Part shown: piece after piece, positions 1 to 39,377 of the stretch
How the letters are laid out: each line of letters opens with the position of its first letter
How positions within the stretch are numbered: the stretch's first letter is position 1
Assembly: GCA_016931075.1 (NCBI GenBank)
Contig: JAFGFF010000270.1
Coordinates: 1 to 39,377 of the forward strand
DNA: 39,377 bases
From: Pirellulales bacterium
GTDB lineage: Bacteria > Planctomycetota > Planctomycetia > Pirellulales > Thermoguttaceae
Direction of reading: 5' to 3'
The notes under the pieces: model-generated
What the model saw: only the letters and a program-made list of their open reading frames with translations
What the model was told of the DNA's origin: nothing
The model's database searches: none
Made by a program: the position numbers and the translations under genes

Positions 1-120
1 CAAGCACTTCGATATACTGACAACCAGCGAATCCTCCCTCCAAACCAAACAGTTCCCAGTCGCGTACTTGTGGGTAAAGACAAGGTCTCGACCCAGCCTA
101 CACGTTTGTATCCATTCCAT
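1..120 (-). CDS. Possible N-terminal part of a protein cut by the window edge
   Basis: On the minus strand an ATG at 120 opens a frame of 40 codons that runs off the left edge without a stop. An in-frame TAG lies two codons before the ATG, and the sequence TAGGAGGCG directly before it looks like a Shine-Dalgarno site, although it is very close to the start. The peptide begins MEWIQTCRLGRDLVFTHKYA and has an ordinary composition for a soluble protein. I do not recognise the family. Forty open codons can arise by chance, so the call is tentative. Confidence 0.35.
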   Translation of the reverse strand, partial: MEWIQTCRLGRDLVFTHKYATGNCLVWREDSLVVSISKCL

Positions 121-431
121 CGCCTCCTACAGGCCGTGGTGGTGGGGCAGGCATGGCCCACCTACCTCAACGGACACGCCAAACCTCTATTGTGTTCTGC
201 TGGGAGGGCGAACGGAAGACCCCGACTTTGGAGGGGGAATTAGCGAAAAGCGGGGCTGCGGCGGCAATTCGGGCGTGGACGGCGCTGGCGGCGACCCCGG
301 GTTGTGCCCTACAATTGCAATGCGGGGCCTAACCTGCCGTGGCCAGTCGAGGGCGGTTCGGCCCTTCGCGCCAAGGCACTTCGACCCGTTGTTCGGACAG
401 GCCGTTCGGGACGGGAAGGCACCTCGGGCAA
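121..431. other. Gap before the first complete gene, nothing recognised
   Basis: The stretch lies between the possible left-edge gene, read leftward, and the zinc-ribbon protein, read rightward, so it should hold their divergent promoters. I saw no RNA gene, no clear inverted repeat and no convincing promoter boxes. Confidence 0.4.
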
Positions 432-3023
432 ATGGAACAGAGTCTTTTCACGATCTCCTGCACGACCTGCCAGGCCCGGCTGGCGGTGCGCGATGCGTCG
501 ACGATCGGGGCCATTCTGCCTTGTCCGAAATGCGGCAGCCTGGTCCAGATCGTGGCTCCGCAGGGCATGACGGCCGGCCCGACGCCAACGGTCCCCGAAT
601 CTCCAGTAAAAGCGCCACCCGCTCCAACAACGAGCCGACCGGCCTCGGTCCCACCCGTTCCCGCCGCACCGCGGGCAGCGCCACCTCGGCCCGTCGCGCC
701 CAGCGCGCCCGTTGCACCGCCGCCGGTGCCCGAAGCGACCATGTCGGGCGTCGAACCTCCTCCGCCGGTCATGCCGACCGAGTGGACGTCGCCGACCGAG
801 ATGTTGTGGCGCAAGGGGCTGGTCTGGGTCGGAGGACCGTTGATCGGCCTGGTGCTTTTGGTCGGGTTGGTCGTGTGGCTCTGGCCGAACGCCGCCGAGC
901 CGTTGCCCAAGCCGAATAATGAACAAGAAGACACTCCCGTCGAGCCGACGCCTGAGGCGGCCGAGACGCCGGCCGTGCTACGCGAGTGGATTCCCGACCG
1001 TGCCCGTTTGGTCGTGAGCATCCGCCCGTCGGAGATGGTCGGACAGTCGGAAACCGATCGGCTGCTCGACATGGTCGTGTCGCGTTGGCCGTCGTCGCTT
1101 TCGGCCTTGTTGAAGGAATTGGGCATCGGGCCGTCCGACGTGCGACGTCTGATGTGGACCGGCGACGACCCGGCTAACTGGTCCAACCCGGCCGTCGTGT
1201 TGATCGAGTTGGAAAAGGGTGTCGACGTTGAAACTCTTGCGTCCCGGGGGCAGCCGGTCGAGCATTACGTCCGCGGCAAGCAGTGCCGGCAGTTGGCCAA
1301 GTCGGCCTGGCCGTATCCGGTGGCATTCATCGGGTCGCGGACACTGGTGACCGGTCCGGCGGCGATGCTCGAGGAGACGGCCGGGCGGTCCGAGCCGCAT
1401 TTTGTCAGCCCGGCGATCGAGCGAATGGCCGGGCTTTTGTCGCCCGAGTCCGAAGCGGCGGTGGCCGATCTGGCCGTGCTGATTGACCTGGCCGCGGCCC
1501 GTCAGGCCAAGTGGCCGCTGCCCATCGAGGCGTTGGACGTCTGGCCGGAGGGCGAAAAGAGCTGGAAGACATTTTGGACCGTGCCCGACGGACTGGGATT
1601 GACCGTGCGGTGCGGGGCGACCGTCCAGACCGACGTTGATTTCGTCTGCCCCGACACCCGGGCGACCGACGCGGTGAAGGGGGCGCTGGACCAGTTCGTG
1701 CCGGCGGCCCGGGCCGCGCTGGTCGAGAAGCTCAAGACGCTGCCCGAACTGGTCGAGAAGAAGGTCCTTTCCCAAGAGACCGCGGGTCGATATCAAGCGG
1801 TGCTCCAGCAGGCCCTGGCCACGTTGAAGCTGACGACCTGGAGCGTGCCAGAAGAGACGCTTCAATTGTCGACCGACTGGGGGCCCGAACTGGCCGGCAC
1901 GGTGGCGGCAGCGCTGGCCTGCCGGTCGGAGATCGATGCCGATCGGCTCCACACGGCCGGGCGTTTGGACCGGGCGAGGATGCAGGGCCTGGCCGGCGGG
2001 CTGAAACGCTATGCCGGCGCGGAGGGACATTATCCAGAAGGAGCCATCGGCGGCGGGCTGTTGCAGCCGGAAACGCGGCTGAGCTGGATCGCCACGCTCT
2101 TGCCCTATCTAGAGCACGAAGACTGGTACAAGGAAATCCAGATTGGCTATTCATGGGACGACCAGCACAACCGGTCCGTCACTCGGCGGCCGCTCCCGCA
2201 GGTGATCAACCCGGCACTGGCTGAGCGAGAAACCCCGGACGGCTACCCGGTGACCCACTACGTTGGCGTGGCCGGCGTGGGCCCCGACGCGGCCACGCTT
2301 AGCACGTCGAATCCCCGGGCGGGTGTGTTCGGCTACGGGCGGACGTTCGGTCCACGCGAGATTCGGGACGGAACGAGCAACACGATCGCCGTGCTGGGTG
2401 TCCAGGGCCATTTGGGCCCGTGGGCTGCCGGCGGGAATCCGACTGTTCGGGCCCTGACCCAACGCCCCTACGTCAACGGGCCGGACGGGTTCGGCAGCGG
2501 TCAGCCGGGCGGAATGCTCGCCGGCATGGCCGACGGATCGGTCCGGTTCATCTCGGAGAAGGTCGATCCGAGCGTGTTGGAATCGCTGGCCACGGCCAGT
2601 GGCAGCGAGCAAACCACGGCCGACGACCTGGACGATCGGCCCGATCGCCGGAAACCGGCCGTGAAGACGCCCGCAAACGACCCGGCCACTTCCCCGGAGC
2701 CGGCCCCACCAAAGCGCCCGCCCACCCGGCCGTCGGCCAAACTGGCAGCGAAGCTGGCCCAGCCGATCGCCGAGTTGGACTACGCCAACGTGACACTCGG
2801 CCAGTTCGTGGCGTTCCTGGAGCAGTTCGGTGCGATGCAGGTACGGCTCGACCCGGCCGTCTTAACCCAGGCGGGCGCGTCGGCCAACGACCGGATCAGC
2901 GTGCGGCTTTCGAAAACGACCGTCGGCGAGGCCCTTCGCACAGCCCTGGGCCAGCGGGGACTGGATTTCGTTCCCCAAGGCGATCGGATCCTGATCGTGC
3001 CCGGCCTGAAACCCAGGAATTAG
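432..3023 (+). CDS. Zinc-ribbon, DUF1559-like protein with STN-like C-terminus
   Basis: This 863-residue protein starts at ATG 432. A longer in-frame start at 339 exists, but the zinc ribbon begins directly after the chosen Met. Residues 10-34 hold a C-x2-C...C-x2-C ribbon (C10, C13, C31, C34). A Pro/Ala-rich linker follows, then one membrane helix at about 130-151. A long poorly recognised domain leads to a region at about 515-735 with the planctomycete DUF1559 (H-X9-DG) look: DGTSNTIAVLG and later MADGSVRFISEKVD. After a second Pro-rich linker, the last ~85 residues resemble an STN/secretin N-terminal fold (ANVTLGQFVAFLEQFG ... GDRILIVPGL). DUF1559 proteins are a large planctomycete family of pseudopilin-like type; their role is not established. 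The layout suggests a ribbon in the cytoplasm and the rest outside. The domain calls come from reading motifs only. Confidence 0.85.
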   Translation: MEQSLFTISCTTCQARLAVRDASTIGAILPCPKCGSLVQIVAPQGMTAGPTPTVPESPVKAPPAPTTSRPASVPPVPAAPRAAPPRPVAPSAPVAPPPVPEATMSGVEPPPPVMPTEWTSPTEMLWRKGLVWVGGPLIGLVLLVGLVVWLWPNAAEPLPKPNNEQEDTPVEPTPEAAETPAVLREWIPDRARLVVSIRPSEMVGQSETDRLLDMVVSRWPSSLSALLKELGIGPSDVRRLMWTGDDPANWSNPAVVLIELEKGVDVETLASRGQPVEHYVRGKQCRQLAKSAWPYPVAFIGSRTLVTGPAAMLEETAGRSEPHFVSPAIERMAGLLSPESEAAVADLAVLIDLAAARQAKWPLPIEALDVWPEGEKSWKTFWTVPDGLGLTVRCGATVQTDVDFVCPDTRATDAVKGALDQFVPAARAALVEKLKTLPELVEKKVLSQETAGRYQAVLQQALATLKLTTWSVPEETLQLSTDWGPELAGTVAAALACRSEIDADRLHTAGRLDRARMQGLAGGLKRYAGAEGHYPEGAIGGGLLQPETRLSWIATLLPYLEHEDWYKEIQIGYSWDDQHNRSVTRRPLPQVINPALAERETPDGYPVTHYVGVAGVGPDAATLSTSNPRAGVFGYGRTFGPREIRDGTSNTIAVLGVQGHLGPWAAGGNPTVRALTQRPYVNGPDGFGSGQPGGMLAGMADGSVRFISEKVDPSVLESLATASGSEQTTADDLDDRPDRRKPAVKTPANDPATSPEPAPPKRPPTRPSAKLAAKLAQPIAELDYANVTLGQFVAFLEQFGAMQVRLDPAVLTQAGASANDRISVRLSKTTVGEALRTALGQRGLDFVPQGDRILIVPGLKPRN

Positions 3024-3213
3024 CAGCCTGGGTGCCATGCCCAGCAGCCTGGGTGCCATGCCCAGACGTCCGCCTTGGCGGCGGATGGGCATGTTGGCAA
3101 GGGAGCCCCAATCTCATGCCCATCCGACGCTGAAGCGACGTCTGGGCATGGCGCCAGTGCCACCCGTTGCGGTCTCCACATGCCCACGCAAGCGTGGAGC
3201 ATGGCACCCAGGC
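3024..3213. repeat. Palindromic element cluster, family A
   Basis: It begins directly after the stop codon of the preceding gene with a perfect 21-bp tandem pair (3024-3044 and 3045-3065). The second copy opens a head-to-head inverted pair that closes near 3142-3160, with inner hairpins (CCGCC/GGCGG) in the arm. A further diverged unit lies at 3177-3213. The core is GTGCCATGCCCA and its complement TGGGCATGGCAC. Related pairs occur at 24914-24999, 26474-26637 and 30829-30936. The position suggests it may act as a 3' RNA structure for the preceding gene. Confidence 0.8.
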
Positions 3214-3482
3214 TGGGTGAACGGCTGCCCCTTCGGGGCGTTGTCCAGCCCGAGGGGAGACGGAATGCACCCAATCTTGCCCTTCGGGGCCAATTCCCCC
3301 TTGCCATGGCCGCGAATCCGGGTTACAGATAGCAATAGAGGTTTAATCAACGTTCCGACCCATTCGTGTCGATGACGAAAACATGATCGCAAGTTGGCGT
3401 GCCTACTTCTGGTTTACCTTTTACCCGCCGGGTCGCGGGGCCGGAGGAGGTACGGTCAGATAAGCCTCTTACCGAAAGCGAC
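3214..3482. other. Gap segment between family A repeats and a terminator
   Basis: It holds short direct repeats of CCCTTCGGGG type (around 3229 and 3280) and no convincing reading frame. It ends in an intrinsic terminator, so a transcript must come through it, either read-through from the 432-3023 gene or an unannotated small RNA. I did not recognise an RNA family. Confidence 0.4.
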
Positions 3483-3528
3483 AAAAACAAGCCCCGAGAC
3501 CCACGCGGATCTCGGGGCTTTTTTTGTT
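3483..3528 (+). terminator. Intrinsic terminator
   Basis: A 9-bp GC-rich stem, GCCCCGAGA at 3491-3499 and TCTCGGGGC at 3510-3518, closes a 10-base loop and is followed by seven T residues (3519-3525). The upstream side is A-rich (ACAAAAACAA), so the signal could also work on the minus strand. It is the clearest rho-independent terminator in the window. It lies 460 bases after the nearest upstream stop codon and about 360 before aroF. Confidence 0.85.
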
Positions 3529-3574
3529 GGATGAATAGGGGAAAGGGGCCACGAATGAACACAGATAGACACAA

Positions 3575-3656
3575 CTGTAGGGAACGGCCTCCGTGCCGTT
3601 CCGGGTCATGGAAGAACACCGCCATCGAGGAACGCCACGGAGGGCGTTCCCTACAG
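3575..3656. repeat. Palindromic element pair, family B
   Basis: Two 28-bp arms, 3575-3602 and 3629-3656, lie head to head. Each arm is itself a hairpin (CTGTAG, then an 8-bp stem starting GGAACG around a CTCCGT loop). The arms differ at two positions that pair with each other inside the hairpin, so a G-C pair in one is a C-G pair in the other. The same family recurs at 10568-10641 and 31914-32076. Confidence 0.85.
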
Positions 3657-3886
3657 GACAAAGCCTTAGTGTCGATCAGCGACGATTCGTGTTCCTGTTA
3701 ACCTCCAAGCCAAAGCAGAACGCACCAAAGCCCGCAAAAAACGTCCTGGAAGGTGTCCCATGCATAGCAATTTTACTCGAGCCCATCAGCATTTTCTGGC
3801 CACTAACCACCAACCACTGGCCCCTTCCCCCTCGCTACTAACAACCCTTTTCTGGCAACCAAGCCTCTAACTTAGGAAGAATATCC

Positions 3887-4930
3887 ATGATTGTCGTGAT
3901 GAAGCGGGGCGCTACTCCTGAGCAGATTGAACACATGATCCAACGCGTCGAAGCACTGGGGCTGAAGGCCCATCCGATCCAGGGCACCGAGCGAACGGTG
4001 ATTGCCGCGATCGGCGAGAAACGAGACGAACACCGGACCTCGCTCGAGAGCGGCCCGGGCGTCGACGAAGTGGTGCCGATCCTGGCGCCGTACAAAGTGG
4101 CCAGCCGCGAGGTCAAGCCCGAGCCGACGGTGATCCGCGCCGGCAGCCTGGCCGTGGGCAACAGCCACGTGGGCATGATCGCCGGGCCGTGCTCGGTCGA
4201 GAGCCTCGAACAGACGATGGCCACCGCCCGAGCCGTGAAAAAGGCCGGCGCGACGGCCTTGCGCGGCGGGGCCTTCAAACCCCGGACCAGCCCCTACAGC
4301 TTCCAAGGTCTGAAGGAAGAGGGCCTGAAAATCCTCGCCGCCGCCCGAGAGGAAACTGGCTTGGCCGTGGTGACCGAAGTGGTCGCGCCGTCCGACGTCG
4401 AGCTGGTCGCCGACTACGCCGACGTCCTGCAGATCGGCGCGCGGAACATGCAGAACTACCCGCTGCTCGAAGCGGTCGGCGAAGTCGATCGGGCCGTACT
4501 ACTCAAGCGAGGGCCCAGCGCGACAATCGACGAGCTGCTGCTGGCGGCCGAGTACATCCTCAACGCGGGCAATCCGAACGTCATGCTCTGCGAGCGGGGT
4601 ATCCGCACGTTCGAGGCCCACACCCGATTCACGTTGCCCTTGGCCACGGTTCCCTACCTGCACGAGCGGACCCACCTGCCCGTGCTGGTCGACCCGAGCC
4701 ACGGCACAGGCCACACGGCCCTGGTCGCCCCGATGGCCTACGCCGCCATCGCCGCGGGGGCCGACGGCCTGATCGTCGAGGTCCACCCCGACCCCGAGTC
4801 GGCCAAGAGCGACGGCTACCAGTCGCTGACCTTCGACCAGTTCGCCCAGATGATGGCCCAATGCCACCGCATCGCCGCCGCCGTGGGCCGGAAGATCGCC
4901 GCTAACGAGGCAGCGGATATTCAGGCGTAA
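3887..4930 (+). CDS. aroF: 3-deoxy-7-phosphoheptulonate synthase
   Basis: DAHP synthase joins phosphoenolpyruvate and erythrose-4-phosphate in the first step of the shikimate pathway to aromatic amino acids. The 347-residue length and layout fit the short class I-beta (AroA-beta/AroF of Bacillus and Thermotoga) group. Residues 1-75 form the ferredoxin-like regulatory domain ([18 protein letters not shown]), and the TIM barrel follows. Visible motifs are AGPCSVES at 99-106 with metal-ligand Cys102, [11 protein letters not shown] at 131-141, and DPSHGTGH in the C-terminal half. Start ATG 3887 is preceded by TTAGGAAG. The gene stands alone behind a repeat-filled leader and converges on the next gene with a 33-bp gap. 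In homologues the N-terminal domain gives feedback inhibition; this cannot be confirmed from the sequence. Confidence 0.95.
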
Positions 4931-4963
4931 GAGCGTGTCTGGAGGAACGTGCTCCGTCAGGGC

Positions 4964-7900
4964 TCACGGCTTCTCGGGCACTTCAAAGAGGATATCTTCA
5001 AACCCAACCGCATCGTATTGGACGAGGTCCTTGCCACGGAACGTCACCGACACACGATACATGCCGGGCTGCGAAAGGTCGAAGTGTTCGGTGACGTCGA
5101 AACGCAGTATTGCGCGTTCCTCAGCCGGCCCAAGCGACGAGAAACGTGGTTTCAGCGTGAAGCGTGATGTCTTCCGAGGGGGGACGTCCGTCCAGAGCGT
5201 CGGTTCCAGAGGGTAGAGAATCGGGAATCCCGCGCGGCGTCGAACGTGGATGTCAAGCGTGACGGCGTTGTCCGGCGGTGGCGTGCCGTCCGATTTCAAC
5301 GCGATCGGCGGCACGGCCTGTTCCACGCCCGAGTGGTTGCGGATTGCCAGCGTGCAGACCAGAGGTTTGCCCGCCGCGTGACGAATCACTCCGCCAGGCT
5401 GCACTTTCCGCGAAACCGTCCAAACGGCGTCGAGCCGCTTGGTCATCGGCAGCGGCTCCCTTCGCCTGTTCGGATTCCACATCGCCCAGGACGAGGGAAA
5501 ATCGCATATCGCACTGGGTGTGGGGAGGTTGAGTTCTTCCGCAGGGACTTTCTCCAGTCCGTTGGGCCCCACGTAGCCGAAAAAGGTCTGCCACCGGCCG
5601 TCGGGCTGCTGTTGCTGCTCCGCCTGCCACACCCAACCGTCGCCGTCGAACCACGTGAGTATCCTCTCGCCCTTTTCATTCACGGGCGGCCCCTTCGCGT
5701 TTCTCCGAATTGCGCGCAGGGGGAGACTCACCGTCTTCAGAATCCGCGTCTTGCCCGGTCCGGCCAAGGAGAACACGGCCCGGCCCTCGCGGACGTCCTC
5801 GGGCGTGGCCGGATGGTCCAGAATTGGCAACGCGAATCGCGTGCCGATGTCGTACGTTCCTCCCCCATCGAAATACGGTTCCAGGAACGTCTTCTTTCCG
5901 CCCGAGGCGTCGACCGGCTCGTCCGCGAGTTGGTAGCGATAGCCGTACTGCTTCAGAAACGCCCTACATTGGGCCACGGCCCGGTCTCGCTCCTTCTCCG
6001 GCCAGAACAGCTTGCACCTTGGCGCCCCTTCCAGCCCCGACAGTGCGTATGCGCATGCGTCACACATGCGGTACGGGACCTTCGCACCCGGCGGCGGGCA
6101 GAGCGGATCATCAGGAGTCGTCGACGCCTCTTCGTCCGGATGTTCGAGCCCGAGCAGGATCCTCTCGCGGCTCTCCACGACGGCCTGGCCTACCTGCTCG
6201 CGATCTTCCAGAAGCTGGAGGAGCCGCTCGCGGAACGCCGGCAGCGTTATGCGCGGGCTGCGGAGCTCGGCCAAGGAAAGCCGTTTCTGCTGACTCGCCC
6301 ACACCGGTGCAAGACGTGGTCGCCAAGGCGACGCCTTGTCTAGAAACAGCCGTCGGGCCGTCTCGGCCATTTTCGGATGGTCGCGGTAGCGATAGAGCAG
6401 CTCCATAACGCCCACTTCTCCCCTACGCACCCATGTGGCGTAGTCATCCAGCACGGCGAGGTCTCCGGTGCCCGCCCGGGCAAGAACCAGAACCTCCAGG
6501 CAATCCGACCGGTCCGGGAACGAGACTGCCATCGAACCGTCCGCGGCTTTCGAAGCGTTCATGGCTTTGTGGCATGTCGCCGTCAGCCGCCGCAGCGCCG
6601 GTAGCGCTGCCTCCGGCTCCCATCGTGCAAGACAACACGCCATGTCGCATCCCAATTGAAACGAGGCCAGACAGCCCTGTTCCCGCGCCCATTTCTCACC
6701 CGGCTTGCGCAAGTCGTCGGACTCCCGTCTTTCCCGCTTCTTCTTCAGCTCGTGATACTCTCTTTCCAGCTTCTTGTACTCTTCGGCTTCCGGATCGTCT
6801 GGATCAATCCCTTGCCAGGGCTCTCCCTCCAACTCTTCCAGCCTCTTTCCCTCCTTCTCCAACTCCACCTCTTGCCGAACCAACTCGCGATAGGAGGCAT
6901 GGATCATCTTGATCCGCTTCGCCATTAATCGCGAAACACTAGGATCCTTCTTGCTTCGAAGCGCGGCGCCATGAGGTGTCCAACTGGCTTCATCGCCCCG
7001 CTGGACGATGTTCCACCACGATTGCCGAGGCTGTCCCCAGGCGACCCTCTCCAACGTCACGGGAACGAAAGCTGGTTGGACGATCGCCCGGGCCGCAGCG
7101 CACCATTGGTCGGGCCGGGCGTCGTCGTCGGCCAAAATCCGATACCAACGCTCGGCCGACTTCACGTCCTTGTACCGCATCCAATACGCTCGGATCTCGG
7201 TTGCATACACCTTCCGGGTCTTCTGACGGTCTGCCGCCGCGAGGGAATCCCAGTCGAGATAGTACCCCTGGTCGCCAAAGGGCATCGCAAGGACTTCCGA
7301 CAAGAGGTTGGCGGCAAGGGGCCACACTTCACACGGAAATCGGGACCTCATGCTCGACGATCGGGTTAGATGAACGCCATCTTCTTCCAGGCATTGCAGC
7401 AAGGGTTCAACGGCCGCCTCGCCTTCTCCAAGGAGATACCATCCGCTCATGTAACTCGTGAACATGAACCCGGTGCAATTCGTGGTCTCCTCGAGTTCGC
7501 GAACCAGCAGCGCAATTCGTTCCGCCCTGCCCGAACACCGGTTGAGTTGCCTCCGAATCGCAAGCTCGTGCGGATCGAAATCGGAAACCAGATCGACCGG
7601 ATAGTCGACGGCCCGAACCGGAGGGCTGGCTCCCTGGCGGCGCAGCTCGGCCCGGCGGCGCTGGTCGGCCAACAGGAGACGCATCTGATCCGGATCCAGG
7701 AAGAAGTATGGCTCCGATTCCTCCTTCTTCTTGGGCGGCTTTCGAAACCCGCGTTTGTCGGCCTCGGCGACGACCTTGGGCCGGACGGCGTTGAGTCGTT
7801 CGGCGGCGATCAGCGCGAGACGATCGTCCCCCCGCAGGTGCGCGGTCAACGCCTGGTCGAAGAGCGACAGGGTCCACAGATTGGCCAATGCCAGATAGGG

Positions 7901-8635
7901 ATCCTTCAACCACCGCTCCACCGCGTCTGCGTTCGTTTCGTCCGGGTTCATCGAGTAGGCAAAAACCCTGCTCTTCCAGCGATTCCACAGCTTCTCGGCC
8001 AGGTCCACCTCGCCAAGTCGCAGCAGCAGGCACGCCTTGATGGGCAGAAGGGACTCGTGGGCAACCGTTCGGCCTTCCCACGGGTGGCAGAAGCAGTAAT
8101 TCTCGAAGTAGGCTGCCCAGATACGGCCCGTGCCATAGATGCCGGCTTGAGGCTCTCCCTTAACGGCCGCCAGAACGTCGGCTCGAAGGTCGGCCGGCTT
8201 GCCGACTTCGAACACCGGATAGACCAGGCCATTCCAGCAGACGGCCATGCGCTGCACCTTCGGATCGGCGCTGGGGAGCACCCAACCGTGGATTTTCACA
8301 GTCACGTCGTTCCACGGCGGCTCGAAGCCGCCGACGACCACTTCGATCTCGCGATACTCACAGCCTCGCGGGTCGGCCAGGCCTTGATCGAAGAGTGTTT
8401 GCGTGGTGGAGACGAACTCCTTGGGCAGCTTTGTCTTGGCCGGCTTCCAGGGGGCTGATTGCCTGGGCGGCGTCGGGAGCGAGTCGCTAAGCAGAACGAC
8501 CTTCGTGCCAGTGGGCTTCGGCGAGCGCGCGTCTGCAACTCGCACCTCTTCGGACCACGCCATGGTGTTGACGGGTACGAGACTCACGGAAGCCGAGATT
8601 ACAAGACCAACGACGACCAACACGATCCGTTTCAT
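4964..8635 (-). CDS. Large secreted protein of unknown function
   Basis: This is a 1223-residue protein with a clear signal peptide at residues 1-26 (MKRIVLVVVGLVISASVSLV). I recognise no enzyme domain. The middle carries a strongly charged, probably coiled-coil stretch at about 585-645 rich in Glu, Lys and Arg (ELEKEGKRLEELEGEPW). Trp-rich and helical segments elsewhere look like degenerate TPR-type repeats. About residue 870 is a Cys pair (YRMCDACAYALSG). The last ~150 residues (from about RHAAGKPLVCTLAIRNHSG) look like an immunoglobulin-type beta-sandwich, as in other planctomycete secreted proteins. Start ATG 8635 has a GAGG eight or so bases upstream. It is transcribed alone, towards aroF. 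Extracytoplasmic location is well supported; the function is open. Confidence 0.85.
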   Translation of the reverse strand: MKRIVLVVVGLVISASVSLVPVNTMAWSEEVRVADARSPKPTGTKVVLLSDSLPTPPRQSAPWKPAKTKLPKEFVSTTQTLFDQGLADPRGCEYREIEVVVGGFEPPWNDVTVKIHGWVLPSADPKVQRMAVCWNGLVYPVFEVGKPADLRADVLAAVKGEPQAGIYGTGRIWAAYFENYCFCHPWEGRTVAHESLLPIKACLLLRLGEVDLAEKLWNRWKSRVFAYSMNPDETNADAVERWLKDPYLALANLWTLSLFDQALTAHLRGDDRLALIAAERLNAVRPKVVAEADKRGFRKPPKKKEESEPYFFLDPDQMRLLLADQRRRAELRRQGASPPVRAVDYPVDLVSDFDPHELAIRRQLNRCSGRAERIALLVRELEETTNCTGFMFTSYMSGWYLLGEGEAAVEPLLQCLEEDGVHLTRSSSMRSRFPCEVWPLAANLLSEVLAMPFGDQGYYLDWDSLAAADRQKTRKVYATEIRAYWMRYKDVKSAERWYRILADDDARPDQWCAAARAIVQPAFVPVTLERVAWGQPRQSWWNIVQRGDEASWTPHGAALRSKKDPSVSRLMAKRIKMIHASYRELVRQEVELEKEGKRLEELEGEPWQGIDPDDPEAEEYKKLEREYHELKKKRERRESDDLRKPGEKWAREQGCLASFQLGCDMACCLARWEPEAALPALRRLTATCHKAMNASKAADGSMAVSFPDRSDCLEVLVLARAGTGDLAVLDDYATWVRRGEVGVMELLYRYRDHPKMAETARRLFLDKASPWRPRLAPVWASQQKRLSLAELRSPRITLPAFRERLLQLLEDREQVGQAVVESRERILLGLEHPDEEASTTPDDPLCPPPGAKVPYRMCDACAYALSGLEGAPRCKLFWPEKERDRAVAQCRAFLKQYGYRYQLADEPVDASGGKKTFLEPYFDGGGTYDIGTRFALPILDHPATPEDVREGRAVFSLAGPGKTRILKTVSLPLRAIRRNAKGPPVNEKGERILTWFDGDGWVWQAEQQQQPDGRWQTFFGYVGPNGLEKVPAEELNLPTPSAICDFPSSWAMWNPNRRREPLPMTKRLDAVWTVSRKVQPGGVIRHAAGKPLVCTLAIRNHSGVEQAVPPIALKSDGTPPPDNAVTLDIHVRRRAGFPILYPLEPTLWTDVPPRKTSRFTLKPRFSSLGPAEERAILRFDVTEHFDLSQPGMYRVSVTFRGKDLVQYDAVGFEDILFEVPEKP

Positions 8636-8860
8636 CGTGGCGCCTCGACAGATTCGGTGTTCCGAGTTCCGCTGGACCGCGAGAACGGAAGAAGAGTGGC
8701 CACCTCAGGCCAGGGAACCTCGCGGCCGTGTTGGGTTCAGACTACCAGATAGCCACCGATCTGTCTACCATTTCGCAGGCAAGGAATCCACTCGATAGCC
8801 GGGTCGTGGCCAACAGGTGCGCTAAAGTGGGGGCTTGATTTCTCGTTGCTAGCCCGCGGA

Positions 8861-9334
8861 CTAGGACGCCGACGCGATTTCCGCCGCCAGATCGCGGAAA
8901 CTGCTGATGAAGCACGCGCCGATTTCGTAGCATCGGGGGCCCCGACGCTGGCAACGCCGGATCTCGATGATCATGCGCTCGCAGCGGGGGAGGACCGTCT
9001 TGACCGTTTCGGCGGGCAGAATCACATGCATCTGCTCCATCGGAAAGAGCTGCTCGCTGTGAAGGAAGCAAAGCCCGCCGCGCGAAAGGTCCTTGGTGTA
9101 GATGCGGTGCCAGCAGGACGAGCGGGGCAGGACCGGAAAGGTCTGGCGGTATTCCAACGCGCCGAAGCTTCGCAGGTCCATCCGGGCGAAACGGCGCCGC
9201 TCGTCCGCCGTGGTGGGCAGGATGCCCTCGAAGTCAAAGAAGTCCTCGAGCGCGGGCGGCAGCTCGATCTCGCATCGAAGCCGGTTCACGATTTCCGCGA
9301 GCTCGTTTTTTTCCACACTTTCGTGTTCCAACAC
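8861..9334 (-). CDS. PilZ-domain protein (putative c-di-GMP receptor)
   Basis: The 157-residue protein shows the two PilZ binding elements: an RxxxR motif (R47-F-A-R51 within ERRRFARMD) and a DxSxxG motif (D82-L-S-R-G86). In the family these grip cyclic di-GMP. The ~40 residues before them may be a short regulatory helix region. GTG at 9334 is chosen because GGGAG lies about nine bases upstream; TTG 9331 is an alternative. The start lies inside the 3' end of the HD-GYP gene (49-base overlap), so the two are probably translated from one message. This PilZ protein may be the effector of the signal its partner controls. No output domain is visible, so the downstream target is unknown. Confidence 0.85.
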   Translation of the reverse strand: MLEHESVEKNELAEIVNRLRCEIELPPALEDFFDFEGILPTTADERRRFARMDLRSFGALEYRQTFPVLPRSSCWHRIYTKDLSRGGLCFLHSEQLFPMEQMHVILPAETVKTVLPRCERMIIEIRRCQRRGPRCYEIGACFISSFRDLAAEIASAS

Positions 9335-10230
9335 TTTGCTATCTCCCGATCAAACGAGGCGCCGGCCTGTTGATCGATAACGTTCAGGGCTTGTTCGATG
9401 GTCAACGGCGCGCGGACGGCGTTATCCGAGGTGATCGAGTGGAACACGTCGGCAATCGCGCATATCCGGGCCCAGGGGTGTATTTCGTGCTCGACACTGC
9501 CGACTGGGGAACCTTGGCCGTCGATCCGCTCATGGTGCTGATAGACGACCATGAGTTGGGCCCAAGTGTACTGATCGCGGAGAACGAGTTCCTGGAACCC
9601 GACGGTCGGATGCCGCTGGAGCTGCTCGCGCTGTTGGCGCGTCAACCCGGACATCTGCTTGGTGCCGGCAAGTTGCACGTGGCGTTTGCCGATGTCGTGC
9701 AACAAGGCCCCCATCGCCAACTCCTCCAGCTCGGCCATGTCGGTCATGCCCAGGGCCGCAGCCAGAATGAGACAATAGACGGCGACGTTCACGCAATGGG
9801 TATAGATCCCGCTGTCGTGCTCCATTAAGGAAAATAAGTCACGGACAACGAGATCTTCGCGACAAATGACAAAAGCCAACTGCGGCGCCAGACTCGATAG
9901 AAGCGACATCAAATCTTCCGACTCCCTGCCACGGAAGGCCATGTCGAAAACGACTCGGTTGACGTCGCGCAGCACCTTGTAGCGTCGCTCGGGCGATACC
10001 GTCTCGTCTTGGCAGACCTCCTCGAACATCTGCTCGCGGAAGGCCTCCTGGTCGACCGACGGGACATAGAGTGTCTGCACACCTCGCTTGAGAAGCCGTT
10101 CCAGGTCGGCTTGCTCCAACGGGTGCCATCGTTTCCGATACAACACCGGCGCCGCTCCGCGCTCGCGTTCGAAGTACAAATCGAAATTGAGCGAACTGGC
10201 CGGCACCGCGTCGACCGGGATCGGGATCAT
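9286..10230 (-). CDS. HD-GYP-type protein (putative c-di-GMP phosphodiesterase)
   Basis: The chosen start is ATG 10230, giving 314 residues; an upstream in-frame TTG at 10281 is less likely. Residues 1-135 form an N-terminal domain as in other HD-GYP proteins. The HD-GYP core shows H145, the HD pair H178-D179 in LLHDIGK, H207, HH232-233-E, DG at 237-238 and D261 in ADVFHSITSD. The signature tripeptide is GSP (240-242) rather than GYP. Family members hydrolyse cyclic di-GMP to pGpG or GMP with a di- or tri-iron centre. All metal ligands that I can place are present, so activity is plausible, but the Tyr-to-Ser change leaves doubt. It overlaps the PilZ gene and is first in that two-gene unit. 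Confidence 0.88.
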   Translation of the reverse strand: MIPIPVDAVPASSLNFDLYFERERGAAPVLYRKRWHPLEQADLERLLKRGVQTLYVPSVDQEAFREQMFEEVCQDETVSPERRYKVLRDVNRVVFDMAFRGRESEDLMSLLSSLAPQLAFVICREDLVVRDLFSLMEHDSGIYTHCVNVAVYCLILAAALGMTDMAELEELAMGALLHDIGKRHVQLAGTKQMSGLTRQQREQLQRHPTVGFQELVLRDQYTWAQLMVVYQHHERIDGQGSPVGSVEHEIHPWARICAIADVFHSITSDNAVRAPLTIEQALNVIDQQAGASFDREIAKCWNTKVWKKTSSRKS

Positions 10231-10567
10231 CGTCGTCAGTTCACGTGACGACGGTTCGGAACCAGCTCCCGACACCACCAAGTCCCTTCATTCGGCGCGC
10301 ATAATGCCCCATCTGAGGTACTCTAGGGCGAAAACGGGGCCCGGTCAAAAATCCTGCCGCCGAGGCGGGGACATGACTGGGAATAGGACTCGGCCTGAGA
10401 CGAAAAGAACGTAAAGAGAGGCCGCATTTTCACAATCCTCCTCGCGGGAATACCTCTGGCGGGTGGGGTATGTTGTGTGCTGAAACGACAACCGGCTGGG
10501 CTTCTCAGAGACCCCGTTCTGGCAACAATGGACTACAGTGTGCCTGGGAAACAGGCTGTCCGGGAAG
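10231..10567. other. Divergent intergenic region
   Basis: This lies between the HD-GYP gene (leftward) and the SDR gene (rightward) and should hold both promoters. No coding frame, RNA gene or clear promoter boxes were recognised. A palindromic pair occupies its right side. Confidence 0.4.
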
Positions 10568-10641
10568 CTGTAGGGAACGGCCTCCGTGCCGTTCCCCGGT
10601 TGACCGAACCATCGGAACGGCACGGAGGCCGTTCCCTACAG
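10568..10641. repeat. Palindromic element pair, family B
   Basis: Two 28-bp arms, 10568-10595 and 10614-10641, are perfect inverse complements separated by 18 bases. Each arm also folds on itself (GGAACGGC with GCCGTTCC). The element lies about 100 bases upstream of the SDR gene. Confidence 0.9.
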
Positions 10642-10746
10642 ATACGTGTCATAGTGATAAATCACGATCCGGTTGAGACGCTACGCTAGTTCGTCAAGCA
10701 TGGCAGAAACGGATGCTCCACAGAGCATGAGCACAAGGAGACCGGA

Positions 10747-11688
10747 ATGAGTTCGGGTGAATGGCATGTGGTGACCGGCGCGTTCGGATTCTCGGGCAGA
10801 TACCTGGCCGCACGGCTGTTGGTGGCCGGCAAGAAGGTCCGGACGCTGACCAACTCGCCCGGCCGGCCTCATGCGTTCGGCGACGCCATCGACGTCGCGC
10901 CGCTGGACTTCGACCGGCCCGACGCGCTGGTCGAGTCGTTGCGCGGGGCCGCCGTCCTCTACAACACCTATTGGGTCCGCTTCAACCACCGCGGCTTCTC
11001 GCACAATGAGGCGGTCCACAATACGTTGGCCCTGTTCGATGCGGCACGCCGGGCGGGCGTCGGCCGGGTGGTCCACGTCAGCATCACCAACCCGTCGGAA
11101 GACTCGCCCTTGGAATACTTCCGCGATAAAGCGAGGCTCGAACGGGCGTTGGTCGAGTCGGGCATGTCCCACGCGATCCTCCGCCCGGCCGTTCTGTTCG
11201 GCAAGGAGGACATCCTGATCAACAACATCGCCTGGAGCATCCGCCGGTTTCCGGTCGTGCCCGTCTTTGGGCGGGGCGATTATCGCCTCCAGCCGATCTA
11301 TGTCGACGATCTGGCCGAACTGGCCTTCGAGCAGGGCCAGACCAACGAGAATTGCATCATCAACGCGATCGGGCCAGAGACGTTTACTTATCGACAACTC
11401 GTCCGCACCCTGGTCCAGATCCTGGGTCGCCGCCGGTTGATCGTCGGCGTGCCGCCCGAGTTGGCCTACTGGGGAGCTTGGGCGACGGGCAAGCTACTGG
11501 GCGACGTGGTCATTACCCGTGCCGAGTTGCAGGGACTGATGTCCGGATTGCTGGCCGTCGACGCCCCGCCCACCGGCACCACCCGGCTGACCGACTGGGC
11601 CACCCGACACGCCCACACCCTCGGCCGCCGCTACGCCAGCGAGCTGGCCCGACGCAAGGACCGGAGCGCGGCATACGCCAAGTCGTGA
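10747..11688 (+). CDS. NAD(P)-dependent epimerase/NmrA-like SDR
   Basis: The 313-residue protein is an extended or atypical short-chain dehydrogenase/reductase. A Rossmann nucleotide-binding loop TGAFGFSGRYLA is at residues 10-21, and a possible YxxxK pair is Y124-K128 in LEYFRDKARLE, at about the usual distance. It matches the NDUFA9/NmrA-like group in the way the chain continues with ILRPAVLFGKEDILINNIAW. Members act as sugar epimerases, oxidoreductases or cofactor-sensing proteins, and the substrate cannot be read here. Start ATG 10747 has AAGGAG seven bases upstream. It converges on the phosphohexomutase-like gene with only nine bases between the stops. Confidence 0.85.
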   Translation: MSSGEWHVVTGAFGFSGRYLAARLLVAGKKVRTLTNSPGRPHAFGDAIDVAPLDFDRPDALVESLRGAAVLYNTYWVRFNHRGFSHNEAVHNTLALFDAARRAGVGRVVHVSITNPSEDSPLEYFRDKARLERALVESGMSHAILRPAVLFGKEDILINNIAWSIRRFPVVPVFGRGDYRLQPIYVDDLAELAFEQGQTNENCIINAIGPETFTYRQLVRTLVQILGRRRLIVGVPPELAYWGAWATGKLLGDVVITRAELQGLMSGLLAVDAPPTGTTRLTDWATRHAHTLGRRYASELARRKDRSAAYAKS

Positions 11689-11697
11689 TGCCGTCGT

Positions 11698-12999
11698 TCA
11701 GCCAACCTGCAACTTGGCCACCCGTTGCGACAAGGGCAGGTCGCTTTCACTGAGAAGAACCAGCAGTCGGGTGAGCGTAGCCAGGGCGTCGGCGACCGGG
11801 TGGCCTTGCAGGAGGTGCCAGAAACGACCGCTGGAACCGCCGCCCAGGACGGCCCGATGAGCGAGCATGGCTGCGTGCATGGCTGTTGGACCGGGCGCAC
11901 TGATAAAGACCTCGTGGCCGTCGGCTTTCAGCGCGGATACCGCCTTGGTGTCAGCCTGCTCGACGACCACCCGGCACGGCCCCGCGTCCGATAGCGACGA
12001 GGCCATCAGCCGCAGAAGAACGCAACCATCTATTTCTCGACCTCGCTCATCCCACACTTGGCATTGCTGCCCATGGCTGTCAATCCGAATGCCAAGGTGC
12101 ATCCGAGCATTGCATACGGAAACCTCCCCTCTCCCTTTGGGAGAGGGGCCGGGGGTGAGGGGAGTGGACTTGCCTTCTCGGCACCCTTCTTGCACTGGCG
12201 AGACGACAGTGCCACCCGTCGAGGAGAGAGAGATCTCGCAGGCAGACGACCGACTCAGCCGGTCGAGCATATCGACTAGCGGGTCGCACGCCGCGTTGAG
12301 CACGACGCTCAGTGGTCGAAGGCCATGGTAGTCGCCAGCCAACGCGGCCAGATAGGCCGGTTCGGCGTCCAGCCGTTTGAGCGACCCGGCTGTGCGCGTC
12401 GGCCGATCGATTGGGCAGCGGAAGACGGCCTCGATTTCTTCGAGTTCGCCGCCGGAGGAAATCGGCCTGCCGCCGCGTGCCCAGAACTTCATCGCAACGA
12501 TGTGGTCTCGCCGGCCGGGGCTGCCGACGAGCAGCCCACCGTCGGCCTCAAAGTGCGCGACCGAAAAACCCATCATCCCTGCGCTGGCCCGGCCCAGGTC
12601 CACCACATGACAGCCCGTCCATCGCAGTCCCTCGCCGGCGGCCGCGACGAGTTCGAAACTCGCCGGCCCGCCGTCGCCCGCCAGGAGCACAACCGGCGGC
12701 GCGTTGTCCTTCTTCTCTTGTCGCAGGAACATCCCCAGCGCGGCGGCCGCCTGTCGAGCGTTGGGCGTGTCGAGCGTATTGGGCCAGACGCCGACAAGCC
12801 CCTCGCCGCCAGACCAATCGAGCGTCTCCGGTTGCAAGGGCACGTCGGCCAGTCGCCGGACTTGTCGTGGCGAAAGCGTGCCCGTCTGATCCCGATGCGG
12901 ACACTCCCGGCACGCCGGATCGTAGCCGGTCAACCGCGCAAGATGCACGGCCCGACTGATCGGCTCCTCACTTCCCGGGCAACAGAACTGCTCGTCCAC
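11698..12999 (-). CDS. Phosphohexomutase-like protein, probably not a normal mutase
   Basis: The 433-residue protein has a Cys-rich N-terminus (CC at 6-7, then CRECPHR near 35) and then a domain resembling alpha-D-phosphohexomutase domain 1: VGVWPNTLDTPNARQAAAALG, then a glycine-rich loop GDGGPAS, and a segment GGLLVGSPGRRDHIVAMKFW. In true mutases that last place reads TASHNP and carries the phosphoserine. Here the motif is not conserved and the Ser is shifted by one. Later metal loop (DGDxDR) and sugar motifs are also not seen. It may be a regulatory or structural relative. A palindromic element of family D, with a family C-like part next to it, is translated in frame (about residues 260-292, TPLTPGPSPKGRG). 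Start GTG 12999 has no clear Shine-Dalgarno site. Confidence 0.7.
   Translation of the reverse strand: MDEQFCCPGSEEPISRAVHLARLTGYDPACRECPHRDQTGTLSPRQVRRLADVPLQPETLDWSGGEGLVGVWPNTLDTPNARQAAAALGMFLRQEKKDNAPPVVLLAGDGGPASFELVAAAGEGLRWTGCHVVDLGRASAGMMGFSVAHFEADGGLLVGSPGRRDHIVAMKFWARGGRPISSGGELEEIEAVFRCPIDRPTRTAGSLKRLDAEPAYLAALAGDYHGLRPLSVVLNAACDPLVDMLDRLSRSSACEISLSSTGGTVVSPVQEGCREGKSTPLTPGPSPKGRGEVSVCNARMHLGIRIDSHGQQCQVWDERGREIDGCVLLRLMASSLSDAGPCRVVVEQADTKAVSALKADGHEVFISAPGPTAMHAAMLAHRAVLGGGSSGRFWHLLQGHPVADALATLTRLLVLLSESDLPLSQRVAKLQVG
12123..12219. repeat. Palindromic elements D and C inside a coding sequence
   Basis: At 12123-12164 is a hairpin CTCTCCCTTTGGGAGAG followed by a GGCCGGGGGTGAGGGG tail (family D). 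At about 12182-12219 is a diverged family C hairpin (CACTGGCGAGACGACAGTG). Both lie inside the phosphohexomutase-like gene, whose frame stays open. The same D unit occurs twice, in opposite directions, in the FtsX permease gene. Confidence 0.8.
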
Positions 13000-13225
13000 C
13001 GCTACACGCTTTGGATAGAGATCTTGTTAGACGTGCCACTGGAACAACGGCGTTCACTCTGTCAAACCCGGCCCTTCAGGTCAAGCCCATCCCTCGTCTC
13101 CCGTCCCTCGCCCCCAGCCCCCTGCTTCCCACCCGCTTCTGGCGGGTTGCCTCGTGGCCTGCTACAATGGCGTGTAGACACAATCTCGGAGAAACCAGCC
13201 CGTTTTCATCCCTGCTCCAACGAGA

Positions 13226-14830
13226 ATGCCCATGTTCCTAAAAAGAAAACCTCTAGCCAAGCTTTTATCAATCGCGTGTCTAGCCCTGGCGTGTGTCGTG
13301 TCACACGTCAGTTCCACGTCCGCCGCGCCGGCCGAGACAAAACGTCCGAACGTGTTGTTCATCGCGGTGGACGACATGCGGCCCGACCTGGGCTGTTATG
13401 GAAGCAATCTGATCAAGACGCCCAACATCGACCGGCTGGGCGACTCGGGTGTGGTCTTCACCCGGGCGTACTGCCAGGAGGCGTTGTGCAATCCGTCCCG
13501 GGCGAGCCTGCTCTCAGGGCTTCGGCCCGACACGATTCGCGTGTGGGACCTGCCGACCCATTTCCGGACCACCCGGCCCGAGACGGTCACGTTGCCGCAG
13601 GCCTTCATGCGAGGCGGCTACCACACCGCGGCGATCGGCAAAATCTTCCACCACAACCTGTTCGACCCGGCCTCGTGGAGCGAACCGAAGCTGGACGCCC
13701 AGACGGATCGGAAAATGTTCTACCCCGGCGTGCAGTACCTCGACCCGAAGACGCAAGCCCGGGTGGACGAGATTTTTAATAAGCTTCGCTCGGAAGGGAA
13801 GACGGCCGAGTACGTTTACAAATACGGTCACCGGCACATCAAGCTCAAGGCGACCGAGTGCCTGGACGTGCCCGACAACGCCTACTTCGACGGGGCCCAG
13901 ACCGACGTGGCGGTCGAGAAGATCAAATCGCTGGCCGCTGAGGGCAAGCCGTTCTTCTTCGGCGTCGGCTACCACAAGCCGCACATGCCGTTCACTGCGC
14001 CGAAGCGTTATTGGGATATGTACGACCGGGACAAGATCCCGCTGGCCGAGAACGACTTCGCGCCCAAGGGCGCCCCGCCCATGGCTATGAACACGATGCA
14101 GGAGCTGCGTGACTACGAGGACACTTCCGACTCGCCCCGGCCCGACCAGGGCTCGGTCAGCCCCGATCGGGCACGCCTGCTGCGCCACGCCTACTTCGCT
14201 TGCGTGAGTTACACCGACGCCCAGATCGGCCGGTTGTTGGACGCACTCAAGGAAACCGGCCTGGACAAGAACACGATCGTCGTCCTCTGGGGCGACCACG
14301 GCTGGAAACTGGGCGAGCACCGAAGCTGGTGCAAGATGACCAACTACGAGATCGACACCCGTTCGCCCCTGATCGTCCGCGTGCCCGGGGCGAAGGGAAA
14401 TGGGAAAAAGTGCGGCCGGCTGGTCGAGTTCGTCGACATCTACCCGACGTTGTGCGAACTGGCCGGCGTCGAGGCCCCGGCCGAGCTGGAAGGCACCAGC
14501 TTCGCCCCGCTGCTGGAAGACGTCGACCGGCCGTGGAAGAAGGCCGCATTGAGCCAGTTCCTCCGCACCGACAAGTGGAGCGCGGTCGACAACGTGCCCT
14601 ACATGGGCTACATGATCCGGACGCCCCGGTGGCGCTGGGTCGAATGGTACCGCTGGGACCCCGAGAAACAGGCCCGGGCCGAACTGGTCGGCCGTGAGCT
14701 GTACGACGAACAAAACGACCCGCAAGAGAACGTCAACCTGGCCGACTCGCCCGAGCACGCCGCCACGACCGCCCGACTGTCCAAACAACTCCAAGCCGGC
14801 TGGGAAGCGGCCGTGCCGACGAACCCGTAG
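13226..14830 (+). CDS. Secreted sulfatase, iduronate-2-sulfatase-like
   Basis: The 534-residue protein is a type I, formylglycine-dependent sulfatase. Signal peptide: residues 1-34. The fold begins KRPNVLFIAVDDMRPDLG with metal ligands D49 and D50. The sulfatase signature CNPSRASLLSG places the Cys that would become formylglycine at C88. HKPHMPF and DHGWKLGEH (further metal and substrate residues) are in place. The wording AVDDMRPDLGCYG and CQEALCNPSRAS is typical of iduronate-2-sulfatase relatives, of which planctomycetes encode many for breaking down sulfated algal or animal polysaccharides. The substrate is an inference by family. The length is as expected. No maturase or glycosidase gene is adjacent. 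Start ATG 13226; Met3 is an alternative. Confidence 0.93.
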   Translation: MPMFLKRKPLAKLLSIACLALACVVSHVSSTSAAPAETKRPNVLFIAVDDMRPDLGCYGSNLIKTPNIDRLGDSGVVFTRAYCQEALCNPSRASLLSGLRPDTIRVWDLPTHFRTTRPETVTLPQAFMRGGYHTAAIGKIFHHNLFDPASWSEPKLDAQTDRKMFYPGVQYLDPKTQARVDEIFNKLRSEGKTAEYVYKYGHRHIKLKATECLDVPDNAYFDGAQTDVAVEKIKSLAAEGKPFFFGVGYHKPHMPFTAPKRYWDMYDRDKIPLAENDFAPKGAPPMAMNTMQELRDYEDTSDSPRPDQGSVSPDRARLLRHAYFACVSYTDAQIGRLLDALKETGLDKNTIVVLWGDHGWKLGEHRSWCKMTNYEIDTRSPLIVRVPGAKGNGKKCGRLVEFVDIYPTLCELAGVEAPAELEGTSFAPLLEDVDRPWKKAALSQFLRTDKWSAVDNVPYMGYMIRTPRWRWVEWYRWDPEKQARAELVGRELYDEQNDPQENVNLADSPEHAATTARLSKQLQAGWEAAVPTNP

Positions 14831-14894
14831 GTCTGGCTGTGCCTGACAAGCGTAGGCCGGGTCGTGACCCGGCGAGGGAAAAGAGCTGTTGCTA

Positions 14895-14919
14895 GTAGAC
14901 ACGGCGTCCCGCCGCGTTC
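14895..14919. repeat. Single palindromic arm, family E
   Basis: A 25-bp unit (GTAGACACGGCGTCCCGCCG and four or so more bases) lies in the 136-bp gap before the next gene. It matches the arms at 36599-36623 and 36657-36681 with one or two changes, and the unit at 17334-17359 in reverse. Confidence 0.7.
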
Positions 14920-14966
14920 AAATGAGTCCTACAACGTCCAGATCCTTACAATCAACGTTGGGTACC

Positions 14967-15539
14967 ATGAAACTCCGACTTGGCCTCTTGTTGCTCCTTG
15001 TGGTTTTGGCGGCATTCACGTCTGGTTGGTGGTTTGGTGCGCGTTCCGAGGGCACGCGGTCCGCGAAGCGTGAAGCGGAGATAGAGACCGTTGCTCAAGC
15101 ATTAAACGCAGCGACGTTCATCAATCTCACATTCCAGGCAACGGACGTTGATTCTCCGGAAAGACGCAGCCGGCGGCGGAACGGTCTGCTCATTAGCGAA
15201 TTGCTGTACTTGGCACGCGCCGAACCGTACAGGAAGGAAAACCAAAAAGACACGTTCCTCAGGCACGCCGACAGTGCGCTCAACCTCCTCAGGACAAGGG
15301 ACCTGGATGAGTTAAGGCGTGCTGTTGAGAAGGCCAGTCTCGTCAACAGCGTCAAGGCTCCATTTCTCGACGAGAACAACGGCGAATATGACGCCATGAC
15401 TGATTTTGTCCGTCGAGCGTTCGACAGACGGAAATCGCAACCGACTTATCCCGCGCGTGTATGGCTGGACGCGATCGTGAACACTGATCCCAGCCTCCTG
15501 AAGACGGCCTATTCGGATCAACTTGCCTCCAGGGACTAA
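14967..15539 (+). CDS. Membrane-anchored protein, 5' part of a gene with an in-frame stop
   Basis: Reading from ATG 14967 gives 190 residues. An N-terminal membrane helix or signal anchor (MKLRLGLLLLLVVLAAFTSG) is followed by a helical soluble part with many Arg, Glu and Asp residues. The start was chosen because the hydrophobic segment begins there; upstream in-frame starts read through a palindromic repeat. No family recognised. The TAA at 15537-15539 lies in a frame that stays open and protein-like for 65 more codons to a TAG at 15735, so the intact gene was probably 14967-15737. This may be a recent nonsense mutation, a read-through site or a sequencing error. Confidence 0.65.
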   Translation: MKLRLGLLLLLVVLAAFTSGWWFGARSEGTRSAKREAEIETVAQALNAATFINLTFQATDVDSPERRSRRRNGLLISELLYLARAEPYRKENQKDTFLRHADSALNLLRTRDLDELRRAVEKASLVNSVKAPFLDENNGEYDAMTDFVRRAFDRRKSQPTYPARVWLDAIVNTDPSLLKTAYSDQLASRD

Positions 15540-15737
15540 GATTGGCAGAGTAAACTCCAGAAATACCGGCAACAGCTCACGAATGACTTGGGCAACTTCA
15601 ATCCGCACCACTTCCATTTTGGATACTCGACCTCATCGGACCAGGAAGGTGAGGTTAGGGTGCTCCATAAGGACAAAGAATACCGCTCCTTCAGAATTAT
15701 CAACCAAGACACGGGCTGGCGGCTGGATGAGTTCTAG
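15540..15737 (+). pseudogene. 3' part of the same gene beyond the in-frame TAA
   Basis: These 65 codons are in the same frame as 14967-15539 and have no start of their own. The peptide begins DWQSKLQKYRQQLTNDLGNF, includes GYSTSSDQEGEVRVLHKDKE, and ends FRIINQDTGWRLDEF before TAG. Composition, lack of rare residues and the typical ending WRLDEF argue that it was translated until recently. The gene could be a single-event pseudogene or produce a short and a long form. Confidence 0.6.
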
Positions 15738-15794
15738 GCATGAAGTTAAGGTCAACCGCCACCGTCCCGTTACGGCCGTTGTTGAGATCACTCC

Positions 15795-16058
15795 ATGATG
15801 AACGATTCAGACCACAGGCCGGACAAGCAGACTGCGAACCAGACTGCCATCCGGTATATTTTCTACTGGAGCTTTGGAATCGCGATTGCTCTAGGAATTG
15901 ACATCTGGCGTCGTGGGCTCGAACCGACAAACGGAATTCCCATGGCAGTCGTCTTGGCTGTCTTGGTTATCAGTGGCATGACGTATTTCCTCCGGACGAC
16001 AGCCAGCGAGAGGAGACGCGATGTCGCGCGGAAGCTGAGAGATCCGTTCCACGAATGA
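15795..16058 (+). CDS. Small two-helix membrane protein
   Basis: The 87-residue protein has a polar N-terminus (MMNDSDHRPDKQTANQTAIR), two hydrophobic helices at about 21-39 and 50-66 (PMAVVLAVLVISGMTYFL), and a basic C-terminal tail (RRRDVARKLRDPF). I recognise no family. It follows the broken gene by 57 bases on the same strand and may share its transcript. Either of the first two ATGs (15795, 15798) could be the start. Its base composition is lower in GC than neighbouring housekeeping genes. Confidence 0.6.
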   Translation: MMNDSDHRPDKQTANQTAIRYIFYWSFGIAIALGIDIWRRGLEPTNGIPMAVVLAVLVISGMTYFLRTTASERRRDVARKLRDPFHE

Positions 16059-16185
16059 GGCGGGAGCGGATAGCCCCGATAGCCGTGCCGAGGCCATCCG
16101 GGCCACTCCTGTCACACGTTCAGGCCAGTTTTATCTCACACTCGCCCGTCAAACATCGCTTGTCCACCACGAAAGCACCTCCTCC

Positions 16186-17238
16186 ATGTCCAAACCCGTC
16201 CCCGCGACCGATTATCTCGCTAAGCCGGACTCGTATCCGGTGCGACCTGTCTGTGTCGCGGCGGGGGACGATCCGTTCTTGAAGCGTCAGGTGCTGGAGA
16301 CGATCCGCCAAGAGGTCCTGGCCGAGGAGGACGCCGAGTTCTCGCTCACCGTGTTCGAGGGCCCCAAGGCCACGGCGGCCGAGGTGTTCGAGGAACTGAC
16401 CACGGTGGCCATGTTCGGCGGCGACCGGCGGCTGGTCGTGGTCGACGAGGCGGACGAGTTCGTCAGCGCGAACCGGCCGGCGCTGGAGGACTACGTCGCG
16501 GGGCCGAGCCGCTCGGGCGTCCTGCTCTTGCAGGTCAAGTCGTGGCCGGCCAACACGCGATTGGCCAAGGCGGTCGCGGCCGAAGGACTGACCGTCCAAT
16601 GCACGGCCCCGACGGCCGGCCGGCTGGCCACCTGGCTTCGAAAATGGGCCAAGCAGGCGCATCGCGTCGCGCTCGAACCGGCGGCGGCCGAGATGCTCGT
16701 CGAACTGGTCGGTCCGGAGTTGGGGCTACTGGATCAAGAGCTGGCCAAGCTGGCCGTCAGCACCGGGCCCGACGCGACCATCTCGCCGGAGACGGTCCAG
16801 CAGATGGTCGGTTCCTGGCGGGCAAAAACGGCGTGGGACATGCTCGATGCGGCGATGGCCGGCGACGTTCGCCAGGCCATGTCGCAACTGGACCGGCTGT
16901 TGCTGGCCGGCGAGAGCCCGATCGCCGTGTTGGGCCAGATCGCCGCCTCGCTGCGCCGGTTCGCAGCCGCCACCCGACTGATCCTCCAGACCGAAGCCTC
17001 CGGCCGCCGCCCGGCCCTGAAGCCCGCGCTCGAAGAGGCCGGCGTCAAGCAGTTTGTCCTCGAAAAGGCCCAGCACCAGTTGCGTCAACTCGGCCGCCAC
17101 CGCGGTGCGGTCCTTTACCGCTGGTTGCTCGAGACCGACCTTGCCCTGAAGGGCGATAGCGCCCTGCCTCCCCGCCTCGTGCTCGAAAATCTCCTCATTC
17201 GCCTCGCCTCGCCCGAGGCGAAACAACCGGTCGGGTGA
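16186..17238 (+). CDS. holA: DNA polymerase III subunit delta
   Basis: The 350-residue protein matches the clamp-loader delta subunit in length (about 340 in E. coli) and layout. It opens with the degenerate nucleotide-binding region AGDDPFLKRQVLETIRQEVL, then EFSLTVFEG and the beta-strand/loop MFGGDRRLVVVDEADEF typical of HolA. The C-terminal helical collar domain contains AWDMLDAAMAGDVRQAMSQL and GQIAASLRRFAAATRLI. Delta opens the beta sliding clamp during loading at primed DNA. Start ATG 16186 follows a CACCTCCTCC stretch and has no Shine-Dalgarno site. The gene stands alone and converges on the permease gene over a 120-bp gap with two hairpins. Confidence 0.93.
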   Translation: MSKPVPATDYLAKPDSYPVRPVCVAAGDDPFLKRQVLETIRQEVLAEEDAEFSLTVFEGPKATAAEVFEELTTVAMFGGDRRLVVVDEADEFVSANRPALEDYVAGPSRSGVLLLQVKSWPANTRLAKAVAAEGLTVQCTAPTAGRLATWLRKWAKQAHRVALEPAAAEMLVELVGPELGLLDQELAKLAVSTGPDATISPETVQQMVGSWRAKTAWDMLDAAMAGDVRQAMSQLDRLLLAGESPIAVLGQIAASLRRFAAATRLILQTEASGRRPALKPALEEAGVKQFVLEKAQHQLRQLGRHRGAVLYRWLLETDLALKGDSALPPRLVLENLLIRLASPEAKQPVG

Positions 17239-17286
17239 ATTGTCCTCGCTCAATCCGCCCATGGCATCCGCACGTTTCCCGACATA

Positions 17287-17359
17287 GTAGAAGCGGCATA
17301 TCGCCGCTTTGTAGGACTTTATAGCACTCCGCAAAACGCGGCGGGGACGCCGCGTCTAC
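17287..17359. repeat. Hairpin and family E arm between convergent genes
   Basis: A hairpin AAGCGGCATATCGCCGCTT with GTAG/GTAG flanks lies at 17287-17314. A family E arm in reverse orientation is at 17334-17359 and ends in GTCTAC. The stop codon of the minus-strand permease gene (TAG, read from 17361 to 17359) uses the last bases of this element. Lying between convergent stops, the hairpins may also end transcription. Confidence 0.65.
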
Positions 17360-20300
17360 TATGACTCGGCACGCAAGGACGAAAGTAGTGGCGCATGCAG
17401 CGCGGCCCGGGCGGCGATCAGCGCGGCAAGCAGGCCGATGATCAGGATGATTCCGAGCGTGGCAACCAGACTGATCCACGGCACGGCGGCCGATCGAGTC
17501 AAGAGATGAGGCAGGACGGCGACCAAGGCGGCCAGGACGCCCACGGCCAGGCCTGACAGCAGTAGCAAACTGTTTTCGGCCAGGACCAACAGGCCGATCG
17601 TCCTCCGGCGGAATCCGGTTGCGCGGAGCAGAGCTAATTCGGAACGGCGTTCGATGACGTTGCGCCACTGGACCACGGCCAGCCCGATCGTGCCGAGCAG
17701 GAGCCCTAGCCCTCCGAAGCTCTGAAACGTCGAGAGATACGTGTTCTGCACGACCAGGAACCCGGCCAATCGCTCGCCGCTCGGTTCGGCCGCCAGGCCA
17801 TAATCCCCCAACGTCCGTTCCAGAGCCGCCCGGACTGCTTCGACTTTCTCTGGTGGTGCGGCAATCAGGAAGAACCGATAGCCGGCCACTTCGGGGAATT
17901 GTTGCAGAAGGACATCTTCGTTCATCAACAAGCAGCCCTGCAACAGTCCGCCGTCCAGCAGCCCGACGACCTCCAGTTCCACCGGCTCACCATCGTCGTC
18001 CGGCACGGTGAACCGCTGGCCGATGCCTTGATACAAGTGCATTGCGTACATGGCCGTGTTCTTTTCGAGAACGACGGGGATTGGATACTTGTCATTTTCC
18101 ATTAGGGTGGCACGGGCATCTTGCCCGTGTTCGGAGGCGCACTGGCGAGACGCCAGTGCCACCCAGGGATTGTGTGGTTGTTCGGTTGCCGCCCAGGCGA
18201 AACCGCCGCGCTGGAGGAGTGAGCGGGGCACGCCCAGGATGCGTGGGCGTCGGGCCTGGTAGAGGTTCAGGCAGCTCGCGTCGTCGCCCGACTTGACGCG
18301 GAAGGAGACGATCGTGCAGTCGTCCAGCAGTTGTGAATCGGCCTCGGTGAAACCCAGTTCGGCCCGGCCCTCGGGCGTGCCTGGGTCGTGATAGACAGGC
18401 TGATCGGTCTGGGCCACCAGCGCAAACCCGCCGTCGCCGCTGTTCAGGCGAGGCGTTCGCCCGATCGGGTTTTGATAGAACGCACTGATCGCCACGATCA
18501 AAAAGCAGGCCGCCGCGACCAGCCCCACGGCCAGAAGACTCCTGCCCGGCCGTCGGGCGGCATTCCGGGCTGCCAGTCGCATGATATTGCCTCGCCCCGG
18601 CGCGACGGCCGACCAGTGGCGAGTGCTTGCCAGTGCGGTGCGGACAAGTCCTAGCAGTCCCAACAATACTAACGCTCCAGCGCCAAAAAAGGCCCCCGCT
18701 TGATACGCCCCACCGGCCATGGCGGCCCACGTTACAACGCCGCCGGCGAGCAGGAGAACGATCGGAATGATCAGCGTGCGCCAACCTCCCCTCTCCCTTT
18801 GGGAGAGGAGCCGGGGGTGAGGGTGCGTGGCGTGCCGATCGGCTTCGCTCTTCTTCATCCCGCCCTCACCCGGCGGCTGCGCCGCCACCCTCTCCCAAAG
18901 GGAGAGGGTTAGATCGCCTTCCATCAACCGCCGGGGCGATGATCGTCCAAGACGCCGGACGCCCAGCAGGATCACCACCAGGGCGATGACCAGGCCGGCG
19001 GCCAGCCCGATCAACAGGCTTGTCGCGCCGACGTGCAGGTGCAAGAAGGGCGTTCCCACGGCGGCCACCCACCAGGTCCGCAGGCCCCAGAGCATCAACG
19101 CGGCATAACCCACGCCCAGCAGCGTGCCGATCAGCCCTCCGACCGAGGCCACGACCAGCCCTTCAGCGACCAACATGCCTTGGATCCGCCGCCGCGTGAA
19201 GCCCAGGGCCAAGAGCGTGCCGACTTGCGAGGCGCGGAGTTCGACGCCGAGCCGGAACAGCATCCCCAGGAGCATGACGGCCGCCGCGATCAGAAAGAAG
19301 CTGAACGAGAGGAAGAGCACCCCAAACGGCGTCGTACCGGCCGATGCCGCTAGCCCTTGAGCTTTAACCGGCTGAAAGGCCAGGCCCATTTGCTGGGGAG
19401 ACAGACGCTGTTCCAACTGCCGTTGTAGTATTTCAAGTTCAGATTGTCCGGTCGCTTTCCCGTTTATCTTCTTCGGCTTGATCCGCAGCGATGTGGTTTG
19501 TCCGAACCGGCTTGCCCAGAGTCTGCGGCCGGTGGCCAGCGAGACGAATGCCTTGGGCGTGGCGCCGTGTTCGTCCCAGTAGGTCTCGTCCTTGGGCCGG
19601 ATCCGTTCGGCGTGGAACTCGAACGGCGGTTCCCACTCGGCCATCGTGAGCCGGTCGGTCACGTCGCGGACCGAGGGCACCAGATCTGGATCGTCGGCCA
19701 TGCCGGCCAGGGGCGTGACGGCTGCCAGACGGAACGTCGTTTTCGAGTATTCGGTCTGTCCAGGTGTGCGAGCACCTTCCGGGTCGAAGTAGGTCACTTC
19801 GATCTGGTCGCCCGGCTTGGCCCCGAGATCCTTGGCCGCCCAGGCGTTCAGGACGATCTGGTCATCGGCCAGAGGGTTGATTGTTTTGCCATGCACATCC
19901 AGCAATGGCCCGAACGGAGGATCGGCCGTGAAGTCGATCGCCGCGACGGTTGAATAGGGCACCGTCTTCTCACCCTGGGCGATTGTGATGGCCAGGTTGA
20001 CCAGGACCGGCTGGACCTCGTAGCCAAGCGCATCCAGCACTCGAAGGAGTTCGGCCTCAACCCCGGGCGAGAAGAGCATCCGCTCGGTCGTCAGATTGAA
20101 GTAGCCCTTGGGTGTTCGCGTCAAACGCAGGCCCAAGTCGTCCAGCGTCGGGTGCAACAAGTCATCCAGCAGATCGGCCGAGTCGGGTGGAACGTCGTCG
20201 ACTCTGGGCGTGCCAACAAGGATTGCATTGACTCGGCCCGGTTGTTCGAGCCGTTGTTGAAGCCATTTCAAGGACACAAACGCATTGCGAGGCAGTTGCT

Positions 20301-20913
20301 GCGACGGGCTCAGTCCGAACCGGCCCAGGCCCTCGGCCGGCACGACGGCCACGACATGCAGCCGGGCGCTTTCGGTCGTGTCGATCTTCCGTCCCAACGG
20401 GCTTTCGGCCGGGACGCTCACCAGGCGGGGGAATCGCAGGAGGACCGTGTCGCCCACGTCGACGCCCAGTTGCCGGGCGAGTGGGCGGTTCAGTACGATT
20501 TCGCGATCCTCAGGCAGCACCGGCGGTGGACCTTCACCAAGCCGCCAGAACCGGGCGTTGCACCCGATCACGTTGACCTGGCCCGCCCTGCGCACGGGGC
20601 CTTCGGGTGACGATCGTTCGACGGTTCCCCGCATCAGAATCGCCGGCACGGCGTCGGAGAATGTATTTTTGAACCCGTCCCGATCGGCAAGCTCGTCGGC
20701 CAACGCGGCGCGGAAGAAATGCCCGGCTACTAGCACGTCACTCGTGCGACCCAGTCGTTCGAGCGTCAGGCCCCGCAGGCTGGCCCGCATCGAGTCGCCG
20801 ACCAACAGCGCCCCGCTTAAGACGGCCACGCCGACCGCCGCGCCCAGGGCCACCGCCAGGTTCATCCGGCCATGGTATCGCAGCGATGCCAGGATCAATC
20901 CGAGCCGGGACAT
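17359..20913 (-). CDS. Large FtsX-like ABC transporter permease
   Basis: The 1184-residue protein is the membrane half of an ABC system of the MacB/LolCE type. An N-terminal helix (about 17-37) is followed by a ~490-residue extracytoplasmic MacB-like domain. The first FtsX core is at about 530-665 (ELRASQVGTLLALGFTRRRI), more helices follow at 712-760 and 785-810, and then a second outer domain. The last FtsX core is at 1065-1180 (ERRSELALLRATGFRRRTIG). With two FtsX cores it is near twice the usual MacB membrane length, so one chain may replace a permease pair. Its stop overlaps a family E element, and two other palindromic elements are translated in frame at about residues 668-710 and 916-936. 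Its start overlaps the ATPase gene by 19 bases. Family members extract lipoproteins or export peptides and macrolides; the substrate is unknown. Confidence 0.9.
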   Translation of the reverse strand: MSRLGLILASLRYHGRMNLAVALGAAVGVAVLSGALLVGDSMRASLRGLTLERLGRTSDVLVAGHFFRAALADELADRDGFKNTFSDAVPAILMRGTVERSSPEGPVRRAGQVNVIGCNARFWRLGEGPPPVLPEDREIVLNRPLARQLGVDVGDTVLLRFPRLVSVPAESPLGRKIDTTESARLHVVAVVPAEGLGRFGLSPSQQLPRNAFVSLKWLQQRLEQPGRVNAILVGTPRVDDVPPDSADLLDDLLHPTLDDLGLRLTRTPKGYFNLTTERMLFSPGVEAELLRVLDALGYEVQPVLVNLAITIAQGEKTVPYSTVAAIDFTADPPFGPLLDVHGKTINPLADDQIVLNAWAAKDLGAKPGDQIEVTYFDPEGARTPGQTEYSKTTFRLAAVTPLAGMADDPDLVPSVRDVTDRLTMAEWEPPFEFHAERIRPKDETYWDEHGATPKAFVSLATGRRLWASRFGQTTSLRIKPKKINGKATGQSELEILQRQLEQRLSPQQMGLAFQPVKAQGLAASAGTTPFGVLFLSFSFFLIAAAVMLLGMLFRLGVELRASQVGTLLALGFTRRRIQGMLVAEGLVVASVGGLIGTLLGVGYAALMLWGLRTWWVAAVGTPFLHLHVGATSLLIGLAAGLVIALVVILLGVRRLGRSSPRRLMEGDLTLSLWERVAAQPPGEGGMKKSEADRHATHPHPRLLSQRERGGWRTLIIPIVLLLAGGVVTWAAMAGGAYQAGAFFGAGALVLLGLLGLVRTALASTRHWSAVAPGRGNIMRLAARNAARRPGRSLLAVGLVAAACFLIVAISAFYQNPIGRTPRLNSGDGGFALVAQTDQPVYHDPGTPEGRAELGFTEADSQLLDDCTIVSFRVKSGDDASCLNLYQARRPRILGVPRSLLQRGGFAWAATEQPHNPWVALASRQCASEHGQDARATLMENDKYPIPVVLEKNTAMYAMHLYQGIGQRFTVPDDDGEPVELEVVGLLDGGLLQGCLLMNEDVLLQQFPEVAGYRFFLIAAPPEKVEAVRAALERTLGDYGLAAEPSGERLAGFLVVQNTYLSTFQSFGGLGLLLGTIGLAVVQWRNVIERRSELALLRATGFRRRTIGLLVLAENSLLLLSGLAVGVLAALVAVLPHLLTRSAAVPWISLVATLGIILIIGLLAALIAARAALHAPLLSSLRAES
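18105..18164. repeat. Family C palindromic pair within the permease gene
   Basis: Outer arms GGGTGGCAC (18105) and GTGCCACCC (18156-18164) enclose two hairpins: CACGGGCATCTTGCCCGTG and CACTGGCGAGACGCCAGTG. On the coding strand it gives the in-frame peptide VALASRQCASEHGQDARATL. From memory, HGQDARAT-like peptides recur in planctomycete and verrucomicrobial proteins, which would fit a widespread repeat. Confidence 0.85.
18785..18908. repeat. Family D inverted pair within the permease gene
   Basis: Two D units face each other: 18785-18823 and 18863-18908. Each holds a CTCTCCC-TTTGGGAGAG type hairpin, and one has an added GGCGGCTGCGCCGCC hairpin. The 124-bp element is read in frame as LTLSLWERVAAQPPGEGG through HPHPRLLSQRERGG and lies between two membrane segments of the permease. 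Confidence 0.85.
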
Positions 20914-21587
20914 TCTGGATCCCTCAGGCGACCTTCGTCCAGTTCGAGCTGACGCTGCATCATACTGGCCAGGGCCGCGCTATGGGTGACGACGACCAGG
21001 ATGAGCGGTTCCTGCTGCTGCAACTGCAGGAGCAACTCGCCGACACGCCGGGCGGTTGTTCGGTCGAGATTGCCCGTCGGCTCGTCGGCCAACAGGAGCG
21101 AAGGCCGGTTCACCAGCGCCCGGGCCAGCGCCACCCGCTGCCGCTCGCCACCGGAGAGCTCGGCCGGCAGGTGGTCCAGCCGCGCGCTCAGACCAACTCG
21201 TTCCAACAGCGCCCGAGCACGTTCGGCATCTTCGGGCGACGTCCGGCCCTGGGCGATCGTCGGCACAAGCACATTTTCAATCACCGAACACTGCGGCAAG
21301 AGGTGCGGGTCTTGGAAGACGAAGCCGATCTTCCGGCTCCGCAACGCGGCCAGCGCCGGCTCGTCCAGCCCCGCCGGGTCCTGCCCATCGATTTCGACCC
21401 GACCCGAGGTCGCTGGTTCGAGCGTCCCGATCACGCTCAACAACGTGCTCTTGCCCGACCCGCTGGGTCCCACCACGGCCACGTTCTGCCCACCGCTCAA
21501 CTCGAGTGACACCCCCCGCAACACCATCACTGGCTTTGCCCGGGTGGGATACTCTTTGTAGAGGTTGTCGACTTTCAGGCTGGGCAT
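20895..21587 (-). CDS. ABC transporter ATP-binding protein, LolD/MacB type
   Basis: The 230-residue ATPase starts at ATG 21587; the longer frame to 21620 runs into a low-complexity GGGGATT repeat. It contains Walker A GPSGSGKST, a Q-loop near GFVFQDPHLL, signature LSGGERQRVALARAL, Walker B LLLADEPTGNLD, and the switch His in VVVTHS. TGNLD after Walker B is characteristic of the MacB/LolD/FtsE group. It powers the FtsX-like permease encoded next. The 19-base overlap with that gene points to translational coupling. No periplasmic adaptor (MacA-like) gene lies beside the pair. Confidence 0.93.
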   Translation of the reverse strand: MPSLKVDNLYKEYPTRAKPVMVLRGVSLELSGGQNVAVVGPSGSGKSTLLSVIGTLEPATSGRVEIDGQDPAGLDEPALAALRSRKIGFVFQDPHLLPQCSVIENVLVPTIAQGRTSPEDAERARALLERVGLSARLDHLPAELSGGERQRVALARALVNRPSLLLADEPTGNLDRTTARRVGELLLQLQQQEPLILVVVTHSAALASMMQRQLELDEGRLRDPECPGSD

Positions 21588-21732
21588 GGGGACTGGGGAT
21601 TGGGGATTGGGGATGCGCAAGGATCATGGCAGAAATGGGGGCGTTTGACAACGCCATGCGATGGACCGGGGCACCTAACGCCGAGAGTCGGCGAAGGTTC
21701 CAAGCCGAGAATCCGGCTCGGGTTAGATCGAG

Positions 21733-21807
21733 TGGGCGCACGAGGATTCGAACCTCGGACCTCGTCCTTATCAGGGACGCGCTCTAAACCAACTGAGCTA
21801 TGCGCCC
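21733..21807 (-). tRNA. tRNA-Ile (GAU)
   Basis: Read on the minus strand the 75-base gene folds as a full cloverleaf. The acceptor stem is GGGCGCA with TGCGCCC and discriminator A. The D arm is GCTC...GAGC, the anticodon stem CGTCC/GGACG with loop CTGATAA (anticodon GAT), and the T arm CGAGG TTCGAAT CCTCG. The 3' CCA is not encoded. It is a single tRNA, not part of an rRNA operon in this window. No integrase gene or duplicate 3' end was seen next to it. Confidence 0.96.
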
Positions 21808-22316
21808 GATGACCTCGCCGATGCCAGGGCAGGGGGAGGCTTGCGGAAGCCCTCTATTTTACGATTCGACAGCCCGGTGTCAAAGGGGGCGGACGCTTCG
21901 GGTCAGGGTGCATGGATTGTGGTGCGGGGCCTGTATTTAAGCCAAGGCAAATCGAACTGCGTACAATGGAAGACTACGTAGGAGACGTGTCGGTTCGGGG
22001 GGACCCGGGGCTGGACCTGTTTTGGCCGGTTGGTGGGCGGACTTGGAGGAAATAGCTCTATGGGTGGGGGTGATCTAGCTTCGCATGACTGTTCTTGCCG
22101 GAAAAACCGGAAGATTCGGGGTCATGTTCTCTCGGCCGGGGGACGAAAGAGGAGATAAGCGCTCGACTGCCGATCGAGTATCGGTGCGCGGCGAGGTGGA
22201 ACGGGCCGATTGGCGCCGAGTCAGGCACAGAGGCCATCGTTTCGAGGACAGGAACAAGCGAATTTCAGGACGCGGGCGGTCCGACGGGCCGACCTGCCGC
22301 TGTGGAGGGAACCGTG
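21808..22316. other. Leader region upstream of the TlpA-like gene
   Basis: Apart from a possible small reading frame at 22060-22158, I see no gene. The longer reading frame that begins at 22095 and runs into the next gene is rejected as an upstream extension because a good Shine-Dalgarno site sits at 22303-22309. Promoters for the rightward gene and the leftward tRNA should lie here. Confidence 0.4.
22060..22158 (+). CDS. Possible 32-residue leader peptide
   Basis: A strong Shine-Dalgarno sequence (TTGGAGGAAA, 22044-22053) lies seven bases before ATG 22060. The frame ends at TAA 22156-22158. The peptide starts MGGGDLASHDCSCRKNRK and is basic with a CSC motif. It lies 158 bases upstream of the TlpA-like gene. 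The ribosome site is among the best in the window, but the peptide is not recognised and may be chance. Confidence 0.25.
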   Translation: MGGGDLASHDCSCRKNRKIRGHVLSAGGRKRR

Positions 22317-24221
22317 ATGAGGAAGAACCTGCATTTCCAGTGGTTGGGCGTTGTGATCTTGGCGGTGGGGATCGGTTTGGTGGCTCAAGCCGCGCGGGGG
22401 GCGTCCCCGTCGGCCGAGGCGGCGTTGAAGCTGGCTCCGATCCAGAAAAACGTCGAGTACGACCAGCCGGACGCCCAGGAAGCGGCCAAGTGCCAGATCT
22501 CGTCGGCCAAGGTGGGGCGTCACACGGGCTGGGTGGTCGAAGGGCCGACAGGCTTGATCCTGCGGCGATTCCTCGACACCAACGGCGACAATTCGCTCGA
22601 CCAGTGGAGCTACTACAAAGACGGCCTGGAGGTCTACCGCGACATCGACGCCGATTTCGACGGCAAGGCCGATCAATATCGCTGGTTCCACACGGGCGGA
22701 AGCCGCTGGGGACTGGACGAAAACGAGGATGGGCAGATCGACCAGTGGAAGCAGATTTCGGCCGAGGAAGTCGCCGCCGAAACGGCCGCGGCCATTGCCC
22801 AACAGGATGCCGAGCGGTTCGCCAAGCTCGTCCTGACCCAGGAAGAGCTGGCCGACTTGGGCCTGGGCGCCGACCGGGCCAAAGAGCTTGCCCGACAGAT
22901 TGCCGACGCTCCAAAAACGTTTGCCCAAGTCGCTTCGCAGCAGAACGCAATCGGCCGCGAGGCCAAATGGATTCAGTTCAGCGGTGGCCTGCCGGGCGTG
23001 GTGCCCTCGGGCACGGACGGCTCGACCAAGGACCTCCAGGTCTACGAAAACGTGACGTCGATCGTCCAGGACAGCGGAAAACACGCTGAAATCATCCTCG
23101 GGACGCTGGTCAAGGCGGGCGACACGTGGCGGGTGGTCACCGCGCCGCGGGTGGTCGAAGAAGGGGCGTCGGCCATGGCGACGGGCATCTTCTTCCAGCC
23201 GGCCGGCGGGGCCCGACCCAAGATGGCTAGCAACGGTCCCAGCCCGGCCAGCCAGAAGCTGATCGACGAGCTGGAACAAATCGACAAGTTGCTCCAAGCG
23301 GCGACGAGCAAAGACGAAAAGGCCAAGCTCAACACCCAGCGTGCTGAAAAGCTCGAGCAAATCGCCCAGGCCGCCGGCAGCCCCGAGGAGCGGTCGATGT
23401 GGATCCGCCAGATGGCCGACATGATCAGCGCGGCCACCCAGGTGGGCGATTTCCCCGACGGCCCCAAGGCGCTCGAACAGCTTTACGAGAGGCTGAAGCA
23501 GGATAAAAACGACCGGGAACTGGCCGCCTACGTCCGGTTCCGCGAGATCACGGCCGAATACACCCAGGCGTTCCAGGATCCGAAGCCGGACGTCCAGAAG
23601 ATTCAGGCCCGATGGGTGAAGAGCCTCAAGCAGTTCATCGAGGACTATCCTGACACGCAGGAAACACCCGAGGCGATGCTCCAATTGGCCATCACCCAGG
23701 AGTTTGCCGGCGAGGAGGAAGATGCGAAGAAGTGGTACGCCCGGACGGCAAAGGAGTTTCCCTCGGCCCCCGCGGCCAAGAAGGCGGCCGGCGCCGTGAC
23801 CCGACTCGAATCGGTCGGCAAACCGATCCGGCTCCGCGGCACCACGCCCTCGGGCGAGACGGTCGACCTGGGCCAGTACCGGGGCAAGGCGGTCGTGATT
23901 CAGTACTGGCAGACCACGTCCGATCGGGCCAAGACCGACATGGCCGCCCTGAAGGAACTGGCCGCCAAGCACCAGTCTGACCTCCGGGTCATCGGGGTCA
24001 ACCTCGACTATAACCTCAAAGACCTAACCAACTTCCTCAAAGAGCACCGGCTGCCCTGGCCGCAGATCTTCGAGGAAGGCGGGCTCGACAGCCGCCCGGC
24101 CAACGAGATGGGCATCCTGACCGTGCCGACCGTGATCCTGGTCGATCAGCAAGGCAACGTGGTCCGGTGGAACCTCGAAGTGGCCGAGCTGGACCGGGAG
24201 TTGGGTAAGCTGTTGAGGTGA
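22317..24221 (+). CDS. Secreted protein with cysteine-free TlpA/thioredoxin-like domain
   Basis: The chosen start is ATG 22317 with GGAGGGA at the right distance, giving 634 residues with a signal peptide at 1-27 (MRKNLHFQWLGVVILAVGIG). Residues ~30-290 are an unknown domain with repeated Asp-Gly-type segments (RRFLDTNGDNSLDQWSYYKD, DADFDGKADQYRWFHTGG, DENEDGQIDQWKQIS), which resemble calcium-binding DxDxDG-like loops. A helical TPR-like part follows (~380-490). The final ~140 residues are an AhpC/TSA-TlpA thioredoxin fold (GKAVVIQYWQTTSDRAKTDM, VIGVNLDY, GILTVPTVILVDQQGNVVRW). The CxxC redox site is missing and reads TTSDR, so classical disulfide chemistry is unlikely. This domain set is common in planctomycetes, of unknown role. 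Confidence 0.85.
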   Translation: MRKNLHFQWLGVVILAVGIGLVAQAARGASPSAEAALKLAPIQKNVEYDQPDAQEAAKCQISSAKVGRHTGWVVEGPTGLILRRFLDTNGDNSLDQWSYYKDGLEVYRDIDADFDGKADQYRWFHTGGSRWGLDENEDGQIDQWKQISAEEVAAETAAAIAQQDAERFAKLVLTQEELADLGLGADRAKELARQIADAPKTFAQVASQQNAIGREAKWIQFSGGLPGVVPSGTDGSTKDLQVYENVTSIVQDSGKHAEIILGTLVKAGDTWRVVTAPRVVEEGASAMATGIFFQPAGGARPKMASNGPSPASQKLIDELEQIDKLLQAATSKDEKAKLNTQRAEKLEQIAQAAGSPEERSMWIRQMADMISAATQVGDFPDGPKALEQLYERLKQDKNDRELAAYVRFREITAEYTQAFQDPKPDVQKIQARWVKSLKQFIEDYPDTQETPEAMLQLAITQEFAGEEEDAKKWYARTAKEFPSAPAAKKAAGAVTRLESVGKPIRLRGTTPSGETVDLGQYRGKAVVIQYWQTTSDRAKTDMAALKELAAKHQSDLRVIGVNLDYNLKDLTNFLKEHRLPWPQIFEEGGLDSRPANEMGILTVPTVILVDQQGNVVRWNLEVAELDRELGKLLR

Positions 24222-24596
24222 AAGAAGGGATTGGGGATTAGGGATTAGAGGTTCGGGGCTTGGTTGAGTGGCACTGGCGTCTCGCCAGTGTTTTCACCTC
24301 AACACTGGCGAGACGCCAGTGCCACCCCGCTGGATCGGTTTGTAGAATCTTCAATCGCGTGAGGGCCGCCTCGGCGGGGATCGGGGCGAGCCCTCACGAC
24401 GATAATCTCTTTTCTCACCCAAGGTTACGCTCTCTTACGTAACCGGAAGACTCGCGGGATTGGGCGATTGGCACGCGAGTCGCTCTAGGGTCCAAGGCCG
24501 ACGGGATGTCGGCGACTTTCGCGCGGCGTTCCCGCACGCCGCGCGAGAGTCTCCCCCCTTTCTACTCCCCGAACGGATTCAGGGACCGACCCAGCG
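24222..24596. other. Gap with hairpins upstream of a small membrane protein
   Basis: Besides the family C pair (24268-24325) there is a GACTCGCG...CGCGAGTC inverted repeat at about 24448-24482 and a strong 10-bp hairpin TCGCGCGGCG/CGCCGCGCGA at 24519-24528 and 24537-24546, in the probable 5' leader of the next gene. No reading frame is convincing. Confidence 0.5.
24268..24325. repeat. Palindromic element pair, family C
   Basis: Two 25-bp arms, 24268-24292 and 24301-24325, are perfect inverse complements with an 8-base spacer. Each arm is a hairpin CACTGGCG-TCT-CGCCAGTG. It is the intergenic form of the element found in frame in the permease gene. It lies 46 bases after the TlpA-like stop codon. 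Confidence 0.9.
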
Positions 24597-24890
24597 ATGA
24601 ACATCTCCCCCCCCTCCGCGTTTGCCTGGTTTCTTTTTGCTGCCCCGATTGTCTGTCTTCTTTGTGCTTGGTTGTCCAGGGCAGGTGAAGGCACCACCTG
24701 GCAGACCTTTCATCACCGCTTGGCCTTGGCCAGTCTCGTGTTGGTCGGCGTGGTTGGAATGCTGGGGGCCACGATGGTCGTCAGCGTGTTCGGGCCTGGC
24801 TGGTGGCTAAGCTGCGGCGCGATGCTCGGATTGACCCTTTTAACCGCCACTTGGGACGGCGGCCACTCCTCGAAGGCGGTCGTCTGGTAG
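24597..24890 (+). CDS. Small membrane protein of unknown function
   Basis: The 97-residue protein shows three hydrophobic stretches (FAWFLFAAPIVCLLCAWL, ALASLVLVGVVGMLGATMVV, WWLSCGAMLGLTLLTA). I recognise no family. A run of eight C residues (24607-24614) covers codons 4-6, so slippage would shift the frame at once. There is no clear ribosome site, and a strong hairpin lies about 50 bases upstream. Coding is likely given the regular membrane pattern, but not certain. Confidence 0.5.
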   Translation: MNISPPSAFAWFLFAAPIVCLLCAWLSRAGEGTTWQTFHHRLALASLVLVGVVGMLGATMVVSVFGPGWWLSCGAMLGLTLLTATWDGGHSSKAVVW

Positions 24891-25446
24891 ATCTCAATTC
24901 CACCCAATTGGCTGGGTGCCATGCCCACGCTTGTCGTGGGCATGCAATAGTCTTCCCGAGATTCCCCACATGCCCACGACAAGCGTGGGCATGGCACCCG
25001 GTTAGTCGTCGGGTAGGGCCATAATCATGGCAGGAGCCTCTAAGTGCTTTTCCGGAATCATCTTGCGCGCTCGTCGATACGATTGGATCTTCCGCGACGA
25101 CCCCGAAGACCGGCAAAATCCCAAAAAACCTTCCTCTCGGCACAATCCAGAACCGAAACGTAATTATCAGAAGGCAACGCTACGGACACGGAAGTTGCGC
25201 GGGGGGAAATCCGCAACCGTCCGACCCGATCGCGTCTTGACGCGTCTCGGGCCTCCCTCCCTCGATCCTCCGGTTCGGTTGCCTCGAACGTGACCCGAGG
25301 AAATCAACGGTACCCACCTCTCCGATCCGTGGTTCGGCACACCCATGGCCGCACGGTTTGCGATGTGGTGGGAGAGAAGCGCGACGCAAGGCGTCGGATT
25401 CCCCCGGTGGCCCACCGCGGGAAGAGATCCTTACAGGAGGGAAGGC
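24891..25446. other. Gap upstream of the BON-domain gene
   Basis: A family A pair (24914-24999) occupies the left part. The rest (about 25010-25430) has open frames in several registers, but none with a ribosome site or natural protein composition. I see no RNA family. The promoter of the BON-domain gene should lie in its right end. Confidence 0.4.
24914..24999. repeat. Palindromic element pair, family A
   Basis: Two perfect 31-bp inverse complementary arms, 24914-24944 and 24969-24999, have a 24-base spacer. Each arm also contains a hairpin CATGCCCACG-CTTGT-CGTGGGCATG. Confidence 0.9.
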
Positions 25447-26352
25447 ATGCGACGTTTGTTCATTGGCTTGGTGGTCGCCGCAACCACCGTAGTGTTCCCC
25501 GTCTTCGCGAACGCCGCGAATCAAGATGTCGCCGAGCGGATCGCCGCGAATCTTCGCAAGGGCGGCCAGCTTCACGACTATCGGATTGGGGTGAAGTATC
25601 AGTCGGGCACGGCCTGGCTGCGTGGCCACGTGTCGGACGAGAATCAGTTGGCCTACGTGCTGCGAACGGTCTCCCAGACCGACGGCGTGGACCGGGTGGT
25701 GAACAACCTCCTGGTCGGCTCCGAGGGCTCGGAGACGTCCCAGAAGTCGGCGCCTCTTCCGGTAGCCCGGTCGTCGACGCCGCTGCACGCTTCCGACGGT
25801 TCGTTGTCGCCGGAATCGGCGATGAGGCCCACCCGAATCATCAATCGCCGCTATTCGGAGAGCGTTTCGCGTCCGGCCCAGCGGCTGCAGGCCGTGGTCG
25901 ACTCGAAGGTGACCCGCTCGCAGCAGGCCCACCAGGCCAGCCGCGTGCCCGCTTCGTTCGAGCAGGGCGTCATCCAGCGGACAGCCGCGATTCAGCCGCA
26001 ACCGATGCCGGTTCAGCCGATGCCGCGGAATTACCAGCCGGCCATGGTTCGCTCGAACCGCCCGATGCCGGTGGCCTACATGCAGGGCATGCCGGCCGGC
26101 GGTGGGTACGCCGCTCCGATGCAGGCGGGCGTGGCCCCGGCTCGTTATGACCAGCCCCACATGCCCAATTGTGCCTGGCCCAGCTACGCCGCCTATCCGA
26201 ACTACTCGGCGGTGGCCTATCCGAAGCAATACTCGCCGACCGCGTGGCCGTATATTGGCCCCTTCTACCCCTATCCCCAGGTTCCCCTAGGTTGGCGCAA
26301 AGTGACCCTGGAATGGGATGACGGTTGGTGGATGCTCGACTTCAAGGATTAA
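25447..26352 (+). CDS. Secreted BON-domain protein
   Basis: ATG 25447 is chosen for its excellent ribosome site (AGGAGGGA, 25435-25442) and the signal peptide that follows (MRRLFIGLVVAATTVVFPVF). The frame is open further upstream. The 301-residue protein has one BON domain at about 25-90 (AANLRKGGQLHDYRIGVKYQ, then TAWLRGHVSDENQ and GVDRVVNNL). BON domains often bind membranes or phospholipid surfaces, as in OsmY. A long Pro/Gln/Met-rich low-complexity linker follows. The end is conserved-looking and aromatic (WPYIGPFYPYPQVPLGWRKV, then LEWDDGWWMLDFKD), a tail that I associate with planctomycete secreted proteins. Function unknown; an envelope location is well supported. Confidence 0.85.
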   Translation: MRRLFIGLVVAATTVVFPVFANAANQDVAERIAANLRKGGQLHDYRIGVKYQSGTAWLRGHVSDENQLAYVLRTVSQTDGVDRVVNNLLVGSEGSETSQKSAPLPVARSSTPLHASDGSLSPESAMRPTRIINRRYSESVSRPAQRLQAVVDSKVTRSQQAHQASRVPASFEQGVIQRTAAIQPQPMPVQPMPRNYQPAMVRSNRPMPVAYMQGMPAGGGYAAPMQAGVAPARYDQPHMPNCAWPSYAAYPNYSAVAYPKQYSPTAWPYIGPFYPYPQVPLGWRKVTLEWDDGWWMLDFKD

Positions 26353-26390
26353 TGACGCCAAGGAAAACCCGACCCAAGGCATCATGGCAA

Positions 26391-26427
26391 GTCCCCGCTC
26401 GGTTTGGACCGCAGCGGGGACCGGCCT
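26391..26427 (+). terminator. Probable terminator of the BON-domain gene
   Basis: A 9-bp stem, GTCCCCGCT (26391-26399) with AGCGGGGAC (26413-26421), is followed by CGGCCTTTTC. It lies about 40 bases after the stop codon. The T run is short and starts late. Confidence 0.5.
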
Positions 26428-26473
26428 TTTCTTGGGCAGATAAAGTAGCACAGCAGTCTTACCAAATGAAAAT

Positions 26474-26637
26474 GGGTGCCATGCCCACGCTCGCCGTGGG
26501 CATGTAGAGATCACGGGTGGCTGGGGCATTTGCCCCAGGGCGTTCGAGTTGCATCCCTGGTCTCTGGGGCAAATGCCCCAGCCACCCATTGAGAATGCGG
26601 TGAAAGCATGCCCACGGCGAGCGTGGGCATGGCACCC
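26474..26637. repeat. Nested palindromic elements (family A around another unit)
   Basis: The outer 31-bp arms at 26474-26504 and 26607-26637 are perfect inverse complements of family A. Between them lies a second perfect 24-bp inverted pair, 26515-26538 and 26564-26587, built on the hairpin TGGGGCATTTGCCCCA. The inner unit sits about in the middle of the spacer, as if one element had inserted into another. Confidence 0.9.
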
Positions 26638-26896
26638 GAAGAAACAGTGTGGTGGTTTAGGCAGAAATCGAAAGACAGGAAAGACTCCGGTATGGCGACA
26701 CGGCATTTCGACGCACCATTGCTCGACACAATCCGAAAAACCCGCAAGTTCGGCAAAGCTTCACACGATAACTAGTCGTAGTCTCGATGCGGCTTCCACG
26801 CGATTGGTACGAGCGCGGGGCCTGACGCGGAGAAACCCAACGGCGGTGACCAAAGCCATCCGCCGAACCCCGGATCGATCTGCCGAGGAAACACTC

Positions 26897-27472
26897 ATGT
26901 CACGCAGGATAGTCTATTTCGCCCTGGTCGCCCTGGTGCTTGGCTCGATGGGAGCCACGACGGGGTGCCAAACCGTCTACGGGCCGCAGCTCGGGCTGTT
27001 TGCCACGCCGCCGATTCCCGTCTCGCCCTACTTTCAGAGCGCCCTGGAAAACAAGGCCTACGAGCACGAGCGATACGAGCGGGTGCCGATCCTGGGGCCG
27101 ATCACCTCGGGCGGGCCGCCGGTCGCGTTGGATCCGCCGTCGGATGACGAGATCATGAGGGCACTGGAGAAAGCGCATGCAACTGAGGGAGGCGTGCCTT
27201 ACCTCTACACGGCCCAACGGGACAACGTCCGGATCATCGTCGAGCCGATCGCCGACTACGTTGATCCGCCGCGGGTTTACCCGCTGATCGGTCCGGCTCA
27301 ACTCCACCACGCCCATTACAAGTGCATCATCAACTATAGCGAAACCAAGCACGTAGGCTGGCCTATCCCGTACACGGTCAACGACGAGGAAGCCCAAGAG
27401 GTCATCTACATCGACCACAACCACTTCCACATGGTAGGCAACGTGGACACGGGCCCCGGCGCGGAGATCTAA
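26897..27472 (+). CDS. Putative lipoprotein of unknown function
   Basis: ATG 26897 gives 191 residues. The N-terminus MSRRIVYFALVALVLGSMGA leads to a Gly-Cys (TTGC at 22-25) that may be a lipobox, although position -3 is not the usual Leu. The rest is rich in Pro, Tyr and His (YGPQLGLFATPPIPVSPYF; IDHNHFHMVGNVDTGPG). No catalytic domain was recognised. It stands between the BON-domain gene and the TPR gene on the same strand and may be part of the same envelope-related neighbourhood. The upstream extension of the frame runs into repeat DNA and is not used. Confidence 0.7.
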   Translation: MSRRIVYFALVALVLGSMGATTGCQTVYGPQLGLFATPPIPVSPYFQSALENKAYEHERYERVPILGPITSGGPPVALDPPSDDEIMRALEKAHATEGGVPYLYTAQRDNVRIIVEPIADYVDPPRVYPLIGPAQLHHAHYKCIINYSETKHVGWPIPYTVNDEEAQEVIYIDHNHFHMVGNVDTGPGAEI

Positions 27473-27502
27473 CGGCCTGAACGAAATACAAGACAATCCC
27501 AA

Positions 27503-27540
27503 CCCCAGTGGAAAAGGCCCGGCTGCCCGATCCACTGGGG
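27503..27540. terminator. Stem-loop after the putative lipoprotein gene
   Basis: A perfect 10-bp stem CCCCAGTGGA (27503-27512)/TCCACTGGGG (27531-27540) lies 30 bases after the stop codon. No T run follows, so it may be a factor-dependent end or an mRNA-stabilising structure. Confidence 0.4.
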
Positions 27541-27642
27541 TATCGCGCGTCAATAGGGAAACGAGTCCTGCGCAGACTCGAGCACGGATGAAAGGGGAGT
27601 GAGAAGGGCGCGACGGCGTCTCTCTCCGACCCAGCGAGACAC

Positions 27643-30600
27643 ATGAGACGACTCCAAGGGGCGTCGCCACGCGAGTTCGCGGTGGCGCGAAACGTCGACA
27701 CACCCAGACGGCACGGTCCGATTGACCGCGGCCGTATCGTCATGCTGGTTGCGCTGCTGGCCGCATGGATCGTCGGCGTGTCTGTTGCGGTCCCGGCCAC
27801 GGCGGGCGAGGCCGAGGATCAGTACGCCGTCGCCGCGGGCCACTACGCCCAAAGGGACTGGCGACTGGCCGTCAAGGAGTTCGAGGTCCTCCTCGAAAAG
27901 CACCCGACGCACGCCTCGGTCGAAGCGAGCACTTTTTTCCTGGGCGAGGCCCTGTTGCAGATCGAGCGCTACAGCGCCGCCGCGACGCGATTTGCCGAGT
28001 ATCTTCGCCGGGCGCCCAAGGGTCCGTATGCCAAGACGGCCCAATTCCGGCTGGCCGAGGCAGCCTATCTGGCCGGCCTAGGGAACCAGGCCGAGCGCGA
28101 CCTCGAACAGTTCCTGCAAAAATATCCCGGTGATCCGCTCGGCGCGTTTGCCTTGCCCTACCTGGGCGAGACGCGGCTGTCGTTGGACAAACCGGCCCAG
28201 GCTGAAAAGGCGTTTCGCGAAGCACTCGATCGATTCCCCGAAGGCCGGATGCAGGACGACTGCCGGTTGGGGCTGGCCAAAGCGGCCAAGGCCCAAGGGC
28301 GGAACGAGGAAGCCCGACGGATGCTCTCGGTCCTGATGGTGAAGCAAAATGGCCCCTTGGCCGAAGAGGCCCGATTCCGGCTGGGGATCCTTCAGTGCCA
28401 AGACGGCGACCACAACGAAGCCCTAACAACGCTCGCGCCATTTGAAACGTCTCCCTCGTTATCAAAAAGTCCCTGGCGGGGCCGGGCAGCGCTGGGCCGC
28501 GCGGCCGCGCTGAAGCGGCTCGAACGGTTCGACGAGGCCAAGGCGATTCTCGTACGGCTGACCGGCGACCGGCAGCTTGGCGTCGAAGCCCAATACTGGA
28601 TCGGCCTGATCGAACTGGATCGCCGCCAGTGGAAGGCCGCCGCCGAGACGATGCGGAAGCTTGCCCGGGAGAATCCCCGTCACAAGTTGGCTCCCGCTTT
28701 CCATTTCTACGCGGGCGACGCGTTGATGAGGGCCGACCGGCCCGAAGAGGCGAGCAAGGAGTTCGACGCCGCCCTGACCGGCCCGGGCAAGGACGAAGAC
28801 AACCCGTGGCGCGACGACGCCCTCCGGGGCAAGATCCAGTTGGCTGTCAAGGCGAAAGAGGGAACGACCGTCGACCGTCTGGCGACCGATTTTCTACGCA
28901 AACACGCCGAGAGCCCACTGGCCAACGACGTTCGCCGTTTGTCGGCCCGATCGATGCTGGAACGCCATCAGTACGGCCAGGCAGCCCGTCTGTTGGAGCC
29001 CCTCTGTGCCGGCGACGCCCGAGACGCGCAGTCGCTCGAGGACCGCTACCTCTTGGCGTTGGCCTACGAAGGCTGTCACCGGCCCAAGGATGCGTTGGCC
29101 ATGCTCCGGCCGGTGGTCGAGTCGGCCCAAGGGCAGCTTCAGGCCCAAGCCAGTCTGGCCGAGGCGTCTTTGCTGGCTTCGACCGACCAGTTTGGAGAGG
29201 CGAAGACGCGGCTGGAACAATACCTGGCCACCAAGCCCGAGGGACCCGAGGCAGTCAAGGCCCAGGCTCGGCTGGCGGTCGGTCTGGCGCAGCACGGCCA
29301 GATGGAGCACGCCAAGAAGCTCTACACGACGCTGCTGGCGCATCGGGCCACCGATCCGCTCTTGTTGCCGGCCACCGAGCAGTTGGCCGAAGCGGCCTAC
29401 GACGCGGGCGACTACGCCTGGGCGGCCGAACTGTACGGCTGGCTGATCGAGCAGAACCACGGGTCGAAGAACGCGAGTCTGGTCCGGGCGCTTTCCGGCT
29501 TGGCATGGAGCCAGCTCAAGACGGGCCAGCCGGTCAAGGCCGAGGCAACGTTCGAACGATTGTTGCGCAGCGAACCCGATCCGAAGCTGGCGGCCGAGGC
29601 GGCTTGGGCCCGAGGGCGACTGCTCGAACAGCTCAATCGGCCCGACGGGGCACTGGCGATGTACGACCAGATCCTCCAACGCCACACCAAGAGCGCACAA
29701 CATCCCAAGGCGCTACTGGCCGCCGCGCGGCTGCGCGACCGGCTCCAACGCGACGACGAAGCGGCCAAGCTGTACCGCCAGTTCGCCACCGACTATCCAA
29801 AGAACGACCGTTTGGACGCCGTCCTGTACGAATGGAGTTGGGTGCTGGAAGAAACGGGCAAGACGGACGAGTCGGCCACGCTTCGCGAGCGGCTTGTGCG
29901 CGAGTTCCCCGAGAGTCGCTTTACGGCCGACGCGGCCTATCGCCTGGCCCAACGGGCGGCCGAGACCAAGGACTTTGAAGCAGCCGAAAAATGGCTCGAT
30001 CGGGTCTTGGCCAGCCGGCCGGGCGACGAATTGACCCAACACGCGTTGTGTCTGCAGTGGCAGATCGCCGGGGCGCGGAAGCAGTGGGAAATCGTCCGCC
30101 GCGCGGCCGGGCAACTCGTCCGCGACTATCCCGAGAGCCCCTTGCGGCTGGCGGCCGAGTTCTGGGTGGCCGAGTCGGACTACCGGATCGACCAGTTGGA
30201 ATCGGCCGGCCAGCGGTTCGACGATCTCGACAAGCGCCGCCAGGGCCACAAGGACGCGTGGCTGGCCATCGTGCCGCTTCGCCGTGCCCAGATCCTCGCC
30301 CGAAAGAAACAGTGGAAGGACGCCCTGGCCTTGGTCCGGGCGATCCCGAAGGAATATCCCCAGTTCGAGCAGCAGCACGAGGTCGATTACCTCTTGGGCC
30401 GATGTCTGGCCAGCCAGGCCGATTTCGAGGCCGCCCGCGAGGCCTACCGCCGCGTGATCCGCAGCGAAACGGGGGCGAAAACCGAAACGGCCGCCATGGC
30501 CCAGTGGATGATCGGCGAGACCTATTTCCATCAGAAGGACTACGAAACGGCCGTGCGAGAGTACCTGCGCGTGGAGATGCTCTACGCGTTTCCGCGATGG

Positions 30601-30807
30601 CAGGCCGGCGCGCTGTTGCAGGCGGGCAAGTGCTACGAGCGGTTGGGCCAGTGGGACGCGGCCGCCCAGCTTTACGCCCGCGTGATTAATTCCTATCCCA
30701 CGACCGCCTTCGCCGAGGAAGCCGCCGCCCGGCTCCGCGACGTCACGCCCAAAACTCGAATCCATCAAGCTCGTCAACCAAAGCAGGCTGAAGACGCAAT
30801 CAGATAA
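27643..30807 (+). CDS. Large periplasmic TPR-repeat protein
   Basis: The 1054-residue protein is made almost wholly of tetratricopeptide-like repeats, many in the YbgF/BamD style (HYAQRDWRLAVKEFEVLLEK; FFLGEALLQIERYSAAATRF; AEKAFREALDRFPEGRMQDD). A hydrophobic signal sequence lies at residues 34-55 (MLVALLAAWIVGVSVAVPAT), so the true start may be ATG 27742 instead of 27643; neither has a strong ribosome site. Such proteins act as protein-protein scaffolds, here outside the cytoplasmic membrane. It precedes exbB, exbD and the toroid gene on the same strand, an arrangement I know from other planctomycetes, and may hold a partner for that motor. Confidence 0.88.
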   Translation: MRRLQGASPREFAVARNVDTPRRHGPIDRGRIVMLVALLAAWIVGVSVAVPATAGEAEDQYAVAAGHYAQRDWRLAVKEFEVLLEKHPTHASVEASTFFLGEALLQIERYSAAATRFAEYLRRAPKGPYAKTAQFRLAEAAYLAGLGNQAERDLEQFLQKYPGDPLGAFALPYLGETRLSLDKPAQAEKAFREALDRFPEGRMQDDCRLGLAKAAKAQGRNEEARRMLSVLMVKQNGPLAEEARFRLGILQCQDGDHNEALTTLAPFETSPSLSKSPWRGRAALGRAAALKRLERFDEAKAILVRLTGDRQLGVEAQYWIGLIELDRRQWKAAAETMRKLARENPRHKLAPAFHFYAGDALMRADRPEEASKEFDAALTGPGKDEDNPWRDDALRGKIQLAVKAKEGTTVDRLATDFLRKHAESPLANDVRRLSARSMLERHQYGQAARLLEPLCAGDARDAQSLEDRYLLALAYEGCHRPKDALAMLRPVVESAQGQLQAQASLAEASLLASTDQFGEAKTRLEQYLATKPEGPEAVKAQARLAVGLAQHGQMEHAKKLYTTLLAHRATDPLLLPATEQLAEAAYDAGDYAWAAELYGWLIEQNHGSKNASLVRALSGLAWSQLKTGQPVKAEATFERLLRSEPDPKLAAEAAWARGRLLEQLNRPDGALAMYDQILQRHTKSAQHPKALLAAARLRDRLQRDDEAAKLYRQFATDYPKNDRLDAVLYEWSWVLEETGKTDESATLRERLVREFPESRFTADAAYRLAQRAAETKDFEAAEKWLDRVLASRPGDELTQHALCLQWQIAGARKQWEIVRRAAGQLVRDYPESPLRLAAEFWVAESDYRIDQLESAGQRFDDLDKRRQGHKDAWLAIVPLRRAQILARKKQWKDALALVRAIPKEYPQFEQQHEVDYLLGRCLASQADFEAAREAYRRVIRSETGAKTETAAMAQWMIGETYFHQKDYETAVREYLRVEMLYAFPRWQAGALLQAGKCYERLGQWDAAAQLYARVINSYPTTAFAEEAAARLRDVTPKTRIHQARQPKQAEDAIR

Positions 30808-30828
30808 ATCAATTGTTTTAAGGAAAAT

Positions 30829-30936
30829 TGGGTGCCATGCCCAGACGCCCGCCTTGGCGGCGGATGGGCATGATTTTGGGACACCCTTGCCAACATGCCC
30901 ATCCGCCGCTGAAGCGACGTCTGGGCATGGCACCCA
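30829..30936. repeat. Palindromic element pair, family A, between TPR and exbB genes
   Basis: Arms 30829-30872 and 30894-30936 are inverse complements at both ends, but their centres differ: one has CCGCC-TT-GGCGG, the other CGCT-TCA-GCG type pairing. Each arm keeps its own hairpin. Its close relative is at 3045-3160. Confidence 0.85.
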
Positions 30937-30988
30937 GTTACTCAACAACCTATTTTCTATCACGGTCCGACCCGTGGAGCGGGATGCC

Positions 30989-31864
30989 ATGAAAAGCGAA
31001 AGACTCTCAACGTGTACTGTCCGTATTGCCTGGATGGTCGCCATCGCGGCCCTGGGGGCCATGTGTCTCACACCGGGCGTCGTTCGTGCCGAAGACGATG
31101 CGTCGGCCAAAGTGGCGATCGACGGCCCCGTGGCCGCGTCGTCGTCCACTCCGTTGGCCGAGAACGCCCCGATCCCGACACGCGATCTCTGGGACATCAT
31201 CCGAAGCGGCGGGCCGTTGATGATCCCGTTGGGCGTCTGCTCGCTGCTGCTGTTGGCGTTCGTCTTCGAACGGATGATCGCGCTGCGTCAAGGGCGGATC
31301 ATCCCGAAGCCGTTCGTCCGCCGGATTATCGAACAGATCCGCGAGGGCGACCTGGACCGCAACCAGGCCCTGGAGCTGTGCGAGCAGAACGGCAGCCCGG
31401 TCTCCGAGGTGTTCGGCGCGGCGGTCCGGCGTTGGGGCCGACCGGCGGTCGAAGTGGAACAAGCCATCATCGACGCGGGCGAACGCGTGACCAACGGACT
31501 GCGGCGCTACCTCCGCGTGATCAACGGCGTGGCCACGATCAGCCCGCTGTTGGGACTGCTCGGCACGGTGGTCGGCATGATCCGGGCGTTCAACGCCATC
31601 GCCACGACCAGCGCCCTGGGCCGGCCCGAGCTTCTGGCCAACGGCATCAGCGAGGCCCTGTTGACCACGGCCGCCGGACTGACCGTGGCCATCCCCGCGC
31701 TGTTCTTCTACATGTTTTTCGTCAGCCGGGTGGACCGGTTGATCATTGATATCGATGCGTTGGGCCAGCAACTCGTCACGATGATCTCGGCCGAGGAGCT
31801 GGACAACCGCAACAAAGTCCCCGCCCCGGCCCACACCCGACGTAATCAAAAAGTCTCCACCTAA
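30989..31864 (+). CDS. exbB: MotA/TolQ/ExbB proton channel family protein
   Basis: The chosen start, ATG 30989, gives 291 residues; a longer frame passes through a repeat. An N-terminal signal-like segment (to about 34, ending GVVRAEDD) is an extra found in some ExbB proteins. The three-helix core follows: about 75-94 (GGPLMIPLGVCSLLLLAFVF), 178-200 (ATISPLLGLLGTVVGMIRAF) and 222-245 (TTAAGLTVAIPALFFYMFF). The GLLGTVVGM and TTAAGL motifs are family hallmarks. With ExbD it forms a proton-driven channel that energises an outer-membrane or envelope partner. It is followed by exbD after 262 bases filled with palindromic repeats. Confidence 0.93.
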   Translation: MKSERLSTCTVRIAWMVAIAALGAMCLTPGVVRAEDDASAKVAIDGPVAASSSTPLAENAPIPTRDLWDIIRSGGPLMIPLGVCSLLLLAFVFERMIALRQGRIIPKPFVRRIIEQIREGDLDRNQALELCEQNGSPVSEVFGAAVRRWGRPAVEVEQAIIDAGERVTNGLRRYLRVINGVATISPLLGLLGTVVGMIRAFNAIATTSALGRPELLANGISEALLTTAAGLTVAIPALFFYMFFVSRVDRLIIDIDALGQQLVTMISAEELDNRNKVPAPAHTRRNQKVST

Positions 31865-31913
31865 CCTAGGATCCGTTAAAGAACAACATACCGAATTGAG
31901 GTCATCGCCGTCA

Positions 31914-32076
31914 CTGTAGGGAACGCCCTCCGTGGCGTTCCGTGAACTGCTGTAGGGAACGCCCTCCGTGGCGTTCCATGAACCGCTGTAGGGAACGCCC
32001 TCCGTGGCGTTCCGTGAACCGCGCGTTTGGCCCATTTCCGCTGCCCACGGAACGCCACAGAGGGCGTTCCCTACAG
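31914..32076. repeat. Tandem and inverted family B elements between exbB and exbD
   Basis: Three direct 28-bp copies lie at 31914-31941, 31950-31977 and 31986-32013, spaced at exactly 36 bp, with an inverted fourth copy at 32049-32076 (one loop base changed). The 8-bp linkers GTGAACTG, ATGAACCG and GTGAACCG are near-identical. Any exbB-exbD message would carry four strong hairpins here. Confidence 0.92.
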
Positions 32077-32126
32077 AACAAAGTCGGTGACTTATTCCTT
32101 GACAGTGTCCTAGCGGAACCACTACC

Positions 32127-32546
<420 letters not shown>

Positions 32547-32549
32547 CCC

Positions 32550-34646
32550 ATGGGCTGGTTCCATCGTCTCGCCGAGTTCCTCGCCAGCGCCCAGTTCTTC
32601 CTGGGTTTGCTCTGGGTGGGGCTCACGATGCTGACCGTCACGCTCTTGATCCTGATGCGAACCCGCTGGGGCCAGTCGCAGCCGCTTCGCAAATGCCTGC
32701 TGCTGTCGATCCTCGCCCACGTGCTGTTGGCCGGCTATGCGACGACGGTGCGGATCGTGGCGGGCGTGCCCGACCGGTCGGGCGAGCCGATGATGCGCGT
32801 CTCGCTGACCGAGACGGGCCCGCTGCCCGACGTGATGGAAGAACAAACCGCCCCCGCGCGAAAGCCGTGGGAGACGCCCGAGGACGAACCGATCGTCCAG
32901 TCCGAGCTGGATGACGCCTCGCGGGTCGAAGCCGACGTCGCCTCGGCCCCCGAGCGTGCGCCGACGGAGGTGAAAACCACGTTGCCGCCCGACATGCCGC
33001 TGCGCGACGTGCCGCTGGCCGACGCGGCCGAGCCCGACGCGGTTGCGCCGAGCGACCTGCCGCGGCGCCGGCAGACCTCGCCGATCAAGTCGGCTGAGCC
33101 GTTAAAAGCCCCGGCGGCGCAGCGTCGCGAGGAGTCGCCGACCGAGGTGCCGGTCGAGTCGCTTCCCGACCTGCGCGACACGAAAACCAAGCCCGAGGAG
33201 CCGACCCGCACGGCCCGGCCCGCCGTCCCGTCCGAACTGCTCAAGCCGGCAGCCGTGCTGCCGCGTCTGAAGCAGCCGGACCACACGGCCGAGTCGGGCG
33301 ATTCGCTGGTAGGGCTGGTCGACTTGCCGTCGCGCACGCCGCGCGGCAAGCCGGTCCCCGCGCCGGTCCCGACGTCGAACCAGGCGGACACCGGTCCGGG
33401 GCCCGACGCGCCCGACGGCTCGTCGCGCCGCCCGTCGCTCGACTCGCTGGCCGGCAAACGCTCGCCCGAGGACAGCCAGTTGGCCATGGTGCCGCTGGTG
33501 CGTGTCGGTCCGCCGCGAGTGGCCATGAACCGGCCCGACCAGATCGAGCACGAGGCGCCGAAGATCTATCAGCTTCGCACGCACCCGCAACGCCGCCAGC
33601 AGGCCGAACGCTACGGGGCCACGCCCGAGTCGGAAGCGGCCGTCCAGGCCGGACTCAAATGGCTCGCACGAAACCAGGAGCCTGACGGAAGCTGGAACCC
33701 TCGCCATCACGAAGGCGGGCGGGAAACGAACGTCGCCGGGCGTGACCGGCTCGGCGCGGGCATCAAGGCCGACTCGGGCATGACCGGCCTGGCGCTGCTG
33801 GCCTTCCTGGCCGCCGGACACACCCATCAGGCCGGACCCTATCAGGCAAACGTCCAGAAGGGGATCGACTATCTGATCAAAGTCCAAAAGCCCGACGGAA
33901 GCCTGGCCGGCGAGGCGACGCCGTTCGCCGTGATGTACTGCCACGCCATGGCCACGTTCGCCCTGAGCGAGGCCTACGCCCTGTCCGGCGATTCGAGACT
34001 CGACCGGCCGGTCCGCCGCGCGGTCGATTTCATCGTCGACGCCCAGGACCCGCGAGGCGGCGGCTGGCGCTACGAGCCGCGCAAACCGGGCGACACGAGC
34101 CAGTTCGGCTGGCAGCTCATGGCGCTCAAAAGCGCGCAGCTCGCCGGCGTCACCGTCCCGGCCGAGACCTGGGACGCCGCGCGGCGCTATTTGAACAGCG
34201 TCTCGTCCGGCCCACACGGCGCGTGGGGCGCCTATCGACCGGGCGACCAGCCCTCGCGACCCATGACGGCCGAAGCGCTCGTCTGCCGCCAGTTCCTCGG
34301 TCTTGCCCCCTACGACCCGGCCGCCACGACCGCGGGCGACCTGCTGTTGGCCGAGCCGCCGGGCGTCGGCGCCGACAATCTCTATTATTGGTACTACGGC
34401 ACCCTCGGCCTGCACCAACTCGGCGGCGCCCACTGGGACCGCTGGAACCGCGCGTTGCAACAAACGCTCCTCGCCCGCCAACACTCCACCGGCCCCGAAG
34501 CCGGCAGTTGGCCCCCCACCACCACCTGGGGCAGCTACGGCGGCCGCGTCTACACCACCGCCCTGTCCACCCTCTGCCTCGAAGTCTACTACCGCTATCT
34601 CCCCCTCTACACCGAAACGGCCCGAAAGCCGACGGTGCTGCGGTAG
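32550..34646 (+). CDS. TonB-like anchor fused to a terpene-cyclase-type alpha/alpha-toroid
   Basis: The 698-residue protein begins with two membrane helices (15-36 and 49-71). The second carries KCLLLSILAHVLLAGYATTV, with the Ser/His pattern common in TonB first helices. Residues ~75-350 are Pro- and Glu-rich like a TonB periplasmic linker. Residues ~357-698 are a squalene-cyclase/prenyltransferase-type toroid: repeated QEPDGSWNP, VQKPDGSLAG and DPRGGGWRYEPRKPGD with QW-like motifs and paired helices. The cyclase DxDD acid was not seen, so it is probably a binding or scaffold domain. It sits directly after exbD, so a role as the moving partner of the motor, replacing TonB, is a reasonable inference. 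Its last 180 bp are duplicated at 36396-36575. Confidence 0.85.
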   Translation: MGWFHRLAEFLASAQFFLGLLWVGLTMLTVTLLILMRTRWGQSQPLRKCLLLSILAHVLLAGYATTVRIVAGVPDRSGEPMMRVSLTETGPLPDVMEEQTAPARKPWETPEDEPIVQSELDDASRVEADVASAPERAPTEVKTTLPPDMPLRDVPLADAAEPDAVAPSDLPRRRQTSPIKSAEPLKAPAAQRREESPTEVPVESLPDLRDTKTKPEEPTRTARPAVPSELLKPAAVLPRLKQPDHTAESGDSLVGLVDLPSRTPRGKPVPAPVPTSNQADTGPGPDAPDGSSRRPSLDSLAGKRSPEDSQLAMVPLVRVGPPRVAMNRPDQIEHEAPKIYQLRTHPQRRQQAERYGATPESEAAVQAGLKWLARNQEPDGSWNPRHHEGGRETNVAGRDRLGAGIKADSGMTGLALLAFLAAGHTHQAGPYQANVQKGIDYLIKVQKPDGSLAGEATPFAVMYCHAMATFALSEAYALSGDSRLDRPVRRAVDFIVDAQDPRGGGWRYEPRKPGDTSQFGWQLMALKSAQLAGVTVPAETWDAARRYLNSVSSGPHGAWGAYRPGDQPSRPMTAEALVCRQFLGLAPYDPAATTAGDLLLAEPPGVGADNLYYWYYGTLGLHQLGGAHWDRWNRALQQTLLARQHSTGPEAGSWPPTTTWGSYGGRVYTTALSTLCLEVYYRYLPLYTETARKPTVLR
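34467..34646. repeat. 180-bp direct repeat, copy 1 (3' end of the toroid gene)
   Basis: It is the last 180 bp of the toroid gene including its TAG. The second copy is 36396-36575, same orientation, with about five base differences (roughly 97% identity by eye). Similarity stops directly after the stop codon in both. Confidence 0.9.
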
Positions 34647-35065
34647 ATTACCTCTTCTTTTTCTTTGTCTGATTCCTTTCTGCATGAACAGCAAGTGGTG
34701 TCCCAGAGAGATCGATAAGTTTCTCATTGATTTTTTCGGCTAATGCCAACAAAAACACAGGACCATTGCTGTTCAGTCGTTGCCCGCCCGTTCGCCAGGA
34801 CATAGGGTGTGTACTCCATGTCATTCTTCTGAACACTGCCAACCGGTATTCTTGTGGAGCACAATGAAATCGGATTCTGGTATGCCTTCCAGGCATCGTT
34901 ACATCCGGATTGGGGAGGCCCGTCTGGGGGTGGTGATTTGTAGGGCCAATAACCGGCAACTTGACGTCAGAAAGATCACGTCATACGTTGAACCACAGTT
35001 GGATCGGGCTCGTTGGTAGAGCTTGACGATCGTTCTCTTGGTCAACGCAATTGGAGGATGGAACA
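34647..35065. other. Gap with a lower-GC, fragmentary sequence
   Basis: Right after the toroid gene the composition drops in GC. Except for the minus-strand remnant above I see no gene. The last bases (35053-35057, GGAGG) are the ribosome site for the PKD/PEP-CTERM gene. Confidence 0.4.
34724..34966 (-). pseudogene. Gene remnant without start codon
   Basis: A minus-strand frame between stops covers 80 codons and reads like a natural protein C-terminus (WPYKSPPPDGPP; GCNDAWKAYQNPISLCSTRI; DMEYTPYVLANGRATTEQQW) with TGA at 34724-34726. It has no start codon before Met50. A frame upstream on the same strand (about 34970-35030, KLYQRARSNCGSTYDVIFLT) may be its earlier part after a frameshift. 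An overlapping 103-codon frame (34648-34959) is also open but has a less natural composition. I recognise no family. Confidence 0.4.
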
Positions 35066-36244
35066 ATGGTGGACATGAAGAAGTACGGGCGGTTTTCCGG
35101 GATTCACAACACCGCTCTGGGCATCGCTGGCGTTCTTGTCGCGTTGGCAACATGGCCGTGTCCAACCGTGCAGGCTGCAGGTGATCATCAATGGAACTAC
35201 GAGGAGAATTATGACGATCGGTTTCACGACAACCAACCATGGCTTCGTCCTTGGGACGGTAGCGACTCGACCGCCGGGAGATGGGTCGGCAATTGGACCT
35301 ATCGCGTACCTTGGCACAACAAAATCGAGGGCGGAAATGCGGACGGCTCCCTGTCTTTTGGCGGCCCTCGAGATAGACAATTCCACGCATGGACCTTCGT
35401 CTACGTAGATTCTCCCACGACGATTTCCATTTCTGGTGGGGGCGACTGTGTCCCGAGGTGGTTTCTCAACTATGCATTCGACTCGCCATATGGATTCCCC
35501 ATCAATGTGACTCTCCAGGAAGGATGGAATCGCATCGACGTTACCGGTTACAATCAGAATGACAGTTGGACATTTAGTATGGGGCCCCTTGCCGGCCAAG
35601 TCGACATCATGGATCACGAAGAAACCACCCCGCCGGATGCCAACTTCTCCTGGAATCCGAACGCTGGTTGGGCTGGAACAACGTTGTTTGACTTTGAGGA
35701 CCAGTCCACGGCTACAGCCGACAAGTGGAGTTGGGATGTCGACGGCGACGACGTCGTCGATTACATGAGCCAAAATGTGACAGGACACACCTATGCCGCC
35801 CCGGACGGGGGAAGTGCAATCTATGACGTCAGCCTAAAGGTCGGCGTCACGGAGTTCGGAAACATTCTTGATGACGAAGAGACGAAAGACGGGATTATTA
35901 CCGTTTATGGAAAGCCCATCGCCGATTTCACCTATGCGCGGAATGACCTCACCGTGGATTTCACGGATATCTCGATCAAGCCGGGGTATGCGGAACTGGG
36001 CGAATACTCTTTTGCCTGGGACATGGACAACGACGGCTTTTTTGATGATGCGTTCGATGCCAATCCACAATGGACGTTTGCGGCCGCTAACACGTATCAG
36101 GTGAGCCTGATGGTAAGCAATGGAGCTGGGTATAGCGTGATGGCACATGATGTGTATGTGCCTGAGCCGTCCCTTGTTGTTCTGCTTATTGGGATGCTTG
36201 GGTTGCCTTTCCTACGGAGACGCCGCTATTTCAGTCGGGGATAG
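35066..36244 (+). CDS. Secreted PKD-like protein with PEP-CTERM sorting tail
   Basis: ATG 35066 is chosen because GGAGG lies eight bases upstream; ATG 35075 is an alternative. The 392-residue protein has a signal peptide (ending near TVQAAG), an N-terminal beta-rich domain (about 40-185) and two PKD-like domains (PDANFSWNPNAGWAGT...WSWDVDGDDVVDY and KPIADFTYARNDLTVDF...FAWDMDNDGFFDD). At the end is VPEPSLVVLLIGMLGLPFLR followed by an RRRR-type tail, a textbook PEP-CTERM signal. Such proteins are anchored then processed by exosortase and are often exported surface or matrix proteins. Its GC and codon use are lower than those of genes to its left, so it may be acquired. No exosortase gene is in the window. 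Confidence 0.88.
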   Translation: MVDMKKYGRFSGIHNTALGIAGVLVALATWPCPTVQAAGDHQWNYEENYDDRFHDNQPWLRPWDGSDSTAGRWVGNWTYRVPWHNKIEGGNADGSLSFGGPRDRQFHAWTFVYVDSPTTISISGGGDCVPRWFLNYAFDSPYGFPINVTLQEGWNRIDVTGYNQNDSWTFSMGPLAGQVDIMDHEETTPPDANFSWNPNAGWAGTTLFDFEDQSTATADKWSWDVDGDDVVDYMSQNVTGHTYAAPDGGSAIYDVSLKVGVTEFGNILDDEETKDGIITVYGKPIADFTYARNDLTVDFTDISIKPGYAELGEYSFAWDMDNDGFFDDAFDANPQWTFAAANTYQVSLMVSNGAGYSVMAHDVYVPEPSLVVLLIGMLGLPFLRRRRYFSRG

Positions 36245-36395
36245 ACCGTGATTTTCCTTCCGGCTTCATCCGAGCGGCCGTGACCGCTCGCCAATCTGAA
36301 GTCATCCCCGCCAGTTCGGAAGATCGAATCGGGAAACGGGTATTTTGGGACCCGCGGGGAGAACAGTGCGCCAGCCCCCGATTTCGCAAGCGATC

Positions 36396-36575
36396 CTCCT
36401 CGCCCGCCAACACTCCACCGGCCCCGAATCCGGCAGTTGGCCTCCCACCACCACCTGGGGCAGCTACGGCGGCCGCGTCTACACCACCGCCCTGTCCACC
36501 CTCTGCCTCGAAGTCTACTACCGCTACCTCCCCCTCTACACCGAAACGGCCAAAAAGCCGACGGTGCTGCGGTAG
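36396..36575 (+). pseudogene. Duplicated 3' fragment of the toroid gene
   Basis: This is copy 2 of the 180-bp direct repeat. It encodes 59 residues of the toroid C-terminus (LLARQHSTGPESGSWPPTTT ... TETAKKPTVLR) and ends at TAG 36573-36575. It has no start or toroid 5' part of its own. The two copies bracket 1.75 kb that includes the PKD/PEP-CTERM gene. It may be a remnant of a second toroid gene or a duplication linked to the arrival of that gene. Confidence 0.85.
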
Positions 36576-36598
36576 CCAAATTCATGTTCGGCAACCCC

Positions 36599-36681
36599 GT
36601 AGACGCGGCGTCCCGCCGCGTTCTTTGAGAGTTCGGCGGACCATATTGGTGCTTCCGAACGCGGCGAGACGCCGCGTCTAC
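36599..36681. repeat. Palindromic element pair, family E
   Basis: Arms 36599-36623 and 36657-36681 (25 bp each) are inverse complements with one mismatch and a 33-base spacer. It follows the duplicated toroid fragment by 23 bases. Confidence 0.85.
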
Positions 36682-36737
36682 GATTCTCGCTCATGCCGCC
36701 AGTCTCTTTCAGTTCGTCAAGAATGGCCGAGTGTGTA

Positions 36738-36826
36738 CGTGCCACCGGCTCTGCCAGTGCCTATTGGAGGGCCACGCTCCGTCGTGGCCGTTCCTGGGCG
36801 CGTGCCACTGGCTCTGCCAGTGCCCA
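36738..36826. repeat. Direct pair of GTGCCACTGGCTCTGCCAGT elements
   Basis: Two copies in the same direction (36738-36759 and 36801-36822, the first with CCACCGG) flank a GCCACG...CGTGGC hairpin (36770-36787). The unit resembles family C with a TCT-type centre. Confidence 0.7.
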
Positions 36827-36869
36827 TCGAAGGATTACCATCCAATAGGGCCGTTTACGGTCCTTCCCA

Positions 36870-37107
36870 CCGCAGGCGGTATTAGCCCCGGCGTTCACGC
36901 CGGGGGAGAAGGGCCGAGTTGCATCGTCTTCTTTAGCCCCGTTCACGGGGCTTGATTTCGTGATTTCTTCAAAACGGCTGAAGCCGGACGAAACGTAAAG
37001 GCCCATGAATGGGCCTCCGCAAAACGAAACAGATACCACCCGCTCACCCCGGCGTAAACGCCGGGGCTAACACGCCTTAGGCGAAACGCCCGTGAACGGG
37101 CGTCCGG
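36870..37107. repeat. Battery of short hairpins, family F
   Basis: At least seven separate perfect hairpins follow one another, including AGCCCCGGCGTTCACGCCGG (36884), AGCCCCGTTCACGGGGCT (36934), GGCCCATGAATGGGCC (37000), CCCCGGCGTAAACGCCGGGG (37047), CGCCTTAGGCG (37073) and ACGCCCGTGAACGGGCGT (37086). Stems vary but the loops are similar (TTCA, TGAA, TAAA). There is no gene here. Confidence 0.8.
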
Positions 37108-37157
37108 AACTTCCGCGCGTAAGGTCCTGCTTGCTTCCGTATGTCCCGATCCTTAGA

Positions 37158-37328
37158 ATGAGGGCGTGTTATGGTCAACACCAGATACAAGAGAGGCTGA
37201 TCGATTTTGAGCAAACACTTTTGTCGTTAGCACGACACAGATTGCCTACCGAACGGTGTGGTGCGAGTGGCAAACGGAATCATCATACTATGTCAAAAAA
37301 CCTCCTGGGCCTGACGCCCCCCAGATAG
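37158..37328 (+). pseudogene. Reading-frame remnant interrupted by a family G element
   Basis: From ATG 37158 the frame reads MRACYGQHQIQERLIDFEQT, then LLSLARHRLPTERCGASGKR, and runs into the family G repeat, where it ends at TAG 37326. Up to the repeat the composition is that of a normal helical protein. No ribosome site was seen. Family unknown. Confidence 0.4.
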
Positions 37329-37366
37329 CCGAGCTGTTGGGGCTACCCACTATCGGGGCTACCCGT
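37299..37366. repeat. Family G element, copy 1
   Basis: A 68-bp unit AACCTCCTGGGCCTGACG... continues with GATAGCCGAGCT and two GGGGCTACCC motifs. Copy 2 is at 38574-38641 with few changes. It lies exactly between two reading-frame fragments. Confidence 0.85.
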
Positions 37367-37368
37367 GA

Positions 37369-37479
37369 GTGACGCAGGATGATATCACCACTGCATTGTT
37401 CGACTTCTACGAGGCCCGTTATCCATACATGGCTGATGATGCAATTCTCGAAATCCTGCGACAGGGACTTCAAACATGA
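37369..37479 (+). CDS. 36-residue reading frame overlapping the next start
   Basis: It begins at GTG 37369, three bases after the family G repeat, and ends at TGA 37477-37479, overlapping the ATG of the next gene (ATGA). The peptide (VTQDDITTALFDFYEARYPY ... EILRQGLQT) is protein-like and ends in a helix. It may be a true small gene coupled to its neighbour or the tail of a gene cut by the repeat. No ribosome site was seen. Confidence 0.4.
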   Translation: MTQDDITTALFDFYEARYPYMADDAILEILRQGLQT

Positions 37480-38252
37480 AAATTCGAGAAGCGATTCGCA
37501 TTGAAGGAACACCATTTCCCAAGCCGTTGCCAGTGCCCTTGGACTTGATCCAACGTACGTTTTCCGAGCATGGTTATTTCTTTAAGGATATGGGAAACAA
37601 TAGGACTACCATGCTGAATGACCTGTACGTTGCTGAACGGCTGGGTCAGATTCAGCAAATAATCGAGACAGAGGGCTGGGACGTGAAAGTTACTCGGTCA
37701 GTATGGCCTGAGTATGACGACAAGGATTACAGCCTAGCCCCTCTCTGGGTTCTCAACTTCCCTGATCTCTGGGTCGATGAGATTGACTTCTCTTTCATAT
37801 GTGACGAATGTGGGCGAAAACAAATTGAGGTGGACACTAGCATCCAGGTGTCGAAAGTGAAGTCGAAAAGGCCGTTTCATAGTATTAACGGCCAATTTAA
37901 AATTGTGTCCGCCGAGGTCAAGTCGGCCATTGTTGGCTCACTTGCGGGAGCGTGTTTTCATCAGTTTGATGAGCAGGGCAGGTACTTCTACTTGGGATCA
38001 GAGTGCGACTTGGGTTCCTTGGTCATCAAGAATGATGAAGTACTCGACTACACGGGAGAATGCTCTCTTTGCAGGCTTCCCAAATTCACGACATTCTTCG
38101 GACCGCTTCGATTTGTGAAATCGCTCTGGTCTGGTGAAGATATCGTCCGTGAGTCATTTAACGATGGGTGTCTGTTCACTCCGAAAGCATTTGACTTGCT
38201 ACGAACATTCGATCGAAGCCTTAACCGAGATGGAATTGCCCTTTGGGGATGA
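37476..38252 (+). CDS. 258-residue protein with two CXXC motifs, unknown function
   Basis: The protein has C109-D-E-C112-G and C196-S-L-C199, which could bind one zinc ion together. The segment KIVSAEVKSAIVGSLAGACF and the stand-alone, single-domain form recall immunity proteins of polymorphic toxin systems, including the double-CXXCG group of Myxococcus and Gemmata, but the spacing of the motifs does not match that family well, so I leave the name open. The ATG overlaps the stop of the 36-residue frame, which fits a coupled two-gene unit. Codon use is AT-richer than in the left part of the window, a sign of acquisition. Confidence 0.65.
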   Translation: MKIREAIRIEGTPFPKPLPVPLDLIQRTFSEHGYFFKDMGNNRTTMLNDLYVAERLGQIQQIIETEGWDVKVTRSVWPEYDDKDYSLAPLWVLNFPDLWVDEIDFSFICDECGRKQIEVDTSIQVSKVKSKRPFHSINGQFKIVSAEVKSAIVGSLAGACFHQFDEQGRYFYLGSECDLGSLVIKNDEVLDYTGECSLCRLPKFTTFFGPLRFVKSLWSGEDIVRESFNDGCLFTPKAFDLLRTFDRSLNRDGIALWG

Positions 38253-38323
38253 CTGGCTTTTGGGTACCATTCGGTGTCTGCATCACGATTGTTGGGAGAA
38301 TTCCGGGGATCGTATTTGATTGG

Positions 38324-38528
38324 CTAGTGGACATAATTCGAATACACTGCCCCGGGGGTGAAGAGGAAGAAGACGGTGTTGATCTCGTGCTTGCATGAGT
38401 AGATGTTCCCAACAGCCTCAGCCGAGCTATCGCGGGTGGCCCCGATTTCTCGTAATCGGGGTGCCGAAGGCATAAGAGGTGTAGTTGAGTGCGTCCCTGT
38501 CGTGGGCACACTGGTATTTGCCGGCCAA
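38324..38528 (-). pseudogene. Minus-strand gene remnant split by a repeat
   Basis: Two natural-looking peptides lie in different frames of the minus strand: AGKYQCAHDRDALNYTSYAF (upstream side, from about 38528) and AVGNIYSCKHEINTVFFLFT continuing to a TAG at 38324-38326. Between them at about 38418-38462 is a GC-rich palindromic stretch (family G-like, GATAGCTCGG and CCCGATTACGAGAAATCGGG). The simplest reading is an old gene split by insertion of the element. The family is not certain; the style recalls DUF1559-type proteins. Confidence 0.4.
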
Positions 38529-38573
38529 TCAGTGTGGCGTAATCGGCAATAAGAACAATTCTGTTTATCCCGA

Positions 38574-38641
38574 AACCTCCTGGGCCTGACGGCCCCCCGA
38601 TAGCCGAGCTATCGGGGCTACCCGCTATCGGGGCTACCCGC
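38574..38641. repeat. Family G element, copy 2
   Basis: It is closely similar to 37299-37366 in the same direction. It contains AGCCGAGCTATCGGGGCTAC with the inner palindrome CCCCGATAGC...GCTATCGGGG. It lies 64 bases before the next gene. Confidence 0.85.
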
Positions 38642-38704
38642 TGGTTAGTGGGAAACGTTCAATGACAATGAAGACCTCAATAGAACCAAGTTCGGAGGAA
38701 GAAC

Positions 38705-39193
38705 ATGAAGGCCATGGTGCATCGCCTGATGATCGTGACGTTGCTTGCTCCAATGGGGCTTGCTCCGATTGGCTGTGGCAAGACTCACGATACACCGACT
38801 GAACCTCCAAAGAAACAAGAAACACTGACTGGACCTTCAAAGAAACAAGTCCCGATAGACACCGCCTTGCCTGATTTCTCGGCGTTGAAGGAAGGCATGA
38901 GCCTGGATGAAGCACGTACGCTCCTCGGGTCACAAGGTTGCCCGCGCGCAAACCCGTCACCTGAAGAAGCGATTCATGATTTTGATTTTGACGGTGTCTC
39001 GGTCCAATTAATCGTCCAGCCCATTGGCAACCCTATCGTTGTCAAGAAAGTGGTGGTCCACCGTCATGGCATGACCGCGGCAGAAGTCCGTGCTGAACGT
39101 GGCAAGAAATGGGCTGAGTGGGTTAAAGCCCATCCAGTCGGGAAATCAACCGACAAAAACTCCGAACCGAAGGACTCACTTGACACAGAATAG
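38705..39193 (+). CDS. Putative lipoprotein of unknown function
   Basis: The 162-residue protein starts at ATG 38705 with GGAGGAAG just upstream. The N-terminus MKAMVHRLMIVTLLAPMGLA is followed by PIGC at 21-24, a weak lipobox with Cys24 as the likely lipid site. After a Lys/Pro/Thr-rich linker with a short internal repeat (PPKKQETLTGPSKKQ), a compact domain follows (LKEGMSLDEARTLLGSQG, then FDFDGVSVQLIVQPIG). The phrase EGMSLDEARTLLG resembles the SmpA/BamE-like fold of small outer-membrane lipoproteins, which is only a suggestion. The tail is highly charged. It is in the accessory region and stands alone. Confidence 0.7.
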   Translation: MKAMVHRLMIVTLLAPMGLAPIGCGKTHDTPTEPPKKQETLTGPSKKQVPIDTALPDFSALKEGMSLDEARTLLGSQGCPRANPSPEEAIHDFDFDGVSVQLIVQPIGNPIVVKKVVVHRHGMTAAEVRAERGKKWAEWVKAHPVGKSTDKNSEPKDSLDTE

Positions 39194-39237
39194 CTGCGCC
39201 GGTTGGCCCAGACAGCTTGCCTGTCTGGTCGGCGCAG
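39194..39237. terminator. Strong stem-loop between convergent genes
   Basis: CTGCGCC (39194-39200) pairs with GGCGCAG (39231-39237), and inside CCAGACAG pairs with CTGTCTGG around a CTTGC loop. It begins at the base after the lipoprotein stop and ends 12 bases before the stop of the minus-strand gene. There is no T run. Confidence 0.55.
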
Positions 39238-39248
39238 TCGCAAGAGGC

Positions 39249-39377
39249 TCACAGCCCCGGCTTGCCCAGCCGACCGTCGGCCGACTCGGGCGGCCCCTCG
39301 GGCGTGAGGTCGATGTCCAGGCCGAGGACGCGGCCGGGCGAGACGGGAGTTGCCAGGGCGAGAATGAGACGGCCCGA
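39249..39377 (-). CDS. C-terminal part of a protein cut by the right edge
   Basis: On the minus strand a frame open from the edge ends at TGA 39249-39251. It gives 42 residues (GRLILALATPVSPGRVLGLD, then IDLTPEGPPESADGRLGKPG). Codons are GC-rich like those of the left part of the window, so the accessory region may end here. No family can be assigned. Confidence 0.55.
   Translation of the reverse strand, partial: SGRLILALATPVSPGRVLGLDIDLTPEGPPESADGRLGKPGL

Follow-up and report, generated by a model that had tools for sequence, protein, structure and literature searches.

The window, that is, the whole stretch of 39,377 nucleotides analysed here from a bacterium of the order Pirellulales, carries at positions 3575-3656 a doublet of two REP copies that face each other head to head. 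The REP unit is 28 nt long and follows the pattern CT-GTAG-GGAACGSC-CTCCGT-GSCGTTCC, in which a perfect 8-bp hairpin encloses the conserved loop CTCCGT. All three REP sites of the window lie between likely genes (exbB-exbD; upstream of a DAHP synthase gene), and their parts are arranged as follows.

3575-3602, plus strand: REP arm, G13-C22 version, CTGTAGGGAACGGCCTCCGTGCCGTTCC; CT, GTAG tag and 8-bp stem with a 6-nt loop
3603-3628, no strand assigned: 26-nt spacer GGGTCATGGAAGAACACCGCCATCGA between the arms of the 3575-3656 heterodimer
3629-3656, minus strand: REP arm, C13-G22 version, CTGTAGGGAACGCCCTCCGTGGCGTTCC; head-to-head heterodimer with 3575-3602
10568-10595, plus strand: REP arm, G13-C22 version
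10614-10641, minus strand: REP arm, G13-C22 version; homodimer with 10568-10595
31868-31915, plus strand: left flank of a larger element of about 180 bp that carries many REP doublets
31914-31941, plus strand: REP, C13-G22, first tandem unit, exbB-exbD (three units in all, repeating every 36 bp)
31950-31977, plus strand: REP, C13-G22, second tandem unit, exbB-exbD
31986-32013, plus strand: REP, C13-G22, third tandem unit, exbB-exbD
32049-32076, minus strand: REP, C13-G22, loop variant CTCTGTG; inverted partner of the exbB-exbD tandem units
32075-32113, plus strand: right flank of the larger element of about 180 bp

A strong terminator-like hairpin with T runs is found at 3489-3527, just upstream of the heterodimer. 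The window also contains a dispersed inverted-repeat family built on GGGTGCCATGCCCACG (3029-3210, 24913-25000, 26473-26638 and 30829-30934) and a 180-nt direct repeat, 97% identical, at 34467-34646 and 36396-36575.

As an earlier note on this DNA had described, the two arms of 3575-3656 differ at two places only, positions 13 and 22, which are facing bases of each hairpin; its account of the sister sites was exact as well, the pair at 10568-10641 having G13-C22 twice and the exbB-exbD cluster C13-G22 four times. The same note had read the difference as a compensatory change, and this stands as far as the swap itself is concerned. What does not stand is a local mutation in 3575-3656: each arm represents one of two older REP subfamilies. 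The same type of heterodimer recurs elsewhere and, with 3575-3656 included, makes up 8 of the 65 doublets in the stretches read. Kin of the spacer 3603-3628 were found in other heterodimers (C252, C134, C208 and C230).

Two stem versions and the structure that is kept

The assembly to which the window belongs, as contig 421, measures 6.06 Mb and is 94% complete; 308 kb of it, around the listed REP copies, were read directly, and this assembly, like those compared with it, is a MAG. The GTAG REP is dispersed over many contigs in 158-161 copies, a number beyond chance: an exact search with the S/S pattern finds 158 sites over the 6.06 Mb and the reversed control pattern finds none, and, when positions 13 and 22 are left free, 161 copies are recovered, 14 of them G-C and none C-C or G-G. 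With the same two positions free, 67 of 117 copies in genome G040 are G-C and one is G-G; G058 has 80 G-C copies among 107, besides one G-G copy and two C-C copies in tandem, and no G-C copies occur in G036 and G048. Over the five genomes, 161 of the 469 copies are G-C and nearly all of the remainder C-G; the swap between C-G and G-C recurs in hundreds of copies and in several genera. Free, uncompensated stem changes, the outcome that the earlier note had set against its own reading, were not seen, C-C or G-G at 13-22 being limited to four of the 469 copies (about three events).

The REP family has its home in the Pirellulales and turns up sporadically in other bacteria. An identical REP core is present in records (L043-L144) that carry the labels Gemmataceae, Desulfobacterales, Ruminococcus, Lutispora, Thiosymbion and Armatimonadota; its occurrence there may reflect either horizontal spread or binning errors, and the records from other phyla (Desulfobacterales, Ruminococcus, Armatimonadota) may include such errors.

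The covariation proposed for testing across the genome and its relatives was found, with paired changes at three of the eight stem pairs. Pair 13-22 occurs as C-G, G-C and A-T and is paired in 375 of 385 copies against 233 expected in shuffles; pair 9-26 occurs as A-T, C-G and, once, G-C, and is paired in 381 copies against 362 expected; pair 12-23 is either G-C or A-T. In 53 distinct sequences, cells changed on both sides number 21, against 6.3 in shuffles, and the covariation score is 0.177, compared with 0.069 in shuffles and 0.03-0.05 when the partners are slid. Since the copies are related by descent, these cell counts overstate the independent changes, and independent double changes are counted only as at least four. 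The innermost pair 14-21 is frequently unpaired (A.G) and is therefore not required. In single-strand DNA folding, the C-G and G-C versions are both predicted at -9.0 kcal/mol, against -4.7 for C-C and -7.2 for G-G.

It is very hard to believe that these patterns go back merely to two masters, C-G and G-C, copied many times with no structural selection acting now. Such a history would suit the relatedness of the copies, the small number of independent double changes and the minority status of G-C in the window's own genome; however, several pairs covary across different genera, mismatched intermediates are rare, and copies sampled through their flanks, blind to the REP, have almost no stem damage despite drifted flanks (see below).

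The doublets also allow the single hairpin to be distinguished from a long one. In the stretches read, 65 doublets are head-head, one is tail-tail and eight are head-tail, with 36 nt as the commonest spacer, so inverted REPs at short distance, as in a REPIN, are the main arrangement. Because the arms are near-perfect inverted repeats in every doublet, a long hairpin or cruciform of the entire doublet could in principle be the selected structure. Yet heterodimers such as 3575-3656 lose two pairs of the long hairpin and keep both small ones, and bases 13 and 22 fail to pair in one of 130 cases when both lie in the same arm (129 paired), but in 17 of 130 when they are matched across arms (113 paired). 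The conserved structure is thus the single 28-nt REP hairpin, whose 13/22 pair is kept within arms and broken between the arms of heterodimers, and selection for the long form is most improbable. Two further ideas were discarded: a preference for heterodimers, as the G-C homodimers (1 against 0.35 expected) fit random pairing, and an origin of the C/G swap in an inverted loop segment, because the loop keeps its orientation.

The RAYT gene and the predicted recognition of the hairpin

A search for the gene of a REP-associated tyrosine transposase (RAYT), also advised in the earlier note, succeeded in four other genomes, where the gene is flanked by the REP, and failed in the window's own assembly, from which a matching gene is missing. 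Among the loci fetched by pattern, an Armatimonadota MAG (L118) has a RAYT with an identical REP on both sides; relatives with 47-51% identity in G058, G036 and G040 likewise have the REP on both sides, which makes four such loci (L118, L185, L186 and L187). All four RAYTs are assigned to NCBIfam REP_Tyr_transpos (NF047646), their profile matches the solved TnpA-REP structure 4er8 (PDB), and HxH at 85-87 and Tyr 159 are invariant, the catalytic Tyr being a putative assignment. Across 396 members of the order, this RAYT is present in three and the REP in 16, and all three fall within the 16 (P about 5e-5).

In the window's own genome (94% complete), the RAYT profile search gave no match at 1e-30, and the best match to the RAYT, with 29% identity, is linked to another REP family; most REP-bearing genomes among the order members searched are likewise without a matching RAYT. 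Twelve PF01797 matches considered as candidates in the own genome were set aside, none being flanked by a doublet of the window REP. On contig C120 (L041, L183) of the same genome, a REP_Tyr_transpos gene is flanked by a second REP family, GTAGGGTGGGGCA-cact-TGCCCCACC.

The kind of element is already known. In the text describing the GTAG REP superfamily, high-copy repeats have a GTAG beside a 6-13 bp stem-loop and form head-head dimers, with subfamilies that differ by complementary stem residues, heterodimers of different stems and a presence in Planctomycetes (Di Nocera, De Gregorio and Rocco, 2013, PMC3733652), and the window REP, with its GTAG tetranucleotide 5' of a short palindrome, resembles them in each of these respects. 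It was set beside the 24 published GTAG families by their text descriptions and could be identical to one of them; among the 20 of 44 matches listed in a literature text search for the exact sequence GTAGGGAACG there was no REP paper. REPINs are also inverted REP doublets with a less conserved spacer, in which compensatory changes have been noted (Bertels and Rainey, 2011, PMC3116915); unlike them, many doublets here sit inside a repeat of about 180 bp, and the spacer can lie either way round within the same flanks. As in the REPtron with its TnpA-REP/RAYT (PMC8266576; 4er8), the RAYT is flanked by its own REP, with GTAG, hairpin and CT, and the perfect stem recalls the group 3 substrates of that system. 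The present system differs in that its RAYT belongs to a distant lineage, which shares 29% identity with the RAYT that accompanies another REP family in the window's genome, and in that this genome itself lacks the flanked RAYT. CT precedes GTAG directly in 132 of 141 copies. This is the cleavage dinucleotide reported for TnpA-REP, and stem mismatches strongly reduce the cleavage of perfect-palindrome (group 3) REPs (PMC8266576).

Very probably, 3575-3656 is a REPIN of a RAYT-mobilised GTAG REP whose stem pairing is kept for recognition by the predicted transposase. The RAYT would bind the single-stranded hairpin together with its GTAG tag and cut at CT; only copies with a paired stem would stay mobile, and the identity of pair 13-22 would matter little. 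If the paired stem is needed for RAYT action and the identity of this pair is minor, two interchangeable subfamilies, C-G and G-C, able to share one doublet, follow. The 13-22 swap would then be what is expected where a transposase recognises its repeats as folded DNA strands, and the suggestion that the folded form matters is supported by the within-arm stem covariation and by the RAYT flanked by an identical REP. The lineage of the window may have lost the RAYT that spread the copies, or the assembly may miss it.

A frozen core in drifting surroundings

At 31868-32113 and at about 22 further sites of the genome, the doublets lie inside the repeat of about 180 bp, whose weakly similar outer flanks form a long imperfect terminal inverted repeat. 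When copies were sampled by these flanks and the REP was ignored, the REP was still present, its stem nearly perfect, in 29 of 30 matches, and in this sample, drawn without a REP reference, damage falls on the stem clearly less often than on spacer or flanks. In 15 aligned sites, departures from consensus affect 9-12% of the cells in spacer and flanks against 0.4% in the REP core; for private changes the figures are 3-4% and 0.4%, with three observed in the core against about 26 expected. A tamer reading, in which the flank diversity is old and each REP copy young, is disfavoured by this deficit of private changes.

A core in which private mutations are about ten times scarcer than in its flanks is also what per-copy host selection would give if transcribed doublets, at gene ends or between genes, stabilised or attenuated mRNA. 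The intergenic position of the window copies agrees with such a role, as does the strong folding of the 82-nt doublet as RNA (-53.6 kcal/mol, z -7.7). Against it, the GTAG tag and the preceding CT lie outside the hairpin and are conserved about as well as the stem, and both are required by TnpA-REP but dispensable for RNA folding; the RAYT linkage is specific, only 9 of 424 stem cells hold a G-U pair, and Rfam contains no match for the REP, a tRNA being the sole result. An RNA function is therefore unlikely, and recognition by a RAYT remains our preferred explanation of the paired stem.

Between the same flanks, the inner 36-nt spacer lies one way round in 12 cases and the other way in 10, and it flips repeatedly, since even the close relatives C373 and C147 have it in opposite orientation. 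Moreover, doublets whose two arms share one variant number 6 against 2.2 expected (P about 0.01). The frozen core, the flips and the same-variant excess suggest that REPs exchange sequence with one another or that each copy is under selection. More tentatively, an active process, such as strand exchange, gene conversion or per-copy host selection, might hold the REP copies identical after insertion even without a detectable matching RAYT; if so, it would explain together the invariant core in drifted surroundings, the spacer flips and the excess of same-variant doublets. One site, C463:1174-1252 (L255), has the repeat of about 180 bp without a doublet and was considered as an ancestral empty site; it keeps the REP remnant TTCCCTACAG and is instead a deletion or excision scar.

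The REP doublet acts as a natural test of which structure is conserved, and its outcome is the single hairpin, not the long hairpin of the doublet. With a planctomycete REP now paired with a RAYT gene, binding and cleavage are open to testing, and the contrast between the frozen core and its drifting surroundings makes the persistence of REPs without a RAYT directly testable.

Follow-up and report, generated by a model that had tools for sequence, protein, structure and literature searches.

The last 180 bp of the toroid gene, which closes an operon in this Pirellulales bacterium, occur twice in the window (the whole stretch of DNA that was analysed, 39,377 bp), and the two direct copies bracket a PKD/PEP-CTERM gene. 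The best reading, to which we give a probability of about 0.5, is that this arrangement is an additive recombination scar, left when a circle of incoming DNA entered the chromosome through one crossover. The features concerned are:

27643-30807, plus strand: TPR protein, first gene of the operon (Pfam TPR families)
30854-31864, plus strand: ExbB/TolQ-type gene (PF01618, E=1.3e-27)
32127-32546, plus strand: ExbD/TolR-type gene (PF02472, E=1.8e-28)
32550-34646, plus strand: intact toroid gene, 698 aa, with a squalene-cyclase-like C-terminal domain (PF13243, E=1.2e-9)
34467-34646, plus strand: repeat copy 1, the last 59 codons of the toroid gene and its TAG
34647-36395: segment between the copies (the insert), 1749 bp, 53.1% GC, unmatched at the DNA level in 118 further genomes of the family
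35066-36244, plus strand: complete orphan PKD/PEP-CTERM gene, 392 aa (PKD_4, TIGR02595 and the sequence by eye)
36366-36575, plus strand: possible 69-codon frame with a GTG start, running through copy 2 in the toroid frame (sequence reading)
36396-36575, plus strand: repeat copy 2, a detached toroid 3′ end, interpreted as the original gene end
36576-37099: right flank, a mosaic of dispersed repeats of the own genome (repeat matches)
36598-36623 and 36657-36682: arms of a palindromic element that begins 22 bp past the stop of copy 2

Copies 1 and 2 are identical at 175 of their 180 bases (97.2%), align without gaps and are both closed by a TAG (34644-34646 and 36573-36575, respectively), a similarity that is far above chance; the direct repeat of the toroid 3′ end around the PKD/PEP-CTERM gene, with copies of equal length and a common stop, had already been described in a sequence-only reading of this DNA and is confirmed here. 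Identity is lost abruptly at the left border (CAAACG/CTCCTC versus GCGATC/CTCCTC) as well as at the right (CGGTAG/ATTACC versus CGGTAG/CCAAAT). The five differences (G/T, C/T, T/C and CG/AA) sit in four codons, giving one Ala/Ser change, one Arg/Lys change (two bases) and two silent changes, and they lie on both sides of an exact 83-bp stretch common to the two copies. When the assembly (6.06 Mb, 491 contigs) was searched for the 180-bp repeat, just the two known sites were found and no third copy, the other matches being three of 71-73 nt at 74-77% identity. The window itself is the entire contig C421, which ends at position 39377. Judging from its sequence, the GTG-started frame through copy 2 is probably not functional.

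The toroid gene is intact and has its true end in copy 1; copy 2 is a fragment. The gene is the last of the operon with the TPR gene, ExbB and ExbD, and its 698-aa product aligns with relatives over almost the full length, and to its end, at 40-54% identity. Toroid matches were present in 59 of 60 genomes (own genome counted), among which, in a sample favouring the genus, there was no same-genus relative besides the own genome. Of the 32 relative loci examined, L027 is identical to L065, which leaves 31 distinct loci, and L027 was removed before downstream lengths, tatA genes and Ala residues were counted; the loci are not all independent, L031/L032 and L035-L037 being about 75-83% alike in DNA. 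ExbD stands beside the toroid gene in 30/32 loci and ExbB in 29/32, the exceptions being L028 (which begins within the gene), L064 (which begins at ExbD) and L038 (without ExbB and ExbD), and a TPR match was obtained in 19/32, with several loci truncated by the contig end.

These loci bear directly on the proposal that two toroid genes once stood around the PKD gene and that a deletion left no more than the last 180 bp of the second. In its favour, both copies are open and end at a stop codon, but a second toroid gene next to the first is missing from all 32 relative loci, 25 of the 31 distinct ones having at least 3 kb downstream (the paralogue in L079 lies about 5 kb further on and is only 30% identical). 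A nucleotide identity of 97% also points to a recent event, but no other trace of a second gene is left. A decayed tandem pair is therefore highly improbable, and the deletion in a tandem gene pair that the sequence-only reading offered as one of its two explanations is poorly supported; relatives in which two full toroid genes flank the PKD gene, which that reading would have taken as a sign of a decayed paralogue, were seen in 0/32 loci, the PKD gene also being absent from all of them (tblastn, E<=1e-4). An insertion is favoured over a decayed pair.

As far as searched, the PKD gene is an orphan. By eye it has a GGAGG ribosome-binding site, a signal peptide and a VPEP C-terminus, while its profile matches fall below the cut-offs (PKD_4 at E=8.8e-5 in Pfam; 15.1 bits versus a cut-off of 16 for the PEP-CTERM model TIGR02595). 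At E<=1e-5, its protein gave one partial match (40% over 100 residues) among 295 other genomes drawn from the order, and its matches in the own genome are limited to short C-terminal ones and a few other weak ones. The insert as DNA has no match among the 118 other genomes of the family, in none of which the arrangement expected of a donor (toroid end, then insert) was found at the DNA level either, and a search of the own genome with its first 428 bp gave nothing beyond the segment itself. Against plasmids and phages the insert gave no DNA match, and against viral contigs the protein gave no confirmed relative. Inverted repeats in 34400-36650 amount to 13 pairs, none of which has arms at both insert borders, and a scan for promoters and terminators detected 0 and 3, versus 1.7 and 3.2 expected. 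A minus-strand open reading frame at 34648-34959, whose stop codon starts two bases past the toroid stop, had no Pfam match up to E=5; its three weak matches in 59 other genomes (E 0.003-0.01, two with internal stops) were put down to chance.

It had also been claimed that the segment between the copies differs in base composition, which is correct as far as it goes (53.1% GC versus 70.6% for the toroid gene) but not specific to the segment, as the right flank up to the contig end has 54.2%. Copy 2 has 67.2%, and the sampled genome background (485 windows of 1749 bp in 274 kb) has a mean of 61.2%. Trinucleotide distances are 0.16 between insert and right flank, 0.43 between insert and operon, and 0.39 between right flank and operon. 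The insert is thus not singled out by composition, because the right flank is also low in GC and the two resemble each other in trinucleotides far more than they resemble the operon; the shift coincides with the toroid stop rather than with the borders of the repeat.

This low GC beyond the insert is the main point for a rival in which the toroid and PKD genes were already adjacent and a template switch in replication or repair placed a copy of the 180-bp end 1.75 kb further down, so that copy 2 would be the new one. Such an in-situ templated copy needs no donor, and it makes copy 2 a GC-rich block (67.2%) set into a continuous low-GC stretch (53.1% and 54.2% on its two sides). One position could be polarised, at which copy 1 has the family residue Ala (in 23 of the 28 relatives with a residue there, gapped rows L035-L037 and the duplicate L027 being excluded) and copy 2 has Ser; the rarer residue in copy 2 suits this rival, and the family residue in copy 1 suits the scar. 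It would, however, be chance that the paste ended at a stop codon, and chance again that it landed 22 bp before a palindromic element of a type found at gene ends, and we regard a templated copy as unlikely.

The palindromic element also bears on which copy is the older. The right flank at 36576-37000 matches 77 genomic sites, including four on this contig (one being the query itself), and 93 palindromic elements were counted in 862,296 bp of the own genome. Such an element lies within 50 bp of 37/498 mechanically called ORF ends, in a sample largely selected for PEP-CTERM genes, where about 3 are expected by chance (93 x 60 / 862,296 x 498), an enrichment of ~11 times. As one stands near copy 2 and none was detected between copies 1 and 2, it is copy 2 with its flank that resembles a native gene end. 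By this likelihood argument, copy 2 and its flank look like the native end, and copy 1 with the insert looks like the addition. Of the other explanation in the sequence-only reading, an insertion after which the target gene regained its 3′ end, as with some integrative elements, the insertion part is hence the better supported (by the native-looking flank of copy 2 and by the lack of any insert match in 118 family genomes), whereas the integrative element is not, with no recombinase in the contig ORFs scanned and no third copy resembling an attachment site in the assembly.

In the additive recombination scar, the original end of the toroid gene would be the present copy 2, with today's right flank behind it. 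A short piece of a close relative's DNA, in which the last 180 bp of the toroid gene were directly followed by the PKD/PEP-CTERM region, would have entered the cell, and end joining of its two ends would have given a circle of about 1.93 kb. The joint of that circle may be seen at 36395/36396, where unrelated DNA abuts the toroid end at the one junction without homology. One homologous crossover within the 180 bp would then have brought the circle into the chromosome, with as outcome a hybrid new 3′ end (copy 1), the gain of the PKD gene, and a remnant of the former end displaced downstream (copy 2). The present end of the toroid gene would thus be a rebuilt one, and the five differences would be those between donor and recipient or the result of later decay. 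One event accounts for both repeat and insert, general recombination is sufficient, and an integrative element is unnecessary. The low GC of the PKD gene, the lowest among the PEP-CTERM-like ORFs sampled (though not at third positions), also suits this reading. Against it count the low GC of the right flank and the failure to find the toroid gene followed by this PKD gene in any genome searched (118 of the family by DNA, and 295 of the order by protein with the one partial match).

The border exactly at the stop codon is the feature of this locus that is most suggestive of a process that 'knows' the gene. Under the scar reading, donor and recipient would have been alike in the coding sequence and already divergent in the intergenic DNA, identity breaking off at the stop codon as a result of the faster turnover of intergenic relative to coding DNA. 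This account is plausible, the DNA past the toroid stop being variable among relatives, but loose.

A laboratory counterpart exists in Escherichia coli, where 56 of 60 clones that had received linearised plasmid DNA were PCR-positive for a duplication rather than the expected deletion (PMC3240628). In 14 sequenced clones the duplications of the homologous locus beside the insert measured 109-950 bp, which the authors ascribe to a circle that lacked part of the homologous fragment and entered by single crossing-over (PMC3240628). The likeness lies in the direct copies of a homologous stretch that bracket the insert (180 bp at 97.2% here); unlike the engineered plasmid and selection of that system (PMC3240628), the present case is a natural event in a draft planctomycete genome. 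The remaining 4/60 clones arose by homology-facilitated illegitimate recombination, with deletions (PMC3240628). Because these four events gave deletions, illegitimate recombination fits the locus less well than a circle. It has nonetheless been proposed for Vibrio T6SS arrays with their displaced orphan genes and for Rhs loci (PMC5361080). In the Vibrio arrays, homology to a conserved gene likewise anchors the incoming module and older 3′ material is displaced downstream, but their effector part is exchanged and immunity genes are left stranded (PMC5361080), whereas here the same 3′ end is present twice. Merodiploids arising in transformation are a further related case (PMC3784515).

Genomic islands that integrate at gene ends restore the gene on integration. 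A site-specific integrative element or a related non-autonomous one with the toroid 3′ end as attachment site would accordingly explain that identity ends exactly at the stop codon, that the gene is intact and that the old end is displaced. Integrase, transposase and reverse transcriptase were, however, all absent from the contig ORFs scanned with Pfam, those of the 1.75 kb included; about 25 longer or relevant ORFs had been selected for these scans, a result compatible with a recombinase acting in trans. The lack of a third copy in the assembly, of plasmid or phage DNA matches and of a confirmed relative on viral contigs weighs further against such an element, which we consider very improbable. 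The probability is slimmer still for its specific form, a 1.93-kb non-autonomous unit with the toroid 3′ end as att site, the gene restored, one PEP-CTERM cargo gene and its recombinase elsewhere; if true, it would mean a cassette route for surface-protein swapping in planctomycetes. SGI1-type elements integrate into the 3′ ends of trmE and yicC and into the 5′ end of dusA (PMC8409611). They share with this locus the insertion at a gene end and, at dusA, the restored reading frame, but they carry an integrase and attachment sites (PMC8409611), while no integrase was detected here.

Also against such an element, no second example was found in 862 kb of the own genome with 96 PEP-CTERM-like ORFs, a scan in which repeats crossing the ends of a stretch would be missed. 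It covered 61 stretches, the window among them (862,296 bp in total), and looked within each for repeats, direct or inverted, of 60 bp or more at 80% or more; of the 28 pairs obtained, nine have an edge within 15 bp of the stop codon that closes an ORF of 100 codons or longer. Among these nine, the window's 180-bp pair (stop offset 0) is alone in placing a direct copy of one gene's end next to a different gene. The L150 pair consists, by position, of the tails of two PEP-CTERM ORFs, the four pairs of L152 and the two of L153 are palindromic elements in both orientations (one pair of each inspected), and the window contributes an inverted pair near an ORF stop (18105-18165 / 24265-24327). From the remaining pairs, L107, the window pair 3050/30829 and L180 were inspected. 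A separate repeat scan took in 274,027 bp from the own genome and, with L027 included, 357,392 bp from relatives; repeats begin shortly past the toroid stop in two relative loci, L075 (a palindromic element) and L066 (with a second copy 6.4 kb on), neither of which contains the end of the toroid gene.

Outwardly, a diversity-generating retroelement likewise shows a gene's 3′ end repeated in short form nearby, and the 180-bp copies would here be its template and variable repeat. Against this, at most 2/5 differences fall at template adenines, on either strand and with either copy as template, and no reverse transcriptase was present among the ORFs scanned on this contig, which ends at 39377. 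The probability of a retroelement is practically nil.

A different kind of doubt concerns the contig itself, which may join pieces that are not adjacent in the cell through misassembly or mixing of strains. The genome is a draft of 491 contigs, and the exact 83-bp stretch in both copies could tangle a short-read assembly graph. Furthermore, two tatA-like genes follow within about 1.1 kb of the toroid gene in 16/31 distinct loci and are missing in 15; at the window locus the pair is missing on both sides, and TatA has no match in the assembly whereas TatC does. An artefact is at odds with the five mismatches on both sides of the 83-bp stretch, with the dissimilar borders of the copies at both ends, and with a right flank that bears the genome's own dispersed repeats, and seems clearly unlikely. 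The tatA pair may lie in sequence that the assembly lacks, perhaps beyond the contig end; otherwise the region has undergone rearrangement or the contig is a chimera. Its absence implies that the region was probably rearranged more than once, which counts against a simple single-event history.

Addition of DNA by single crossover is known mainly from laboratory crosses. The scar, if real, would be a natural base-level record of a foreign surface-protein gene added behind a conserved operon with the operon unharmed, and it would hint that PEP-CTERM-rich planctomycetes can acquire such genes through ordinary recombination of short DNA. No general principle is changed by this reading; the locus looks like a clear but ordinary recombination scar and not a new kind of mobile element.

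The cargo gene resembles PEP-CTERM surface proteins (PMC1569441) in its signal peptide and VPEP C-terminal signal (both by eye), and differs in that just one partial relative of its protein turned up among 295 other genomes from the order. The own genome has 150 PEP-CTERM matches (the number scored among 286 candidates), some of which may be false, since TIGR02595 is a short model with matches in 7/14 well-known control genomes, above the cut-off in two. Among 96 sampled PEP-CTERM-like ORFs, an approximate set picked by regular expression, the PKD gene has the lowest GC, while third-position GC is lower in four entries.

The window carries, at 30854-34646, the genes for ExbB, ExbD and the toroid-domain protein, which together make up a TonB-like trio, and a comparison of the relatives' loci shows that this trio occurs across the order. 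The toroid-domain protein (with membrane segments at its N-terminus and a proline-rich stretch, both read by eye) carries its toroid where the TonB end would be. Two tatA-like genes lie 3' of the toroid gene in 16 of the 31 relatives (L075, L069, L078 and 13 more loci). The pair is absent from the window from 36576 onwards, and a search of the assembly for both proteins did not find TatA, whereas TatC is present.

The gap between the ExbB and ExbD genes holds a 36-bp unit, three times in tandem, together with an inverted partner. Its palindrome recurs 3' of an ORF end in L153, another stretch of the same genome. A further palindromic family is intergenic, with several copies genome-wide:

Palindrome CTGTAGGGAACGCC...: window 31914-32076; L153 1308-1426 and 4517-4627
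Palindromic repeat GGTGCCATGCCCAGACG...CGTCTGGGCATGGCACCC: window 3050-3156 and 30829-30937; L180 (also of this genome) 3903-4011 and 5355-5463

As for PEP-CTERM, 150 matches were scored in the planctomycete's own genome (G000), with a short model that also responds in control genomes.

In the right flank, at least three dispersed repeat families adjoin one another at 36576-37099, and 77 genomic places, including the query itself, match 36576-37000. Further on lies a low-GC gene, for which no Pfam match exceeded the cut-off:

Low-GC gene: window 37476-38252; 47.5% GC

On either side of it stand the copies of a 68-bp repeat (37298-37365 and 38573-38640; 93%), which is similar to a repeat also present in L107, elsewhere in the genome.
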